A stretch of DNA of 64,000 nt from Acidobacteriota bacterium (GTDB lineage Bacteria > Acidobacteriota > Terriglobia > Terriglobales > Acidobacteriaceae): assembly GCA_021793405.1 (NCBI GenBank), contig JAJYSV010000010.1:1-64000 (forward strand), given 5' to 3'. Shown here piece by piece: positions 1-64,000 of this stretch (positions are counted from its first letter, which is position 1; every line of letters starts with the position of its first letter). A model generated the notes under the pieces. It saw only the letters and a program-made list of their open reading frames with translations. It did no database searches and was not told the origin of the DNA. A program made the position numbers and the translations under genes.

Positions 1-67
1 TCTCCTCGCCTTGATCGTAAGCAAACAGAAACTTACGGCGCAAATCATCCCCATATGGCTTCGCCAT
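1..67 (-). mobile_element. IS630-type transposase, N-terminal fragment cut by the window edge
   Basis: Reading the minus strand from an ATG at 67 gives MAKPYGDDLRRKFLFAYDQG and then runs off the left edge (22 residues). The start with a basic, helix-forming DLRRKF segment followed by AYDQGE is typical of the helix-turn-helix N-terminus of IS630/Tc1-type transposases (seen in the sequence; family assignment from knowledge of that family). The catalytic DDE region would lie outside the window, so whether the element is intact is unknown. No terminal repeat could be set with confidence in 68-260. Confidence 0.6.
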
Positions 68-261
68 CGATTCACTCGCCGCAGAGTCTCGCCAAGATGA
101 GTCTACACTATTTCAGAAAATGCTCTAAATCCAGCAGTACGTGAATATGATGCCGCCACCGAAAGCATTTCCAGTCGCCCCCGCAATGTCGGGGTGCCCC
201 AAATTAGCGCAACTTAGGTGGGATAGAACAACTTCCGCGTCACAGCAACGGTGATGCAGTT
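68..261. other. Gene-free spacer between transposase fragment and nagB, with a C/G hairpin
   Basis: No reading frame with coding character. It should contain the end of the IS630-type element and the 3' flank of nagB. A C/G-rich inverted repeat (CCCCCG at 177-182 with CGGGG at 190-194) precedes ggggtgcccc, a pattern also seen in other palindromic elements of this window. It could terminate nagB transcription, but there is no U-run. Confidence 0.35.
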
Positions 262-1059
262 CTAACTCGACGACAAATCACCCAACTCCGAAGCGGCCTC
301 TTGATCGATGTATGCCGTTGCATCGGGATGAGTACGCAAAATCGTCGCTGGGCAATCCGCTGAAATTGGCTCCGTCAGCGTCCGTCGCATAATTGTCGCC
401 TTGCGGCTGCCCGGAATCGTCAGGATCAGTTTCGGCACCCGGAACAGCGCCGGAATGGTTAATGTGATCGCCCGCGTCGGAACATCCTCGAGCCTCTTGA
501 ACCAGCCCTCCGCCGCTTGCTGCTGACGGCACACCGCATCCAGATGGACGATCTTCACGTCCTCCGGGTCGTGGAAGTCCGCCTCACCCGGATCGTTGAA
601 TGCCAGATGTCCATTCTCCCCCACACCCAGCAGACATAGTTGAGGATTGGCCGCGCGCAGCTGTTGCGCATACTCGCGGCACACGGCCTGCGGGTCCTCC
701 GCGCTTCCGTTGATTGCATGAAACTCCCGCATCGCCGCCCGGTCGATAAGGTTCTCTCTCAAATACCGGCGGAAGGATGCGGGATGGTTCTCATCGATCC
801 CCACGTATTCATCCAGGTGGAAACCATTCACCCGATCCCACGGCAGACCCGGTGCGCCGGTCAGCGCGCGCAGCGTTTCCAGTTGCGAGGCTCCCGTGGC
901 AAAAATCACCGCAATCTCCTCAACCGCGCTCGCTTGCTGTCGCAGATATTCCGCAACCGCCTGCGCCGCTGCAGCGCCGGCGGATCTTCCGTCCGGATGG
1001 ATCTGCACTTTCAAACTGCCCACTTGAAGGTTTTGAATCGCGCTATTTTCTGTCCCCAT
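262..1059 (-). CDS. nagB: Glucosamine-6-phosphate deaminase
   Basis: Converts glucosamine-6-phosphate to fructose-6-phosphate and ammonia in the cytoplasm, the last dedicated step of GlcNAc use. The 265-residue protein has the family hallmarks: an HLDEYVGID segment around residue 90 carrying the acidic active-site residue, and GENGHLAFNDP with the catalytic histidine further on. The start at 1059 is chosen because GGGGATAGG lies just upstream; a longer frame to 1119 adds 20 residues without a ribosome site. It is divergent from nagA (1275), so the 215-bp spacer is a shared control region. The length fits the family (about 260 residues). Confidence 0.93.
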   Translation of the reverse strand: MGTENSAIQNLQVGSLKVQIHPDGRSAGAAAAQAVAEYLRQQASAVEEIAVIFATGASQLETLRALTGAPGLPWDRVNGFHLDEYVGIDENHPASFRRYLRENLIDRAAMREFHAINGSAEDPQAVCREYAQQLRAANPQLCLLGVGENGHLAFNDPGEADFHDPEDVKIVHLDAVCRQQQAAEGWFKRLEDVPTRAITLTIPALFRVPKLILTIPGSRKATIMRRTLTEPISADCPATILRTHPDATAYIDQEAASELGDLSSS

Positions 1060-1222
1060 AATTCCTATCCCCAAAAATGTGTCTATCCTTTTCAACCCTT
1101 GGCGCTGCCCCTGCAACAAAATCCCGCGCGTAGAGGATGGTCGTTTTTGTTACGATTGCGACACGGCCGGATTTGGTTCGTATCGCATATAAATATTACG
1201 CTTTCGATCCATTGCTTAGGTT

Positions 1223-1233
1223 AGGACAGTCCT
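1223..1233. promoter_or_regulatory. Palindrome in the nagB-nagA divergent promoter
   Basis: AGGAC-A-GTCCT is a perfect 5-1-5 inverted repeat 41 bases before the nagA start codon. The position between the divergent nag genes fits an operator for a NagC/NagR-type repressor, but the sequence does not match a consensus I know, so this is inference. Confidence 0.3.
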
Positions 1234-1274
1234 GGAGGGATGTTCTGTTTCATTCCCTTCGTTTGGGAGCCACG

Positions 1275-2420
1275 ATGAAATCCAAAACAATGACTGGGCG
1301 CGATCCATCGAGCGGTGCCATGCTCGAAGTCACCATCTACGATGGCCACATTCAGGCGATTGCACCCAGCCTCGCCGACGAAGCAGCGTGGCTCTCACCG
1401 GGTTTCATCGATCTGCAGGTCAATGGCTACCGCGGCAGCGACATCAATTCCGATACCGTGGACGCCGATGTAGTCATCGCCCTGACCCAGACACTGCTTT
1501 CGATGGGCGTGACCACGTTTCTTCCCACCATCGTCACCGCTTCGGAGGAAAAGATCATTCGTGCCCTCCGGGCGATTGCCGAAGCCCGACGAGCCAGCCC
1601 GATGGTGGCCCACGCCGTTCCGTTTGTCCATGTGGAAGGGCCGTTCCTCTCCCCGGAAGATGGACCGCGCGGCGCGCACGCAAGAGAATATATCCGCGCG
1701 GCCAGTCTGCTGGAGTTTGAGCATTGGCAGGCAGCTTCCGGCAATTTGGTCGGCATGGTCACAATTTCTCCGCACGACGAGGATGCATTGGAATTCATCT
1801 CTGTGCTCGCAAAAAGAGAAGTGGTGATGGCGATCGGTCACAGCCACGCGACGCCAGCGCAGATTCATGCCGCCGCCGACGCGGGTGCGACGTTGTCCAC
1901 GCATCTCGGCAACGGACTCGGCAGCCCGCTTCCCCGCCATCCCAACCTGCTCTGGGCGCAACTTGCGGATGACCGACTCGCCGCGACCTTCATCGCCGAT
2001 GGCCATCATCTCCCTCTAGACACACTCAAGTCGATGATTCGAGCCAAGGGAATCGAACGCAGCATTCTTGTCTCGGATACCGTGGCTCTGGGCGGGATGC
2101 CGCCCGGCTTCTACGACACAACTGTTGGCGGCGCGGTCCAGGTCACATCCGAGGGCCGCATCGTCAGCGCCACTGGAGGAGGCTTCCTGGCGGGCGCGTA
2201 TCGTCCCCTTGTGGATGGGATCGCACGTGTCGCGGGCATTGAGGGTGTTGCGCTCGGCGGCGCTATCCAGATGGCGACAGAAAATCCAGGTCGCTTTGCA
2301 GGCCGCCGCGGCGCTCTGCGCATCGGCGCGGAAGCCGACCTCATCCTGTTCGACTGGAATGCCGCAAGCAACGCACTGCAAATCCTCAATGTCCTGGTCC
2401 AGGGCGCGCAATTGGAATAA
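1275..2420 (+). CDS. nagA: N-acetylglucosamine-6-phosphate deacetylase
   Basis: Removes acetate from GlcNAc-6-phosphate, producing the substrate of NagB next door. The 381-residue protein starts at MKSKTMTGRD (GGGAG seven bases ahead of the ATG); the open frame extends upstream to 1137 but without a ribosome site. The family metal-binding and catalytic signatures are visible: a DLQVNGY segment near residue 50, HVEGPFLSPEDGPRGAH near residue 120, GHSHATPAQ and THLGNGLG with histidines around residues 190-210, and a VSDTVALGG segment carrying the catalytic aspartate. It is an amidohydrolase-superfamily enzyme of normal length. The convergent HdeD-like gene ends 12 bases downstream. Confidence 0.93.
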   Translation: MKSKTMTGRDPSSGAMLEVTIYDGHIQAIAPSLADEAAWLSPGFIDLQVNGYRGSDINSDTVDADVVIALTQTLLSMGVTTFLPTIVTASEEKIIRALRAIAEARRASPMVAHAVPFVHVEGPFLSPEDGPRGAHAREYIRAASLLEFEHWQAASGNLVGMVTISPHDEDALEFISVLAKREVVMAIGHSHATPAQIHAAADAGATLSTHLGNGLGSPLPRHPNLLWAQLADDRLAATFIADGHHLPLDTLKSMIRAKGIERSILVSDTVALGGMPPGFYDTTVGGAVQVTSEGRIVSATGGGFLAGAYRPLVDGIARVAGIEGVALGGAIQMATENPGRFAGRRGALRIGAEADLILFDWNAASNALQILNVLVQGAQLE

Positions 2421-2432
2421 TCGTGGCCACGC

Positions 2433-3053
2433 TCACCCGATCGATGTCCCCGCCAAAGGATTGACCCGTGTTCCCAGCGGCAAAACCTTCTTCCATGGAC
2501 GATGAATATAGAGTCCGATCATCAAAATATAAATTCCGATATAGGTCGAATAAGCGGCCAACAACACGAGCGCACCACGACTCGTAAGCTCCATTCCAGC
2601 AATCAGCAACAGGCCCAAGAGAATGGTGGTGACGCCAAGAATGCGCATAATCGTCCGTTCTCGCGGATGGTCGTGCAAGCGAGAGGCAAAGTGTAAATCC
2701 CAGCCTCCCCACACCAGTCCCTGCAACCCGGCGAGCAAGGCCAGCAACTGCACCGAACCCCATGGGCTCAGCCAGAAAAACAATCCCGCAACCAGCGATG
2801 TGATTCCCAGCAAAAGATAAATATGTAGTTCCCTCCGATGATTTCTATGCATCGCCAATCCGGCGATGCAGTCGATGATGCCAACCAGCAGAAGGCCCAG
2901 GGCTGTAATCAGTACGGCCACGATTGATCCTGTGGCTTCCAACAAAATGTTGGTCATCGTAGTGCTCACCCAAAACAGCGTGAGGCCGAGACCGATCATC
3001 AATAGGCCTTCGATGACAAGGACGGTGGTGTGGATTCTTGCTTCTCTGACCAT
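2433..3053 (-). CDS. HdeD/DUF308-like membrane protein
   Basis: A 206-residue, almost entirely hydrophobic protein with about six membrane segments arranged as paired helices (for example residues 12-30, 40-62, 75-95, 97-115, 133-150, 155-180). The layout resembles HdeD/DUF308 proteins, which are linked to acid and general stress resistance; the molecular role is not known. Its start at 3053 has GGGGGAG upstream. It follows the universal stress gene by 24 bases on the same strand, so the two are probably co-transcribed from the promoter region at 4008-4138. Family call is from topology and segments such as GxxxFWLSPWGS rather than from catalytic residues. Confidence 0.75.
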   Translation of the reverse strand: MVREARIHTTVLVIEGLLMIGLGLTLFWVSTTMTNILLEATGSIVAVLITALGLLLVGIIDCIAGLAMHRNHRRELHIYLLLGITSLVAGLFFWLSPWGSVQLLALLAGLQGLVWGGWDLHFASRLHDHPRERTIMRILGVTTILLGLLLIAGMELTSRGALVLLAAYSTYIGIYILMIGLYIHRPWKKVLPLGTRVNPLAGTSIG

Positions 3054-3077
3054 GCGCGGTTCTCCCCCGGCTCTATC

Positions 3078-4007
3078 TTATCCGCGGTGCGCAAGTCCGT
3101 CGTTTTTCAATGTGACCACCGGGCATACAGCCGAACAAATCAGTCGATACGCGATCCCCGCCGACAACAGGGAAGCAAGCTTCCTGCCTCGCTCCACTCC
3201 CAGCACAATCAGGTCAGCCTTGCTACGAATGGACTGGCGGATGATCGCTTCGACCGGTTCCCCATACACATGATGCACCTTCATCTGGATGCCCGACCCC
3301 TTCAGCGCATCCGCCAGCATGTCTGCCTGCGACTGCATCTCAATGTCCAGTTCCCTTCCCTGCATCTCGGGAATCTCCTCGACGACATGGACAAGTTCAA
3401 CCTGCACATGTGTTGCCCGGGCCAAAGAAGCCGCATAACGAAGCGCGGTTTCCGATGGATGCCGGAGCACGGACGCATAGAGGATGGTTCGCAATGCAAG
3501 GCCCTCCTGCGGAATGTCGCCGCATCCCGGACCGAGCGTCAAGACAGGACAAGATACCGTACGCAGGATCGACTCGGCCACCGAGCCAAGGATCAACCGC
3601 TCCAGTCCATGTGCGCCGTGGGTACCGGCCAGCAGCAGGTATGGCTTCTCTTTCTGAACGATTCGTTCCACCTCTTCGGCTACGGGTCCTTCCGCGATAA
3701 TGGCCCGGCTCTGGATTCCGCGCTGCCTGAGTTGGCTGGCCAGTTGTTCCAGGTCCTCCGCCATCGCCTGGCCGATCTCCGGCGCGGTGTACACGACGCC
3801 AATATCCGGCGAGGAGGCATTGACGATACTCACCACGTGCGCCAGTAGAAGTTCCGAACCATACAGTCTGGCTAGGTTTTCCGCATACGAGAGCGCGGCG
3901 GTTGAAGACTTGGAAAAGTCGATGGCGATCAGAAGTTTTTGAAAAGCATTGCCCGACTGTCTTGGCTCAATGGCGACAAACGCGTGACTTGACTGCTCCA
4001 TAACCAC
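3078..4007 (-). CDS. Tandem-domain universal stress protein (UspA family)
   Basis: A 309-residue protein with two UspA domains. The first (about residues 18-165) begins KLLIAIDFSKSS and holds the ATP-binding pattern GTHGAHG followed nine residues later by GS. The second (about residues 170-300) begins RTILYASVL and has the same fold pattern but a degenerate nucleotide loop (GVERGRK ... SAG), so only the first domain is likely to bind ATP. Such proteins act in the cytoplasm in stress and low-oxygen adaptation. It leads an operon with the HdeD-like gene, and two CRP/FNR-type palindromes lie 32-92 bases upstream of its start codon. Confidence 0.9.
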   Translation of the reverse strand: MVMEQSSHAFVAIEPRQSGNAFQKLLIAIDFSKSSTAALSYAENLARLYGSELLLAHVVSIVNASSPDIGVVYTAPEIGQAMAEDLEQLASQLRQRGIQSRAIIAEGPVAEEVERIVQKEKPYLLLAGTHGAHGLERLILGSVAESILRTVSCPVLTLGPGCGDIPQEGLALRTILYASVLRHPSETALRYAASLARATHVQVELVHVVEEIPEMQGRELDIEMQSQADMLADALKGSGIQMKVHHVYGEPVEAIIRQSIRSKADLIVLGVERGRKLASLLSAGIAYRLICSAVCPVVTLKNDGLAHRG

Positions 4008-4038
4008 CTCCCTGCGCGCAGTTCCCCATATACAAGGC

Positions 4039-4052
4039 TGGACCTAGGTCAG
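4039..4052. promoter_or_regulatory. CRP/FNR-type palindrome upstream of usp
   Basis: TGGA-CCTAGG-TCAG, built on the perfect palindrome GACCTAGGTC (4041-4050). The spacing matches the TTGA-N6-TCAA layout of FNR/NNR-type sites. It lies 32 bases upstream of the usp start codon. Confidence 0.4.
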
Positions 4053-4085
4053 ACCGATCGGCAGTGACGCTCTGCACAGATGTTC

Positions 4086-4099
4086 GTGACGGCCATCAC
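4086..4099. promoter_or_regulatory. CRP-type palindrome upstream of usp
   Basis: GTGA-CGGCCA-TCAC, followed by A on the right, so it matches the TGTGA-N6-TCACA consensus in nine of ten positions. The centre is 47 bases from the neighbouring palindrome at 4039-4052, which would suit two stacked dimers. Confidence 0.55.
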
Positions 4100-4138
4100 A
4101 TCCGCCGCTGACTCCGCTTCATCCCGGAGATGTTCTCC

Positions 4139-5614
4139 TCAGCAAACCGACTCCATCGCGGTCTCGCAAATCTCCCGCGATGGAGAAGGGCGTAGCCCGT
4201 GCAGCAGCCTGCGGATCACGTCTCCCGCGCTATAGCTGAATCGCCCCGGCGCCAGGAATTGCGGCACGCAGCACAGATCGTCGCCCGCCGTCACCACTCC
4301 CTGTTCTGTCCGGCTTCCATTCCTCACCTGCGGATAGCCAATGTTCGCCAACAGCGCATTGCACAGGCATTTTCTGCCCGCCGAATCTTCCGCATTGCCG
4401 CCTTTCGCTACATACACGCTGAGCGGCTCGGCGGCGCACCGATAGCCAATGCCGCCTTCCGGCGTTCGATACGGCTCATGCAGAAAGCCAAGATCGCAAA
4501 TCCGCGGCCTGGCAGCGTATACTTCAGGCTCGGAACCGGTGCCCTCCAGGCGAGCAACCTTGAACGGAAATCTCGTAGGCGATGCCAGTGGATCCGTAAA
4601 AACATGCGCCTCACCGGCAATGGCCTTGGCCAGTAGCGCCTGCTTGTAGTCCTCGCGCAATCCAGACTCCACGGCAAACTCGAATGCAGTCCCGACCTGC
4701 ACTCCCGCGGCACCCTGCGCCAGCGCCTCGCGCAGTTTCTCCGGATGCCCGTATCCGCCAGCCAGCCAGAAAGGCACGCCTAGCTCGCGCAATTTTTCGA
4801 TGTCGATGGCGTCCCGCTCGCCGTAGATGGGTTCACCCGCCTCCGAAAGCTGAACCTTCCCACGCGGAGGAGCGTTGTGTCCGCCTGCTGTCCGCATCTC
4901 AATCACCAGCCCATCCACTCTGCCATTCGACTTCTTCAGCATGGTCGCGGCCAGCGTATTGGACGAAACAATCGCGAGAAATTTAGGCCGGGTCAGCGGG
5001 GCAAGCTCATACTCCATAAAGTCGCGCGGATTGAAGTGCATGGTTGTGTCATCGCTCTCCAGCGCGCCCGTCACATGCACCGCGTACTCCGCCGGCTGAT
5101 GCTCAGCCAGGCGATTCAGCACGCCTGGAACTTTCAACGGGATTCCTGCACCCATCACCACATACCCAACCCCAGCCAGCATCGCCCCATAAATAGTAGG
5201 CAGATGCGCCGTCTGAATCTTTTCCAGGTAGTTGATCCCCACTGGATTCGCGTGGCCCTGGCGAGCAAGAAATACCTCCACAAAATTACTTACAATATCC
5301 AGCTCAATTAACTCGCGCGGATTATCTTTCTTGTGCGCGGGCGCAACCCGATAGGGCGTTCGTTCGCTCTTTCCGCCCTGGATGAAATACTGACGCCACA
5401 CGCGTTCGGCCATCGCGGGGAACGGAAAGGCATCCAGTCCCTTCCGCATATATCCGCCGGGATCGCCATCTTGCAGACGCCGGGCCAGAATCTGATCGAG
5501 CGCGGTTCCGGATACCACTCCCAGTTGACCGAGCCGCGAGACCGCCTGCGCCAGTCGCCAATTGGAAACGCCCGCGCCCATGCCGCCTTGAAGTATTACG
5601 GGGGACTCATTCAT
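4139..5614 (-). CDS. Nitronate monooxygenase / FabK-like FMN-dependent TIM-barrel protein
   Basis: A 491-residue protein of the 2-nitropropane dioxygenase/FabK superfamily (COG2070). It begins MNESPVILQGGMGAGVSNW, the FMN-barrel opening of this family, and carries the phosphate-binding glycine segments GGYGHPEKLREALAQGAAGVQ around residues 305-325. The C-terminal third has a cysteine-bearing segment GRKCLCNALLANIGYPQ, found in the long, PfaD-like members. FMN-dependent oxidation of an alkyl nitronate, or a reductase role in lipid or polyketide metabolism, are both possible; the sequence does not decide. The frame extends upstream to 5722, but the family start is at 5614. It is divergent from hemY with a CRP-type palindrome between them. 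Confidence 0.8.
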   Translation of the reverse strand: MNESPVILQGGMGAGVSNWRLAQAVSRLGQLGVVSGTALDQILARRLQDGDPGGYMRKGLDAFPFPAMAERVWRQYFIQGGKSERTPYRVAPAHKKDNPRELIELDIVSNFVEVFLARQGHANPVGINYLEKIQTAHLPTIYGAMLAGVGYVVMGAGIPLKVPGVLNRLAEHQPAEYAVHVTGALESDDTTMHFNPRDFMEYELAPLTRPKFLAIVSSNTLAATMLKKSNGRVDGLVIEMRTAGGHNAPPRGKVQLSEAGEPIYGERDAIDIEKLRELGVPFWLAGGYGHPEKLREALAQGAAGVQVGTAFEFAVESGLREDYKQALLAKAIAGEAHVFTDPLASPTRFPFKVARLEGTGSEPEVYAARPRICDLGFLHEPYRTPEGGIGYRCAAEPLSVYVAKGGNAEDSAGRKCLCNALLANIGYPQVRNGSRTEQGVVTAGDDLCCVPQFLAPGRFSYSAGDVIRRLLHGLRPSPSREICETAMESVC

Positions 5615-5742
5615 AGTAATTTTATTTTTGCATCGTGGAATGCGGTCGCGTGTCTTAGTTTTGTAATTTCGCGGCGGAGGTTTCCGCCGCGACAACTTCC
5701 TTCGACCACCCTCAGCAAACACCCGCGGGTGCTAGCGACGAT

Positions 5743-5756
5743 GTGACCTACATCAC
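5743..5756. promoter_or_regulatory. CRP-type palindrome between the FabK-like gene and hemY
   Basis: GTGA-CCTACA-TCAC preceded by T, a near-perfect match to TGTGA-N6-TCACA. It sits 56 bases upstream of the hemY start codon and 128 bases upstream of the divergent flavoprotein gene, a usual activator position for hemY. Confidence 0.6.
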
Positions 5757-5812
5757 TGCGTGCCTCGCTTTGAATAGTTACCGTGGTCTCAGTGCACGGG
5801 AAAACGGATGCT

Positions 5813-7267
5813 ATGAAAAATGTCGTGATCATCGGCGGCGGAATCACGGGTCTGGCAACAGCATTTTATCTGCGGCAATACGTTCACCCAACGGTTCAGA
5901 TCACGCTCATTGACGCTGCGTCCCGCTTGGGTGGAAAAATTGCCTCGGCGTATGAGAATGGCTTTGTCGTCGAGGGTGGTCCCGATTCCTTTATCACCCA
6001 GAAAACAGGTGCGCTGGCCTTATGCCGCGACCTGGGACTTTCCGATCAACTGATCGGCTCCAATCGTGCCGCAAAAACCACCTACGTTTGGAACCGCGAG
6101 CAGTTGCATTCAATTCCGGAAGGCATGATGCTCATGGCCCCGACCATGTTGGTTCCTTTCCTGCGCTCGCGGTTGATCTCCTGGCCCGGCAAGCTTCGCA
6201 TGGGAATAGAAATGTTTCTGCCGGCGCGTCGCAACCCATCCGACGAAAGTCTGGCCAGTTTTGTCCGCCGCCGTTTAGGCAAAGAAGCGCTGGAAAAAAT
6301 TGCCGCCCCTCTGATGGCGGGCATCTTCGCCGCCGACCCTGAGAAACTCAGCCTGCAAAGCACATTCCCCATGTTTCTCACGATGGAGAAACAGCATGGC
6401 AGCCTCACGCGCGGCATTCTCCAGAAAAAGCGCGCGCAGGATAGCGCCCCGGTTCAACCCGGCCCCAAACCGCTGCCGCCCCCCATGTTTATGACCCTGC
6501 GCGGAGGCTTGCAGCAACTTGTCGATGCGATCGTCCAACGCCTGCAGCGGGAAACGATCCTGCTCAATCGCGGCGTGCGCAGCGTGATTCGCGACCACGA
6601 CCGCTACAAGATTGAATTGAGCGATGGCTCGCTGTTGTGGGCCGACGAAATTGTCTTTGCCACGCCCTCCGATGTCACCGCCAAGTTGCTTTGGGATCTC
6701 AATCCCGTGCTGGCCATGAAACTGCGCGCCATCCGCTATGTCTCCACCGCAACGGTTTCGCTCGGATTCAAGCGCGGCGACGTCCATCTTCCGCTGAATG
6801 GCTCCGGCTTCCTTGTCCCGCACAGTGAGAACCGGCGCATTACCGCCTGCTCCTGGTCGTCGAAGAAGTTCAACCACCGCGCGCCGGACGATTGCGAATT
6901 GATTCGAGTATTCGTTGGCGGAGCGCGCGCCGAAGCGCTTGCCGAACAGGATGATGCCGCGCTGATCGATCTGGCCAGGCAGGAATTGCGCGCCATCATG
7001 GGAATTACCGCGGTTCCAGTATTGGCTAAAGCCTATCGCTGGCCCAAGGCAAATCCTCAGTATGACGTGGGACATCCGGCGCGCATGGATGAGGTTGACC
7101 AGATTGTTGCCTGGCATCACGGACTGCATCTGGCTGGCGCGGCCTATCGTGGCGCGGGCATTCCAGACTGTATTCAAAGTGGCATGAAAGCCGCGCAGGC
7201 AATTGCGAAGAACCTCGCCACGTCGGAGGTCACGTACAAAGAGGCACGAGTTTCAGTGTCAGTTTAG
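5813..7267 (+). CDS. hemY: Protoporphyrinogen/coproporphyrinogen III oxidase
   Basis: FAD-dependent six-electron oxidation of a porphyrinogen late in heme synthesis. The 484-residue protein opens with the dinucleotide-binding motif VVIIGGGITGLATAFYL (residues 3-19), then ASRLGGKI and VEGGPDSF, and ends with the second FAD segment GLHLAGAAYRGAGIPDCIQSG, all hallmarks of the HemY/CgoX family. Whether it works on protoporphyrinogen or coproporphyrinogen cannot be told from sequence alone; Gram-negative-type bacteria of this phylum could use either. The ATG at 5813 is preferred to an upstream GTG at 5783 because the FAD motif follows directly. A radical SAM gene follows after 19 bases, probably in the same operon. 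Confidence 0.9.
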   Translation: MKNVVIIGGGITGLATAFYLRQYVHPTVQITLIDAASRLGGKIASAYENGFVVEGGPDSFITQKTGALALCRDLGLSDQLIGSNRAAKTTYVWNREQLHSIPEGMMLMAPTMLVPFLRSRLISWPGKLRMGIEMFLPARRNPSDESLASFVRRRLGKEALEKIAAPLMAGIFAADPEKLSLQSTFPMFLTMEKQHGSLTRGILQKKRAQDSAPVQPGPKPLPPPMFMTLRGGLQQLVDAIVQRLQRETILLNRGVRSVIRDHDRYKIELSDGSLLWADEIVFATPSDVTAKLLWDLNPVLAMKLRAIRYVSTATVSLGFKRGDVHLPLNGSGFLVPHSENRRITACSWSSKKFNHRAPDDCELIRVFVGGARAEALAEQDDAALIDLARQELRAIMGITAVPVLAKAYRWPKANPQYDVGHPARMDEVDQIVAWHHGLHLAGAAYRGAGIPDCIQSGMKAAQAIAKNLATSEVTYKEARVSVSV

Positions 7268-7286
7268 GCTCAGGAGAAAGAACACT

Positions 7287-8429
7287 ATGAATCCCGTCGA
7301 CATCCGCGTAATTGCCACCGCCGGACATGCCCATACGCATCGCCCTGCCGCCCACGACTATTCCAAAAACCCCATGATCGTCTACTGGGAAATGACACAG
7401 GCCTGCGCCCTGGCCTGCCGCCACTGCCGCGCCGAAGCTGTTTCCACACCGCATCCGGACGAACTGAACTACATCGAAAGCAGGAACCTGCTGCATCAGA
7501 TTGCCGCCTTTGACGCGCCGCGGCCTCACCTGATCCTCACCGGTGGCGATCCGCTCAAGCGCGCGGATTTGTACGATCTCATCGACGAAGCCCGCGAACT
7601 GGGACTCTCCGTCTCCATTACGCCCAGCGCAACCCCTGAACTGACATTCGATGCACTGTCAAAATTGAAAGCGCACGGCATCGAGAGTCTCGGCCTCAGT
7701 CTCGATGGCTCCAGCGCGGCCCGCCACGAGGCCGTGCGCGGCGTGGATGGCTGCTTCGATCTGACCCTCCGCGCAGCTCGGGACGCGGCAAAATTAGGTA
7801 TGCCAATCCAGGTGAACACCCTGGTTTCCCAGGAAACAGCGGATGATCTGCCCGCCGTGTACGAGCTTCTCAAGACCATCCAGGTCATGCGCTGGAGCCT
7901 CTTCTTTCTGATCGCGGTCGGCCGTGGAAAATTGCTGCAACCCCTCTCCCCGGAAAAGGGCGAAGAACTGATGCGGTGGATTTATTCCCTTGCGCAGAAC
8001 TCGCCCTTCGCCATCAAAACAACCGAAGCGCCTTCCTTTCGCCGTATCGCGTTAGACCAGATGCGCAAGGCCGGAATGTCGGCCGGCGAGATTGAGCGGA
8101 CCCCTGTGTATCGTGGGTTTGGAATCCGCGATGGACACGGCATCGTCTTCGTCTCCAATCAAGGAGATATCTATCCTGCGGGCTTTCTGCCGCTCGCGGT
8201 GGGCAACGTGCGCCGCGACCGACTGATGGACATCTACCGCACAGCGCCCATGTTCCGCGCTCTGCACACGCCCAGCCAGTTCCGGGGCAAATGCGGGCGA
8301 TGCGAATATTCCGCCCTCTGCGGCGGCTCCCGCGCCCGCGCCTTCGCCTACACTGGCGACCCGCTGGCCAGCGACCCCTTCTGCCCCTACGAACCCAAGG
8401 CCCTCGCCGTCGCTGCTGCCGGCGATTAG
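7287..8429 (+). CDS. Radical SAM/SPASM-domain protein linked to hemY
   Basis: A 380-residue protein with the radical SAM cluster motif CxxxCxxC as CALACRHC near residue 39 and a glycine-rich SAM segment LTGGDPL near residue 85. The C-terminus has a SPASM-type cysteine set (CGRCEYSALCGG and DPFCPYEP), which would hold an auxiliary iron-sulfur cluster. AGGAGA lies upstream of the ATG at 7287. Proteins of this general type next to hemY are related to heme-pathway enzymes such as AhbD, which decarboxylates Fe-coproporphyrin III, and to the TIGR04053 group. The exact reaction is inferred from neighbourhood only; maturation of a peptide is an alternative. Confidence 0.8.
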   Translation: MNPVDIRVIATAGHAHTHRPAAHDYSKNPMIVYWEMTQACALACRHCRAEAVSTPHPDELNYIESRNLLHQIAAFDAPRPHLILTGGDPLKRADLYDLIDEARELGLSVSITPSATPELTFDALSKLKAHGIESLGLSLDGSSAARHEAVRGVDGCFDLTLRAARDAAKLGMPIQVNTLVSQETADDLPAVYELLKTIQVMRWSLFFLIAVGRGKLLQPLSPEKGEELMRWIYSLAQNSPFAIKTTEAPSFRRIALDQMRKAGMSAGEIERTPVYRGFGIRDGHGIVFVSNQGDIYPAGFLPLAVGNVRRDRLMDIYRTAPMFRALHTPSQFRGKCGRCEYSALCGGSRARAFAYTGDPLASDPFCPYEPKALAVAAAGD

Positions 8430-8460
8430 CCTCCAATAGATCATCCCGGGCGCCCACTCT

Positions 8461-8488
8461 GTCGTCCTGAGCCCATAGCGAAGGATCT
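8461..8488. repeat. Dispersed palindromic repeat (GTCGTCCTGAGC...GAAGGATCTC)
   Basis: gtcgtcctgagcccatagcg followed by aaggatct has the same plan as the element at 13152-13178: GTC(A/G)T(T/C)CTGAGC at the left and GAAG(G/A)ATC at the right, which are loosely complementary. It lies in the convergent spacer between the radical SAM gene and the Sel1 gene and could act as a bidirectional transcription stop. The rest of 8430-8606 shows nothing else. Confidence 0.5.
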
Positions 8489-8606
8489 CGCGGTTCTCTC
8501 TCAACCACCAGAGCCCTCGCCTAGTTCCAACAATTCCGCACCAGCGATATTCGTGGACGGCCGATGGAATCCGTCACCGCCGGAGGCCCGTATGCGACGC
8601 GGACGT

Positions 8607-9593
8607 CTACTCCGGGTGCGCCGCGAGCCACTTCTGCGCGCGTCCCTGCACTTGCGATATTTCCGCTGCTGTCAAATACGAGGCGGCCACCTCGCGGGCT
8701 TTGTCAATCGCAACCTGCTCGGTCCCTTCCAACTTGCCCTGGGAGGCAAGGTAAATCCAGTAATACGCCTGCGTGTCATCCTGCGGTACGCCCGCGCCCC
8801 TGGAGTATGCGACGCCAAGGTTGTATTGCGCATCCGGATTTCCCTGCACCGCCGCCTTTCGATACCATGCAGCCGCCTGCGCGCTATCCTGGGGCACCCC
8901 GTTGCCGTGGATGTACAACAAGCCCAGGTTGTACTGGGCCGATGGCAATCCCTGGGCCGCAGCCTTGCGATACCATGCAGCCGCCTGTGCGCTATCCTGC
9001 GGCACGCCTCGCCCTACGTCGTAAAACAACCCAAGGTTGTATTGGGCATAGGCCAATCCCTGCTCTGCGGCTTTGCGGTACCATGCGGCCGCCTGCGTGT
9101 CGTCCTGCGGTACGTCCCGCCCTTGGGCGTACATGGAGCCTAATGTGTATTGTGCTTGGGCTTGGCCCTGCACCGCCGCCTTGCGATACCATGCCGCCCC
9201 CTGCGCGTTGTCCCGCGGTACGCCCTGGCCATTCACGTACATGATGCCAAGGTCAAATTGCGCCTCGGCATCCCCCTGGTCCGCGGCCTTGCGGAAAAAT
9301 GCTGCCGCCTGCGTGTCGTCCTGCGGCAATCCGTTCGCACCAACGTAGTAGCTTTCTCCCAGAATCAGCTCAGCCTTGGCATCGCCTTTCTCGGCCCGCT
9401 TCTTGAGTGCGGAAATGTCCAGGGGCATAGCCTGTATGTCAGGACTCTGCGGCGTGAAAGTTTGTGTGTTCGTGCTGGCCCCTTGCGGCCGCGAGTAGCC
9501 CAGAGACGGCATTTGCGCCGTCGCCACTCCAGCGAACCCCAGGATCAGCACCGCAATGATCGATGTGTTCGCAAAGCAACGGGACGAAGGCAT
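8607..9593 (-). CDS. Secreted Sel1-repeat (TPR-like) protein
   Basis: A 328-residue protein with a signal peptide (residues 1-27, ending VATAQ). AGGAGG lies ahead of the ATG at 9593; the frame to 9629 is longer but unsupported. After a linker it holds about six Sel1 repeats of 36 residues from about residue 80 to 290, each carrying AQAAAWYRKAA..G.a.AQYNLG. Sel1 solenoids mediate protein-protein contacts, usually in the periplasm. At the DNA level the repeats are near-identical 108-bp units (about 8850-9330), so repeat number may vary between strains. It has no functional partner in the adjacent genes that I can recognise. Confidence 0.9.
   Translation of the reverse strand: MPSSRCFANTSIIAVLILGFAGVATAQMPSLGYSRPQGASTNTQTFTPQSPDIQAMPLDISALKKRAEKGDAKAELILGESYYVGANGLPQDDTQAAAFFRKAADQGDAEAQFDLGIMYVNGQGVPRDNAQGAAWYRKAAVQGQAQAQYTLGSMYAQGRDVPQDDTQAAAWYRKAAEQGLAYAQYNLGLFYDVGRGVPQDSAQAAAWYRKAAAQGLPSAQYNLGLLYIHGNGVPQDSAQAAAWYRKAAVQGNPDAQYNLGVAYSRGAGVPQDDTQAYYWIYLASQGKLEGTEQVAIDKAREVAASYLTAAEISQVQGRAQKWLAAHPE
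8850..9330 (-). repeat. 108-bp tandem coding repeats (Sel1 units)
   Basis: The segment ttgcgataccatgc and the following gccgcctgcgcg recur at about 108-base steps (near 8858, 8966, 9074, 9182 and 9290). They encode the 36-residue Sel1 units and are similar enough at the DNA level for slippage or recombination. Confidence 0.75.
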
Positions 9594-9667
9594 CGAAATA
9601 CCTCCTGGGGCTCGGCCGGGATCACGCACGGATCACGACACATCGCTTGCGCCATCCAGTCTAGATC

Positions 9668-9738
9668 ATCGCGGATTTTCTTTCGCACGATGCGCCGCCA
9701 GCCACTCCCGCGTCGTCCCTTGCTAGAGATTTGAACCT
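9668..9738 (-). pseudogene. Remnant of a second Sel1-protein C-terminus
   Basis: On the minus strand CAGGTTCAA is followed, after an 11-base disturbance, by codons for GTTREWLAAHRA and a stop. The intact gene at 8607-9593 ends QVQGRAQKWLAAHPE, so this looks like the decayed tail of a paralogue placed just upstream of it. The matching DNA is short, so the call is tentative. No other gene is visible in 9594-9850. Confidence 0.4.
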
Positions 9739-9775
9739 GAGTGCCCCACTGTCTCGCCTCTGAGAGATGGGATCG
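9739..9775. repeat. Dispersed palindromic element (CCCATCTCTC...GGGGCAC type)
   Basis: The minus strand reads CCCATCTCTC, AGAG, then GCGAGACAGTGGG and GCAC; the arms pair with one mismatch and a small bulge. CCCA...TGGGGCAC palindromes are common intergenic elements in this phylum. It lies between the Sel1 remnant and the metal ATPase gene. Confidence 0.4.
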
Positions 9776-9850
9776 TAGAATGTTCCCGTGCTGAACGGCT
9801 TAATTCGTCAACGCAACATTCGGCCCCGTCGCGAAATACTCACACATCAA

Positions 9851-11746
9851 CTAAGAAGACTTCCCCCCGCTCACCGGCAGATGAAAATCACTCATCTGCC
9901 CCACCGGCAGAATCATGCGCAGCGAATTCAGGATCGACAACAAGTCGATCACCTCCTGCGAAATCGCGCCTTGTATCGGCGTCAAGTATCCAAGGGACGC
10001 GGCGCACATCCCCGCAAGGCTCAGCAGCATTCCTCCCAGCGCGCTGGTGATGGCAATCCTGCGCATGCGGCTCCCAATGTGGATCAGCTCATCTACACTG
10101 GCCAGCGAGGATTGCAAAATCACGGCTCCCGCCGCTTCCGTCGTAATGTCGCTGTTCACCCCCAACGCAATCCCGGCCGTCGCCGCCATCATGGCCGGCG
10201 CGTCATTGATGCCATCCCCCAGGTACAAAGTCGGCGCCTTCGCCGTCAATTGTCGCACCACGTCCAGCTTTTGCTCCGGACTCATGCCTCCATACACATG
10301 TGTGAGCCCCATGCTGCTGGCGAACTGCGCCACCTCCGCCGGACGATCTCCGGAAAGTAGAACAATTTCCGTGATGGCGTGCTTCGGACCAAGGTGGGTG
10401 AGAAAAGGTTTGCTCTCGCCGCGCGGTTCGTCCCGGAAACGCAGAACGCCTGCCAGTTCCCCATCGCGCAGCAGGATGCACTCCAGCCCTGGCGCAGCGG
10501 CCGGCAAATATTCCGCTAATTTTTTCGGAACTTTTCCACGCCCGGTCAGTGTCCATACATGTCCGTCGATTTGTCCCGTCAATCCCGTCCCGGGAGCTTC
10601 CGATACCGCTCCAACCTCGACCAGGGGAATCTGTTCCCCGCTGGCTGCGTCCAACACTGCTTTCGCCAGTGGATGTTTCGAGTAGCGTTCCAGGCTCGCG
10701 GCAGATTGCAACAGGGACGTCCGCGACCATGGCTCAATTGCGATGACCTCCGTCAGGCTCGGCGCTCCGTACGTCAAGGTGCCAGTCTTGTCCACGATCA
10801 AAGTTTTGCAGGAATTCAGCTTCTCCAGAATGGCCGGATCTTTAATCACGATTCCATAGCGCGCGCCCATGGAAATCGCTCCAATAATCGCCACCGGAAT
10901 CGCAATCAGCAGCGGGCATGGCGTCGCAATCACTAAAACTGCGAGGAAGCGTTCCGGATGGCCGCTGAATAGCCAGCTCGCAAGCGCAATCGCGACCGCA
11001 AGCGGCGTGTACCAGCCGCCGATCCGGTCGCCGAGTCGGCGAATCGCGGGGCGATCTTCCTCGGAAGCATGCAGCACCTCGACGATCTTCGCGTAGCGCG
11101 AGTCGCTCGCGATTTTCGTGGCTCGAATCGTCAACGCGGTATTCCCATTGATCGCTCCCGACAGGACCGTCGTACCGGGAGCTTTTTCCATCAAAAACGG
11201 TTCGCCCGTCAAATAGGATTCGTCCATGCTGCCCAAACCGCCCAGAACCACTCCATCCACCGGACACAGTTCATGCGGATACAGCATCAATTGGTCGCCC
11301 ACCGCAATCCGTTCGCTGGGAACATCGACGACCGCATTGTCGGCTCCTATCCGGTGCGCGGTTTCCGGCATCCTCTTGGCCAGCGCCCCCAGCACAGAAG
11401 AGGCACGTCGGGTCGCGTAGGTCTCCAGAGTTTGCCCGCCGGAAAGCATCAGGATCACAATCGCCGCAACCCAATACTCATGCAGTATCAGAGAGGTAAC
11501 AATGGAAAGCGCGGCAAGAAGATCGACGCTGAAGTTGCCCCGGAGGACTTCGCGTATCAGTCCGACAAGGATCGGAATGCTCGAACCGAGAATGCCCGCC
11601 AGCAGCAGGTGATCCGTGGCCGTAGAGTTGTGCAGCGCAAACTTGGCGATCAGCGCCGCCGCCATCGCAACGGCGGTGAAGATCAGAATCGCGGTATGGC
11701 TGCCGATTCTTTCCCACCATTGAGTTGGCGTGACGGTCGGGCGCAT
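9851..11746 (-). CDS. P1B-type metal-transporting ATPase with TPC motif
   Basis: A 631-residue P-type ATPase. The phosphorylation motif DKTGTLT (about residue 318), the TGEP actuator loop (about 195), the HP motif SKHPLAKA and the hinge GDGINDAP are all present. The ion-path motif is ATPCPLLIA, i.e. TPC(P) rather than the CPC of copper, zinc and cadmium pumps. TPCP is the mark of the P1B-5 subgroup, whose studied members respond to nickel and iron. There is no N-terminal metal-binding domain and no C-terminal hemerythrin domain. GAGG precedes the ATG at 11746. The gene is divergent from ccmE with a CRP-type palindrome between, suggesting a link to iron or heme handling. Confidence 0.88.
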   Translation of the reverse strand: MRPTVTPTQWWERIGSHTAILIFTAVAMAAALIAKFALHNSTATDHLLLAGILGSSIPILVGLIREVLRGNFSVDLLAALSIVTSLILHEYWVAAIVILMLSGGQTLETYATRRASSVLGALAKRMPETAHRIGADNAVVDVPSERIAVGDQLMLYPHELCPVDGVVLGGLGSMDESYLTGEPFLMEKAPGTTVLSGAINGNTALTIRATKIASDSRYAKIVEVLHASEEDRPAIRRLGDRIGGWYTPLAVAIALASWLFSGHPERFLAVLVIATPCPLLIAIPVAIIGAISMGARYGIVIKDPAILEKLNSCKTLIVDKTGTLTYGAPSLTEVIAIEPWSRTSLLQSAASLERYSKHPLAKAVLDAASGEQIPLVEVGAVSEAPGTGLTGQIDGHVWTLTGRGKVPKKLAEYLPAAAPGLECILLRDGELAGVLRFRDEPRGESKPFLTHLGPKHAITEIVLLSGDRPAEVAQFASSMGLTHVYGGMSPEQKLDVVRQLTAKAPTLYLGDGINDAPAMMAATAGIALGVNSDITTEAAGAVILQSSLASVDELIHIGSRMRRIAITSALGGMLLSLAGMCAASLGYLTPIQGAISQEVIDLLSILNSLRMILPVGQMSDFHLPVSGGKSS

Positions 11747-11842
11747 GGGGTGACCTCGGCGGCTCGTTCCCTCGCCGCAACTCTACGGTTTGGGGTTTTC
11801 TGGCGTAGCCTCAACTTATATCGTTCCGCGATTGCGTTATCT

Positions 11843-11856
11843 GTGACGCCGGTCAC
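11843..11856. promoter_or_regulatory. CRP-type palindrome between the metal ATPase and ccmE
   Basis: GTGA-CGCCGG-TCAC preceded by T and followed by C; the match to TGTGA-N6-TCACA is nine of ten. It lies 66 bases upstream of the ccmE start and 96 bases upstream of the divergent ATPase start, so it could serve either gene. Confidence 0.6.
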
Positions 11857-11922
11857 CCAATTTCTCTCACTTTTGGCGCATACTAAAAGGTAGCCTTAAA
11901 GCAGATATGCAGGAGAAGGTTT

Positions 11923-12363
11923 GTGCAGAAAAATAATGTTGCTCTCCGCGTCACCATTGCGACGGTCGTCATCGTCGGGACCATCCTGTACCTGGCCGTG
12001 ACCGGCGTCAACGCCAACAAAAGCTACTACGTCACCATCCACGAGTTGCAAAGCATGGGCAATCACGCCTATACGCGACACCTGCGGGTCGCGGGCAATG
12101 TGGAACCGGGTTCCATCGAGCGCGAAGGCGCGCATGCGCAATTTACCCTGATGGAGCAAGGCAACAAGTTGCGCGTCGATTATACCGGCGGCGATCCTCC
12201 CCCAGACACATTCAAGGACAATGCTCAGGCGCTGGCTGTGGGCATGTATGGGCGCGATGGCGTCTTCCACGCCACCCAGATCCAGGCCAAATGCGCTTCC
12301 AAGTACGCCCCCGCGCCGGGAGCGAAACCGAGCGAAACAGCCTCGATGGCGCAGCCGCGCTAA
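11923..12363 (+). CDS. ccmE: Cytochrome c maturation heme chaperone CcmE, cysteine (CXXXY) variant
   Basis: Periplasmic heme chaperone of cytochrome c maturation System I: it receives heme from CcmC and delivers it to the ligation complex. The 146-residue protein starts at a GTG behind AGGAGAAGG, has one membrane anchor (about residues 8-25) and then the OB-fold core. In place of the usual heme-binding HxxxY, the C-terminal loop reads CASKY, i.e. CXXXY. That variant is known from some sulfate reducers and archaea with a reduced Ccm set (established knowledge). ccmC follows after 34 bases. Expression is probably controlled from the CRP-type site at 11843. Confidence 0.92.
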   Translation: MQKNNVALRVTIATVVIVGTILYLAVTGVNANKSYYVTIHELQSMGNHAYTRHLRVAGNVEPGSIEREGAHAQFTLMEQGNKLRVDYTGGDPPPDTFKDNAQALAVGMYGRDGVFHATQIQAKCASKYAPAPGAKPSETASMAQPR

Positions 12364-12397
12364 AATAAATTTTTATAACGAAAGTTCTTTTTTTATC

Positions 12398-13099
12398 ATG
12401 AAAAAAATCCTCTGGATAGGATTGCCGCTGGCCTTGGTCCTGCTGGCCGAGGGCTTCTATCAGGCCATCTATGTTGCCCCAACGGAAGCCACCATGGGCA
12501 ACATCCAACGCATCTTTTACTATCATTTTCCTTCCGCCATTATGGCACTCCTGTTCCCCTACGTGAACTTCATTGCGTCGATTGTCTATCTATCGACTCG
12601 GAACTCCAATCCTCTGCGCGCCCAGGCTGCCGACGCTCTGGCGCTCGCTTCCGCGGAGATGACGCTAATCTTTTGCACCATCGGCCTCGCCACCGGCATG
12701 TTGTGGGCGCGACCCGTCTGGGGTATCTGGTGGACATGGGACGAACGTCTCACCAGCTTTCTGATGTTGTGGCTAATCTACGTCAGTTATCTGCTGCTCC
12801 GCCGCTTCACCGCGGGTGGCCAGACGCAAACCTTGGCCGCCGTACTCTCGGTCTTCGCCGCAATTGACGTTCCCATCGTCTATATGTCGATTCGTTGGTG
12901 GCGTACCCAGCATCCATCCCCGGTCATTGGCGGCGGCCCAAACTCCGGCCTCGATCCCAGCATGTGGCCCGCGGTTTGGTGGAACCTGGCAGGCTGGTTT
13001 GTCTGGGGGGTGATGCTCGTCACCCTGCGTTATCAGGTCGAACGAAAACGCCAACACGCCCATCAGCAATCCGTACAACAAGCCCTCGAAACGGCGTAA
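12398..13099 (+). CDS. ccmC: Heme exporter protein CcmC
   Basis: Integral membrane protein that presents heme to CcmE. The 233-residue protein has six hydrophobic segments and the tryptophan-rich heme-handling loop WGIWWTWDERLT around residues 106-117, flanked by the conserved histidines in YYHFPSA (about residue 45) and RTQHPSP (about residue 169). The long open frame starts at 12221 inside ccmE, but MKKILWIGLP at 12398 is the natural start and gives the family length. The upstream stretch is A/T-rich with no strong ribosome site, so translation may depend on ccmE. No other ccm genes are adjacent, so the ligase part must be encoded elsewhere. Confidence 0.93.
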   Translation: MKKILWIGLPLALVLLAEGFYQAIYVAPTEATMGNIQRIFYYHFPSAIMALLFPYVNFIASIVYLSTRNSNPLRAQAADALALASAEMTLIFCTIGLATGMLWARPVWGIWWTWDERLTSFLMLWLIYVSYLLLRRFTAGGQTQTLAAVLSVFAAIDVPIVYMSIRWWRTQHPSPVIGGGPNSGLDPSMWPAVWWNLAGWFVWGVMLVTLRYQVERKRQHAHQQSVQQALETA

Positions 13100-13151
13100 A
13101 GAACCGTTCGGTCGGAGAATGTACAGTTACGGTTATTTAAGATAAAGATGA

Positions 13152-13178
13152 GTCATTCTGAGCGCAGCAAAGAATCCT
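13152..13178. repeat. Dispersed palindromic repeat (GTCATTCTGAGCG...AAGAATCCTG)
   Basis: gtcattctgagcgcagcaaa followed by gaatcctg is a classic form of the short palindromic intergenic repeat of this phylum and matches the copy at 8461-8488. It follows ccmC and may work as a transcription stop. Confidence 0.55.
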
Positions 13179-13238
13179 GAGAGTGATGGCTGCGCTGGGT
13201 CGTCGGCTGTCCAGTTGTCTGTTGTCTGTAGTTGTTTC

Positions 13239-13500
13239 TTAACTCGCAGTCATGCAGGTGCGTGCACTCCCCTCAAACTCTTCCCTACTGCAGCTAAGTT
13301 GAACCCGTAATACCTCGACCGCTGCGCCGCGAATCTGCGACACGCGCGCCTCGCCACGCCCAGCACGACGCCAATCTCCTTCAGCGTCATTTCCTGCACA
13401 TAATACATTTCGAGCACGCGCTGTTCTCTCTGCGGCAGCTCCGCTACCGCCGCCGACAAACGGCGGAAGGGTGGGATGTCCGCGCAGCAATTCATTTCGG
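13239..13500 (-). pseudogene. Frameshifted sigma-28/FliA-type sigma factor, region 4 remnant
   Basis: One minus-strand frame encodes AELPQREQRVLEMYYVQEM and TLKEIGVVLGVA, a clear sigma-70 family region 4 of the FliA type. The neighbouring frame continues EARVSQIRGAAVEVLR, the matching helix-turn-helix end (the family reads ESRVSQIHSQA). A single missing base near 13353 would restore GVAEARVSQIRG in one frame. No regions 2 or 3 are recognisable upstream, so only a broken 3' part survives. It would have directed RNA polymerase to flagellar or other alternative promoters; nothing nearby hints at motility. Confidence 0.7.
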
Positions 13501-13839
13501 CACACAGCCGTCCCGCCCTCCCATTCCGGGAAGCATGTGCGAAATGGATCGAGATCGAAGAGAGTTGACCAGCAGTCCATCCAATGCCACTGCTTGTGCG
13601 GAATCTATCACTCTCGTTCCGATGAAGTCTGTTGTGCGGACGCAAAACAACTGATCTTTTTTATTGTTTCCACAATCAATGTTGGATTCTCACGCCTTTC
13701 GAGCCGGCACACGCAGAACGGACGATAACGTCCCATGGAGACACTTGCAAAGGCTTTTTGTGCGGGCTCTAAAAACTTTAGACAGCTACCAGTCAGATCT
13801 CTGCATCCTACCTCGCAGGCAGAACCAGGAGAGTGCATC

Positions 13840-14043
13840 ATGGCCGCAACCCCGGAAAAAGCAACCAGGAACATCGGCAACGACGCACCGAACACCGAAT
13901 CTGCTCCCCACCACAAAATTGATCGCACCGCTCCCGCGGGAAGCGAGAATTCCCTCGGTGCGGAGAGCGTTCGCGACGGTCGCCCCTCCACCGGCGACGA
14001 AGTGGTCGAGGCGAAGGACGAAGCGAGTCCCGGCGCCAATTGA
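13840..14043 (+). CDS. Small hydrophilic hypothetical protein (67 residues)
   Basis: ATG at 13840 is preceded by AGGAGAG at a good distance. The product (MAATPEKATRNIGNDAPNTE at its start) is rich in Ala, Glu, Asp, Ser and Pro, has no hydrophobic segment and looks intrinsically disordered. No family is recognised. The frame runs upstream to 13735, but that start has no ribosome site. The regular codon use and clean ribosome site support a real gene, while the lack of known relatives keeps the call modest. The stretch 14044-14292 beyond it is gene-free. Confidence 0.45.
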   Translation: MAATPEKATRNIGNDAPNTESAPHHKIDRTAPAGSENSLGAESVRDGRPSTGDEVVEAKDEASPGAN

Positions 14044-14292
14044 CTTTTGGCCCGGCGGACATTCAACCCCAGGCCGCCGTTGGCTCGCTTAGGGCACTTC
14101 TAGTGCCGGATTACCCACCCGGATGAGTTGTATCATCCCGCTCGCACCGGACACCGCTGTTCCGACCGCAACTTTTTCCATCGCCAGCCGGCAACCCCTC
14201 GTACGAGCGTTGCGGTTCGCCGCGGGGGTGTGCGGCTCGCCGCGGCATACTCCCGGTTCCACTCCGCCGATCACGGTACCAGGAATTCCGCC

Positions 14293-14859
14293 CTACGCCT
14301 GCAATCTTTCTTCCACCATTTCGCAGATGGTATGGAACAAGAACTGATGGCCTTCCTGAATCCGCGCCGTGACCGTGCCGGTCACCAGGAATTCAATATC
14401 CGCTAATCCCGCGCAGGTTCCTCCATCTTTGCCGAGAAACGCAATGCTCTTGACCTGCAACTCTTTCGCTGCGACCAGCGCCCGGCGCACATTCTCGCTT
14501 CGGCCGCTGCTGGTGAAGGCGATCAGCACATCGCCCGGCTTGCCGAAGGCCTGAACCTGGCGCGCAAAAATATCGTTGAATTCGTAATCGTTGCCGATGG
14601 CCGTCAGATCGCCGCCGTGCGCAGCTAGCGAGATGGCCGGATAGGGACGGCGATCCTGATTGAAGCGGCACACAAATTCCGTGGTCAAATGCGAGGCATC
14701 CGCCGCGCTGCCGCCGTTACCGCAGGCCAGCAGTTTCCCTCCCGCGAGCAACGCGCCAGCAATCGCATCGGACGCAGCGATCATTTCCGATTCCAGACCC
14801 GCCAGCTGATCCAGCGTTGCCCTCGCCTCGCGCAGGTTTTCGCTCACTACCCGATTCAT
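14293..14859 (-). CDS. gmhA: Sedoheptulose-7-phosphate isomerase (phosphoheptose isomerase)
   Basis: First step of ADP-heptose synthesis: sedoheptulose-7-phosphate to D-glycero-D-manno-heptose-7-phosphate. The 188-residue SIS-domain protein has the sugar-phosphate loop GNGGSAADASHL (about residues 47-58), the FTSSGRSENV segment (about 115-124), and the C-terminal EGHQFLFHTICEMVE with family Glu/Gln/His positions. AAGGGAAGG precedes the ATG. Its start overlaps the hldD stop by four bases, so it is the last gene of the minus-strand heptose operon. Confidence 0.93.
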   Translation of the reverse strand: MNRVVSENLREARATLDQLAGLESEMIAASDAIAGALLAGGKLLACGNGGSAADASHLTTEFVCRFNQDRRPYPAISLAAHGGDLTAIGNDYEFNDIFARQVQAFGKPGDVLIAFTSSGRSENVRRALVAAKELQVKSIAFLGKDGGTCAGLADIEFLVTGTVTARIQEGHQFLFHTICEMVEERLQA

Positions 14860-15875
14860 GCGGATGCCTTCCCTTCCCGGCTCTGCCCCTGCTGCAATAC
14901 CCCCGCATCATCCCGTTTAGAAAGATAGGTCGTCACATAGTCGAAGACAGCATCTTCCAGAGAAGTGAACGGCAGGGTATATCCGGCCTTGCGCAGTTTC
15001 TCCATCGACGCCTGGGTAAAGTACTGATACTTGCCCTGCAGCACCTCCGGCATGGGAACGAATTCAATCTGCGGCGGTAGCTTCATCGCGGCAAAAACCG
15101 CCGTCACTAAAGCCTTCCAGGTACGCGCCTGTCCGGTGCCGCAGTTGAACAGCCCACCATTCTGTCGATGTTCCAGAAAGTGCAGCGTGACGGCAACGGC
15201 ATCTTTCACGTAGATGAAGTCACGCATCTGCTCGCCGTCGGCATAGTCGGGCCGGTGGGATTTGAATAACTGCACCTTGCCCGTCTTCTTGATCTGGTCA
15301 TAGGATTTCGACACCATCGAACGCATGTCGCCCTTATAGTCTTCATGCGGACCGAACACATTGAAGTATTTCAAGCCCACAATTCGGTCGAACAGCTTGT
15401 GCTTTCGTGCCCATAGATCCACCATGTGCTTGGAATATCCATACATATTCAGCGGTCGGAGAATGGGCAGCTCGGCAACGTTGTCGTTGTAGCCCTGGCT
15501 GCCATCGCCATAGGTAGCAGCGCTCGATGCATAGATGAATCGCGTGTTGTGCTCGAGGCTCCACTGGCACAATGTCCGGGTATAACGGTAATTATTCCGC
15601 AGCAAATAATCCGCATCCCGCTCCGTGGTCGCGCTGCAGGCTCCCAGATGAATGATCGCGTCTACATCGTCCAGTTTTCCGTTCTCCACGCTCGCTAGAA
15701 ATTCCTCCGGACCCAGGATGTCCTCATAGGTCAGGCCCAACAGGTTGCGCCACTTGTCGTCGCGGCCCAGGCTGTCGACCAGAAGAAGATCATCATATCC
15801 CCGCGCATTCAATTCCGCCACAACATTGCGTCCGATAAATCCGTCGGCGCCGGTGACTACCATCCGTTTACTCAC
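14856..15875 (-). CDS. hldD: ADP-L-glycero-D-manno-heptose 6-epimerase
   Basis: Final step of ADP-heptose synthesis, supplying L,D-heptose to the lipopolysaccharide inner core. The 339-residue short-chain epimerase has the NADP-binding GADGFIG loop (residues 8-14), the YASSAATYG strand and the catalytic YxxxK as YGYSK. The GTG start at 15875 overlaps the end of the adenylyltransferase gene by eight bases; the frame is open further upstream to 16004 but that would lie inside the neighbour. Both neighbours overlap it, so translation is coupled. Confidence 0.92.
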   Translation of the reverse strand: MSKRMVVTGADGFIGRNVVAELNARGYDDLLLVDSLGRDDKWRNLLGLTYEDILGPEEFLASVENGKLDDVDAIIHLGACSATTERDADYLLRNNYRYTRTLCQWSLEHNTRFIYASSAATYGDGSQGYNDNVAELPILRPLNMYGYSKHMVDLWARKHKLFDRIVGLKYFNVFGPHEDYKGDMRSMVSKSYDQIKKTGKVQLFKSHRPDYADGEQMRDFIYVKDAVAVTLHFLEHRQNGGLFNCGTGQARTWKALVTAVFAAMKLPPQIEFVPMPEVLQGKYQYFTQASMEKLRKAGYTLPFTSLEDAVFDYVTTYLSKRDDAGVLQQGQSREGKASA

Positions 15876-16374
15876 GAGCAGCCCCTTCCTTGCCGTACAC
15901 TTCAAGAATTCGCTGAATGGTGCTAGTCGTCGATCGGCCTTCCACCATGTCCGCCAAAACCACCGTGCCGCCATTGGCTTCGACCACTTCGCGACCGCTG
16001 ACATAGTGGGCCCAATCGCGGCCCTTCACCAGCACCTGCGGCAGAATCTTCGCAATGATGTCTTTAGGCTCGTCATCGCCAAACAGCACCACAAAATCCA
16101 CCGCCCGCAACGATCCCAGGACAAAGGCGCGATCCTGCTCCGAGTTGATGGGCCGGTCCGGGCCTTTATTCGCGCGCACCGACGCATCCGTATTCACGCC
16201 TACGACCAGCGCGTCTCCCTGGTTGCGCGCAAATGTGAGATACGTGACATGGCCGCGGTGCAGGATGTCGAAACATCCATTCGTGAAAACCAGTTTCTTG
16301 CCTTGCGCCACCAGCTTGTCGCGCTCCACGCGCGCTTCTTCCACCGTCACAATCTTCGGGTTATCAATTTGCAT
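15868..16374 (-). CDS. D-glycero-beta-D-manno-heptose 1-phosphate adenylyltransferase
   Basis: Transfers AMP from ATP to heptose-1-phosphate, the function of the C-terminal half of E. coli HldE (also called RfaE2). The 168-residue nucleotidyltransferase contains TNGCFDILHRGHVTYL with the HxGH signature (about residues 29-44) and the EGRSTTSTI segment near the C-terminus. AGGAGG lies just ahead of the ATG at 16374. Here it is separate from the kinase, which instead is fused to a HAD phosphatase in the gene 46 bases upstream. Confidence 0.92.
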   Translation of the reverse strand: MQIDNPKIVTVEEARVERDKLVAQGKKLVFTNGCFDILHRGHVTYLTFARNQGDALVVGVNTDASVRANKGPDRPINSEQDRAFVLGSLRAVDFVVLFGDDEPKDIIAKILPQVLVKGRDWAHYVSGREVVEANGGTVVLADMVEGRSTTSTIQRILEVYGKEGAARE

Positions 16375-16420
16375 CCATCCTCCTTTTTTTGGAAAGCGTT
16401 CCTGAGTTAGAAAATCCAAG

Positions 16421-18328
16421 CTAGGCGAGTCGCATCGCCTCCAGCAACGCCGGCAGCTGGCTGAAATCCGGCACGATCAGCTTCGCTCCCGCTCGCACCA
16501 GCCGTGCCCGCTTGGCCATGTTCCAACCAAACCTCCGCACCTCATCGCTTGCTATGCCAATGGAAAATCCTCCGCACTTCCTCGTCTCTCTCATCTCCAC
16601 CGGGCCGTCGCCAAAGGTCGCAAACTGGTGGCCAGCCAAGCCGTGCTCCTGGATGATCCGATCCAGTACCACCTTCTTCGCTTCCACGTTGATGTCGCCG
16701 ACGGCGCCAAAAATCCTGCCTTCAAACAGGTCGGCATAACCCATCGCAGTCGCCTCGGCAATCACATCTGCAACATCGGTACCGCTCGCCAAATACAGTT
16801 TGATTCCTCGCCGATGAAGTTCCTTCAACAGCAACATGGCGTTCTTCATCTGGAAATCGGCCGGGGCCAGTTCCCCCGACTCGAGCTTCTCCATGCGTCT
16901 GCCGATCATCTTAAGAAGGTCCTGATTGAAGATGTGTTTATAACCATGCTCGTCCAGGATCTGGCTACGCTCGACGAAACCCGACTGCCTCACCAACTCG
17001 GCTAGTCCCTTCATCTGCACCAGCGTCTGGATCCCGGTAGTGCGGTCAATGAAGCTGCGGACTTCTTTCGTGACCCTGGCGAACAGCGCCGTGTCAGCGG
17101 TCTCGTAACGAGGGCCCAGCACGGCTTGCACCATCATGGGCTCCATAATTTTCTCCCATCCCTCGCGCAGCGTAGAGAGCGTCCCATCATGGTCAAAAAT
17201 GCAATGCTCAATCTGGAGATCGGTGGGCAGATCGCCAATGACTTCGATCTCCGTTCCCGTAATATATCGCGCCAGACGAGCCGACTCCGCCAACTCCGGC
17301 TCATAGATGTAATCCGGCTCTGGACCCACCGCGAGGATCTCTGCCGGCGAAGCCGTTCCGGTTGTCTGCAGTTTGCGCACAGTGATCGACGCCGCGATGT
17401 TGGCCAATCGGGCGGCAGTCGAAGAGTCCTGTCCGCTGCCCAATACCGCCGCGATCACGGCGACCACCGTATCGCCCGCGCCGACCGGATCCGTCTTCTC
17501 GATTATCTGAATTCCGGGAATCTCATCGACTTGTTCGCCGTCAGCCACCAGAATGCCGTGCTCGCCGCGTGTCAGGAAAGCAGACTTGCCCGTCTTGTGG
17601 GCAATGCGTCCAGCAAACTCCTTCGCCTTTTCAGTGGAGACATAATCCTCGATAGGTTCCGAGAGGAATCGGGCCGCCTCCTGGCTATTTAACTTCAGCA
17701 CGGCTCCACGATAAAGATCGGGGCGATGTCGCGCATCCACCACAAAATGCGTCTTGGAGTACTTCGCAATCACTTGATTGATGCGCTCGATCACCGTGAG
17801 GCTGCTCACGCCACGGGGAATCTGCTGATTCAAAACCACAACCTCATTTTCCTCAGCGGCCTGCGTCAGAGCCAAGATCAGCCCATCAATAGTCTTCTCC
17901 GTCAGGACATTGAAGGCGCCGAAATCGATCCGGCTCTCTTCTTCATCTTCACGGCATGGTTTGGCATAGACCATGGTCTGCCATTGCTCATCGATCACCA
18001 TCTTGCCGCGAATCTCGGCACCGCGCTCTTCAAGCAGGCGCAGCATTTCCAACCCAAAAAGGTCTCTCCCCACCACACCGATGGCCTGTACCCTCCCTAC
18101 CCCCAGGTCGATGAGGTTGGCCACCACATTCCCCGCACCGCCCAGTGAGTAGCGCTGGCTACGGACTCGCCTCACGGGCAATCCTGTTTCCACCGAATAT
18201 TCCGCCTCGCCTGTATCCAACTGCCAGTAGCTGTCCAGGCAAAAATCCCCCAACACCGCAGCACGCAGATTCCGCAACGGAACCAGCGCACCCTCCAGCC
18301 ATGATTGCTGCTCAGAAACAGATACCAT
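16421..18328 (-). CDS. Fused PfkB-type heptose kinase and HAD phosphatase
   Basis: A 635-residue two-domain protein. Residues about 15-330 are a PfkB/ribokinase-type sugar kinase related to the HldE kinase half: LGGAGNVVANL at 62-72 and the catalytic DPVGAGDTVVAV at 280-291. Residues about 370-635 are a HAD hydrolase with motif I FDHDGT at 378-383, SGTDV as motif II, a conserved lysine, and FGDGPVEMRE as motif IV, with a helical cap. Context (gmhA, adenylyltransferase, hldD) says the kinase phosphorylates heptose-7-phosphate at C1. The HAD half could remove the 7-phosphate, the GmhB step, for which no separate gene is present here (inference). It is the first gene of the operon. Confidence 0.85.
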   Translation of the reverse strand: MVSVSEQQSWLEGALVPLRNLRAAVLGDFCLDSYWQLDTGEAEYSVETGLPVRRVRSQRYSLGGAGNVVANLIDLGVGRVQAIGVVGRDLFGLEMLRLLEERGAEIRGKMVIDEQWQTMVYAKPCREDEEESRIDFGAFNVLTEKTIDGLILALTQAAEENEVVVLNQQIPRGVSSLTVIERINQVIAKYSKTHFVVDARHRPDLYRGAVLKLNSQEAARFLSEPIEDYVSTEKAKEFAGRIAHKTGKSAFLTRGEHGILVADGEQVDEIPGIQIIEKTDPVGAGDTVVAVIAAVLGSGQDSSTAARLANIAASITVRKLQTTGTASPAEILAVGPEPDYIYEPELAESARLARYITGTEIEVIGDLPTDLQIEHCIFDHDGTLSTLREGWEKIMEPMMVQAVLGPRYETADTALFARVTKEVRSFIDRTTGIQTLVQMKGLAELVRQSGFVERSQILDEHGYKHIFNQDLLKMIGRRMEKLESGELAPADFQMKNAMLLLKELHRRGIKLYLASGTDVADVIAEATAMGYADLFEGRIFGAVGDINVEAKKVVLDRIIQEHGLAGHQFATFGDGPVEMRETRKCGGFSIGIASDEVRRFGWNMAKRARLVRAGAKLIVPDFSQLPALLEAMRLA

Positions 18329-18532
18329 TGCATCACTTTCAATAAAAAAGATTTATAAAATCAATGATCGCAGCAAATTTAGCGACCACCGTCTCTACTT
18401 CATAAATATAAACATAATTTGGCTGTTACATTTCGCGCGCGAATCATTAGACGGCGGCACCCGATGGTGGAACCATGAGGATTGCGATGCGAAGAACGCA
18501 AAGCCTCATGTGCGCCCTGCAAACGCGCCGGC
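18329..18532. promoter_or_regulatory. A/T-rich promoter region of the heptose operon
   Basis: Much richer in A/T than the flanking genes (for example the stretch 18341-18365), as expected for the promoter of the minus-strand operon starting at 18328. No exact -35/-10 pair is assigned. It also marks the border between the heptose genes and the carbohydrate island. Confidence 0.35.
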
Positions 18533-19474
18533 TCATCGCATTGCTTTGGAGTCTTCAAGAAAGCCGTGCGCGTGCAAGTGATGCTCTATGATTTGCGCTT
18601 CCTTAGCGGATGCTTGTTGATAGGGACCTGCGAGTAGATCGCTGCATATATTCATGCGGGACAAAGCAAACTTCAATCTACGTATATAGCCCGAGTCAGC
18701 TTCTCCGGGCTGAAAAATTGGCAAACCCAGGTTCACCATCTCTGCCTGGATTTTTTCCATCTCTTGGTATAAACCTTGTAAGAAGGCCTGATATAGAAGC
18801 ACAGGTAACTTGGGGAATATATTCGCTCCACCTGGGACTCCTCCATGGGCGCCGCACATCAATGCCTCCGCTAGCAGATGCTCGGGTCCGACTAGCACCG
18901 AAAACTCCGGTTTGTCCCTTACTAAGTCGAGGACTTCCTTAAAATAGGATATGTCTCCCGAACTATCCTTAATACCAAAGACGTTGGGTATGTTAGAAGC
19001 CAGCTGGACAGTCTGCGGATCAAAGTTAACTTTCGTAAGTGCTGGCTGATTATAGAGGTATACCGGAAGGGCGGATTCGCGAGCCCAGCCTTCTATGAGT
19101 CGCAACAGGTCGGATTGGCTGACCGGGAAATAGTACGGCGGCGCGGCGACCACCGCGGAAGCTCCAGAATAAGCGGCATGTTCGGCAAGCCGCAGCGACT
19201 CAATATAGGCCGTGTCGGTGATACCAACCAGCACCGGAACCCGATTTCCTACTTGCCTGCAAACGCGCTCAATCAGCTCACGGCGAACTGCATAACTCAA
19301 TGCCGGGCCTTCTCCTGTTGTGCCTAAGATGAATAAAGCATGGACAGCGCCAGCAAGGATGTGCTCGATAATAGTTTCCAGTCCTTTGTGATCGAGGGCC
19401 GTGAGCGAGGCTAAAGGTGTGACCACCGGGGGAATAATACCCCTCAAGGGACGAAGCCGGCTGTCAGAATTCAT
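18533..19474 (-). CDS. Dihydrodipicolinate synthase-family aldolase
   Basis: A 313-residue class I aldolase of the DapA/NanA/KDG-aldolase superfamily. The opening GIIPPVVTPL, the pyruvate-binding GTTGEGPALS (about residues 51-60), the catalytic tyrosine in YLYNQPAL (about 140) and the Schiff-base lysine in GIKDSSGD (about 168) are all present. The setting in a sugar-catabolic cluster with altronate dehydratase and hydroxyacid dehydrogenase genes favours a sugar-acid lyase (for example 2-keto-3-deoxy acid or sialic acid type) over lysine synthesis; this is inference. AGGAGGAG precedes the ATG. A 441-bp control region lies upstream. Confidence 0.85.
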   Translation of the reverse strand: MNSDSRLRPLRGIIPPVVTPLASLTALDHKGLETIIEHILAGAVHALFILGTTGEGPALSYAVRRELIERVCRQVGNRVPVLVGITDTAYIESLRLAEHAAYSGASAVVAAPPYYFPVSQSDLLRLIEGWARESALPVYLYNQPALTKVNFDPQTVQLASNIPNVFGIKDSSGDISYFKEVLDLVRDKPEFSVLVGPEHLLAEALMCGAHGGVPGGANIFPKLPVLLYQAFLQGLYQEMEKIQAEMVNLGLPIFQPGEADSGYIRRLKFALSRMNICSDLLAGPYQQASAKEAQIIEHHLHAHGFLEDSKAMR

Positions 19475-19915
19475 ACTCTCCTCCTTAAACTAATTACACA
19501 ATGGTTGAACCTCTCTAGTTTTTGGAAAGGTTCCACGTTACAGCTATCGTTCTTCATGAATGTACTTCTGAAAGGTCATGAGGCAGGTAAGTTTGCGGCT
19601 TAACTCACTGAAATATATCATGTTCTATAAGGCTACATTCTCCGTATCGTCGTTGTCAACATGGCATATTCACAATGTATATCACCAAGACACAATCCGT
19701 ACAATTTCATTGGGTGACTCCCGGCAGCCGTGGAAAACGACTCGTTCCGCGGACGCTTGCTTCCGAAAGATCCCGATGCAGCGGGCCATAATCCGTGGAA
19801 GAATGAAAAACGCTTGTTGGATACACTCCGAAGTAGCACTAAATAGAGACTCGCTGCGCGCCCAACATGAGCGCGGCTCCTGGTAAAAAGCACTCCGCGT
19901 CAAAACAGTAGCGAC
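19475..19915. other. 441-bp gene-free region upstream of the aldolase gene
   Basis: Several short frames cross this stretch on both strands, but none has a ribosome site, known motif or steady codon use. It contains a perfect palindrome TGGAA-AGG-TTCCA at 19523-19535, 49 bases upstream of the aldolase start codon, which could be an operator. Confidence 0.4.
19523..19535. promoter_or_regulatory. Palindrome TGGAA-N3-TTCCA upstream of the aldolase gene
   Basis: A perfect 5-3-5 inverted repeat placed where an operator for the minus-strand aldolase gene would be expected. No regulator can be assigned, though the island's GntR/FCD protein is the nearest candidate. Confidence 0.3.
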
Positions 19916-20911
19916 TCATTCAGATGCAGGACTATGAATTGTTCCGAGAAGGTTCGAACGATTCACGACGTTTTCCAAATGCCCATCAAGCCACATTCTA
20001 AGGTTAGCGATTGCGGTATCGAGCAGTCTACTGCGCGATTCGCGGGTCGCCCATGCAATATGGGGAGTAATGACACAATTTTTAGCGCCAATGAGTGGAC
20101 TGGAAGCCCTGGGTGGTTCGACTGTGAGAACATCCAGGCCGGCACCCGCCAGCCGTCCGGAATTCAGGGCTTCCGCCAGTGCATCTTCGACGATTAAGCC
20201 GCCTCGAGAAGTGTTGATCAGGATAGCGCTGGGTTTCATCTGTGCAATGCGCGCCGAATTTATCAGCCCACGGGTCGAAGGCTGAAGCGGGCAATGGAGG
20301 GAGACAACGTCGGCGGTTGCAAAGACCTCGTCAAGAGAACCCCAATCGACACCCGGAGGCAGGTCGTTGGGACGACGAGTCCCGGCAACGCGTGCGTGCA
20401 TTCCGAAGGCCTGAGCGATGTCGGCGACTCGTTTTCCTATGCGGCCGTAACCGACGATCCCTATCGTTTTGTCGCTCAGCTCGATCAACTGGCTTTGCCA
20501 AAAGCACCAGTCTGGGTTGCGAGCCCACAATCCTTGGCGCACCGCGTTATTATGAAGGCCAACGTTATTACAAAGTTCAAGCAACAGGGCAAACACCATT
20601 TGGGCCACGGAGTTTGTGCCGTAGGACGGAACATTCGTGACGACTATATTCTGTCGTGTGGCTTGTGCAATATCCACAATGTCATACCCTGTGGCCGATA
20701 CGCCGATATAACGCAGTGCAGGCAGCGCTGCAAGTGTTTCACGGCGGAGTGGCACCTTGTTGGTCAAAAGAATTTCGGCACCCTCCGCCCGGATCAAGAT
20801 GTCTTGCTCCGCCGTCCGATCGAAAATCTGGCAATCTGCCAGAGCTCGTAGCGGCTCCCAGGACAGGTCCCCTGGATTCAGCGCATATCCGTCGAGAACA
20901 ACCAATTTCAT
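19916..20911 (-). CDS. D-2-hydroxyacid dehydrogenase
   Basis: NAD(P)-dependent dehydrogenase acting on a 2-hydroxy acid/2-keto acid pair, similar to hydroxypyruvate/glycerate dehydrogenases. The 331-residue protein has the nucleotide fold IGIVGYGRIGKRVAD (about residues 150-164), and the catalytic set arginine in NTSRGG, glutamate in TVEPPR and histidine in TPHIAWAT. The ATG at 20911 (MKLVVLDGY) is chosen because AGAGGA lies upstream and the family starts there; the frame is open to 20992. Context suggests a step in sugar-acid catabolism with the aldolase downstream, but the 441-bp gap means they need not be co-transcribed. Confidence 0.88.
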   Translation of the reverse strand: MKLVVLDGYALNPGDLSWEPLRALADCQIFDRTAEQDILIRAEGAEILLTNKVPLRRETLAALPALRYIGVSATGYDIVDIAQATRQNIVVTNVPSYGTNSVAQMVFALLLELCNNVGLHNNAVRQGLWARNPDWCFWQSQLIELSDKTIGIVGYGRIGKRVADIAQAFGMHARVAGTRRPNDLPPGVDWGSLDEVFATADVVSLHCPLQPSTRGLINSARIAQMKPSAILINTSRGGLIVEDALAEALNSGRLAGAGLDVLTVEPPRASSPLIGAKNCVITPHIAWATRESRSRLLDTAIANLRMWLDGHLENVVNRSNLLGTIHSPASE

Positions 20912-21191
20912 TTGCGAATCCTCTGCCGCGGAATTCATTGTCACGATCGCTGTACAGTGGATCGACGATCGAGACAGCGCCCATTTCCTCACTCAGAATA
21001 CAGGCCTGAAACCATGGAATGTTTTCTAGCGTAGTTTCCCACCTGAATACATGCCGTGTTGACAGTCATTCCAGCATGCTAGAGCGCTGCCGTCGAGTTA
21101 GCAACTGCGTAACAAGTTTGATGTTGCGAGTCTTGACTGCACCGATGATGGTATTGTGGAGTTCGCGTAGAGTCGACGACGGAGGATGAAG

Positions 21192-23657
21192 ATGCAACGC
21201 AGAAGCTTTTTAAAGTTCAGTACGGCCGCATTGACTGCTTCGGGGTATGTGGGGTCTGGGTGGCTACGAGCCTTGACGACGGGGGATGCAATAAAAGGGC
21301 ATCAGACAGGCTTGGCATCTTCCTTCTCATCAAGCCGACGAACTGTCGCAGACATTAATCTCAAGGATGCAGTGGTCGTAACCCGGCCAGGGCAGCTACC
21401 GAACGCGGAACGGACAGCAGCTAAAGTACTCACAGAAGAATTGGCGAAACGAACTGGCATTCACCTAAGGACTTCGACTAGTTGGCCCACGAACACGCCG
21501 GTACTCGCGATTACTTCGGAAGCCGCAGTATCCACATGGGGCCGTTCGATTCCTACAAGAGAGATGGGCAACCGGCCAGAAACGCGTCCGGATGGATATC
21601 GACTCTATGTGGAGTCTGGAAACGGCACCCCTCCCGTCGTATGGGTCATCGGCGGGGATGCGAGAGGTGCTTTGTTCGGCGTCGGAAATCTTCTTCGAAG
21701 ACTGGGCTGGGAACAGGGCGGAATCTACATTCAATCCTCTCTGGATCTGGCCTCTGCTCCGTCATACCCGATTCGGGGACATCAACTCGGCTACCGAGCT
21801 CAGGCAAATTCCTACGACGCATGGGATTCATCTCAGTTTGAACAGTACATTCGGGAACTCACATTTTTTGGCGCAAACAGCATCGAAGGGATTCCTTTCC
21901 AGGACGACAGGAAAACCCCTGTTATGAAGTTTCCGCGCCGGCAGATGAATCGAGACATTGGTGAAATCTGCTCCCGCTATGGCCTGGACTATTGGGTGTG
22001 GCTGCCCGCCGATTTCGACCTGAAGAATTCCAGGCTTCGCACCCAACTGCTCGACCAGAGCGAACAGTTTTTTAGGGACACTCCGACTTTTACAGCAGTT
22101 TCATTCCCAGGTGGCGATCCGGGCAAGAATCCACCGGAGCTTGTATTTCCATTCCTGGATGATCTCGCGAAGCGCATGCAGCCGCTCCATCCAAACGCGA
22201 AGATTTGGCTTTCACTCCAGCAGTTCACAAACCCAGAGGTTGATGCGTCATACGACTACATCGTTCGGAACTCGCCAGCGTGGCTAGGAGGACTGGTAGT
22301 CGGCCCATCCAGTCCTCCGATTGAGGAAATGAGGAATCGACTTCCACAACAATATCGCCTGAGGTTATATCCAGACTTAACCCACAATAAACTGTCCCAA
22401 TATGAGGTGCAGGATTGGGACCAGGCTTTCGCGCTCACGGAAGGACGCGAGGCCGTCAATCCGCGGCCGGTTGAGTATGCGCAGATATTCGTGCAGCGTG
22501 CCGGTTACAGCGACGGCTTCATCTCCTATTCGGATGGCGTTCATGATGATGTGAATAAAACAGTCTGGAGCGCATTAAGTTGGGATCCGACACAAAGCGT
22601 GCCCGATATCCTGATCGACTATAGCCATGTGTATTTCAATCCTGGTGTGTCAAAGGAATCCGCGAACAGCATCTTGGCATTGGAGAAGAATTGGCACGGA
22701 CCACTGCTTACCAATGGCGCCGTAGAAGGAACCTTGCTCCAATGGCGGCACTTACAGAGTCAAGAGCCCCAGCTCGAGGGAAACTGGCGCTGGCAAATGT
22801 GCCTTCTGCGCGCAAATTACGATGCATACGTTCGACATCGTTTGATTCATGAGACCCAGCTCGAAATCGAAGCCAACACGATCCTCCTCGAAGCATCCGC
22901 CCTTGGCAGCGCGGTGGCAATGAAGCAGGCCGGGGACGTGCTGAATCGCGCTGTGACCCAGCCGGTGAGTCCTGAGCTGCGCGCAAATATTGAAGATCTC
23001 TGCAACAAGCTCTTCCAATCGATTGGACTGCAAACGAGTGTACCCAAGTATTATGCGATCGGCGAAGAGCGCGGCGCGGTTCTTGATTTCGTGGATTATC
23101 CCTTGAACAACCGCTGGTGGCTTGAGGATGAATTTGAGAAAGTTAAGGCATTCAGCTCCGAGGATGCAAAAATTCATCGTCTCTATAATCTCGCAACGTG
23201 GGAGCGTCCCGGACCCGGCAGCTTTTATGATGATCTCGGAAACCTGGATAAATCTCCACACGTAGTGCGTTGCGAGGTGACTACCAATAGCCCAACCCTG
23301 ATTAGAGAACCGGGTCCGACGTTCTGGTGGTGGGACGAGGGCAAGAGTCGGACCCGGCTTACCTGGCAGGTCACAATGTGGCCGATCGGGGTTGTCTACG
23401 ACGGACTCGATCCGGCGGCAACGTATGTCGTGCGATCCACAGGCTATGGAGAACCACTTATGCGCATCAACGGCGAACGTGTCCAGCCAACCGTCTATGG
23501 AAAAATCATGGGGGAATATACGGAATTTCCGGTGGCATCGCAATATGTCCAGAACCGGAAGATAGTGCTGACCTGGGATGCACACACAGACGAGAAAAAC
23601 CTAAACTGGCGGCATCGTTCGCGACTCGCTGAAGTCTGGCTCATCAAGAAGAACTGA
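21192..23657 (+). CDS. Tat-exported glycoside hydrolase-like protein, family unclear
   Basis: An 821-residue protein with a Tat signal (QRRSFLKFSTAALTASG). The ATG at 21192 has GGAGG six bases ahead; an ATG at 21186 overlaps that site. Residues about 40-175 resemble the alpha/beta domain that precedes the barrel in GH20, GH67 and GH84 enzymes (GDARGALFGVGNLLRRLGW). The middle (about 190-480) looks like a TIM barrel, starting YPIRGHQLGYR and containing WVWLPADFD. A helical part (about 500-620) and a C-terminal beta-rich domain follow. Catalytic residues cannot be named. It is probably periplasmic and acts on a glycan; alpha-glucuronidase-like or hexosaminidase-like activity are both possible. 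Confidence 0.65.
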   Translation: MQRRSFLKFSTAALTASGYVGSGWLRALTTGDAIKGHQTGLASSFSSSRRTVADINLKDAVVVTRPGQLPNAERTAAKVLTEELAKRTGIHLRTSTSWPTNTPVLAITSEAAVSTWGRSIPTREMGNRPETRPDGYRLYVESGNGTPPVVWVIGGDARGALFGVGNLLRRLGWEQGGIYIQSSLDLASAPSYPIRGHQLGYRAQANSYDAWDSSQFEQYIRELTFFGANSIEGIPFQDDRKTPVMKFPRRQMNRDIGEICSRYGLDYWVWLPADFDLKNSRLRTQLLDQSEQFFRDTPTFTAVSFPGGDPGKNPPELVFPFLDDLAKRMQPLHPNAKIWLSLQQFTNPEVDASYDYIVRNSPAWLGGLVVGPSSPPIEEMRNRLPQQYRLRLYPDLTHNKLSQYEVQDWDQAFALTEGREAVNPRPVEYAQIFVQRAGYSDGFISYSDGVHDDVNKTVWSALSWDPTQSVPDILIDYSHVYFNPGVSKESANSILALEKNWHGPLLTNGAVEGTLLQWRHLQSQEPQLEGNWRWQMCLLRANYDAYVRHRLIHETQLEIEANTILLEASALGSAVAMKQAGDVLNRAVTQPVSPELRANIEDLCNKLFQSIGLQTSVPKYYAIGEERGAVLDFVDYPLNNRWWLEDEFEKVKAFSSEDAKIHRLYNLATWERPGPGSFYDDLGNLDKSPHVVRCEVTTNSPTLIREPGPTFWWWDEGKSRTRLTWQVTMWPIGVVYDGLDPAATYVVRSTGYGEPLMRINGERVQPTVYGKIMGEYTEFPVASQYVQNRKIVLTWDAHTDEKNLNWRHRSRLAEVWLIKKN

Positions 23658-23842
23658 CCGCGCCCAGGGTCGAAATCGACGCCAGCATGGTAATGGCTTC
23701 GGTCTGGACACTGTAGCGAAAGTATGGAGTAAAATCAGTAACGTCATCGTTGCCATGAACACTGGAAATGCGATATGTAAACCGGCTGTCTACATATCGT
23801 CGTTTATTTTATAAAATTGATCAGGATCGTATAATTCAAACT

Positions 23843-24601
23843 ATGAAGCGTAAGACTAAGACTTCTTCTATCGCCCGCGCGGACCGCCCCATCCGCACTC
23901 AAGCCTACGTCCATATCCATCGCATGATCGTTACAGGCGAACTGGCAGCGGACAGCGTTGTTTCGGAGTTGGCCATAGCCAGGAAATTGGGCAGCAGCCG
24001 CACACCAATCCGCGAAGCGATCGGACAGCTTGTTGCGGAGGGTTTGCTTGAACAGACCCCGAACCGCGGCACAGCGGTAGTACAGCTAAAACGACAGGAC
24101 ATTATTGAGCTGTATGAACTACGCGAGGTACTGGAGTGCTATGCAGCCTCTAAAGCTGCACGCCTGAAGCCCTACCCTTCAGAGTTAGAACAATGGCAGG
24201 TTCACGCGGACGGAATATTGGCTCTAAAAGAGGAACTGGAAAAGTCTGGCAAGCCCATATTAGACACGGAGCAAATGCAGCAATTTACGGCCTGTGATCT
24301 TAGCTTCCACGCTATGTTGATGCATCTTGCAGCTAATTCCAGAATGTTGAAAGTTGTCAACGACAGCCGCTTACTCATTCGCATCTTCGCCATGGGCAGA
24401 CACGCATTCGATGTAGTCCAACTCGACCGACTGTATCACCAGCATGATCAGATCATCCGCGCAGTTTCCGACCAAAACCCTGAACTAGCCACGAAATTGA
24501 TAGCAGAACACATTCGAACGAGCGTGCAGGAGCGGTTGTCTGCATTCGATGCCTGGGAACGGGATGCATCGATGCGCAAGAATATGCCGACGTTTTTCTA
24601 G
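23843..24601 (+). CDS. GntR-family transcriptional regulator (FCD/FadR subfamily)
   Basis: A 252-residue regulator. The N-terminal winged helix (about residues 18-85) has the GntR pattern VSELAIARKLGSSRTPIREA followed by the wing NRGTAVV; the C-terminal helical FCD domain (about 95-235) has the acid/metal-binding pattern with D, H and H positions (CDLSFHAMLM, HQHDQIIRA). FCD regulators often sense sugar acids or their breakdown products. It lies between the glycosidase-like gene and the lactonase-MFS-oxidoreductase operon and is the only transcription factor in the island, so it is the likely local regulator. A TATAAT at 23830-23835 lies seven bases before the ATG, so an untypically short leader or another promoter is implied. 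Confidence 0.9.
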   Translation: MKRKTKTSSIARADRPIRTQAYVHIHRMIVTGELAADSVVSELAIARKLGSSRTPIREAIGQLVAEGLLEQTPNRGTAVVQLKRQDIIELYELREVLECYAASKAARLKPYPSELEQWQVHADGILALKEELEKSGKPILDTEQMQQFTACDLSFHAMLMHLAANSRMLKVVNDSRLLIRIFAMGRHAFDVVQLDRLYHQHDQIIRAVSDQNPELATKLIAEHIRTSVQERLSAFDAWERDASMRKNMPTFF

Positions 24602-24767
24602 CATCGGATCGACTTCCGCCAGTCGTACAGACACCTCTAGATATAAATGGACGACTTACGATCAATTGTTAAAGCTAGCGAGGGTAGGACTTAGCTAGAC
24701 ATATTCTTGAGCCGCCTTATCGCGCAATTGAGATACACACAACGGCAAACAGGAGAGAGGCTTCGGT

Positions 24768-26018
24768 ATGTCGCTGAGTTCTGGGCCAGAAAAACCGGCC
24801 ATTTCCCTCTCCCGCCGTGGATTTCTGCTGGGGGCTTCTGCATTGACCATAGAGCGCTCGACGATTAGCTCAGCACTGGGTTTGAAAGGTAACCGAAACA
24901 GGCAAAGAATGTTTGCTTATGTAGGCACAGATACCAGCGCGATCGACGGCAGAGCCAATGGACAAGGGATATATCTGTTCGAAATGAATCCCTCGACTGG
25001 TAGACTCACACTCATTAAGCTGGCAGCCGAGACTGAAAACCCTTCGTGGCTATCTGCTCACCCCTTAGAACCATACCTATATGCGGTCCATCAGATTGCA
25101 GACTTTGAAGGCAGGAGCGGGTCCGTGAGCGCCTATGCCATTGACCGCTCGAACGGCGATCTTCGATTATTAAATACCGTAAGTTCCCAAGGTGCGGGTC
25201 CGGCTCATCTGAGTATCGACGCTTCCGGGAAGTACGTCTTCGTTGCCAACTATTTTGGCGGAAGCATCGCCGTACTTCCAATCCTGCCAGGAGGCATACT
25301 TGGCTCCGCTATCTACATGCATCAGGATCAGGGCTCTGTCGGAAGTAAGAAATCAACCGATGCACCGCCCGGCAGCTATGCGTTTAGTGGACACGACGCT
25401 CCGCATGCGCACATGATCCATTCAGACCCCTCGAACCGTTTTGTATTACAAACAGATTTGGGCCAAGACCGCATTTACAGCTATCGCTTGGACGACCATA
25501 CAGGAAAGTTGGCGCCGGCGCCCACACCCTTCGTATCGCTTCCGCCGGGAGATGGACCACGTCACTTTGCGTTTCACCCCAACGGTCAATGGCTTTATTC
25601 CATTCAAGAAGAAGCTTCTACCGTCGTATTTTTCCATTTCGATCCAGCGACCGGGTCACTCGTTTCGCAACAAACGATTTCAACTCTTCCCCCGGGGTTC
25701 GCGGGAACCAGTTTTGGCTCGGAAATCATGCTGTCAGGAGACGGTCGCTTTCTTTATGCAGCCAACCGGCTACATAACACGATTGCTATATTTTCGATCG
25801 ACACCAACGGAAAACTGATAGCGATTGGCGAAACATCGACTCTGGGTGATTATCCGAGTCAGTTCAATATCGATCCAAGTGGAACTTTTCTCTATGCATG
25901 TAATCAACGAAGCGATCAGATTACTTCTTTTCGGATCGACAAAGAGACAGGCCTCTTGACATTTACGGGCCAATACGTGCCTGTTGGCAGTCCAACGTGC
26001 ATCATCTTCACGATATGA
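24768..26018 (+). CDS. Tat-exported lactonase (6-phosphogluconolactonase-like beta-propeller)
   Basis: A 416-residue protein with a Tat signal around SLSRRGFLLGASAL (residues 14-27) and then a seven-bladed beta-propeller of the PGL/YbhE type: YVGTDTSA, the GPAHLSIDASGKYVFVANY blade motif (about 143-161), GPRHFAFHPNGQWLY and FLYAANRLHNT. Family members hydrolyse sugar lactones, classically 6-phosphogluconolactone; the Tat signal instead points to an unphosphorylated lactone in the periplasm (inference). GAGAGAGGC precedes the ATG. Its stop codon overlaps the next start as ATGA, so it is translationally coupled to the MFS gene. Confidence 0.85.
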   Translation: MSLSSGPEKPAISLSRRGFLLGASALTIERSTISSALGLKGNRNRQRMFAYVGTDTSAIDGRANGQGIYLFEMNPSTGRLTLIKLAAETENPSWLSAHPLEPYLYAVHQIADFEGRSGSVSAYAIDRSNGDLRLLNTVSSQGAGPAHLSIDASGKYVFVANYFGGSIAVLPILPGGILGSAIYMHQDQGSVGSKKSTDAPPGSYAFSGHDAPHAHMIHSDPSNRFVLQTDLGQDRIYSYRLDDHTGKLAPAPTPFVSLPPGDGPRHFAFHPNGQWLYSIQEEASTVVFFHFDPATGSLVSQQTISTLPPGFAGTSFGSEIMLSGDGRFLYAANRLHNTIAIFSIDTNGKLIAIGETSTLGDYPSQFNIDPSGTFLYACNQRSDQITSFRIDKETGLLTFTGQYVPVGSPTCIIFTI

Positions 26019-27424
26019 CCGTCCCTCGTGTCGCCGGCGGCCGCCATTCCGCGGAGATCAGACGGGAGCGTCGCAGCAGTCTACAGGATTCTAGCCTGCT
26101 GATCCAACCAACGCCTCCAACGGGATCAGAGATCTATCCCTGGGTAGTCGTGTTCTTGCTTTGGCTGGTTTGCTTTTTTAGTTATGCCGACCGGCAGGCA
26201 TTCTTTTCGATCTTCCCTTTGTTACAGAAACAAATGAATCTCACTACCGTGCAACTTGGCGTATTAGGTTCCTCGTTCGCAGTGGTATATGGACTTGGAG
26301 GACCGTTCGCCGGCTATCTCGTCGACAGGATTCGTCGCAAGACAGCAATTCTGGGCGGGTTGGAGTTATGGAGCGTCATCTGCGTGCTGTCGGCGCTCTC
26401 GCGAGACTTCTTTCAACTGCTAATCTTTCGCGCCGCGGAAGGAATTGGCGAATCCATTTATTATCCTGCTGCGCTATCGATGATCAGCGACTATCACGGC
26501 AAGCGCACCCGCTCGCGAGCCATGGGAATTTTACAGACCAGCGTCTACGCAGGGACCGTGGGAGGCGGATATTGGGCTGGCGCCATCGCACAACAGCACG
26601 GCTGGAGAGCCGCTCTCTTTGTATTTGGTGGACTCGGTTGTCTGCTGGGGCTGCTTTTAATTCGTCTGCTACGCGAACCAGTTCGAGGAAGCGCAGACTC
26701 AACATTCAACCAGGACCAACTTACATGCCAGCCGCAGCCGCCCGCGCCACTTTCATTGCGCGCCATTCCCTCCCTTCTCAAGATCAAATCGTTGTTGACT
26801 ATTACAGCCGTGTTCGCGTGCGCCAATTTCGTAGCCATGGTGCTTCTGGCGTGGATGCCGATGTATCTCTATTCGCGTTTCCACCTCAGTCTATCGATGG
26901 CGGCTTTCGATGCGGCCGTGTATCCGCAAGTCGCCAGCATGGGAGGCTCTCTGTGCGGGGGCTACCTGGCTGATAGATTGGCTAGGCAAACCCGCCGCGG
27001 ACGTGTTGCCGTACAATGTGCCGGGGTCCTTATCGGAGTGCCATTCGTCATACTCTGCGGACTTGGGGGTTCTCTGACGCAGGTGATCGTCGCGCTCATT
27101 TGTTGGGGATTCTTTAAGGGTATGTATGATTCGAATATCTTTGCTTCGGCGTTCGACGTGGTCCCAATAGAAAGTAGAGGAACTGTCAGTGGATTGATGA
27201 ATTGTGTGGGTTGGTTGCTTGGGGGGGGAATCGCGCCGGCATTGGTTGGTTTTCTCGCGGTGTATATCTCGCTGGGACACGCGATTGCCTGGTCGGCGAC
27301 TTTTTACGCGTTGGCCGGCATTTTGCTCATGTTGACCATGCGATATTTTTTAGATAACGATATAGACAGGTTGCAGCGACCGGAATTCATAACTAACGGC
27401 AGTCCGCATGACTGCCAAACATAG
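26015..27424 (+). CDS. MFS transporter, probable sugar-acid or sugar carrier
   Basis: A 469-residue major facilitator with 12 hydrophobic segments, starting after a hydrophilic N-terminus of about 45 residues. The loop between segments 2 and 3 reads GYLVDRIRRKTAI, the MFS signature position; FFSYADRQAFFSIFPLLQ is close to the anion:cation symporter branch. The ATG at 26015 forms an ATGA overlap with the lactonase stop; a GTG at 25997 is possible but less likely. Placement after the lactonase and before an oxidoreductase suggests import of an oxidised sugar. Confidence 0.85.
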   Translation: MTVPRVAGGRHSAEIRRERRSSLQDSSLLIQPTPPTGSEIYPWVVVFLLWLVCFFSYADRQAFFSIFPLLQKQMNLTTVQLGVLGSSFAVVYGLGGPFAGYLVDRIRRKTAILGGLELWSVICVLSALSRDFFQLLIFRAAEGIGESIYYPAALSMISDYHGKRTRSRAMGILQTSVYAGTVGGGYWAGAIAQQHGWRAALFVFGGLGCLLGLLLIRLLREPVRGSADSTFNQDQLTCQPQPPAPLSLRAIPSLLKIKSLLTITAVFACANFVAMVLLAWMPMYLYSRFHLSLSMAAFDAAVYPQVASMGGSLCGGYLADRLARQTRRGRVAVQCAGVLIGVPFVILCGLGGSLTQVIVALICWGFFKGMYDSNIFASAFDVVPIESRGTVSGLMNCVGWLLGGGIAPALVGFLAVYISLGHAIAWSATFYALAGILLMLTMRYFLDNDIDRLQRPEFITNGSPHDCQT

Positions 27425-27453
27425 ACATGGTTTGCATGTCATCGGGGGGGGCA

Positions 27454-28773
27454 ATGGTAACTCGACGAGAATTTCTTGACTCAGTTGCGATGGGAGCAGC
27501 TGGTTTGGCTGTTGGGTCGACCGCAAAGAGCTATGCTCAGATCCTGGGATCGAATGATCGACTGAACTTTGCCGTCATCGGGCTTCATGGACGTGCGTAT
27601 GCTCATCTTTCGGCGCTCAAGGCAAACAGCAATGCCATCCGGATTACGCATGTTTGTGACGTTGATAGCAATACTCTCGAGAAGTTCGCTGATGACGTTC
27701 AGCAACAGATGGGTTACGCTGCTGCAACCAACAAAGACTTCCGCGAAATTCTCTCGCAGAAAGACGTGGACGCCATTACGATTGCCACGCCTGATCACTG
27801 GCATACACCCATGGCCATTCTAGGACTGCAAGCAGGAAAAAATGTCTATGTGGAAAAGCCATGCAGTCACAATCCCGCCGAGGGCGCATTGTTGGTCCAG
27901 GCCCAGCGGAAGTATGGCAAGCTGGTGCAGATGGGAACCCAGCAACGTTCTTCACCCCATACCATCGAAATCGTTGAAAAGATTCACGGCGGTCTGATCG
28001 GCAGAGCCTACTTTGCCAAGGCCTGGTACAGCAATGTGAGGAAGTCAATTGGCATAGGGAAAGTAACACCCGTGCCTCCGCAACTCGACTGGGATTTATG
28101 GCAAGGGCCGGCGCCGCGCAAGGCGTATAAAGACAATGTGCAGCCGTATAACTGGCATTGGTTCAGAATCTACGGCACGGGCGAAACGCTGAACAATGGC
28201 ACGCATGAAGTGGATGTATGCCGATGGGCGCTCGATGTGGATTATCCGCAACGGGTTGCATCATCTGGAGGAAGATACCAGTTCAAAGATGACTGGCAGT
28301 TTTACGACACGTTGATTACCAGCTTTAACTATCCTGACAAGATGATTTCCTGGGAGGGAAAGAGCTGTCAGGGGATGAAGTACTATAACCGCGATCGGGG
28401 CTCGACGATCATGGGAACAACTGGAAGCGTTTTGGTCGACCGCGATGGGTACGAGGTCTACGACCTCAAGGGACATAAGACGAGCGAGTTTAAGACTGGC
28501 ACGACAACCTCCTCTTCGGACCTGACTGGCCGTGACTCCATGACCGACGCCCATTTCGCGAACTTTATCGCGGGTATTCGCACGGGTGCGAAACTCAATG
28601 CTCCTGTGTCGATAGGGAACGTCTCGGTCACGATGCTTCAGCTCTCCAACATTGCATGGGAAGTGAATCGTGAACTGCGGCTCGACACGGCGGACGCGAA
28701 AATTCAGAATGATCCCGAAGCCATGCAGATGTGGGGACGAGAGTATGAGACCGGTTGGGCTCCGCAGATATGA
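27454..28773 (+). CDS. Tat-exported Gfo/Idh/MocA-family oxidoreductase
   Basis: A 439-residue protein with a Tat signal (VTRREFLDSVAMGAAG). Residues about 35-160 form the NAD(P)-binding domain, with DVDAITIATPDHWHTPMA and the family hallmark VEKPCSHNP (catalytic-site lysine in EKP). The C-terminal domain has the NGTHEVDVCRWAL segment. Such exported members (like glucose-fructose oxidoreductase) hold their cofactor tightly, allowing redox chemistry in the periplasm. The ATG at 27454 follows a G-rich ribosome site. It is the third gene after the GntR regulator, 29 bases behind the MFS gene, so it probably forms a lactone-producing unit with the lactonase (inference). Confidence 0.87.
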   Translation: MVTRREFLDSVAMGAAGLAVGSTAKSYAQILGSNDRLNFAVIGLHGRAYAHLSALKANSNAIRITHVCDVDSNTLEKFADDVQQQMGYAAATNKDFREILSQKDVDAITIATPDHWHTPMAILGLQAGKNVYVEKPCSHNPAEGALLVQAQRKYGKLVQMGTQQRSSPHTIEIVEKIHGGLIGRAYFAKAWYSNVRKSIGIGKVTPVPPQLDWDLWQGPAPRKAYKDNVQPYNWHWFRIYGTGETLNNGTHEVDVCRWALDVDYPQRVASSGGRYQFKDDWQFYDTLITSFNYPDKMISWEGKSCQGMKYYNRDRGSTIMGTTGSVLVDRDGYEVYDLKGHKTSEFKTGTTTSSSDLTGRDSMTDAHFANFIAGIRTGAKLNAPVSIGNVSVTMLQLSNIAWEVNRELRLDTADAKIQNDPEAMQMWGREYETGWAPQI

Positions 28774-29222
28774 TCTATCCTTCTCTCGTTTGCACGTTTA
28801 TATATTTGGGAGCTAGAGGGCGCGATCTCGGTGAACATTTGCGCCCGGCATCTGTTATAGGGGTTGCGCGCAACGGCAGGCTTGTCCTCCGCTGATATCT
28901 ACCGTGCGAATATATCCGTTGGAAATGATGATTTGGATTCGACCTCTACGCAACGGGAATTTGCCCGACCTGGAGTTCCTTCGACAAACTCCAACCGCTA
29001 CGTCTGGAAAGGATCCTCCCGCGCGACGCAGCTAGATCATACCTCCAAGTCAGTGTCAGATTTAATGGTGGCCAGATTTTAGTCTGCGCGCTGCTATAAT
29101 TGCGACCGCACAAGCTTCTTCTCTGTTGAGTATTTAGCAAGTTGACACTCTGGAGATGGAATGTATACAGTACGGTGGTTGTTCTGCCACTTTGAAAATA
29201 GCATGGTTAGGGGAGACGAGTA
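28774..29222. other. 449-bp gene-free region before the paired membrane proteins
   Basis: No convincing gene: the short frames here have no ribosome site or recognised motif. The right end holds a good promoter (29142-29169) for the two membrane protein genes. Confidence 0.5.
29142..29169 (+). promoter_or_regulatory. Sigma-70-type promoter for the paired membrane protein genes
   Basis: TTGACA at 29142-29147, a 16-base spacer, and TATACA at 29164-29169, 53 bases before the GTG start at 29223. The -10 box overlaps GTATAC (29163-29168), the core palindrome of many GntR/FCD operators, so the regulator at 23843 could act here (inference). Confidence 0.55.
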
Positions 29223-30599
29223 GTGAATAGCCCCAAGGCGAAACGGTGGGAATTTATCGTCTTGCCTAGCCTGGCAATGTCGCTGGGATGGGGCCTCCGT
29301 GGTCAAGTTGGACACTCACCAGGTGCCATGATCCCGGGGGCACTCGTAGCGTTGGTCTTGTGTAGCCTCCTTCGCGAGAAACAACTCTCCCGCGGGATGG
29401 CTGTCGGACTAGGCGCTATTGCCTTTGGTTATGGGGCTACTATGACAACGCAGGATACGGCGGACTTGGCGCTGCGTTGGATTTCTCATTCAGGTTCCAC
29501 CCTAACCATGGCCTTTACCTGGCTAGCAATTAAAGGGGCCGTATGGGCATTCTTCGGCGGAGTGCTGATAGGGCTGGCATTGGCTGCCTCTCATTACCGT
29601 TGGAGAGATATTATCCTTGGCATGATCCTAATGGTGGTGAGTTTTCCCATTGGATGGATGTTGATCAACAAGCCGAGGCCGGTCTACTTTTCGGTTACCC
29701 GCCACGAAACCTACGGAGGCTATTTGCTTGGTGGGATCGTGCTTGTTGCTTGGTTAACCATCCGTGGCCGGACAAAAATACCACTCTTACTTGGCGTATG
29801 TGCAGCCGTTGCCGGTGCAATCGGTTTGCCGCTCGGTGCTGCGTTGGCTGGCGCCGGAAGCCACACAGCATATGTGGGAAGGTGGTATGACTGGTGGAAG
29901 GTTCTGGAGACTACTTTCGGCGCTTGTATGGGGGTTGGCCTCGGCATCGACACCTACCTGCTGCAAGACAGATTTCCGGACGCAACTGCATCGAAGGGGC
30001 CAGTGAATGAGCCACTTTCATCAGCATGGAGTACGGTCCTTGGCTTGTTGATTTGCGGAATCTTCACAGTTGTAACTCAGTACAGGTTGAGCGGGTGGCT
30101 GCTCTTCGGCTCCGTGTTGCTGTGCATCGTATTTTACTTCCCTAGGGAGGTCGGCTGGCATGTCGGAATCACGATGACTATTTATGTCACCGCCGTAAAC
30201 ATTATCACCTACTGGAACCGCGAACAAAGGATAGGAAACCTCGCATTGCTATGGACCCTAGTTTGGCTCTTGACACTCGCCGTCTCTTGGAAGGTATCTG
30301 GTTGGCGAGACGAAAAGGATTGGGTTGTTCGCAAAGCCTTTGTATTCCTGATGTGGACTATCGTCGCCCTTACAGCTCTGAGAGGCTTGATAATCCGCTC
30401 GGTGGTACATGCGCCTACTCACGCCGTAGCCGCGGCCGGCGGCCTGTGGACCTATACCGTGGGGACCTGGGCAAGTGCACTCGTGGTCCAAGTCATTCTC
30501 GCCATGATGGCACTCCTGCTAACGTTGCTGATGAGGCGACGATCATTCGATGCCAGTTCCTTGCATGATTCTAGTGGTGGGAACATTCAAGTAACCTGA
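29223..30599 (+). CDS. Polytopic membrane protein of unknown function (paralogue 1, GWGxRGQxGH motif)
   Basis: A 458-residue protein starting at GTG behind GGGGAGA. It has about 11-12 hydrophobic segments. Near the N-terminus it carries SLGWGLRGQVGHSPGAMIPG (about residues 20-39), and near residues 185-240 a glycine-rich part ending WWKVLETTFGACMGVGLGI. Both features recur in the next gene, so the two are paralogues with a shared, possibly functional loop. I do not recognise a named family; the topology would suit a carrier or a membrane-bound transferase. It ends 32 bases before its paralogue. Confidence 0.75.
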   Translation: MNSPKAKRWEFIVLPSLAMSLGWGLRGQVGHSPGAMIPGALVALVLCSLLREKQLSRGMAVGLGAIAFGYGATMTTQDTADLALRWISHSGSTLTMAFTWLAIKGAVWAFFGGVLIGLALAASHYRWRDIILGMILMVVSFPIGWMLINKPRPVYFSVTRHETYGGYLLGGIVLVAWLTIRGRTKIPLLLGVCAAVAGAIGLPLGAALAGAGSHTAYVGRWYDWWKVLETTFGACMGVGLGIDTYLLQDRFPDATASKGPVNEPLSSAWSTVLGLLICGIFTVVTQYRLSGWLLFGSVLLCIVFYFPREVGWHVGITMTIYVTAVNIITYWNREQRIGNLALLWTLVWLLTLAVSWKVSGWRDEKDWVVRKAFVFLMWTIVALTALRGLIIRSVVHAPTHAVAAAGGLWTYTVGTWASALVVQVILAMMALLLTLLMRRRSFDASSLHDSSGGNIQVT

Positions 30600-30631
30600 T
30601 TATCTTTTGTTACGGATCACTTCCTCTAGAC

Positions 30632-32221
30632 ATGGACACTGAAGGATCGAATTTGCGGATCTGGATGTTTGTGCTTCTTACCGGCCTATCGGTCTCGATT
30701 GGCTGGGGCATACGAGGCCAGTTCGGACACGAGTACGGGGCCGCACTGCCCGGTGCGCTTGGGGGTATGGTGGTGGCCCTGCTTAGTGGCCGCGAGGACT
30801 GGCGCAGACGTGTCCATTTTTTTGCTGTCCTTGGCGCTATTGGTTTCGCCTTCGGCGGAAGCATGTCCTACATGAAGGACATTTGGTATGCGCATTCGTC
30901 TGATCCTTCGACCGTGTTGTACGGCTTTGCTTGTATATTCTTGCTCGGCTTCATTTGGGCAGCTCCCGCCGGCGCGGGCATCGCGTTAGCCGCGTTTCTG
31001 GATCGCGAACAGTTGACTAAGTTTTATGTGCCCCTATGTTCTGTGTTCATCGCCTGGTACCTACAAAGTATCTGCTGCGATCTGATCTGGAACGGCGAGG
31101 GCGGAAGGCGGGCCCGATTCTTCGCAGGCTATGAGATGAGCGCGATTCTGGCGGCTGTTGTTGCTCTCGGATTCTTCCTGCTTTGGAAAACATACCGGGG
31201 TGTCGGAACTTTACTAATACTCTATATGTCCATCGGATGGTGGGCCGGAAAGTTCATATTCATCGAGTTGCTGCATTTGCGTATGAATCCTCCGCGTGAA
31301 GAGACCTGGGCATCTTGTCTAGGTATGGTGTTCGGCATTTTAGCGTGCTGTTGGCAGAGACGTCTCGGCGGCATCGCATTCGCTACCCTGGGAGTCGGGT
31401 TCCTCGGGGGCATCGGATTCGCACTCGGAACCGCAGTGAAACTTCTCGTCATGTCGAGCGGTCTTACCACAAATTGGCACAGCATTATGGAGCAGACCCA
31501 AGGACTGTTTCTTGGCGTAGCCATCGCCATTATCTTCCAGGCCCTGATACGAAGAGCGCCCCAGTTCAGCGACGATCCTCCAGTGCGACGCTGGACCGAA
31601 GTGTTCAGCGTTGTGTTCGTTCTCTGGTTGCTGCCGTATCTGAATTTCCGTCTCAGTCCCGGAGAATGGGTGGGTGAAATTAAGGGTCTGCACTCTAAAC
31701 TATATGGCATCAACATTGTGAGCAATTTACTACCCTCGCAGGGGTTTGTTGGGTGGCTGGATTTCGTCGCTCTCGTGCTTGGGTTCGCGCTCGTGCTGCT
31801 TTTAGTCTTGCATCGGCGGCGTCCGCTTCCTTGCATTCCTGTGAGTTGGATGGGTAAAGGGCAGCTATTCTATCTGGTCTTTCTTTGGCTTATTGTCGCG
31901 ATGAATTTCATGCTGGTACTGCCGCGATTCACACAGATTCGCTTGGTAACCGAATGGTGTATCACCCTGAATGCTACCGCTTGTTCGGTTCTTCTCATCT
32001 ATGGTTGCTTCGCGCGCCCGTCTCAAGTGTTGCAATATGTACCCGACGGAAGTTACGCATCGTCGATCCGCAAGGTCGTGATCTTCGGGTTACTAGGAGC
32101 CGTGGTTGTGTCGTTGCTAGGTTTTGGAATCAAGCTCGCATGCTGGGGAAATCAGCCAGCGGGAGTCTTGGGTGTCGATCCGATCCGGTTTGGACCGAAC
32201 AATACGAATACAATCCGATAA
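30632..32221 (+). CDS. Polytopic membrane protein of unknown function (paralogue 2, GWGxRGQxGH motif)
   Basis: A 529-residue protein with about 12-13 hydrophobic segments. It opens with SIGWGIRGQFGHEYGAALPG (about residues 22-41), matching the gene upstream, and has the same second block as FLGGIGFALGTAV ... WHSIMEQTQGLFLGVAIAI near residues 250-300. It is about 70 residues longer than its paralogue, mainly in the second half. There is no strong ribosome site at the ATG, consistent with translation in the same operon. Conserved charged or polar residues in the shared motif (R, Q, H) are candidates for substrate contact. Function unknown. Confidence 0.75.
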   Translation: MDTEGSNLRIWMFVLLTGLSVSIGWGIRGQFGHEYGAALPGALGGMVVALLSGREDWRRRVHFFAVLGAIGFAFGGSMSYMKDIWYAHSSDPSTVLYGFACIFLLGFIWAAPAGAGIALAAFLDREQLTKFYVPLCSVFIAWYLQSICCDLIWNGEGGRRARFFAGYEMSAILAAVVALGFFLLWKTYRGVGTLLILYMSIGWWAGKFIFIELLHLRMNPPREETWASCLGMVFGILACCWQRRLGGIAFATLGVGFLGGIGFALGTAVKLLVMSSGLTTNWHSIMEQTQGLFLGVAIAIIFQALIRRAPQFSDDPPVRRWTEVFSVVFVLWLLPYLNFRLSPGEWVGEIKGLHSKLYGINIVSNLLPSQGFVGWLDFVALVLGFALVLLLVLHRRRPLPCIPVSWMGKGQLFYLVFLWLIVAMNFMLVLPRFTQIRLVTEWCITLNATACSVLLIYGCFARPSQVLQYVPDGSYASSIRKVVIFGLLGAVVVSLLGFGIKLACWGNQPAGVLGVDPIRFGPNNTNTIR

Positions 32222-32324
32222 CAACCGCTAGGTATTTCTGCGATGCTGCGTCCCGCTTCTGTCGGGCTAAGAAGATTACGATTCCAGAGCCAGGCTGGTA
32301 GAGATGGGTCAGATTCTTTGCCTC

Positions 32325-33119
32325 TCAAACACTTACAGAGGCCTTCGCAAGAATGCCTCCATCGCAAACCAGATGGGAGCCGGTAACATACGAAGATTCT
32401 TCGGAAAGTAGCCAGGCTACAGCGCGCGCCGGATCTTCAGGCTCTGCTAACCTGCCCAACGGAATCTCCTTGGAGAGTTGCGCACGTAACCGTATAACTT
32501 CGGCAGCATCAATATTTCTCCACATCAATGGAGTTTCCGTGGACCCGGGTACGATAGCATTCACTCGAATTCCATAAGATGCATAATCGATGGCCATGCA
32601 ACGAACCAGCGATGAGATGCCGCCCTTGGTTGCGCTATAAGCACCAGCTGCACCTGCCGCCAACGCTACGAATCCAGTTGGAGAAGATGTGCAGACAATG
32701 GAGCCGGGAATGTTGGCCGCTATCATGTGTCGGAGGCCATGTTTGCAAGAAAGAAAGACCCCGGTCAGATTCGTTTCAACAACCTGGCGCCAGGTGGCTG
32801 CAGGAAGCTCATGAATTAAACCTCGAATTCCGATTCCAGCGTTGGCGAAGAGCCCATAGGAATATCCCAGCCGTAAAGAAATATCTGCGAATGACTTCTC
32901 TACCTGCTCTTCTACGGCCACGTCACAAGGCAGTCCCAGTGCCTTTCCGGCCCCGCTCCGCAATGCATCTTCTGCTGTTCTTTTTGCCGCATCGGCATTG
33001 ATATCGAGTACACCGATGTTATCGCCACGCGCCGCACAAATCAGTGCTACTGCTCTGCCAATGCCGCTGCCACCGCCTGTTATAACAATTGTGCGTGTCG
33101 TCGTGAAATTAGAAGCCAT
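32325..33119 (-). CDS. Short-chain dehydrogenase/reductase
   Basis: NAD(P)-dependent oxidoreductase of 264 residues. The cofactor loop TGGGSGIGRAVAL (about residues 14-26), the NAG strand motif ANAGIG, and the catalytic serine with YSATK are present, as is VNAIVPGSTETP. AGGAGG lies ahead of the ATG. Sugar, polyol or sugar-acid dehydrogenation would suit the setting, but SDR substrates cannot be read from sequence. It is the last gene of a minus-strand run that includes the secreted glycan enzymes, 68 bases behind the GH63-like gene. Confidence 0.9.
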   Translation of the reverse strand: MASNFTTTRTIVITGGGSGIGRAVALICAARGDNIGVLDINADAAKRTAEDALRSGAGKALGLPCDVAVEEQVEKSFADISLRLGYSYGLFANAGIGIRGLIHELPAATWRQVVETNLTGVFLSCKHGLRHMIAANIPGSIVCTSSPTGFVALAAGAAGAYSATKGGISSLVRCMAIDYASYGIRVNAIVPGSTETPLMWRNIDAAEVIRLRAQLSKEIPLGRLAEPEDPARAVAWLLSEESSYVTGSHLVCDGGILAKASVSV

Positions 33120-33187
33120 GATCCCTCCTTCTCAATCGCCTTAGAAACGCAGTCCGTATAAATCTTATTCTCGAGGATCCAGAAACT

Positions 33188-35071
33188 CTAATTTAGGCCA
33201 GCCTGCTGTGACAACTGATGCGCGAATATGAGAAACACACTCGCCGACCAAGTATACGATGGATCGCGTCCCTCGTTACCCGTGGCATTTAGATCTGGCA
33301 TAGAGGAACCTGCGCCTGTTAGAGGCTGATAGTTTTCTGCGAAACCGCTACGAGCTACCATCCGGCAGAAGCGAAGCCGCATTGCATGGGCTAGCTCCGG
33401 CCTTCCGGCATCGTCGAGTCCTTCCGCCAGCATCATCATTGTGGGCGCCCAAACCGGTCCTCGCCAATAGCCGTTTGGATTAAAGAAGGTACTATTGAGC
33501 TCTTCAGTTGCGAAGCCGTTCTTCGTAAGGAATCTGCCGTTTTCCATAAGGCGAGCGATTAGCTGGTCACGGAACCGTTGAGGTAGCCGCTTACCCAGGA
33601 TCAGAGGCAAATACAGAATCAAGCTCTGTGTTGGAGCTGCTTTGTGATCGAAAGCATGCAACGCGACAAACTGCGTACCAGTCCAGTACCTATCCGTTGC
33701 CAACTTGAGCAGATCATCGCTCCGCTTACGCCACATCTGAGCGTCCGATTGTTTTCCTAGCTTCGCAGCTATATTGGAGAGCTCGTCCATCTGTACAACA
33801 AGAAGCGCTGCCAGATCAGGCGTCTCAAGGGGTGGTGGGCTCAAGAAAATCGTGGTGTTGTCCCAGCCGGAATCATCTCCGTGGTCATATTCCGGGAGCC
33901 CGTCACGATCCGCATCGCGATATCGAAAATACCAGTCCGTCCACTTGGATAATGGTTCATACACTTCGTTCAGTTTATTCAAGCCAATGGAGTTGCTGTG
34001 GGCTATCATCCAGGCAAGTACCCAGCCCTGCACTGGCGGTTTAGTGTGTTTCCACGATTCTTGTTCATCATTCATGACGTCCGGGAGCTGACCGCTTCCA
34101 TCCTCATTGTCGAATGGGATCATGTATTGGTCCCAGGCAATTTTTGGATCTGTTGCAATCAGTGCCATTGCATTGAAGCAATTATCCCAGCTCCATAGGC
34201 TCGCCATCCAGTTCTTGGACATCAGCATGGCCGGCCGCTTCAGAGAGCCTCGTGGTTCCACAACAGCGGACCAGTCCACATAGGCAGCTTGTTCGGCCAC
34301 GGGTCCGAATGCAGGAGACACGCTTGGCATCTTCCTCAACCATCGTTCGTACTCTGCACCAAGTGTCACCAAAGCGTCATCATAGCTGCGGTTCAACTCG
34401 GTTGGACGATTCCATACCAGCCGATAATCGGCAATGAACGCATCTAGATTCCCGGTGGAAGGCTCCGGCAGGAATTCAGCTGTAATAGGAGCAGAACTCG
34501 TTCCGGTCCAGTGGTCTGTGAGCCGCATGCTGCCTGCAAGCGCACCGAGCCGATAATTGCTGCGCCCGTGAATTTCCCACTCTTTGTGCTCCCGCTGAAC
34601 TGCGTAGTTGCCATGTGTTGACGAAGTAAATCGAATCCCTATCCCATGGGCTCTCACACGGATCAGACTAGGTTCGGCGAAACATATGTCTACCGTACCG
34701 AACTTGCTGATCAAATGTAGTTGCACTGGGGTTGCTTGTTCTGTAAAAGGCACCGCGGTGCCTTTCGCTATCAGCTCCACCTGCAAGGCATTCGTAAGCA
34801 GCATATCTCGCCCGGAATTTCCATGTAGTTCCCGAAGATAGAGGCCCTGAGGAAACAAGGAGAAGACCATGTACGATCCATAGCTGCTGAACGAGGTTTT
34901 ATGAAGGTCGATCTGAATATTTCCGGTATATCGATAGAATGGCGGATGATGTGCGGTTTTTGGCTGGCTCCACAGATTCGATGCGGTCGAAAAACACGCC
35001 AACAAGGCGAAAATGAAAACTCCCAAGAAGCGGATCGGCCTATTCCGCAGCCATCTGGAAGCAATATTCAT
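33188..35071 (-). CDS. Secreted GH63/trehalase-like (alpha/alpha)6-barrel glycoside hydrolase
   Basis: A 627-residue protein with a signal peptide ending near SNLWSQ. Residues about 40-215 form a beta-rich domain, then an (alpha/alpha)6 barrel. The pattern MASLWSWDNCFNAMAL, DHGDDSGWDNT with the putative acid aspartate, and later ELNSTFFNPNGYWRGPVWAP with the putative base glutamate place it with MGH1-like/GH63 enzymes that act on alpha-linked glucose or glucosyl-glycerate-type bonds. Exact substrate unknown. The ATG at 35071 has GAGGA upstream; an earlier frame start at 35125 is less likely. It follows the beta-helix gene by 66 bases. Confidence 0.8.
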   Translation of the reverse strand: MNIASRWLRNRPIRFLGVFIFALLACFSTASNLWSQPKTAHHPPFYRYTGNIQIDLHKTSFSSYGSYMVFSLFPQGLYLRELHGNSGRDMLLTNALQVELIAKGTAVPFTEQATPVQLHLISKFGTVDICFAEPSLIRVRAHGIGIRFTSSTHGNYAVQREHKEWEIHGRSNYRLGALAGSMRLTDHWTGTSSAPITAEFLPEPSTGNLDAFIADYRLVWNRPTELNRSYDDALVTLGAEYERWLRKMPSVSPAFGPVAEQAAYVDWSAVVEPRGSLKRPAMLMSKNWMASLWSWDNCFNAMALIATDPKIAWDQYMIPFDNEDGSGQLPDVMNDEQESWKHTKPPVQGWVLAWMIAHSNSIGLNKLNEVYEPLSKWTDWYFRYRDADRDGLPEYDHGDDSGWDNTTIFLSPPPLETPDLAALLVVQMDELSNIAAKLGKQSDAQMWRKRSDDLLKLATDRYWTGTQFVALHAFDHKAAPTQSLILYLPLILGKRLPQRFRDQLIARLMENGRFLTKNGFATEELNSTFFNPNGYWRGPVWAPTMMMLAEGLDDAGRPELAHAMRLRFCRMVARSGFAENYQPLTGAGSSMPDLNATGNEGRDPSYTWSASVFLIFAHQLSQQAGLN

Positions 35072-35137
35072 TCTGCCAGTCCTCAGCATTCGAATTGTAG
35101 TCATAAACCGCGAGCAGATGCGCAAAATCGAAAAGAA

Positions 35138-36460
35138 TTATTGTTTCGCCGCAGTCACGACAAGATCGGTATCGATCGGCGCCCGTCCCAACTCAGCATG
35201 CACGCCCGCAGGGTTCTCGACAGTAACGTGTCCATGAAGTTTGCGTACGCGATACGTCGTATGCCTCTCGTCGACCAAGACCGCAGGCCGCTTGACGGTG
35301 TCGTAAACATAGCTGTCAACGATATCGACTCCACCCAGTTGATGCGTCACTTTCGGATCACGCAATTGAATCAGCACCGGTACTCGCGGACCGTTGTATT
35401 CCGGGTGCAGAGAACTCCACGCGTCGCCCCAATGACACCGCACGAAGCGTACCCGCGCGCCAGCGGCGGATTTGTCATAGACCTTCACATCCTCCTTGCC
35501 AGCACTCTCCACCGTGGAGTCGCGGAATTCAACAATCCCCTGAGGGCCTGCGTCATGTACGGCTCCCACGGCCATGCCGCTCCAACCACCAGCGGATTTG
35601 GTCATGCGCGCCAGACAATGGTCGAAGAGTATCGACACTGGCGCTGAGTACCCGTCCAGTCGATTCAGATACACAAGCATCTCATGTCCGTGATTGTTCT
35701 CAAAAATACAGTGTCGGATGATAATGCTCTGGAGTCGCTGGTTAGGCGCGTCCGGCTCCAGATCGATCCCAGCTTCTGGTGCGGTGCCATTGGTGTCGGA
35801 GAAAGTGCAGTTTTCAATAGTTAGATTTACGGCGCTGATGACACTGATCCCTTGGCGATGATTGTTCTCTGACACGCAATCACGGATGGTGACGTCCTCG
35901 CTCCATAAGCGGCTAGATCCACCATCGACGTAGAATCCATCGCCGCCGGTGTTCGCAACGCGCAGACCTTCAATCAGCACGTTTTTTGACCCTTGAATCT
36001 CAATGCCCATGCGCCATTCGCTCTTTTTGTAGGGCGGCCTCTGATAATCATGCTTCCACATACGGAGAGTTGCTCCGTAGCCGCGAATTGTCACGTTGGA
36101 TATGTCCCGCGCGGTAAATAGGCTATCTTGCAAGTTTTGAAATTCTCCACGTTTGGCCAGAATGACTACGCCTGGAGCAATGTCAATTTCCTGATTGCTT
36201 CGTAACATAAGAGGCCGAACTATCCAAGGCTTTCCCATGTACGGAATGATGACGCGTTTTGCTTTCGAGTCGAAAGCAGCTTGCAATGCCGCCGTGGAGT
36301 CCGCTGCGTTGAAGCCCCACCATGCTGCGCTGGCGTCGGCCCTCTTGCCCTGCATCACTTGCTGCACGGCGGAGGGATCGCGAGCTGCCGAAGGTGGATT
36401 CTGAATGTTGGAGGCCGAACTTATGGCCGCGAATGATAGTAACAGAAGTGCGACGACCAC
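35138..36460 (-). CDS. Secreted right-handed beta-helix protein (pectate lyase-like fold)
   Basis: A 440-residue protein starting at GTG (AGGAG upstream) with a signal peptide of about 17 residues. Repeated short strands such as NVTIRGYGATL, NVLIEGLRVANTGGDGFYV, DVTIRDCVSENNHRQGI and NLTIENCTFSDT mark parallel beta-helix coils from about residue 90 to 330. Proteins with this fold include polygalacturonases, pectate lyases and alginate or mannuronan epimerases; catalytic residues are not evident. The gene starts eight bases after the GH92 stop, so it is co-expressed with that mannosidase. Confidence 0.8.
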   Translation of the reverse strand: MVVALLLLSFAAISSASNIQNPPSAARDPSAVQQVMQGKRADASAAWWGFNAADSTAALQAAFDSKAKRVIIPYMGKPWIVRPLMLRSNQEIDIAPGVVILAKRGEFQNLQDSLFTARDISNVTIRGYGATLRMWKHDYQRPPYKKSEWRMGIEIQGSKNVLIEGLRVANTGGDGFYVDGGSSRLWSEDVTIRDCVSENNHRQGISVISAVNLTIENCTFSDTNGTAPEAGIDLEPDAPNQRLQSIIIRHCIFENNHGHEMLVYLNRLDGYSAPVSILFDHCLARMTKSAGGWSGMAVGAVHDAGPQGIVEFRDSTVESAGKEDVKVYDKSAAGARVRFVRCHWGDAWSSLHPEYNGPRVPVLIQLRDPKVTHQLGGVDIVDSYVYDTVKRPAVLVDERHTTYRVRKLHGHVTVENPAGVHAELGRAPIDTDLVVTAAKQ

Positions 36461-36468
36461 ATATTCTC

Positions 36469-38781
36469 CTATCTCACGGATGCTTGGAGGTCATGGTCCA
36501 CCGATGGATGCTGCAATCTCGACTCATGCTCGGCGGGTGCAAAAGAGGGTGGGATATGTCCGGCAGCTTTGTCTGGTACGGCACTTAGAGTGAAATCCAG
36601 TTGTTTCGCCTGGGAAAATTCACTCCAGGGGATCCACCAATTTGTAATCGACCTATCATCCAAGGCGATCTCTTTTACGTAAACTTTGTCAGGCGCTCCA
36701 TTTGCAAGAATGGAAACTTCGTGTGCGCCCAGCTTGAGAGTGACTTCCGGAAAGATCGGGCTATTGAGAGTGAAACCGCCTACTCCGGGAATTTCAGGAT
36801 AGATTCCCAGTTGCGCAAACACCGCCCAAGCAGAGGTTGCACCCAGATCGTCATTCCCGGGAATGCCGCCGCGAGCATCCGTAAATAGATCCACCAAGGT
36901 CTTTCGAACCACCTCTTGCGCGCGCCACGGACGCCCCGTCCAGTTGAATATCCATGGATCGCAAAAACTGGGCTCGTTCTCAATAAGAAAGTATGGTCCA
37001 CCTCTCCACGTTCCGTATTGGCTGAAGTATTGGTCGAGACGCGCATTTGCCTCTTCCGAACCGCCGACAGCTGCGATCACACCGCTCAAATCGTAAGGAA
37101 CCATCCAGGTGTATTGCGAAGAATTCCCTTCCACAAATCCGATCCCGCTGCCAGGATTGAAGCCGGGCAGAAATTTTCCATCTCTGTCTCGGGGCCGGAT
37201 ATATCGTGTATCCGGGTCGAAGATCGTCCGCCAATTCGCTGACCGCTTTAGAAACGTCTGAGCAGTAGCGCTGTCACCCAGGGCTTTTGCAAACTGCGAA
37301 ATGGCAAAGTCGGCATTGGCATATTCCAGCGTGATGGAGGCTGCGCCGTAAGGATTGGCAGCATCCTCCGCAAGAAACCCTTGCCGTAAATATTCCTTCA
37401 GATTCGGACGCTCGACATCCCACTGACTATGCGCATCAGGATCGTTTGCACCGTGCAACATCGCCTTCAATGCGGCCTTCGTGTCAAATTCGCTTCCACC
37501 AAAAGCATAGATGCTCGCCAGCATCTGATCGGAAGAATCTCCAACCATGAAGCCGCCTTCCTCGTTAGCCATCGACCAGATTGGCAACCCTCCGCCCTGT
37601 TCCGCGTCCGCAACCAGGGACTGCGCCATGTCGCTTCCGACTTTTGGCATCAACATGGTGATCAATTGCACTTGGCAGCGGTAAATATCCCAGCCCGAAT
37701 AGTTCGCGTACTGGATCCGGCCCCTGGCATGATGCAGCTGTCCGTCAAATCCGAGATACTCGCCGTTTACGTCGCTGAATGTGGAAGGATGCAGAAGTGC
37801 GTGATACAGAGCAGTGTAGAAGATCCTTTGCTGTACCTCTGAGCCCCCATGCACCTGCACGTGCCCTAATACCTGGTTCCATACTGCACGAGCATCTCGG
37901 CGTACTGTTTCGAAATCCCAACCTGGGATCTCCTGGTTCAGGTTTAGCTTGGCATTTGCCACACTCACAAAGGAGATCGCGACCTTCACATGAACGGTAC
38001 GAATCGCTTGAGGAAAACTGATATAGGCGCCACTATTCGTCCCTTGCCGCGATCCATCTCCCTGGGTCACTTGAATTTCGTTGAAGGTTCCTACTTTTGT
38101 CGGCTCCTCTTCCACCTGCATAACAAAGTAGACGCGGTAGTGATTTTGCTTTCCGCACATTTCACCACCTGTCACCGATCCGGTAATCATCCGGCCCTGT
38201 AAATGAACCTCTGCGTCGTTGACGCGTATAAGATTTCGGCTTAAGTCAACCAGAATCGTGTGGACGCCGCCCGTCGCTGGAAATTGTATCTCCGCAATTC
38301 CAGAACGCACCTCCGCGGTTAGTTGGACGTAAATGCCAGAACTCAACTTGACCGCATAATATCCCGGCTCGGCGGCCTGATCCTTGGGATTGAATTTCGC
38401 CTCATAGGGCGCTGGCTCCCACGGCGGGGGTTCCGATGGAACACCCAAGATCGGCAGCATGGGAACTTCACCATAGATAGAACAGCCCGGTCCACTCATG
38501 TGCGTGAGGCTGAAGCCCCGGGTCGAAGTATCGTCAAATCGATAGAAATTGTTTCTGTTGCCGGGGATCGGGTTCACGGCATCCGGCCCCCAATAGAGCA
38601 TACCGAAGGGCCTAACGGCCCCAGGAAGAGTATTTCCATATTGGTCGATCCTGGGAACGGTCTCGCCCTTTGTTAGGGCTGCCGAGGTGCCAATAAAAGG
38701 ATCCACTTTGGATGCCAGGTCGACACTCTGCGCCATGCAGACCGAGGAGATAAACAAGATAGCGATACAACTATATTTCAT
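36469..38781 (-). CDS. Secreted GH92 alpha-mannosidase
   Basis: Exo-acting, calcium-dependent alpha-mannosidase, typically trimming N-glycans or yeast/plant mannans. The 770-residue protein has a signal peptide (ends CMAQS) and the family blocks: VDPFIGT at residue 26, RPFGMLYWGPD, SLTHMSGPGCS, the WDIYRCQVQLITMLMP helix, GNSSQYTWMVPYD and the C-terminal GNDDLGATSAWAVFAQLG with the acidic metal and catalytic positions. The start at 38781 gives the signal peptide directly; the frame is open to 38841. A GH20 enzyme lies upstream, and together they would strip mannose and GlcNAc. Confidence 0.92.
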   Translation of the reverse strand: MKYSCIAILFISSVCMAQSVDLASKVDPFIGTSAALTKGETVPRIDQYGNTLPGAVRPFGMLYWGPDAVNPIPGNRNNFYRFDDTSTRGFSLTHMSGPGCSIYGEVPMLPILGVPSEPPPWEPAPYEAKFNPKDQAAEPGYYAVKLSSGIYVQLTAEVRSGIAEIQFPATGGVHTILVDLSRNLIRVNDAEVHLQGRMITGSVTGGEMCGKQNHYRVYFVMQVEEEPTKVGTFNEIQVTQGDGSRQGTNSGAYISFPQAIRTVHVKVAISFVSVANAKLNLNQEIPGWDFETVRRDARAVWNQVLGHVQVHGGSEVQQRIFYTALYHALLHPSTFSDVNGEYLGFDGQLHHARGRIQYANYSGWDIYRCQVQLITMLMPKVGSDMAQSLVADAEQGGGLPIWSMANEEGGFMVGDSSDQMLASIYAFGGSEFDTKAALKAMLHGANDPDAHSQWDVERPNLKEYLRQGFLAEDAANPYGAASITLEYANADFAISQFAKALGDSATAQTFLKRSANWRTIFDPDTRYIRPRDRDGKFLPGFNPGSGIGFVEGNSSQYTWMVPYDLSGVIAAVGGSEEANARLDQYFSQYGTWRGGPYFLIENEPSFCDPWIFNWTGRPWRAQEVVRKTLVDLFTDARGGIPGNDDLGATSAWAVFAQLGIYPEIPGVGGFTLNSPIFPEVTLKLGAHEVSILANGAPDKVYVKEIALDDRSITNWWIPWSEFSQAKQLDFTLSAVPDKAAGHIPPSFAPAEHESRLQHPSVDHDLQASVR

Positions 38782-38887
38782 GTGAAACCACCCGTTTTCG
38801 GACCCATCGTCGCGGCTACCACCATCATTCAGAAATGCCAACGCTAAGGGAAATCGTATCTCACATCTGACCTCCTTTATCTTCCAG

Positions 38888-41083
38888 TTAAGATGAGGGT
38901 GAAGAATTGTGCTCCGTACTCGGTGATGTAGTTAAAGGAGGTAAGCCAATCTCTTCCGGCTTGGGCAATAGATGGGTTTGTAGAAAATGCGCCTTAGCAT
39001 CATTGAACTGTGTTGAGCGGCGCATCCACATCTCCGTGTGAAGGTCATACCGCACCATGACGTCATGGAGTGAATACGGGCGATTTTCCTGCAGCCATGC
39101 CTGCTGGTACATGTCATGGAGCAGGCCGTAACCGTTGATCAAGTCAATGTAGAAATAATCGACGTGGAATAAAGGCGATCCCGCGTTGCGCTTCCCGTTT
39201 TGCGTTTTATACGCTAGATCATATGCATTGACGATTTCTTGTGCAGCTTGAAACTTATATGCCATAAAATCGATGCGTCGCGCAGCCAATTCCATGGCAT
39301 CGATGGCATTCGGTTCACGCAGTGGCCCGGAAGCTTTCGCCTCCTCGGCCAGGACGATGGCGCGTTCAGCATGCTGTCGTATCTCGTGGGCCATCGGCAA
39401 TAGCTTGGCAGAAACTATCTGACCTTGTTCACTCCACGGATCGGTCCAAAAGATATCTGTCATCGCACCATGCACAAAGCTTGCTTTGCGGAATGCGAGT
39501 TGCGCTGCGGTTAGCTCCAGTTGCGCCTGGTTGATCTTTCCTGTCATGTCGCCATGAAAAACCTGGCCGTAACTATTCTCGAATTGTGGAATGCTGCTTG
39601 TTCCGGCCTGCCAACCCGCGGCAGCACCGAAGATAACGCCATACCAATCGTTGTTAAACAAACCCTCGTCATCCTCGTCGGTATTCCACACCGTGTTCAA
39701 CACGCCGGTTGATCCAACGCGTTGGCCATCGCTGACGAACCCTTGAATGTTGAGGAGTCCTTCATAGTTGTTTGGATACACACGGCTCCAGTCATTGATT
39801 CCCGGTGAGACCCAGGTTTCGATTCCTGCATCCACATAAGGCTGAAGCCACTTATCAAAACCCTCCGGATGCGGACCATATTCCCACGCCACAGCAATCA
39901 TGTCCTTTGGCAGGGTTTTCACTAATCCAGGATCGTTCATTGCAATATCTCCCCAGAAGAGCAGCCTCTTGTGCAGTGGCTCGAGCATATTGTGGATCTT
40001 GATAAGAAACTCGATATAGACTTTAGCCGCGCCCTCCCGAGCCACCGACTCTTTGCTTTGACCACTTCCTAGCTCGTTGACCTCGTCGGCTCCAATATGA
40101 ATAAAGGGGCTTGGGAACATTGCTGCGATCTCCGCAAACCACTGCTGAATTAACTGAATCGATCCGGGTTGTCCAGGAGCAAGCGCGCTGCCATGCGGCG
40201 TTTCCGCTAACGGAGAGTAAGTCTCAAACATTAGCGCGTGATGCAGGTGCCCGAATGCCTCCTGATCGGGAACGATCGTGACGTGATACTGCCGGGCGTA
40301 GCGCACTAACTCTTCCACATCGGCACGCGTCATGGCACCCCCGGGAGGAGCGGGCAATGGATTATCTTTATACGCCAGTGAAACTTCAAAGTATGGGGAA
40401 TAGATATTCATCTTGTATTCCGACAGGACGCGAACCTGGTGCTTCTGGAACGCCAGAGTGGGTATGGGACCCCGCGAGAGATCGTCGGACAGACCGCGGT
40501 ATTTCATCGCAGGCCAATCGCGAATCACCACTCCATGTAAACTTGCATCCGCCCCGCGGCCTATAATGAGTTGTTTAATGGTTTGCGCGCCATAATAAAT
40601 TCCTGCTCCAGTGGCCGCGATATCGTATGTTGTCTTTCCTTCGGTAACAACTACATAGCCCTCATTGTGCATCACGGGAGAAAACTCGATGTGCCTACGC
40701 GAGAGAATTTCCGCTGCCTCTTTCGTCGTCTCGCGCATCAATACAATCTTGATCTCTCCTTTACTATCTTCTCGCGCGGTGACTTCACGTTCTTTAAGCG
40801 TATTGAGAAGATCTTCAACGGCGAATGTGTCTTGCGGTATGCTGTCATACGCCGAGATACTTATTCCGTGGTCGAGCGGCAAAACGACGCCCGTTTTAAT
40901 TTCACGCGGGATTGGAATTAAAGGAAGATTGGAGGTGTTGGTACTTGACGACACGGGCGAAGTAACGGTTTGTGACCGCATAATCGAAGGAAAAAACAGA
41001 AGAGCAAACAAAACAAAGGCCACTCCGCGAAACTTCCGGTGAAATAAGAGCGGATGTTTCGTCCACAGAAATTGAATATGCAC
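38888..41083 (-). CDS. Secreted GH20 beta-N-acetylhexosaminidase
   Basis: Releases terminal beta-linked GlcNAc or GalNAc by substrate-assisted catalysis. The 731-residue protein starts at GTG (GGAGAAAAA upstream), has a membrane-like signal segment at about residues 19-36, an alpha/beta GH20b domain (about 55-175) and the TIM barrel, in which HIGADEVNELG (about residue 328) holds the catalytic Asp-Glu pair. VPDQEAFGH and NTVWNTDEDD are also present. The C-terminal 150 residues are helical. The released GlcNAc could feed NagA and NagB at the left end of the window. Confidence 0.9.
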   Translation of the reverse strand: MHIQFLWTKHPLLFHRKFRGVAFVLFALLFFPSIMRSQTVTSPVSSSTNTSNLPLIPIPREIKTGVVLPLDHGISISAYDSIPQDTFAVEDLLNTLKEREVTAREDSKGEIKIVLMRETTKEAAEILSRRHIEFSPVMHNEGYVVVTEGKTTYDIAATGAGIYYGAQTIKQLIIGRGADASLHGVVIRDWPAMKYRGLSDDLSRGPIPTLAFQKHQVRVLSEYKMNIYSPYFEVSLAYKDNPLPAPPGGAMTRADVEELVRYARQYHVTIVPDQEAFGHLHHALMFETYSPLAETPHGSALAPGQPGSIQLIQQWFAEIAAMFPSPFIHIGADEVNELGSGQSKESVAREGAAKVYIEFLIKIHNMLEPLHKRLLFWGDIAMNDPGLVKTLPKDMIAVAWEYGPHPEGFDKWLQPYVDAGIETWVSPGINDWSRVYPNNYEGLLNIQGFVSDGQRVGSTGVLNTVWNTDEDDEGLFNNDWYGVIFGAAAGWQAGTSSIPQFENSYGQVFHGDMTGKINQAQLELTAAQLAFRKASFVHGAMTDIFWTDPWSEQGQIVSAKLLPMAHEIRQHAERAIVLAEEAKASGPLREPNAIDAMELAARRIDFMAYKFQAAQEIVNAYDLAYKTQNGKRNAGSPLFHVDYFYIDLINGYGLLHDMYQQAWLQENRPYSLHDVMVRYDLHTEMWMRRSTQFNDAKAHFLQTHLLPKPEEIGLPPLTTSPSTEHNSSPSS

Positions 41084-41254
41084 GATTTTTCTCCAATGAG
41101 TAGATCGCTTGGCTCAATTATTGGTAGAAGCTGGAATTCGGTTGCTCCAACATAAATCGTATGCCGTTTAGATACTCGTGGTCGATGGGGACTCGTGCAG
41201 ATAATTCCTTGCCTTGCGGACGATAACCAAGACGATTCTATGGCCGTTAAACTA

Positions 41255-42082
41255 TTAACCTTTGAGGATTGACTCGTGTTCGGGGCCTGCTTCCTCAATA
41301 CTGGTGGCGACAAATGCAGGACGCGCAAATCTCTCGAAAGGCTCCACTCCGACTAGGTTGAGTTGGAACCTATCGACGCCCCGGCAAAGATAAGTCTTGA
41401 AATTAGGATTGACTTTCAGGTCATTCTTCACGTTCGTCCCTGAATATCGCATGGTCAACCCCACACGTCTTCTGTTTGACGAATTGGCAGGCGAACCGTG
41501 GACCGCCGCGTCGTCATGAAGCGATACCTCGCCAGCTTTCAGACGCATGCTGACGGCCGTGTCCTCGCGAAAACTACCCCTTTCAAGCTCCAACGTCAGA
41601 ATTGAATCAGTGACTGTGGAGCGGCGATGCTGCAGGATCCCGGACTTATGTGAGCCCGGAACGATTTTCATGGCGCCATTCTCCTCGTCAACATCGCCGA
41701 AAGCCAACCAAACTGTCACAGAATTATGGGGAACCATGGGCCAATAGTAGGCGTCCTGGTGCCATCCGACAGTTTCCTTCGTATGTGGTTCTTTCACAAA
41801 GAAACTACTCGCCCAGAGGTAGAAATCGGGTCCAAGAATTCCCTCCACCAAGTCATGAATTTTGGGATTCATACAGATATCGAACAGCCACCTGCTCGTT
41901 TCGTGCCATTCTCGAATATCTTTGGGAGTTTCCCCTGGTCGAAGAAGTGCCATCAGTTGCGGGAGATCATCCGTTAGCTTGCGCATTTCCTCGCGTGTAT
42001 AGATTGGGGGCAGTCCTAAGAGATAGCCATTCTCGTTGTAGAAACGCTTTTGTTCGGGAGTTAAGGAATATTCTTGGTTCAT
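41255..42082 (-). CDS. Phytanoyl-CoA dioxygenase (PhyH) family protein
   Basis: Iron(II)/2-oxoglutarate-dependent oxygenase of 275 residues. The iron-binding facial triad is visible as VGWHQDAYYWPM (HxD near residue 106) and the distal histidine in AVHGSPANSSNRR with the 2-oxoglutarate-binding arginine following. PVPGSHKSG-type loop IVPGSHKSG is also typical. The substrate is unknown; members in sugar clusters are common and uncharacterised. It lies downstream of nothing in particular: the MFS/uxaA pair is divergent from it and GH20 follows after 171 bases. A GTATAC core at 42152-42157 is about 70 bases upstream of the start. Confidence 0.85.
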   Translation of the reverse strand: MNQEYSLTPEQKRFYNENGYLLGLPPIYTREEMRKLTDDLPQLMALLRPGETPKDIREWHETSRWLFDICMNPKIHDLVEGILGPDFYLWASSFFVKEPHTKETVGWHQDAYYWPMVPHNSVTVWLAFGDVDEENGAMKIVPGSHKSGILQHRRSTVTDSILTLELERGSFREDTAVSMRLKAGEVSLHDDAAVHGSPANSSNRRRVGLTMRYSGTNVKNDLKVNPNFKTYLCRGVDRFQLNLVGVEPFERFARPAFVATSIEEAGPEHESILKG

Positions 42083-42635
42083 AGTGTGCTTCTTCAGACG
42101 AAGAGATTCTGTGATACCTCACGTAGACTACTGAGGACCGTGTCGATTTCTGTATACTTTTTGTAACCGTTGTGCTTGTAAAATATTCACTGTAGACACA
42201 TGGAGGCCACTGTGTCAACTGAGGTTCCGCAGAGCCTCTAATCGAGTTCACTTTGGTCGGTGAGCAGCTTTTGCTGCAAATATCGAGGTCGCCAGCGAGT
42301 CCTCTTGTTCGCAAATGTCCTGTCTCTTCACAACGCTTCCTTGACCGTCCAGGTCAGCCCAGTGGCGATCCAGCAATAAATCCCTCATGGTATAAATAGA
42401 CTGTTTTGCTTTCGGATCCGGTTACTTATAGCGAATGCCAACAAGTCAGTCATTTCCAAGTTGTGCAACTGATCGGTCGTCACTTGTTTCGGCAGCGAGA
42501 GCGGCACGCTCGACCAACATCGAGACGAGGAGAAGAGTAGTAGATTGTCCCAATCTACGTATTCAGCCGTCATTCTCCAGCCATCCCAAGTCATCAACCC
42601 GTATTCTACTGGCGGCACAGAGTGGAGTGAACTAG
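42083..42635. other. 553-bp divergent promoter region (PhyH-like gene / MFS-uxaA)
   Basis: Gene-free; the short open frames lack ribosome sites and motifs. It holds TGTATACT at 42151-42158 (GTATAC core, possible GntR/FCD operator for the minus-strand gene) and TATAAATAG near 42391-42399 that could be the -10 part of a plus-strand promoter. Confidence 0.4.
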
Positions 42636-43928
42636 GTGCAGCAGTCAAATATGGAAATCGTGCATAAGCCAGACAGCAGGATCGGCAGGATGCGTTGGTT
42701 TGTCTGCGCTCTTCTATTTCTGGCGACGACCACGAACTACATGGATCGCCAGGTACTCGGCATTCTCGCTCCCGTGCTGCAAAAAGACCTGCACTGGACC
42801 GAAGAAAGCTACGGCAATATGATTGCCTGCTTCACGTTCGCTTATGGGCTGTCCTATATCCTGGCGGGGCGAATCATAGACCGCCTTGGAACGCGCAAGG
42901 GGTATGGTCTTTTCGTGGCCATCTGGAGCATATCTTCGGCGGCACATGCATTTGTGAATAGCGCTTTTGGATTTGGCGTCGCCCGGTTCTTTCTAGGCAT
43001 CGGGGAGTCTGGGAACTTCCCGGCCGCATTGAAGGCAGTCGCGGAATGGTTCCCTAAAGAAGAACGCGCGCTCGCAACAGGCATCTTCAACTCTGGCACC
43101 AACTTTGCTGCCTTGCTGGCTCCCATAATCATTCCCTTCATTGCGCTCCGATGGGGATGGCGTTATGGCTTTATCTTCACAGCGAGCATGAGCATGCTTT
43201 GGCTTATCGGATGGCTTCTGTTCCCATATAACCGCATGCGTCCCGATGAGACACAGTTGACTGACAGCCGTCTCACACCTGCGGAACTGGCGGAAAAACG
43301 TTCGCTTTGGTCGTTTTTGACCGACCGTGGAACCATTGCCTTCGCCGGTGCCAAATTTCTTACCGACCCCGTCTGGTGGTTTTATCTTTTCTGGGGACCG
43401 CTGTTTCTCACCAGCCGATTCCACATTTCCATTGCCCAGATGAGCATTCCTCTCGTCGTCATTTACTTCGGTGCCAGCATTGGAAGTATCTTCGGAGGCT
43501 GGCTCTCTGGATTCTGGATCAAGCATGGGCGTTCGATAAATTTCAGCCGAAAGATGGCCATGGGCCTATTCGCATTGGCTGCTCTGCCCGTCACCTTTGC
43601 CGCCCAGGTTTCGACCTTGTGGATGTCCGTGTCTCTGATTACGATTGCAGCGGCCGCCCACCAGGGTTTCTCGTGCAACATTTTTTCCACTCCTTCCGAC
43701 ATGTTCCGCGCGCGGTCTGTGGCGACGGTGGTGGGAATCGGGGGAACGGCGGGCGCACTGGGCGGAACGGTATTTGCAGCAGTCGCCGGATTTCTACTCA
43801 ACCGCACCCATAACTATTCCCTATTGTTCGCCGTCTGCGGATGCAGCTATGTTTTGGCAATGGTGCTTTTCCAACTGCTGGTGCCGCAGCTCCGGCATCA
43901 GGACAGTGGCGCCGAACGGAGCGCATGA
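42636..43928 (+). CDS. MFS transporter of the anion:cation symporter (hexuronate) type
   Basis: A 430-residue, 12-segment MFS protein close to ExuT/GudP-type carriers: RMRWFVCALLFLATTTNYMDR at the N-terminus, then GRIIDRLGTRKGYG as the inter-helix signature and FFLGIGESGNFPAA in segment 4. These carriers take up glucuronate, galacturonate or glucarate with protons. The GTG at 42636 has GGAG eight bases upstream; an ATG at 42651 is the alternative. It precedes an altronate dehydratase gene by 100 bases, which supports hexuronate as substrate (inference from context). Confidence 0.87.
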   Translation: MQQSNMEIVHKPDSRIGRMRWFVCALLFLATTTNYMDRQVLGILAPVLQKDLHWTEESYGNMIACFTFAYGLSYILAGRIIDRLGTRKGYGLFVAIWSISSAAHAFVNSAFGFGVARFFLGIGESGNFPAALKAVAEWFPKEERALATGIFNSGTNFAALLAPIIIPFIALRWGWRYGFIFTASMSMLWLIGWLLFPYNRMRPDETQLTDSRLTPAELAEKRSLWSFLTDRGTIAFAGAKFLTDPVWWFYLFWGPLFLTSRFHISIAQMSIPLVVIYFGASIGSIFGGWLSGFWIKHGRSINFSRKMAMGLFALAALPVTFAAQVSTLWMSVSLITIAAAAHQGFSCNIFSTPSDMFRARSVATVVGIGGTAGALGGTVFAAVAGFLLNRTHNYSLLFAVCGCSYVLAMVLFQLLVPQLRHQDSGAERSA

Positions 43929-43987
43929 GATGAATTTCGTCTAGCGCCGCAACGCACATCTGCTTGTACGCGATATCCTGAAATGTG

Positions 43988-44014
43988 AAACCCCTTGCTG
44001 TCCCCCAGGGGTTT
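43988..44014 (+). terminator. Hairpin immediately before uxaA (attenuator or terminator)
   Basis: AAACCCCT (43988-43995) pairs perfectly with AGGGGTTT (44007-44014) across an 11-base loop, followed by TG and the GAGAGG ribosome site of uxaA. It could end part of the MFS transcript or control uxaA translation. Confidence 0.55.
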
Positions 44015-44028
44015 TGAGAGGACTGCTT

Positions 44029-45666
44029 GTGCCCGACATTCGTAGAATTCTAAAGCTCGATCCACGCGACAACGTGCTGGTTGCATTAACCCCTCTTGCG
44101 GCCAATGAACCGGTGACCTATGCAGACGCAACATATGTTCCCGTCGCCGACGTGCCCGCAAAATTCAAGTTTGTCGAACAGGACATGCCGCTTGGCGCCG
44201 AGATCATCATGTACGGCGTTGTAGTGGGCAAGGTCAGGGAGCCGATCCCGGCGGGTGGCGTCGTGACCACGAGGAATCTGCAGAACGACTCCAGTGCATA
44301 TTCCACGACGCGCATGAGTCATCCGTGGAATGCGCCCGATGTTTCATCGTGGTGGCAACGTAGTTTTCTCGGCTACCACCGTGCGGACGGCAAGGTAGGA
44401 ACCAGAAACTATTGGCTAGTTTTGCCTCTGGTGTTCTGCGAGAACCGGAATGTCGAATTGCTCCGGGAGGCCTTCGAGGAGGAACTGGGCTATCGCAGGC
44501 ACAACGACTATCGTCGTCAGGTAAGAAATCTGATCGCTCGCCGCAGCAACCCACGGTCGGAAACCCGGGTCGCCGAGCCAGAGTCCGACGCAGCTCCCAT
44601 TTTCCAAAACCTGGATGGAGTCAGGTTTCTCTTCCACGAAGGCGGCTGCGGCGGCACCCGACAGGATGCTCGCGCACTCTGCGGTCTCCTTGCGGGATAC
44701 ATCCAGCACCCGAATGTCGCGGGCGCAACTGTGCTGAGTCTCGGCTGCCAGAATGCAGAAATTTCGATGCTCCTTGAGGAAATCCGCAAGCGAGACCCGC
44801 AAGCGAGCAAGCCTGTACTCATCCTCGACCAGCAGGCGTTGGGGCTGCAATCGAACATGCTCGGCCGGGCCATCGACCAGACATTTAGCGCTCTTGAGGA
44901 CGCCAATAAGGCTCAGCGTACTCCCGCTTCCCTTACCGAGTTGACCATCGGCCTGAAGTGCGGCGGCTCGGACGGCTTCTCCGGCATTTCTGCGAACCCG
45001 GCGCTCGGACATCTGTCAGATCTGCTGGCAGCACTCGGAGGCAAGTCGATTTTGTCGGAGTTTCCCGAGCTATGCGGGGTCGAACAGGACCTCATCAATC
45101 GCTCCGTAAGCCAGGCTGCAGCAGATCGCTTCGCGCATCTTATGACGACCTATGCAGCGCGGGCCAAGGCTGTCCACTCCGGCTTTGAAATGAATCCTTC
45201 ACCTGGAAATATTCGCGACGGGCTGATTACCGATGCCATGAAATCTGCCGGCGCTGCGCGGAAAGGCGGAACATCGCCTGTTGTGGATGTACTCGACTTT
45301 CCCGAATACGTGACCACGCCCGGACTAAGTCTGCTCTGCACCCCAGGTAATGATGTGGAATGTGTCACGGCACAGGTTGGTGCCGGAGCAAACCTCGTAC
45401 TGTTTACCACCGGCATGGGAACCCCTACGGGCAATCCTGTCGCTCCTGTCGTGAAGGTGGCGACGAACACCCCAATGGCTACACGGATGTCAGACATCAT
45501 CGACATCGACACCGGAGGCATTCTCACCGGTGACTCCACCGTCGAGAAGATGGCGGCAGACATTCTGGAGTTGGCAATCGACATTGCCAGTGGACGCAGA
45601 AAAACAAAAGCGGAGTTGAATGGACAGAACGACTTCATTCCGTGGAAACGCGGGGTTTCGTTGTGA
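44029..45666 (+). CDS. uxaA: Altronate/galactarate dehydratase family protein (UxaA-like)
   Basis: Dehydrates D-altronate to 2-keto-3-deoxygluconate in galacturonate catabolism, or the matching step for a related aldarate. The 545-residue protein joins a SAF-type N-terminal domain (about residues 5-85) to the long dehydratase domain beginning GYHRADGKVGTRNYW (about 107-121). Cysteine-containing blocks include EGGCGGTRQDAR, SLGCQNAE, LKCGGSDGFSG and SLLCTPGNDVE, consistent with the iron-dependent family. GTG at 44029 behind GAGAGGA is preferred over a TTG at 44014. Functionally it should work with the MFS carrier upstream and a KDG aldolase, perhaps the DHDPS-type gene at 18533. Confidence 0.88.
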   Translation: MPDIRRILKLDPRDNVLVALTPLAANEPVTYADATYVPVADVPAKFKFVEQDMPLGAEIIMYGVVVGKVREPIPAGGVVTTRNLQNDSSAYSTTRMSHPWNAPDVSSWWQRSFLGYHRADGKVGTRNYWLVLPLVFCENRNVELLREAFEEELGYRRHNDYRRQVRNLIARRSNPRSETRVAEPESDAAPIFQNLDGVRFLFHEGGCGGTRQDARALCGLLAGYIQHPNVAGATVLSLGCQNAEISMLLEEIRKRDPQASKPVLILDQQALGLQSNMLGRAIDQTFSALEDANKAQRTPASLTELTIGLKCGGSDGFSGISANPALGHLSDLLAALGGKSILSEFPELCGVEQDLINRSVSQAAADRFAHLMTTYAARAKAVHSGFEMNPSPGNIRDGLITDAMKSAGAARKGGTSPVVDVLDFPEYVTTPGLSLLCTPGNDVECVTAQVGAGANLVLFTTGMGTPTGNPVAPVVKVATNTPMATRMSDIIDIDTGGILTGDSTVEKMAADILELAIDIASGRRKTKAELNGQNDFIPWKRGVSL

Positions 45667-45770
45667 GCTCACAGGGAATTCCGTGCATCTAGCTGCGGAT
45701 TCCAGACTACCTCAGTTGGACGCACGGTCGATTATTATTAGCCGGTTTGTTGCGCCAACTCAGACTTGGA

Positions 45771-48269
45771 TCATCGACTGCCCTGGTATCGCCGGTTCTT
45801 TAAAGGTGCGAACTTGGTGGATATTGAGCCAGCCACCGGAAACTGAAAGCTATCTACCGAAGTAAGCCCATCAAGAGCTTGTGCGGTCAGCTTCACCGAG
45901 TAGCTACCAGCTTGTGTGTACGCATGGCTTACCTGTGCGCCGATGAGAGATACCCCGTCGCCAAAATCCCATCGATAAGAAATGACGGGGGCTGTCGAAC
46001 TCGCGAGTTGCGCAGAGAACAACACCGCCTCACCCGTTGTTCCCGCGGACGGATGCTCAGCGTGAACAACAGGTAACTGCGGTGGGATGGCAGTATCGAT
46101 GATCTTCAGAACTCTGACGGAATGAGACGGCTGCGTCACAGTAAGGGCATTCGCTTCTGACAACGATGCCTTTTTCTTGTCAAACACTTCCTCCACGGCG
46201 TAGGAGCCGGTTCTACTTAGCCCCAAGCTGTCAAGGGTCACCGTATGACTTCGTGCGCCGTCCGTCCAATTGAAGATGGTCAGCATGGTTTGTCTAGGAC
46301 TTTCCTTCAGCAGAAACATGCTCGGCTGGTTGTCGCCAGGCAAATACGACATTAGATCCAAGGGCGTCGACGAACGGCCGAGGCGGACCATATCGATCAA
46401 ATCTTGATTTTGGACCAGGGCAAGCCGGTCAGGTTCGGACCCAAGGGTGGGTAGGTCATCGCCAATTTCATACATGCCTCCCGATACTGCAGACAACGCA
46501 ATGGAGACTTCGGCTTCATCCGACGTAAGAGAGCGTCTCCCACCATGCCAAGACTGGTCATCCAAGGTTTGTTTTGAAACGCTAAAGGCATCGGGATCTG
46601 CGACAAAGTAGTTGCGATTCATGTAATAGCGCGCAGCAATCCCGGATGCTGCATCCTTGCTGGCATCAAATGTGTGCCCTGTGTCTTGAGAGATGCGGCC
46701 AAAATCAACATAGCCGACCGGATCCAGCATTACACTCCCGTCTTTATCTAACAGGACATGGTTCCCAACAGTCTGGCGAATGATGCCTAAGCCGATCCTT
46801 TGCGCCTCCATGGCTGTTGTATGAGGCCGATAGTAATACCCTTCGATCGCCGTATCGTCCATGAAATCCATCTTGATATAGCGGATTCCCCATAGATCGA
46901 CAAGAGTCGTGTACGTCTTCCGCAAATACGCCTGGGCGCCTGGATTGGTGCAATCCAGCACGAACAAACGGTCATTGTGATCAGTCGCCCACCCAATATG
47001 GATGGGCTCCCCTTTTGCGTTGCGGACCAGCCAGTCGCGGTGATTCTGGTATACCCATGAACGCTCGGAGACTTCAAATGGAGCCGTCCAAATTCCTGGA
47101 ACGAGCCCGAGACTTGTTACTTTTCGTTCCAGTTCTGCCAGTCCGTGAGGGAAGAGGGTCGCGTTCGGCGTGCTATATTCTCCACGCGCATACTGGTAGC
47201 CCTCATCGATATGAAAGAAATCATATCCGAGCGACTTCAGGTTCTGTGCTTCCCATTGTGCGTTGGTCAGTGCTGTTCCGGCGTTCAACCCGAAATAATA
47301 AGCTGTCCAACTCCACCATCCCATGGGTGTCGGTGCGGTGACCCAAGCTTGATGAATTTTCCTGATGATCGTTCCATAGGTTTCGAGTTGCCGGTGATAG
47401 TCGGTATCGATGCTAAGCAGCAATTTCTCGGAGGACAACTGCGACCCAGGCGCTACAGGTAACTGCAAGATCACTCGATCTTCAGCAGCGGCATGACGAA
47501 GAGATCCCCACTGATCCGTTTCTAACTCGGTCGTGCCGGAAGAATCCACCTCATAATCTGAGATGTGCTTCTGAGCAGCGCTTCCGTCCAAGTGGATGCG
47601 AAGAATGGTGAGGAAATGGTCTGAGGTGAGGGCGCCGGCAAAAAAACTCTCATGGCTCTGCCGGTTATAGAGCAGTTGACTGCCAACCCCGCGGTACACC
47701 GCAGCGTCTCCCAGGTCGTGAATTGTGATATTTGGCCGGTCCTCGCTGAAGCTATCGGAAAGCACGCGATCTTCAAGAGCAGAGCCACCCAAATCAAGTA
47801 TGGAATTTCCGACTGCCGCTACAGGGCGTATTGATTCTACTTCGACCGGATCAGTCGTGGTGTTGCGAACGAAGACCTGGATGTCTGCAAACGGCTGACT
47901 GGAATATGCACGTAAGCGATAAATAAGATCAGGCTCGTCCGGCGAGCCTGAAAAGGTGACCGTCCACTCATCCGCAGTACCCAGATCGTCTGACACGGTG
48001 GAATGAGCGATGGTATGATGCGGATAATCTTTGGATTCAACCCAGCGACCGCGCAACTGAACAGCAATTCCAGCATGGAGTACCGGTCGATCCGATTTTA
48101 ACGCGCTGATTGTGTAACTTCCATCGGCAGGATCGACCTTCACCAGGAGTGCATGTCCTGCAGTTTGTGCAGTCAAATGCGCAACATGGCAGAAGGCAGT
48201 CAGAAAAGCTCCCGCTATCATGAGAGCGCAAGACCTGACATGCGTCCCCATCATCCGATTGCATTTCAT
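45771..48269 (-). CDS. Secreted GH36/GH27-like alpha-galactosidase with C-terminal PKD domain
   Basis: An 832-residue protein with a signal peptide (residues 1-35). An N-terminal beta-supersandwich (about 40-295) precedes the clan GH-D barrel: PMGWWSWTAYY at 315-325, FFHIDEGYQY at 351-360 and YIKMDFMDD at 464-472, whose D468 is the predicted nucleophile. A beta domain follows, then a PKD domain (about 740-820, SYRWDFGDG ... HAYTQAGSYSV), used for surface or polysaccharide contacts. Expected activity is removal of alpha-linked galactose or GalNAc. It is convergent with uxaA, and a Gfo/Idh/MocA gene lies upstream on the same strand. Confidence 0.85.
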   Translation of the reverse strand: MKCNRMMGTHVRSCALMIAGAFLTAFCHVAHLTAQTAGHALLVKVDPADGSYTISALKSDRPVLHAGIAVQLRGRWVESKDYPHHTIAHSTVSDDLGTADEWTVTFSGSPDEPDLIYRLRAYSSQPFADIQVFVRNTTTDPVEVESIRPVAAVGNSILDLGGSALEDRVLSDSFSEDRPNITIHDLGDAAVYRGVGSQLLYNRQSHESFFAGALTSDHFLTILRIHLDGSAAQKHISDYEVDSSGTTELETDQWGSLRHAAAEDRVILQLPVAPGSQLSSEKLLLSIDTDYHRQLETYGTIIRKIHQAWVTAPTPMGWWSWTAYYFGLNAGTALTNAQWEAQNLKSLGYDFFHIDEGYQYARGEYSTPNATLFPHGLAELERKVTSLGLVPGIWTAPFEVSERSWVYQNHRDWLVRNAKGEPIHIGWATDHNDRLFVLDCTNPGAQAYLRKTYTTLVDLWGIRYIKMDFMDDTAIEGYYYRPHTTAMEAQRIGLGIIRQTVGNHVLLDKDGSVMLDPVGYVDFGRISQDTGHTFDASKDAASGIAARYYMNRNYFVADPDAFSVSKQTLDDQSWHGGRRSLTSDEAEVSIALSAVSGGMYEIGDDLPTLGSEPDRLALVQNQDLIDMVRLGRSSTPLDLMSYLPGDNQPSMFLLKESPRQTMLTIFNWTDGARSHTVTLDSLGLSRTGSYAVEEVFDKKKASLSEANALTVTQPSHSVRVLKIIDTAIPPQLPVVHAEHPSAGTTGEAVLFSAQLASSTAPVISYRWDFGDGVSLIGAQVSHAYTQAGSYSVKLTAQALDGLTSVDSFQFPVAGSISTKFAPLKNRRYQGSR

Positions 48270-48357
48270 ATCCGTTCCCTTCCTGAAAACGGTCTTGATT
48301 CCTCGAAAAACACTGAAGCTTCAATCGTATAATGCGATGTTTTGTATCGATGATGCG

Positions 48358-49785
48358 TCAGATCGGGTGATCCACGATCTCTTCGTTCTTGGGATCCCAA
48401 TAGAGCTTCTTGCCACTCCAGTAGGACTGCGCCGCCATGATGATCACGATCGCGTGCGAGAATCCATGGTCCACGGTCGCATTCGGCTCTTTTCGTGATT
48501 GCATCGCCGTCAGCCAGTTCATCAAATGGGTCACATCATCGTCGTCCGGCCCAAGCGAGTTGGGCGGGGGCGCGCCCGGCACTTGAACAACTTCCTCGCG
48601 GTCATCGACGGGTGCCACAATGGGCAACTTAGTATAAACAGGCCCTGAATCCCCGGGATCCAATTCTTGTCTGCCGCCTTCGCTGCTGACCGTAAAGAGC
48701 GACGCACCTTCACCACCGTAGTTGACGATCGTTCCATCGCGTCCATGAATACGCGAAAAGCTACGGTAACTATTCCCGAAGAGTGTTTTGTAAGTGTACA
48801 GAAATCCATTTGGATATGTAACCGACGCAACACATGTGTCTGGATTTTGGCGCCCATCCTTCCAGACAAACACACCTCCATTCGCCACGACACTCTCCGG
48901 ATAGGTCTCGTCCGTCCAAAGATGGACCAAGTCGCTGCCATGGCTCATCCACTGATCAAAGATCCCGGAAGAATAATCTTTGTAGAGTCGAAATTCCAGA
49001 TAGACATGTGGATCGAAGGGCTGGTAGGGCTTACCCAACAACCATCGATGCCAGTCCGTGTCTTCCTCGCGCAACTTCGACTTGCGGTCATACATCCACT
49101 TCCTCCACTCCATGTTTGTATCCATCAGCATTTCACGATTGATGCCGGTATCCATCGGCGTAAACCGCCACCGCTCCTCATTGACGTTCCACTCCTGCTC
49201 GATATGCACGACTTTGCCGATGCGTCCGGAACGAATGATATCTCGCACAGCCAGTGGATAAGGCTGGCTGCGGTGTTGGGTTCCCATTTGCACGACCTGC
49301 TTCGACGCCTTCACCGCGTCGCGGGCTTCTTTGGCTTCGGAGAGCACATTCGCAAAGGGCTTCTCTACATAACAATCCTTTCCTGCGCGCACCACCTCTG
49401 CGCAAAGCTTCGCATGTTGAAAATCACCAGTAGCGATCATCACACCATCGATGTCCTTGCGGGCCAGCATCTCTTCGGAATATTTGTAGAGTTGCGGGTC
49501 GAAGTTGAACACTTTCTTTACCTGAGCAGCGCGCCGTTCCCGTGCCAGACTCCAGATATCGCAGACCGCTACCGTTTCGACCGGCATTCGCTTGGAAGCT
49601 AGCTGCACCATGTGCACATGACCTTCGCTGCGGTCCCCGCATCCGAGTTGCCCAAGTCGGATGCGGTCATTCGCTCCAAGAACCCGAGCGTAGGAGCGCG
49701 CATCCATGCTGGCAGCAACCATCGCTCCTCCCGCCTGCTTAACGAACGTGCGCCGATTGGTTCCTTGCTTTGACTTCTCCGGCAT
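48358..49785 (-). CDS. Second Tat-exported Gfo/Idh/MocA-family oxidoreductase
   Basis: A 475-residue protein with a Tat-type start (TNRRTFVKQAGGAMVAAS). The NAD(P)-binding domain contains IRLGQLGCGDRSEGHV, DIDGVMIATGDFQHAKL and the hallmark YVEKPFANVLSEAKE; WDP/SHGSDLVHLW in the C-terminal half carries candidate active-site histidines. It is only distantly similar to the copy at 27454. GH109 N-acetylgalactosaminidases share this fold, but they usually have EVP in place of EKP, so a dehydrogenase or epimerase role is more likely. GGAAGG precedes the ATG. It lies 88 bases upstream of the alpha-galactosidase gene, probably in one operon. Confidence 0.85.
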   Translation of the reverse strand: MPEKSKQGTNRRTFVKQAGGAMVAASMDARSYARVLGANDRIRLGQLGCGDRSEGHVHMVQLASKRMPVETVAVCDIWSLARERRAAQVKKVFNFDPQLYKYSEEMLARKDIDGVMIATGDFQHAKLCAEVVRAGKDCYVEKPFANVLSEAKEARDAVKASKQVVQMGTQHRSQPYPLAVRDIIRSGRIGKVVHIEQEWNVNEERWRFTPMDTGINREMLMDTNMEWRKWMYDRKSKLREEDTDWHRWLLGKPYQPFDPHVYLEFRLYKDYSSGIFDQWMSHGSDLVHLWTDETYPESVVANGGVFVWKDGRQNPDTCVASVTYPNGFLYTYKTLFGNSYRSFSRIHGRDGTIVNYGGEGASLFTVSSEGGRQELDPGDSGPVYTKLPIVAPVDDREEVVQVPGAPPPNSLGPDDDDVTHLMNWLTAMQSRKEPNATVDHGFSHAIVIIMAAQSYWSGKKLYWDPKNEEIVDHPI

Positions 49786-50019
49786 TTTTCACCTTCCGTC
49801 GTTTGCTATTACATCTATTTCAGAAACACTTGCGATTCAAATCGTACAGCGAATTGCATCAACCCACGCAACACTGGCGCTCCATTCTTGAAGGGTATAG
49901 ATGGAGTAGATTGGCGGAAGAGTTTTCGCCTCACCGTGCAAGGTACTCTGAGACTGGTGCCCCCCACAGTGCTACGTTGCAGCAAACACTAGAGGAAATC
50001 CAATCGGAGCTACGCGTAG

Positions 50020-51600
50020 CTATTCCGCACGTACTTCGGCGGCAATTCGACGCAACTCCGGAAGCACATTGCCAAGTGGCACACCAGCTGCGCTGCGCTG
50101 ACCCAGGGCGAAATAGATATCGCGATACAGCGGATAAATCTTCTCGTAGATGGCAACAGCGCCCGGCTGCGGAGTGAATGTTTTGTGACGCAGGCACAAG
50201 GCCGCTTGCGCATCTTCAATTGAGACGTAAGCGCCCGCAGCCATTAACGCTATGATGCCGGAGCCAAGGCTGGTCGGGATGCCATCCGGTACCAGAACAG
50301 GTTTACCCAGCACGTTGGCGTACACCTGATTCAACACGACGCTATTCTGTGGCACGCCGCCAGCGTTGATGACCCGGTCGATGCGAACGCCATGCTCGGC
50401 CATGCGATCGAGAATAATTCTGGTATGCATCGCAGTACCTTCGATGGCGGCGAAGAGTTCATCCTGCGCGGTGTGCAGCAAGTTCCAGCCCAGTGTGACG
50501 CCTCCCAATTCAGCATTCACAAGCACAGTGCGATCGCCGTTATCCCAACTCAGCCGCAGCAGGCCCGTCTGGCCGGCGCGATAGTCTTCCATACCTTTCG
50601 ATAGTTCCTTCACGTTGGTCCCAGCACGCCGCGCAATCGCATCGAAGATGTCTCCCGTTGCGGACAGTCCTGCTTCAATGCCGGTAAAGGCCGGATGTAC
50701 GCTGCCTGGAACGATGCCGCAGACGCCGGGAACCAGGGTGGTCTCCTGGGAAATAGCAATGATGCAGGTGGAGGTGCCAACAACATTGACGACGTCGCCC
50801 TCACGGATGCCCGCGCCGATGGCATCCCAATGGGCATCGAACGCGCCGACCGGGATCGGAATGCCGGCCTTCAGCCCCAGTTGTTCGGCCCAGTAGTCGC
50901 TCAGGTGTCCGGCGAGATGATCTGAAGTTTCGACGGGACTTTGCAGTTTTTCGCGAACGCCGTCCAGCAGCGGGTCAAGCGCAGACAGGAATTCTTGCGG
51001 CGGAAACCCACCCCAGCGCAGGTTCCACATCCATTTGTGGCCCAACGCACAGACGCTGCGCACTGCCTTTGCTGGATCGGTGACGCCGGCGAGCGTAGCC
51101 GCGACCATATCGCAATGCTCGAAGGCGCTCGCAAACTGCGTGCGCTTTTCGGGGTTATGGCGGAGCCAGTGCAGTAGCTTAGCAAAGCCCCACTCGTGGG
51201 AATAGACACCACCACACCACTCGATGGCTTCAATGTTTTGCCGGTGGGCAAGTTGGGTGATCTCCTGCGCTTCCGACTTGGCGCGATGATCGCACCACAG
51301 GTAATATTCGCCCAGCGGCTGCATGTGGGCATCCACGGGAATCACGCTTGACCCTGTGGTATCGAGCGCAATCGCTGCAATCGAATTGCCCGGCACGCCA
51401 GCCTCTGCAATGGCCTGATGCACCGCTTTCACCAATGCGTTCATCTGGTCGATGTGCGATTGGGTGGCGTAGTCAGGGTCTTCCCGCTTGCGATGCAGAG
51501 GATACTCCGCCGCCGCGGTCGCGAGGCGGCCACGCTCACTGTCGAAAATCGATACGCGCACGCTGAGCGTTCCAAAATCCACACCGGCAACAATGGCCAT
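50020..51600 (-). CDS. araB: L-ribulokinase
   Basis: Phosphorylates L-ribulose to L-ribulose-5-phosphate. The 526-residue FGGY-family kinase has the phosphate-1 segment VAGVDFGTLSVRVSIFD (residues 4-20), ALDTTGSSVIPVD with family residues around 80-90, the catalytic aspartate in PVGAFDAHWDAIGAG, and the ATP-binding GGVPQNSVVLNQ plus LGSGIIALMAAG near the C-terminus. AGGAG precedes the ATG at 51600. It is the last gene of the minus-strand pentose operon, four bases behind the isomerase-type gene. The 234 bases downstream (49786-50019) hold only the promoter of the next gene. Confidence 0.93.
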   Translation of the reverse strand: MAIVAGVDFGTLSVRVSIFDSERGRLATAAAEYPLHRKREDPDYATQSHIDQMNALVKAVHQAIAEAGVPGNSIAAIALDTTGSSVIPVDAHMQPLGEYYLWCDHRAKSEAQEITQLAHRQNIEAIEWCGGVYSHEWGFAKLLHWLRHNPEKRTQFASAFEHCDMVAATLAGVTDPAKAVRSVCALGHKWMWNLRWGGFPPQEFLSALDPLLDGVREKLQSPVETSDHLAGHLSDYWAEQLGLKAGIPIPVGAFDAHWDAIGAGIREGDVVNVVGTSTCIIAISQETTLVPGVCGIVPGSVHPAFTGIEAGLSATGDIFDAIARRAGTNVKELSKGMEDYRAGQTGLLRLSWDNGDRTVLVNAELGGVTLGWNLLHTAQDELFAAIEGTAMHTRIILDRMAEHGVRIDRVINAGGVPQNSVVLNQVYANVLGKPVLVPDGIPTSLGSGIIALMAAGAYVSIEDAQAALCLRHKTFTPQPGAVAIYEKIYPLYRDIYFALGQRSAAGVPLGNVLPELRRIAAEVRAE

Positions 51601-51604
51601 TCGA

Positions 51605-53029
51605 TTACTCTCCTTCTGATCCGTGGAAGTACATATTCCAGTCAAGGTAATTGCTGGCCGCTTCATACACGGCACGAGCGCTCTGGGAGAAGTTAGCGGC
51701 GACGTGATGCTCGAAGCCCTCGTCGCAAATGAAGCGCAGCAGTCGCTGCATCTGCGGAATCTCGACCACGCCCGCTCCGCCAAAAGTCTCCAGCGGGTCG
51801 TTGGTAAACCGGCCTTCGCCGACGTAGCCGCGCATCTCGCCGTGGCGATCGTCGGTGGAGAAACGCGCGTAACTCATCGCGCCAGCTTTCACACGGCCGA
51901 CGCAGGTGCCAAAGGTGTTTTCCCGGCCAACCGTCCCGGCGATGATGGCCTGAAAATCCATGATGACATCGTTGAAGAAATGCTTTGGCAGGTTGGAACA
52001 GTGGAAGCAGACGGCCTTGTCCGGATCGTCGCCATAGTTATTGTTCCAATCGAGCAGCGCGCTGGGCGTTTCGGAAGCCAGTGCCAGCGCGTGCATGCTG
52101 AGCGTGCCCACCACATCCACTTCACAGGCCGACGGAATCAGGTTCTCGCTCATCATGCTCATAATGGTGCAGGGCACGACACCGAAATATTCTTCCAGCG
52201 CGGTCCAGCACTGCACGGCGCTGATGGTGGTTTGTGTCTGCTGCATCCACTGTTCGATCACCCAGCCCAGCTTGGCCATTTTGATCAAAGCGGGCTCTGG
52301 AACATCGCCAGTCTGCACGTACTTTTTGATGGCTGCAAGTTTCGCTTCGACGTTGCTGTCACCGTCCTTCAGGCGGTCAATGCGGCCGAGGATTTCCGAT
52401 AGATCGATCGGCTCGACTGAGATGCTGCTGGCTTCGAGCAACTTTTCGCTGTAGCGGACGGTGTTGAAGGCCGCGGGGCGCGCGCCGATGGAACCGATGC
52501 GCAGGTTGGTAAGCCCACGCACCACGCGGCATACTGCGCTGAACCATGCCAGATCTTGTTTGAACCCGTCGGAACTGGGCGAAACCGTATGCAACTTCGT
52601 CAGCGAATACGAAATGCCATACTGCATCAGGTTGTTGCAGGCTGACATTTTGCCGCAGAAGCTGTCGCGACGAAACGCGATCGACATCTTGGAGGTCTTG
52701 TCGGGCGTGGCCTGCACCAGCACTGGCACTTTCAAGGTCGAATATCGCATGGCGTCGGCGATGGCGCGTTCGTCACCAAAGTTCGGCAAGGTGACGATGA
52801 CGCCATCAATCTCGTCGCGGTGCTGGCGGAACAAATCGCCGCAGCGTCGGGCCTCCTCATGCGTTTCGATGGCCCCATACTTCGACTCTTCCGGAGTCAG
52901 CCCGACGACGCGGATTCCCGCTCCCTGCAGCACCTGCAGCATCTCTTCCCTACCCTCCTTGGCCAGATGGTCGGGGAAAAATCCGCGATTGCCAACGATC
53001 ATTCCAAATGTCATCTGTCTGCCGCTCAT
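51605..53029 (-). CDS. L-fucose/L-arabinose isomerase-family protein (likely AraA substitute)
   Basis: A 474-residue protein of the COG2407 L-fucose isomerase-related group rather than classical AraA: no long match to AraA is seen in the N-terminal two thirds, while the segments VTLPNFGDERAIADAM, VRYSEKLLEASSI and SENLIPSACEVDVVGTLSM fit the FucI-like branch with acidic metal ligands. The C-terminal GFEHHVAANFSQSARAV resembles the histidine region shared by FucI and AraA. Context between an SSS carrier, araD and araB says it interconverts an aldopentose and a ketopentose, most simply L-arabinose and L-ribulose (inference). GGAGG precedes the ATG. Confidence 0.85.
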   Translation of the reverse strand: MSGRQMTFGMIVGNRGFFPDHLAKEGREEMLQVLQGAGIRVVGLTPEESKYGAIETHEEARRCGDLFRQHRDEIDGVIVTLPNFGDERAIADAMRYSTLKVPVLVQATPDKTSKMSIAFRRDSFCGKMSACNNLMQYGISYSLTKLHTVSPSSDGFKQDLAWFSAVCRVVRGLTNLRIGSIGARPAAFNTVRYSEKLLEASSISVEPIDLSEILGRIDRLKDGDSNVEAKLAAIKKYVQTGDVPEPALIKMAKLGWVIEQWMQQTQTTISAVQCWTALEEYFGVVPCTIMSMMSENLIPSACEVDVVGTLSMHALALASETPSALLDWNNNYGDDPDKAVCFHCSNLPKHFFNDVIMDFQAIIAGTVGRENTFGTCVGRVKAGAMSYARFSTDDRHGEMRGYVGEGRFTNDPLETFGGAGVVEIPQMQRLLRFICDEGFEHHVAANFSQSARAVYEAASNYLDWNMYFHGSEGE

Positions 53030-53056
53030 TGTTTTCCTCCACGCTCTTCTATTCGG

Positions 53057-53272
53057 TTAATTTTCTCTGCCGGGCATAAACTTCACGCAATAGAACAGGC
53101 CCAGCGCCAGCAAACCACCGCCCCACCACAGCGGCGCATGCAAGTGCGCAAGCACCACCGGCGGCGTATGCCCGCTGATAAGTTCGTATACACCATAGCC
53201 TCCAATCATCAGCCCATAGACGGTGAGCATCACGCCATTGAAAAACCAGATGGAAACCTCGGTCTTATGCAT
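53057..53272 (-). CDS. Small membrane protein of the pentose operon
   Basis: A 71-residue protein with two hydrophobic helices (about residues 8-30 and 44-66) joined by a loop rich in His and Pro (SGHTPPVVLAHLHAPLWWGG). It is placed 28 bases upstream of the isomerase gene and 39 bases after the SSS transporter gene, so it belongs to the operon. Small two-helix proteins often accompany transporters as accessory subunits, but no named family is recognised. GGGG precedes the ATG. Confidence 0.75.
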   Translation of the reverse strand: MHKTEVSIWFFNGVMLTVYGLMIGGYGVYELISGHTPPVVLAHLHAPLWWGGGLLALGLFYCVKFMPGREN

Positions 53273-53311
53273 TGCCCCACACCCCTGCTTACAACTCGCG
53301 CCACCTCATGC

Positions 53312-55066
53312 CTACCAGAACATGAGGTTGAGGACGAAGAAAATGACGATCACAATCCCGGCCCAGAACCAATGGTTTTTATACAGCACCATCGGTTCCT
53401 GATGTGGAATCACCGTGGCCCCGTAGACCAGCCCATTCAATTCCGATTCCGGTTTCGGCGTGGTGAACAAGCTGACCACCACCGTCACCAGCACACAGGC
53501 AATCCATGCCCACAGCGCCCGATACAAATTTTCCGCCATGGTTTTAGCATGGACGGACAGAGCCACCTCAGCCAGTGCCGCGGGATTGAAATGCACCCAT
53601 AGATACAGCCCCACCGAAACCACCGTGCCCGCCAGCAAACCCCAGAAGCCGCCGGCGGATGTCGCCCGCTTCCACAACATACCGAGAATCACCGTGCCGA
53701 ACAGCGGCGCGATAAAGAAGCTGAACAGCGCCTGCACGTAATCCATGATGCTGGCGAACTGCATCACCAGGTAGGCCGCGCCGATGCTGACCAGCACGCC
53801 CAGAATGGTCGACCAGCGTCCCATCGCAACATAGTACCTGTCAGCGGCGTCCTTCCGGATCTGCGCCCGATAAATATCGTAGGTCCACACAGCCGAAAAC
53901 GCACTGACATTGCCTGCCATGCCGGACATGAATCCAGCAATCAGCGCCGTGATCCCCAGCCCCAGCAGACCCGGCCCGCAATATCGCACCAACATCAGCG
54001 GCAGCACGGCGTTGTAGCTGTAGGAGCCGGCGACGTGCGCGGCTAAGGTCTCAGGCAACAGATGCGGAAGGACTGCCAAGCCTAGCAGACCGGGCAGAAT
54101 CACGATGATTGGCACCATCATCTTGAAGCCCGCGCCAATGATCGGCGCCATCTGCGCCGCGCGCAGGTTCTTGGCGGAAAGAACGCGCTGCACGACTAGA
54201 AAGTCCGTGGTCCAGTAGCCGAAGGCAATGACAAAGCCTAGCCCAAAAACAATACCGGTCCAATGCACGCCCATCGGGTTCGAACTGAACGAGCCCAACC
54301 CGCGCCACAGATGCGTCAAGTCCTGCCCGGGAAAATTATGGTGGATGCGGGCCACCATTCCGCTCCATCCCCCGGTCTCGGTCAGCCCCAGAATCGGGAC
54401 CAGCAGCGCTCCCGCCCAGATCAGTACAAATTGCAGCACTTCATTGAAGATGGCCGAGCGCAGGCCGCCCAGCGCGACATACACTGCCACTGTGAGCGAC
54501 GAAACCCATATGCTGAAGTGGATGTTCCAGCCCAGCACCACCTTCATCACCAGCGCCATGGCGTACATGTTGATGCCGCTCATCAGAACAGTCATGACGG
54601 CGAAGGAAACCGCAGCCAGCAGACGACTCGACTCTCCGAAACGCAGCTTCAAATATCCCGGCACCGAATGCGTCTTCGACACGTAATAGAAGGGCATCAT
54701 GACCAGGCCGAGAAACAGCATAGCCGGAATGGCGCCGATCCAGTACCAATGCGTCGCCAGAATGCCGTACTGATAGGCTGCCGCGGCCCAGCCCATCAAC
54801 TCCAGTGAGCCCATATTGGCGGAGATGAAACTTAATCCTGCAATCCAGGCCGTCATCTCCCGGCCAGCCAGAAAAAATTCCTCGCCCGTGCTACTGCGCT
54901 GTTTGAGATAAAAACCAATGTAGATCACCATCGCGAAGTAGACCGCGATAATGGCTACATCCAGCGGGGCCAGATGCGCCATATGATCGGGCATCGTGGT
55001 CATGAAAAAAAGGGTCAGTGCGTGCGGGGCGCGAGATACGGCGAGGGCACCTGGCGAAACATTCAT
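53312..55066 (-). CDS. Sodium:solute symporter (SSS family), probable pentose carrier
   Basis: A 584-residue protein with about 14 hydrophobic segments, related to SGLT-type sugar carriers. The loop after helix 1, KQRSSTGEEFFLAGREMTAW, and GLSFISANMGSLELMGWA (the sodium and substrate site in helix 1/2 of the fold) are typical, as is VYVALGGLRSAIFNEVLQF. The start at 55066 has GGAG 14 bases upstream; an ATG at 55003 (MTTMPDHMAHLAP) would drop 21 non-hydrophobic residues and is equally possible. Position between araD and the small membrane protein supports L-arabinose or a similar pentose as substrate. Confidence 0.9.
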   Translation of the reverse strand: MNVSPGALAVSRAPHALTLFFMTTMPDHMAHLAPLDVAIIAVYFAMVIYIGFYLKQRSSTGEEFFLAGREMTAWIAGLSFISANMGSLELMGWAAAAYQYGILATHWYWIGAIPAMLFLGLVMMPFYYVSKTHSVPGYLKLRFGESSRLLAAVSFAVMTVLMSGINMYAMALVMKVVLGWNIHFSIWVSSLTVAVYVALGGLRSAIFNEVLQFVLIWAGALLVPILGLTETGGWSGMVARIHHNFPGQDLTHLWRGLGSFSSNPMGVHWTGIVFGLGFVIAFGYWTTDFLVVQRVLSAKNLRAAQMAPIIGAGFKMMVPIIVILPGLLGLAVLPHLLPETLAAHVAGSYSYNAVLPLMLVRYCGPGLLGLGITALIAGFMSGMAGNVSAFSAVWTYDIYRAQIRKDAADRYYVAMGRWSTILGVLVSIGAAYLVMQFASIMDYVQALFSFFIAPLFGTVILGMLWKRATSAGGFWGLLAGTVVSVGLYLWVHFNPAALAEVALSVHAKTMAENLYRALWAWIACVLVTVVVSLFTTPKPESELNGLVYGATVIPHQEPMVLYKNHWFWAGIVIVIFFVLNLMFW

Positions 55067-55099
55067 GTCCGGCTACGCTCCACTGTTTTGCCGGCTGAT

Positions 55100-55801
55100 C
55101 TACCCACGGTTGATCTGCCCATAGGTGGCGTTCGCACCGTGTTTGCGCTTGTGGTGCCGGTCTAACAGGTGCTGCGGAATCCCTGCTCCCGGCCCAGCCA
55201 GTGCTTCGGTGTGCAGCGCAAGCCGGGCCACATACTCCAGAATGGCCGCATGATGCACGGCATCCTCGATCGTTTTGCCCCAGCAGAAGGGGGCGTGGCC
55301 GGCCACCAAAACAGCGGGAACAGCGAGTGGATCAAGATCTCGGAAGCTGCGAGCGATCACTTCGCCTGTGTTGCGCACATAGTCTTCTCCAACTTCGTCG
55401 GCACGCAGCATCTCTGTCACAGGGACTGGACCGTGAAAGTAATCCGCATGAGTTGTGCCATAACAAGGAATTGGCTTCTTTGCCTGGGCCCATGCGGTTG
55501 CGTATTCGGAATGGGTGTGAACCACGCCGCCAATTTCCTGAAAAGCGCGATAGAGCACCAGGTGCGTCGCCAGATCGGAAGACGGTCTCAATTTGCCATA
55601 GACAATCTTCCCCTCCAGATCGGTGACCACCATGTCTTCCGGCGTCAGGGATTCATACGGCACGCCGCTGGGCTTGATGGCGACCAGACCCTGTCCGCGG
55701 TCGATGCCGCTCACATTGCCGAACGTGTCCATCACCAGCCCTAGCCGCACAATCTCCTGATTGGCATGGAGCACATCACTTCGTAATTGCTGCAGCAGCA
55801 C
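55100..55801 (-). CDS. araD: L-ribulose-5-phosphate 4-epimerase
   Basis: Converts L-ribulose-5-phosphate to D-xylulose-5-phosphate, linking arabinose to the pentose phosphate pathway. The class II aldolase fold is evident: GNVSGIDR (about residues 28-35), the PSGVPYESLTPEDMVV block, the zinc-binding HTHSEYATAWAQ and the later histidine near AVLVAGHAPF. The GTG at 55801 with GGTGAGG upstream gives 233 residues, matching the usual 231. An open frame to 55906 would cross the strong hairpin at 55840-55865, which argues against it. First gene of the five-gene operon. Confidence 0.92.
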   Translation of the reverse strand: MLLQQLRSDVLHANQEIVRLGLVMDTFGNVSGIDRGQGLVAIKPSGVPYESLTPEDMVVTDLEGKIVYGKLRPSSDLATHLVLYRAFQEIGGVVHTHSEYATAWAQAKKPIPCYGTTHADYFHGPVPVTEMLRADEVGEDYVRNTGEVIARSFRDLDPLAVPAVLVAGHAPFCWGKTIEDAVHHAAILEYVARLALHTEALAGPGAGIPQHLLDRHHKRKHGANATYGQINRG

Positions 55802-55839
55802 TTTGGATACCTCACCCTTAAGCGACAAACAGCCCAAAC

Positions 55840-55865
55840 ACATCATATCGAACACGATGTGATGT
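55840..55865. promoter_or_regulatory. Strong inverted repeat in the araD promoter region
   Basis: ACATCATATCG, loop AACA, CGATGTGATGT: eleven pairs including one G-T pair and a four-base loop. It sits 38 bases upstream of the araD start. It could be the operator of the pentose operon regulator, or the terminator of the VWFA gene ending at 55923; the lack of a U-run favours an operator. Confidence 0.5.
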
Positions 55866-55922
55866 CGGTTGTCAGCCCTCCAGGTGCATCTGAAGTCAGT
55901 TACCAACCCCGGGGGGATGGGA

Positions 55923-58064
55923 CTATTGCAGAACCATGAGCGGAGCCTGCCAAAACGCTGCCTTCTGTCCGGTAGGATCCAGGACAGTCACCTGGCAGTC
56001 ATACTTCCCCGGTGTCAGTTGGCTCAACGCGATGCTGAAGCTGAACGGGATCGTGTTCAGGCGATTGTTCATCCCGCTTGTCACTTCGATCGGCTGCGTC
56101 TCAAAGGCTTTTGTCTGTCCACGGTAAAGGCTCACAAACGCGACTAGAGGCTGACTGCGTGGGGCATTCTGTTCGTAGGCCTGAAGGTAGACATACATAC
56201 TGTTGCTCTTGCTGAACACCCGCGTCACGCTGGGAATCAACCTCTGCCCATCTTGAACCAACGGGTTGGCCGCCTCTTGCGTGGCCTTGTACTTTACCGC
56301 GTTATACAGCGCATCTTTGAGATCCACGCGCTGGCTGCTCAACACCACAGAGCTGATCGGAATCCGGCGGTCTACGCGGTTCAGGTCGGGAATAACAAAC
56401 GTGGTTTGATATGTCCCGATTCTCCCTGTTTCATCATCCCGGGCGAGAAATTTCATGGTGTACTTGCCGGGAAGAAGCGTGAAGCCGGTGTCGTATTCGA
56501 TTGGAACTTTCGCTAATTCATTCGCCGTCCGATCACTCAATTTGACATTCACTCTGTCGCGCAGATTGGTAACCGTTGTGCCGTAGTCGTCTTTAATCTC
56601 ACCGATGAAATCGATGAGTGTATGCTCAGCGCCGCCATGTTTGGCAAGCGCAAGCTCGCGCCCCGGAATCTTCACTACGATGGGAACGAAATATTCGGCC
56701 CGGTTTAACTGGAAATAATCGATCTCCATCGCAATCGTGAGTTCTGTAATCGGGTCGGGCAGCATCAGTGCATCCTCCAGTTGCCGCTCTTTATCCGCGG
56801 CATTGAATTTCTTGAACTGCTTGCCGGCATAATAGCCCTGTCGATATTCCAGGTTGGCGGGGATCTGTGTGTTCAGAGAAATATGAATGCGCCGGAATTT
56901 TCCGTCCTGAACCGCATTGCTGGTGTAATAGCCGAGGATGTAATAATTGGAGACAGCTTGCTCCGCCTGCGCGATTCCTTTCGTAAGGTCGTTGTAATCG
57001 AAGATGGCTTTTCCGCCGGTATCCCCAGCCAGCGCGTAGAGTGTGTCCTGCGACTGTTGAAAGGTGCTCGTCAAGGCCGTCGCCGCAGTGCTGGAGTACA
57101 TCTACATCACAGTGCTGCCTTGCGATCCTTTCGTAGCGTCGCCAAGAGGAGCCTCGGCCACCAATCCGCGCGCATCGATCGGCCAAAACGACACATCAGC
57201 ACGAATGGCTGTGTCGATGGTCGCGTGAAGCTGTGCCTGGTTGTCCAACCCGTTCAATCTCAGGCCGCTCGCAAAGTAAATCAAAGATTTCTTTTCGCTT
57301 AGCTGCCCCAGTAATTTGGCGGCGGTCTGGAGCGCGGACAATTGGCGGTCCGTGTTGAAGATGTTGAACTCGTTGTTGTCTTGCCCGAATGCAGCCCCGA
57401 CGTCTGAGGCGCTGGCATCGTCCGTCGATTCATCGTACCCTTGACCTTCTCCCACAATCAACGTTTCGAGGATGCTCAACAGCTGGCTACGGTCGTCGGT
57501 GAAATCCTGCAGCACATCGATCCCGCTGCCGGAATATCTCATGATGGCCACGAGATCTTCCGGTCTCATCTGTGTTCGGATGAAATTCTGCGCCGCGGTC
57601 AGCGCGCGTAACTGGTCCGCAGGCGGCATAACCGTCATGTCGAAGTAAAGTGCTAGAAGGCGGCGATTCTTGTAGCGCATGTTCCCAAGTAGTTCCGGCG
57701 AAATTTGGGTCAATGCAAGTTGGTCGTAGATATGAACCGTTTCGCCAGACGCAGTGCCTGAAGTGGCGCTGGAAGTGTTCGGCAGTTCCTGATGCTCGCA
57801 AAATCGGATGGCTTGCGGCACGCCATTTTCAGTCAAGGTGAAATCCTTCGCGGTCAATCCGTCGATTGGATTGCCTTTCTTATCCTTGACAACCAGGGTC
57901 TCGACGACCAACTGGCTGTTGACATGGAGCGTGGTGGTCCCATCAACAGAACCGCGCAGACTCCGCAGAGCCACACTGCAGCCAGCAGCACTGGCAGTAG
58001 ATGGGCCACAGTCGGCAGAGTCGCCGAGTGCGCTACCGGAAAAGTGGTGTGCTTCGTGGATCAT
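55923..58064 (-). pseudogene. VWFA-domain protein, broken by an in-frame amber codon and a damaged 5' end
   Basis: Two halves lie in one frame: 57102-58064 ends GSTVM at a TAG (57104-57102) and 55923-57101 carries straight on with MYSSTAATAL. Joined, the product is a duplicated-orphan VWFA-related protein (TIGR03436 type, common in Acidobacteriota): KDKKGNPIDGLTAKDFTLTE near residue 60, the VWFA strand LLALYFDMTVMPPADQL near residue 137, and ALAGDTGGKAIFDYNDL after the stop. One base change (CAG to TAG) explains the break. The first 45 residues lack the normal signal peptide and instead lie over what looks like a BlaR1 remnant in another frame. The start codon overlaps the blaI stop (TAATG). 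Confidence 0.8.
57944..58045 (-). pseudogene. Remnant of a BlaR1/M56-type sensor gene
   Basis: In a minus-strand frame shifted from the VWFA gene, 58003-57944 encodes HLLPVLLAAVWLCGVCAVLL, which looks like the membrane helix near residue 100 of BlaR1/MecR1-type (M56) proteins. BlaR1 is the usual partner of BlaI, whose gene ends here. A deletion seems to have joined the start of the sensor gene to the middle of the VWFA gene. The match is short, so the call is tentative. Confidence 0.45.
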
Positions 58065-58447
58065 TATGACTTGTCCTTTCTCTCAAGTTTCCGCAGTGTT
58101 TTCTCGGCTTCCTTGACGTCCTCGAGTGTGAGGTTTCCGGAATCAATCAAATGTGCAATCACGGGTTGCGTGCGCCCGCCGAACAGCGCCATCAGGTCGT
58201 CGACTAACCTCCGCTGTGCGGCATCACGCGAAACCGCGGCTTCAAAAATGTGGAAGTTGCCAACCTTTTTGACACGACGCACCACCTTTTTCCCTTCCAG
58301 CCGATACACAGTGGTCTGAATCGTCGTATAGGCGGGCCTGTCCTTCTCGGAAAAGGCTTCCTGAATCTCTCGTATCGAGGCGCTGCCCTGGTTCCAAAGC
58401 GTCTCCATGATCTGAAGTTCGAGCTTCGTCAGTTTTGGTCCGGCCAT
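58064..58447 (-). CDS. BlaI/MecI/CopY-family transcriptional repressor
   Basis: A 127-residue winged-helix regulator: LTKLELQIMETLWNQGSASI at the N-terminus, then AYTTIQTTVYRLEGKKVVRR as the recognition helix and wing (about residues 38-57), and a C-terminal dimerisation region ending VKEAEKTLRKLERK. In this family repression is lifted by cleavage by a BlaR1-type membrane protease. Here the expected blaR1 partner is gone or reduced to a remnant, so the repressor may be an orphan. It is divergent from the tat genes, and the 209-bp spacer (58448-58656) may hold its operator (TACTATGCACGTTTGTA at 58474-58490 is a weak candidate). Confidence 0.88.
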   Translation of the reverse strand: MAGPKLTKLELQIMETLWNQGSASIREIQEAFSEKDRPAYTTIQTTVYRLEGKKVVRRVKKVGNFHIFEAAVSRDAAQRRLVDDLMALFGGRTQPVIAHLIDSGNLTLEDVKEAEKTLRKLERKDKS

Positions 58448-58656
58448 TTCCCTACTACCCCCGTGGTTTCATCTACTATGCACGTTTGTAACGCTACCAT
58501 GGGAGTTTTAGAAATACAAGAGGGAGTGTATCCAGAGAATGTGTTTGCACGTACTCTAAGTGGGACTGGGCCGTTGCGAACTGGACGGGTCGTACAAGTT
58601 GTTGGTTTGTTTCGCGGTTTGTTCGTCTGCGGCCTACTTCAGTATGATGGAACTCG

Positions 58657-59343
58657 ATGAGTCTGCCCGATACAGTCTTTATCTTCGTTTTGGCGCTAAT
58701 CATCTTCGGGCCCAAGAAACTGCCGGAGATTGGGCGGCAGCTTGGCCGATTGGTCGGCGAGTTTCGGCGCGCCAGCAATGAATTCAAGTTTCAGATCGAA
58801 GAGGAGCTGCGACAGGTCGAACTCTCAGACCGGCAAACGACTTCTGCGCGCAAGAACGAGCTGGAATCGACCTCCTCGAACCCATCCGCGGAGCCGTCCG
58901 CGACTGACGCGACAACCGAGCCAGATGACTCGACCACATCGCCCGATTTTATTTACCCGGAAGAAAAGCTCCCGGTCGGGCAGTATCCCAACGTCGAAAC
59001 TCTGGACCCCGACACACTGAACATACCGAATCGAAATCCGGCAGAATCGGAGTCTTCCAGGGACGAGAAGGATGCCGAGCTTTCAGCCGATACGCGATCC
59101 GATTCGCCGACAATTCGAGCGGCAGACGGCGCACAGCCCCGAACCTCCTCTCCCTATGCCGGCGCGGAAACCGCCGCATCCGCGGCCGCGGAAACTGTCC
59201 CCTCCGCGATCGGCGGCGAAACAGAATCAGCGCCGGATGCAACGGCTGCCGCCGCTCCGCCACCGCTAACTCCAATGTCGGAACACGAGCGCGTTGATCC
59301 TTACGCCGCTCCCCCTGTAGCAGCGGACATCACCCATGGTTGA
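58657..59343 (+). CDS. tatB: Twin-arginine translocase subunit TatA/TatB-type
   Basis: A 228-residue protein with the TatA/B start: a short N-terminal membrane helix (about residues 4-18), the hinge FGPKKLPEIGRQLGRLVGEF and an amphipathic helix to about residue 55. The long acidic, Ser/Pro/Ala-rich tail is unstructured, which is more like TatB than TatA. With TatC it forms the receptor for folded substrates with RR signals. It overlaps tatC by eight bases. The Tat-signal enzymes of the carbohydrate island in this window are natural clients. TatA-type assignment is possible since some species use one protein for both jobs. Confidence 0.88.
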   Translation: MSLPDTVFIFVLALIIFGPKKLPEIGRQLGRLVGEFRRASNEFKFQIEEELRQVELSDRQTTSARKNELESTSSNPSAEPSATDATTEPDDSTTSPDFIYPEEKLPVGQYPNVETLDPDTLNIPNRNPAESESSRDEKDAELSADTRSDSPTIRAADGAQPRTSSPYAGAETAASAAAETVPSAIGGETESAPDATAAAAPPPLTPMSEHERVDPYAAPPVAADITHG

Positions 59344-60142
59344 CCTGTTGGACCGCGCCCGCACGGCTGTGGGCGACCGAGCCGATCTTCCCGGCATGAG
59401 CCTGCTGGAGCATCTGCAGGAGCTTCGCAAGCGCCTGGTGTATTCCCTGCTCTCCATCGGGGTGGGATTTTTTGTTGCCTATGGTTTTCACGACAGGATA
59501 GCCTCGCTGATGATCGCCCCTCTTACCAAGGCCCTGACGGCTCATCATCTCCCCGCCAAGCTCGTCTACTTGAATCCAATGGATGGATTCAATTTTTATC
59601 TTAAGATTGGGTTGTTCGGCGGCGTCATTCTCGCGTCCCCATTCATTCTGTACCAGGTGTGGCTGTTCATCGCTCCCGGCCTGTATCAGCATGAAAAACG
59701 CTATCTGGTTCCGTTCATGGTCGCGACCGTAGGGCTGTTTCTTACCGGGGCATTTTTTGGCTATCGATTTGTGTATCCGGGCGCACTTGAATTTCTGATC
59801 GGCTACAGCAAACAATTCACGCCCATGGTGACCATCGGCGAATATACGGAACTGTTTCTCACCGTCATTCTTGGCCTGGGAATCGTCTTTGAATTGCCAA
59901 TCTTAGTCTTTTTCCTGGCGTTGTTTGGGATCGTCAATTCCAGGTGGCTGTGGAAGAACATCCGCTACGCAATCCTGGTCATTTTCATCGTCGCCGGCAT
60001 CATCACTCCGACACCCGATCCTCTCAGCATGTGCCTGTTTGCGACGCCCATGTTAGCGCTGTACCTGCTCAGCATCGGCGTAGCCCATATGGTCCATCCC
60101 GACACTCGAAATAAGCGGAAGAAAGCAAAACTGGAGGCTTAA
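59336..60142 (+). CDS. tatC: Sec-independent protein translocase TatC
   Basis: The 268-residue, six-helix core of the Tat translocase. The N-terminal SLLEHLQELRKRLVYSL motif that contacts the signal peptide, the first periplasmic loop with PLTKALTAHHLPAKLVYLNP, the FELPILVFFL segment with the conserved glutamate, and VAGIITPTPDPLSM are all present. It overlaps tatB at the start, and its TAA overlaps the next ATG (TAATG), so the three genes are translationally coupled. Confidence 0.95.
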   Translation: MVDLLDRARTAVGDRADLPGMSLLEHLQELRKRLVYSLLSIGVGFFVAYGFHDRIASLMIAPLTKALTAHHLPAKLVYLNPMDGFNFYLKIGLFGGVILASPFILYQVWLFIAPGLYQHEKRYLVPFMVATVGLFLTGAFFGYRFVYPGALEFLIGYSKQFTPMVTIGEYTELFLTVILGLGIVFELPILVFFLALFGIVNSRWLWKNIRYAILVIFIVAGIITPTPDPLSMCLFATPMLALYLLSIGVAHMVHPDTRNKRKKAKLEA

Positions 60143-61092
60143 TGCTGCGGCGGTTGGCACATGTGGCAATACTGGCAAGTTTGATATTTGTTTTTGGCCT
60201 TGAAGCTCCAGGTATCGTCCGGGCGCAAACGAGTCACCGCGAGCATGCGACTGCGCAAATCGAGTTCAATGGCAACCGCGCCTACCAGTATGCGCAACAG
60301 ATTGTGAACTGCGGACCCCGCTGGATTGGAAGCCCCGGTCATGCTTGCGCGGAACGTTTTCTGAAGAAGCAATTCGCCAAAGACAACCTCGAAGAGGACA
60401 CCTTCTCCACGAATACTCCTGCCGGCGTCATGACCATGCACAACTTCATTGTGAAATTCCCAGGCAAGAAGGATGGCGTGATCGTATTGGCCTCGCATTA
60501 CGAGACGAATTATCCACTGCGCGATATTCATTATGTGGGCGCCAACGACGGTGCCTCCACAAGTGCGCTTCTCATCGAGATGGCAAACTACCTGCGTGGC
60601 CGCAGGCTCGATGGCGACAGCATTTGGCTGGTATTTTTCGATGGCGAAGAAGCGATCCAGGAGTGGTCGGACACGGACTCGCTGTACGGTAGCCGTCACC
60701 TTGCTGCAAAATGGGACCGCGATGGGACGCTGAAACGCATCCAGGCGTTTCTCCTCCTGGATATGATCGGCGACAAGGACCTCGACATCGCGCGTGACCA
60801 GAATTCGACGCCCTGGCTGCTGGATCTGGTACAGGAAGCTGCGAAACAAGAGGGTGATGCGTCCCATTTCTTCGCAACAACCACTGCCATGGAAGATGAC
60901 CATCTGCCCTTCGTTCAGCGTGGCGTTCCCAGCGCGGACATCATCGACTATGATTACGGTCCACACACTTTTTTGCATCCGGACGGGTATCATCACACCG
61001 CCGAGGACACCATGGATAAGATCAGCGCCCATAGCCTCACGGTGGTCGGCCAGACGATGATGGAAACCATTCATTTGCTGAATCAGCGATAG
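60142..61092 (+). CDS. Exported M28-fold glutaminyl-peptide cyclotransferase (glutaminyl cyclase)
   Basis: A 316-residue protein with a signal peptide (residues 1-29). It has the zinc-peptidase M28 fold with metal and catalytic positions VGANDGAST (Asp), FFDGEEA (Glu-Glu), LLDMIGDKD (Asp) and HHTAEDTMDK (His). The segment WSDTDSLYGSRHLA is the signature of glutaminyl cyclases of the animal type, which convert N-terminal glutamine to pyroglutamate and protect exported proteins; an aminopeptidase role is the alternative. The start overlaps the tatC stop, linking it to protein export. Confidence 0.85.
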   Translation: MLRRLAHVAILASLIFVFGLEAPGIVRAQTSHREHATAQIEFNGNRAYQYAQQIVNCGPRWIGSPGHACAERFLKKQFAKDNLEEDTFSTNTPAGVMTMHNFIVKFPGKKDGVIVLASHYETNYPLRDIHYVGANDGASTSALLIEMANYLRGRRLDGDSIWLVFFDGEEAIQEWSDTDSLYGSRHLAAKWDRDGTLKRIQAFLLLDMIGDKDLDIARDQNSTPWLLDLVQEAAKQEGDASHFFATTTAMEDDHLPFVQRGVPSADIIDYDYGPHTFLHPDGYHHTAEDTMDKISAHSLTVVGQTMMETIHLLNQR

Positions 61093-61101
61093 CATCCATA
61101 C

Positions 61102-62085
61102 ATGCCATCCGGCACATATCTCTTGCATGGCCCGATGCTCGGCGGCGCGCCGTTATGGTTATGGCTGCTCTTCCATGCATTGCTCCTCGCGCTGCTAGGC
61201 GTGGACTGGGCCTTTACGAAAAATGCGCGCGAAGAACAGACGCTTGCCCGGCGCGCGCACTGGATGACATCTGTCTGGATTCTTGCAGCATTCCTGTTCG
61301 CGCTGTTGGTCGACGATGTACTCTCGCACAGATACGCATTGGAATATCTGACCGGCTATGGCATCGAAGAATCGCTCAGCATCGACAATCTTTTTGTCTT
61401 TCTCGTGCTCTTCCGTGCCTTCGGTTTAGAACCAGCGAGACAGCGGAGTCTGCTTTTCTTCGGTGTTCTGGGGGCCATCGTAATGCGCGGCCTCATGATC
61501 TTCGCCGGCATTGGACTGCTCAATGCCTTCAACTGGATGAACTACATCTTTGGCGCGATCCTCCTCTACACGGCGTGGCATCTGCTGTGGAAGTCTCTCA
61601 AATCGGAGCCTGAGCACACTCCCGCCTGGATCGACTGGTTCACCGGTCATTTACCCATGGCCAGCCAGGAACATCAGGGGCGCTTCCTGGTACGGGAAGA
61701 CAGGCGCCTGCGTTTCACTCCGCTATTTGTCGCGCTGATTGCTATTGAGATGACCGACCTGATATTTGCCACCGATTCAATTCCGGCCGTACTGGCCGTG
61801 TCGCATCATCCCTTCGTCGTTTATTGTTCGAACATTTTCGCGGTACTTGGATTGCGCTCTCTCTACTTCACATTGGCGGCGACGCTGGAAAAGCTGCATC
61901 AATTGCGCTACGGGTTGGTAGTGATTCTGACTTTCGTCGGTATCAAGATGATGCTAAGCAACGTCTACCCCATTTCCATCCTGGTTTCGCTCGCCGTGCT
62001 GGGATCGGTAGTCGCGCTTTCCGTCATCTGGTCGCTGCTTTCCAGGCCGGAGCCGTCGAAAATACACTCTAATAGAAATCGATGA
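61102..62085 (+). CDS. TerC/Alx-family membrane protein
   Basis: A 327-residue, roughly nine-segment membrane protein. The TerC hallmarks are clear: FLTGYGIEESLSIDNLFVFLVLF-type segment (EESLSIDNLF near residue 90) and, in the second half, IEMTDLIFATDSIPAVLAV (near residue 213), each with conserved acidic residues that bind metal. The family exports manganese or calcium, sometimes to metallate exported proteins. It follows the glutaminyl cyclase by nine bases, in the tat operon. Its 3' end overlaps the convergent nadB gene by 17 bases. Confidence 0.92.
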   Translation: MPSGTYLLHGPMLGGAPLWLWLLFHALLLALLGVDWAFTKNAREEQTLARRAHWMTSVWILAAFLFALLVDDVLSHRYALEYLTGYGIEESLSIDNLFVFLVLFRAFGLEPARQRSLLFFGVLGAIVMRGLMIFAGIGLLNAFNWMNYIFGAILLYTAWHLLWKSLKSEPEHTPAWIDWFTGHLPMASQEHQGRFLVREDRRLRFTPLFVALIAIEMTDLIFATDSIPAVLAVSHHPFVVYCSNIFAVLGLRSLYFTLAATLEKLHQLRYGLVVILTFVGIKMMLSNVYPISILVSLAVLGSVVALSVIWSLLSRPEPSKIHSNRNR

Positions 62086-63670
62086 AATCGATTTGGCCGC
62101 GCACCATCCGCGAATGCTTGGCACAGCCTGGATCGTGTTGTGGAAAATCCGTGCGCGCATGGGCCCCACGAGATTCTCTGCGTGCCAAAGCGGAGGCCAC
62201 GATCAGCTCCGCCACAGTGTGTAGATTGCACAACTCGGCGTTCTCCCGGGTGGTGGCGGGCGGTAGTTCGTGACGCATGTTATGCAATTCTGACTCCAGC
62301 GCGGACAACCCCAAGTGATCGCGCAACAGACCGGCATGCAGCCACATCAGACTGCGCAGCCGCTCCCGCAACGCGGATACTCTGCTGGCTTCTGGCGCCG
62401 GCAAAGAGATTTCCTCGACCGCCGCAGTGGCTTTCTCTGCAGCAATTGGGGCCTCCCCATGCGAACCTTCCTTCAACATAGTCTCAGCCGCACGCGCACC
62501 GAAAACCAGTCCTTCCAGCAAAGAGTTGCTGGCTAGCCGATTCGCCCCATGCACCCCCGTACATGCAACCTCGCCCGCCGCGTAGAGACCTGGCAAGGTG
62601 GTACGCCCAAACAAATCCGTCCGCACGCCCCCCATCAGGTAATGCGCCGCAGGACGGACCGGGATCAAATCTCGAGCAAGGTCCAAGCCATAGGAGTGCA
62701 AGCACGAAGAGATGCCGGGAAAGCGAGCGTGCAGATCCTTGCCGGTGACGTGGCGCATGTCGAGATAGACCGGGAGTGCCTCTCCAGGCCTTTCTCCAAC
62801 GCCTTCGTGCATGATAGCCCGCGCCACTACATCACGCGGCGCCAGTTCCGCCATCGGATGATACCGCTCCATGAATCTCTCGCCACGATGGTTGCGTAAA
62901 ACTGCGCCTTCACCACGCAGTGCTTCCGACAACAGAAAACGCGGTGCACCCGGCACACTCAAGGCCGTTGGATGAAACTGATAAAACTCCATATCGGAGA
63001 CTTCCGCGCCTGCCCGGTAGGCCATGGCGATACCATCGCCGGTCGCAACCAGGGGATTGGTAGTGTCGCTGTAGACCTGACCCGCGCCGCCACTGGCCAG
63101 CAGCACTCCTCGCGCCACAAACAGCAGCGGTTTGCCCGCCGCATCCAGCGCATGAACGCCAACAACTCTCCCATCTCGAACCACAAGATCCCGCGTCGTG
63201 AGCCGCTCGTACAGATGAATGTGGGATTCATGCTGCGCGCACTGCAAGAGAGCGCGGCCAATTTCCTTGCCAGTGGCGTCGCCATTTGCGTGCAGGATAC
63301 GGGGCAAGCTGTGCGCTCCTTCACGCGTCCGCATCAGACTGCCGAGGCCGTCGCCCTCGCGATCGAAGTTGGTTCCCCATGCCAGCAGCTCGGCTATTCG
63401 CGCCGGACCTTCTTCTACCAGCAGATGCGCAGCCCGCTCAAACACCAGTCCATCGCCGGCATGAATGGTGTCCTGAGCATGCAGTTCGACGTCCTCCGCG
63501 CCGCCCATGGCGACGGCAATACCGCCTTGAGCGTAATGGGTGTTGGACTCCGAGGCTTCTTCCTTGGTAATCAGCGCCACTTCCGCCGTTTTGGCCAGCG
63601 TGAGCGCTGCCCGCAGGCCGGTGATTCCAGCTCCAATGACAATCCAGTCAGACAGTAAAGGGGTCTCCAC
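62069..63670 (-). CDS. nadB: L-aspartate oxidase
   Basis: First step of NAD synthesis: FAD-dependent oxidation of L-aspartate to iminoaspartate. The 533-residue protein opens with DWIVIGAGITGLRAAL (FAD site, residues 8-23), followed by SNTHYAQGGIAVAM, the VYLDMRHV and LIPVRPAAHYLMGGV blocks that hold active-site histidine and arginine, and GLYAAGEVACTGVHGANRLASNSLLEG. The start is a GTG at 63670. The tail after residue 430 is the helical C-terminal domain of the succinate dehydrogenase-like family. Transcription converges with terC. Confidence 0.95.
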   Translation of the reverse strand: METPLLSDWIVIGAGITGLRAALTLAKTAEVALITKEEASESNTHYAQGGIAVAMGGAEDVELHAQDTIHAGDGLVFERAAHLLVEEGPARIAELLAWGTNFDREGDGLGSLMRTREGAHSLPRILHANGDATGKEIGRALLQCAQHESHIHLYERLTTRDLVVRDGRVVGVHALDAAGKPLLFVARGVLLASGGAGQVYSDTTNPLVATGDGIAMAYRAGAEVSDMEFYQFHPTALSVPGAPRFLLSEALRGEGAVLRNHRGERFMERYHPMAELAPRDVVARAIMHEGVGERPGEALPVYLDMRHVTGKDLHARFPGISSCLHSYGLDLARDLIPVRPAAHYLMGGVRTDLFGRTTLPGLYAAGEVACTGVHGANRLASNSLLEGLVFGARAAETMLKEGSHGEAPIAAEKATAAVEEISLPAPEASRVSALRERLRSLMWLHAGLLRDHLGLSALESELHNMRHELPPATTRENAELCNLHTVAELIVASALARRESRGAHARTDFPQHDPGCAKHSRMVRGQIDFIDFY

Positions 63671-63767
63671 GATGTTGAGGATAGCACGCAGACAACCGCT
63701 GTTTCTTGTGCCGATACTCCGATCGCCACTCGAATGAGGTCAGTCTGCGATACGATAGAAAATCAGC

Positions 63768-64000
63768 GTGTCCACAATTCTTGTCAAAACCGCATCTTCA
63801 GATTACCCGGTGGTTGTTCAACCGCGTCTACTCGAAAAGCTGGCCGGCCATGTGTGTAAAGCCTGCGGCGAACAGCGGGCGATCTTCGTCGTCACGTCCC
63901 CGGAAATATGGTCTCGCTGGGGACACACATTTCTCTCATCCTTCGCAGACAGGAAGATCGACATCCTGCCGCTGTTCATCCCCCCCGGAGAACGATATAA
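63768..64000 (+). CDS. aroB: 3-dehydroquinate synthase, N-terminal part (runs off the window)
   Basis: From the GTG at 63768 the frame stays open to the window end (77 codons). It begins STILVKTASSDYPVVVQPRL and reaches LFIPPGERYK, matching the start and the conserved PPGExxK block of AroB, the second enzyme of the shikimate pathway. The rest is outside the window. It is divergent from nadB with 97 bases between. Confidence 0.88.
   Translation, partial: MSTILVKTASSDYPVVVQPRLLEKLAGHVCKACGEQRAIFVVTSPEIWSRWGHTFLSSFADRKIDILPLFIPPGERY

Follow-up and report, generated by a model that had tools for sequence, protein, structure and literature searches.

Introduction

The MFS sugar-acid transporters of the TIGR00893 type, such as GudP, GarP and ExuT, are polytopic membrane proteins encoded in sugar-acid gene clusters. 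The window analyzed here, a 64,000-nucleotide stretch of DNA from an Acidobacteriota bacterium, holds two adjacent polytopic proteins that invite comparison with them. These proteins, P0001 and P0002, are members of an unnamed family of 14- to 15-helix membrane proteins that presumably sit in the inner membrane. If this is a transporter family, it would partly close the gap that separates the abundant glycan-degrading enzymes of soil and water bacteria from the few importers known there, and it would add a membrane fold with no relative among solved structures.

Results

The two genes lie on one strand, 32 bases apart, and are probably co-transcribed.

29223..30599, + strand: P0001, clade A, 458 aa; ORF starting with GTG, modeled with about 14 membrane helices
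30632..32221, + strand: P0002, clade B, 529 aa; ORF, modeled with about 15 membrane helices

The earlier note had described two adjacent homologous membrane proteins, and both the reading frames and the homology bear this out. BLASTP aligns P0001 with P0002 over 120 residues (E = 2e-14), and a profile-profile comparison of their clades (10 A rows, 63 B rows) spans 388 columns with a probability of 99.9% and E = 3e-34, so that the resemblance covers almost the whole length and is not due to chance. In a tree built by a quick method with a midpoint root, the two proteins fall in two deep clades, A and B, separated by long starred branches, which rules out a recent tandem duplication. When 34 long clade B proteins were compared with themselves, the best E was 0.013 (residues 202-309 against 297-374), and secondary A-against-B alignments gave 0.06-0.17; we do not claim internal repeats. 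The AlphaFold2 models of both proteins are confident and polytopic (P0001, pLDDT 87.4 and pTM 0.89; P0002, pLDDT 90.2 and pTM 0.93).

A promoter belonging to the pair had also been proposed. One sigma-70-like site does lie in the gap before P0001, but the number of such sites in a scan of 28700-32400 is not above chance (3, against a mean of 2.5 in shuffles).

29142..29171, + strand: possible sigma-70-like promoter from the promoter scan, TTGACA-18-TACAGT, 10/12 match

The surrounding glycan-use island is borne out, with GH92, GH-like, MFS and Gfo/Idh genes around the pair.

21186..23657, + strand: glycoside-hydrolase-like protein that weakly resembles GH20b, below cut-off, and has relatives weakly resembling GH67N
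25997..27424, + strand: MFS transporter, matched best by the D-galactonate transporter model, below cut-off
27427..28773, + strand: Gfo/Idh oxidoreductase, the gene before P0001; glycoside 3-dehydrogenase-like, below cut-off
36469..38841, - strand: GH92 glycoside hydrolase

Two other ORFs of the window, 42636-43928 and 53312-55066, look MFS- and SSS-carrier-like from the appearance of their sequences alone.

A Terracidiphilus MAG carries orthologues of both proteins on separate contigs (59% for P0001, at locus L035; 71% for P0002, in G527), and a 61% relative of the glycoside-hydrolase-like protein directly follows its P0001 orthologue. Other homologues of P0001 fall below 59%, and P0002 has three further homologues at about 38-39% over 437-450 residues. 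The family occurs sporadically in soil and water bacteria, often beside sugar-breakdown genes, and this patchy distribution, the sole basis for the idea, suggests that it may have been transferred horizontally. The GC content of each gene is 0.54, against 0.55 for the whole window, so base composition alone offers no evidence of transfer. Searches of viral contigs with the patterns of P0001, and of a plasmid collection with a Spirosoma member, returned no match, and a viral structure library gave nothing at E<=1e-3.

Three blocks are conserved in the family alignment.

29286..29345, + strand: P0001 block 1, residues 22-41, GWGLRGQVGHSPGAMIPGAL
29700..29720, + strand: P0001 block 2, residues 160-166, RHETYGG
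29892..29933, + strand: P0001 block 3, residues 224-237, WWKVLETTFGACMG; Glu229, Gly233 and Gly237 in 74/74 rows
30701..30760, + strand: P0002 block 1, residues 24-43, GWGIRGQFGHEYGAALPGAL
31289..31315, + strand: P0002 block 2, residues 220-228, PPREETWAS
31472..31516, + strand: P0002 block 3, residues 281-295, NWHSIMEQTQGLFLG

The motif regions read ...SLGWGLRGQVGHSPGAMIPGAL... in P0001 and ...SIGWGIRGQFGHEYGAALPGAL... in P0002, with GWGxRGQxGH...PGA and W...E...G...G common to the two. Both shared blocks had been noticed earlier, and both hold up: block 1 is present in the two proteins and conserved among homologues, and block 3 keeps its Glu and both Gly in 74/74 rows and its Trp in 69/74, with the spacing W224-x4-E229-x3-G233-x3-G237 in P0001 and W282...E287...G291...G295 in P0002. 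Block 2, absent from the earlier note, is R160-x-E162-x-Y164 in P0001 and PPREETWA in P0002; Arg160 is kept in 74/74 rows, and position 162 is Glu in clade A and mostly Asp in clade B. The family pattern is GWGxRG...GAMxPGA, R-x-[ED]-x-W-A-G and W-x4-E-x3-G-x3-G, which both window proteins fit with variants (YGG in block 2 of P0001; WAS in block 2 and GAALPGA in block 1 of P0002).

The conserved Arg-Gln-His set that had been singled out is only partly borne out. The Gln position (28) is Asn in 57/74 rows, and His31, kept in 69/74 rows (all 64 non-A rows and 5/10 A rows), is His in 83 and Gly in 23 of the 106 different members whose motif could be read, Gly taking its place in part of clade A. 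The conservation of Arg26 itself is partly built in, as GWGxR belongs to the search pattern while the rest of block 1 does not, and L129, found by profile, has Ser there. The constant charges are Arg26, Arg160, Glu/Asp162 and Glu229 (P0001 numbering). The helix maps, which give P0002 two helices more than P0001 ahead of block 2, put all three blocks on one side of the membrane in both predicted structures, with the constant charges predicted to lie in or beside three loops on one face. The N-terminal side carries more Lys plus Arg per protein than the other side, with 22.0 against 15.6 over 59 rows of clade B and 17.2 against 11.1 over 10 rows of clade A, which would place blocks 1-3 outside. 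By this modest positive-inside signal, the modeled face bearing the conserved loops is probably periplasmic.

The absence of a named family, as first suspected, stands: there was no Pfam or NCBIfam match at cut-off and no significant PDB sequence match. Against Pfam-A and NCBIfam, P0001 and P0002 gave nothing up to E 5 except DUF2975 with P0001, a chance-level match (E 0.097, with 13 bits where the cut-off is 27). Searching with 75 family members gave one-member matches only, at 0.004-0.006: DUF2567, TIGR04222 and the MdtO model (0.006), the last of which we take not to be MFS, each hit 1/75 members at chance level and have hydrophobic helices in common with the family. In the PDB sequence search P0001 had one match, at 0.052 over 33 residues, and P0002 none; the 75-row profile had none up to E 5. 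Among open PMC papers, the motif strings matched a single T-cell receptor paper, as judged from its listing, and phrase searches gave no such protein among the matches listed, so far as those entries go; a description elsewhere is possible.

Gene context differs between the clades. At 12/103 loci, as a raw count, the gene immediately ahead of a clade B gene and on its strand encodes an HpcH/HpaI aldolase (the 103 are those of both clades with a called gene at that position), and a further aldolase at -2 on the other strand brings the aldolase loci to 13 (Bacteroidota 7, Verrucomicrobiota 5, Acidobacteriota 1). Seven of the 12 are close relatives (Spirosoma, Larkinella). A profile built from six of these aldolases found no other copy in 1004 called neighbours at E<=1e-5, and none was seen at clade A loci. 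Compared with NCBIfam, four of them resemble HpaI, 2-dehydro-3-deoxyglucarate aldolase and 2-keto-3-deoxy-L-rhamnonate aldolase, with no score reaching the cut-off. Sugar-acid catabolism genes adjoin a family gene in clade B only, at a minority of loci; one locus (L099) has the order GH-like, aldolase, clade B gene, and another (L081) has its own RhaT-like symporter nearby. Five P0001 relatives have carbohydrate genes within two genes: GH92 (L029), MGH1/GH63-like (L033), BNR (L034), weakly GH67-like on both sides (L035) and alpha-L-fucosidase (L036).

Proximity to sugar genes, which the earlier note had proposed to check, is not general: cytochrome-oxidase and CtaA-like genes are the neighbours of some clade A members. 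In one clade A subgroup, COX1- and COX2-like genes stand at -3 and -4 in L124 and on the single contig of L040/L114, and a gene of a single BLAST cluster, whose L126 member is CtaA-like, stands at +1 in L121, in L126 and on the single contig of L041/L116, and at +2 in L119. Of 141 operon neighbours listed one or two genes away, 106 were compared with Pfam and hit 110 families, the commonest only 9 times. The contexts of L027 and L030 were left out, and gene calling greedily took the longest ORF, so that single neighbour calls may be wrong.

Discussion

We give an even chance to the prediction that the family comprises importers of sugar-derived carboxylates. The role would most likely be secondary transport of uronates, aldonates or aldarates into the cytoplasm, a case most explicit for clade B, where the pairing of aldolase and clade B genes would predict a substrate class. 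Substrate would enter from the periplasm, where three conserved loops, each of which runs into a helix rich in Gly, may form one face carrying Arg26 of block 1, Arg160 and Glu/Asp162 of block 2, and Trp224 and Glu229 of block 3 (P0001 numbering). This face could hold the carboxylate and hydroxyls of the substrate, and two Arg balanced by two acids might couple transport to protons or sodium. The sugar acid would then be degraded by cytoplasmic dehydrogenases and an HpcH/HpaI-type aldolase. The substrate or proton path first imagined thus keeps its charged set at one membrane face, but as two Arg and two acids instead of Arg-Gln-His. A wider and more tentative reading is of a widespread, unnamed transporter superfamily of unsolved fold, in which clade B imports sugar acids for HpcH/HpaI aldolases, clade A handles glycan-derived sugars, and the genes have spread horizontally among acidobacteria, verrucomicrobia, planctomycetes and Bacteroidota.

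Against the importer reading stand the MFS carrier already present in the island (25997-27424) and the two further carrier-like ORFs, the symporter near the family gene of L081, the absence of the aldolase from clade A loci, the diversity of gene context, including the clade A subgroup near COX1, COX2 and CtaA-like genes, and the failure of our searches to link the family to a known transporter family or fold. An enzyme, too, could have conserved loops at one face of the membrane. A membrane enzyme with a periplasmic-face active site, such as a transferase or hydrolase acting on lipid-linked or freed sugar through a putative catalytic set of Arg, Glu/Asp, Glu and mostly His, seems to us unlikely, but it has the carbohydrate context in its favor, together with constant polar residues placed at the loops of one face, or next to them, and not in mid-membrane, and a His31 kept throughout the non-A rows and in half of the A rows. 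The Gly found in its place in 23/106 proteins means that the His cannot be a universal catalytic residue, and neither the isolated Pfam/NCBIfam matches of the 75 members nor Foldseek, at E<=1e-3, point to an enzyme. The oxidase neighbours and the diversity of the others would fit an accessory or sensor protein, for example for respiratory assembly or carbohydrate sensing, recruited to different operons; we consider this improbable, as the oxidase context appeared in just one subgroup, where it may be simple synteny, and aldolase adjacency recurs in three phyla.

Least probable of all is that the tandem pair encodes an obligate heterodimeric permease, as the earlier note had suggested. The short spacing on one strand, the homology of the two proteins and the presence of both orthologues in the Terracidiphilus MAG fit such a complex, as does the co-occurrence of A and B, read from places and lengths, in 5/8 class genomes showing a B member (the window's own included). 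The same-strand tandem, however, is seen only in the window; of the 104 other loci that carry a family gene, among which two pairs are one contig fetched twice, none has it. A and B are not adjacent in Terracidiphilus, where the orthologues occupy separate contigs and the B gene has an unrelated divergent gene upstream, nor in the four other co-occurring class genomes, and 3/8 class genomes have no A member among the three candidates scored per genome. An obligate heterodimer is not supported, and we suggest that P0001 and P0002 would act as separate permeases or separate homo-oligomers.

Set beside solved structures, neither model had a Foldseek match at E<=1e-3, in a run without a positive control; TM-scores were 0.07-0.22, with E above 1e-3, among the 50 matches listed. 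The top ranks, NKCC1, CLC, MATE and LeuT for P0001 and P-glycoprotein and complex I for P0002, are likewise many-helix membrane proteins. A second fold comparison (VIA) gave middling best scores, Z 6.9 for P0001 with a GPCR (131 aligned, 6.2 A) and Z 4.9 for P0002 with TRPC6, tied with others (78 aligned, 6.7 A), and no convincing family among the matches listed; a missing match is no proof of a different fold. MFS models match neither P0001 nor P0002 nor, for Pfam, any of the 75 members. The family nevertheless resembles the MFS sugar-acid transporters in its polytopic form and in its presence in sugar-acid gene clusters, and the two may share the same job.

A conserved membrane family with two deep branches

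The earlier note described two adjacent paralogous proteins with a common GWGxRGQxGH motif. This description holds: the two ORFs lie on the same strand, 32 bases apart, and both carry GWG[LI]RGQ[VF]GH..GA..PGAL near the N-terminus.

29223-30599, +, P0001 (clade A), ORF of 458 aa, GTG start
30632-32221, +, P0002 (clade B), ORF of 529 aa

Sequence comparison shows them to be homologues: BLASTP gives E = 2e-14 over 120 residues, and clade A versus clade B in a profile-profile comparison gives E = 3e-34 over 388 columns. In a tree of 75 proteins (quick method, midpoint root), long starred branches part clade A (P0001 with its short relatives) from clade B (P0002 with relatives that are mostly longer); one row, L042_7857, has a long branch and an unsure placement. 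The row nearest to P0001 comes from a Terracidiphilus metagenome-assembled genome (MAG; locus L035, 59% by BLASTP), and five Poribacteria sequences group with P0002.

Three blocks define the family: GWGxRG...GAMxPGA, R-x-[ED]-x-W-A-G and W-x4-E-x3-G-x3-G. In an alignment of 74 rows, excluding the short second copy of locus L034, every row conserves Gly22, Trp23, Gly24, Arg26, Gly27, Gly30, Gly34, Ala35, Gly39, Gly71, Trp108, Arg160, Glu229, Gly233 and Gly237 (P0001 numbering). At position 162 every one of the 10 clade A rows has Glu; over the whole alignment, 61 of 74 rows have Asp. Conservation of LxxxxGWGxR in the scanned loci is partly by construction because the search pattern contained it; the pattern did not extend to the remainder of block 1 or to the other two blocks. 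Of the Arg-Gln-His set proposed earlier, the Arg stands, being present in 105 of the 106 distinct family proteins whose motif could be read (L129 has Ser in its place). The Gln does not, as position 28 is Asn in 57 of 74 rows, nor is the His invariant (83 of 106, with Gly in 23; His31 in 69 of 74 rows, but five His and five Gly within clade A). On these counts a more fitting description of the set is a pair of Arg and a pair of acidic residues, spread over the three blocks.

In P0001 and P0002 alike, mapping the model helices on the sequence puts all three blocks on one side, and each block lies within the start of a Gly-rich helix or immediately ahead of it. Between blocks 1 and 2 P0002 has two helices that P0001 lacks, an even number that leaves the parity intact. 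Lys and Arg are commoner on the N-terminus side: 22.0 v 15.6 in clade B (59 rows) and 17.2 v 11.1 in clade A (10 rows). This modest bias suggests that the N-terminus is cytoplasmic and the blocks periplasmic. Some of the long clade B proteins, such as L070 (residues 202-374), carry an insertion ahead of block 2 with a weak likeness to the region following it (self-match E 0.013); it may be a duplicated helix unit.

Distribution and pairing

A P0002 search of 200 genomes of the window's class gave matches in 12 at E <= 0.001, own genome included. A combined pattern and tblastn scan of genome contigs recovered 117 relatives among 133 pattern matches; the best 80 of the 117 were taken, and their titles name Acidobacteria, Verrucomicrobia, Planctomycetes, Hydrogenedentota, Poribacteria, Chthonomonadales, Bacteroidetes and others, with one Latescibacteria and one Acidimicrobiia MAG. 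At E <= 1e-10 the family profile matched 48 of 399 genomes of the window's class, 2 of 200 of its family and 4 of 149 of its phylum, all three counts including the own genome; in the phylum of locus L099 it matched one genome of 145, the L099 genome itself. With 3-8 candidates scored per genome, copies may be missed in these censuses. In the window's family the second match comes from another species of the genus, where the copy is broken. Because the distribution is sparse and patchy, it suggests gene transfer and loss.

L134 9082-9843, near a contig end in a genome of the window's own genus, is a broken P0002-like copy: one fragment is 88% identical over 87 aa, another 78% over 60 aa. A GH38 gene lies roughly 1.6 kb from it. 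An identical family protein occurs in L040, on a contig titled 'Arcobacter sp. SulCav', and in L114 (G089:C18), from a genome placed in the window's class; the Arcobacter label looks wrong.

The earlier note proposed checking whether the pair is always tandem; it is not. At the other 104 loci where a family gene was called, clade A is never followed by clade B. L034 carries a tandem of two clade A copies, of which the second is short; in L042 two members converge; L095 and L103 each have one family gene split into two ORFs. In the Terracidiphilus genome the P0001 orthologue lies inside a glycoside hydrolase (GH) locus, and the P0002 orthologue (71%) is on an 8.9 kb contig, downstream of a divergent homocysteine S-methyltransferase gene. 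Five of eight class genomes with a B member also have an A member, adjacent, as read from places and lengths, in the window alone. In Larkinella rosea (G534) some 21 kb separate the B gene from a short relative. Adjacency is not needed; co-occurrence may reflect a joint role.

Gene context and substrate

The window island holds the following, several of the matches being below cut-off.

21186-23657, GH-like protein, weak
GntR-type regulator
6-phosphogluconolactonase-like protein
MFS carrier
Gfo/Idh protein, glycoside 3-dehydrogenase-like
SDR
protein with glucosylglycerate-hydrolase likeness
GH92
beta-N-acetylglucosaminidase-like protein

The glycan-use island of the earlier note is upheld, but a place beside sugar genes is not general in the family. 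Carbohydrate genes lie at most two genes from P0001 relatives in all five loci looked at:

L029 (placed by BLAST to P0001, 41%, not by tree), GH92
L033, MGH1/GH63-like
L034, BNR
L035, weakly GH67-like, both sides
L036 (branches outside P0001's five-row group), alpha-L-fucosidase

In L035 the protein encoded directly downstream shares 61% identity with the window 21186-23657 protein. Against a general sugar link, several loci of a clade A subgroup with RGFIGGGPLGAMIPGA show CtaA-like, COX1 and COX2 genes nearby (one member per cluster scanned). Clade A subgroup loci near such genes, with GGGPLGAMIPGA, are L041/L116, L119, L121, L126, L040/L114 and L124.

The GH-like family of window 21186-23657 (also L035, L081, L099, L105, L084, L093), with proteins mostly of about 810-860 aa, turns up repeatedly in the neighbourhood of the membrane family, in three phyla. 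Four members were scanned: two show a weak GH20b or GH67N likeness that stays below cut-off, and the other two match nothing in Pfam; PDB profile matches are weak. It is possibly an unnamed GH family.

In the 104-locus sample (two pairs share one contig each), 103 loci have a called gene at -1, and in 12 of them this gene is an HpcH/HpaI aldolase on the same strand; one further locus has the aldolase at -2, on the opposite strand. A profile built from six of these aldolases found no further copy at E <= 1e-5 among 1004 called neighbours. The family gene in each of the 13 aldolase loci belongs to clade B (for the fragment L107, by motif only): seven in Spirosoma and Larkinella, five in Verrucomicrobiota (L058, L081, L099, L107, L112) and one in an Acidobacteriales MAG (L092). 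The models matched by four aldolases, all below cut-off, are those of HpaI, 2-dehydro-3-deoxyglucarate aldolase and 2-keto-3-deoxy-L-rhamnonate aldolase. Among 106 of 141 listed operon neighbours scanned with Pfam, HpcH_HpaI was commonest (9 of 106), every other family reaching at most four; scanned members of the Larkinella and Spirosoma neighbour clusters are SDR, Zn-dehydrogenase, OMPdecase/HUMPS and Gfo/Idh proteins. Our best guess, at about even odds, is that the family would transport sugar-derived acids. The aldolase link bears on clade B, to which P0002 belongs; the substrate class of P0001 is less certain.

Comparison with known families and folds

The claim that no named family fits agrees with our scans: neither protein matched Pfam or NCBIfam at cut-off, and 75 family members gave one-member matches alone, at 0.004-0.006. 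PDB sequence searches returned nothing for P0002 or the 75-row family profile, and for P0001 a single 33-residue match at 0.052. Literature searches (listings of open PMC papers) found no description of the family.

AlphaFold2 models built on family alignments reached pLDDT 87.4 and pTM 0.89 for P0001, and 90.2 and 0.93 for P0002. Foldseek matched neither to a solved structure at E <= 1e-3, with TM-scores of 0.07-0.22 among the 50 rows listed. A second look with VIA gave best Z scores of 6.9 (131 residues, 6.2 A) for P0001 and 4.9 (78 residues, 6.7 A) for P0002, in the range the tool calls common for helical models. The models are consistent with a fold without a solved relative, which does not in itself prove a new fold. 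P0001 and P0002 belong to a real, conserved membrane family, to which our searches could put no name.
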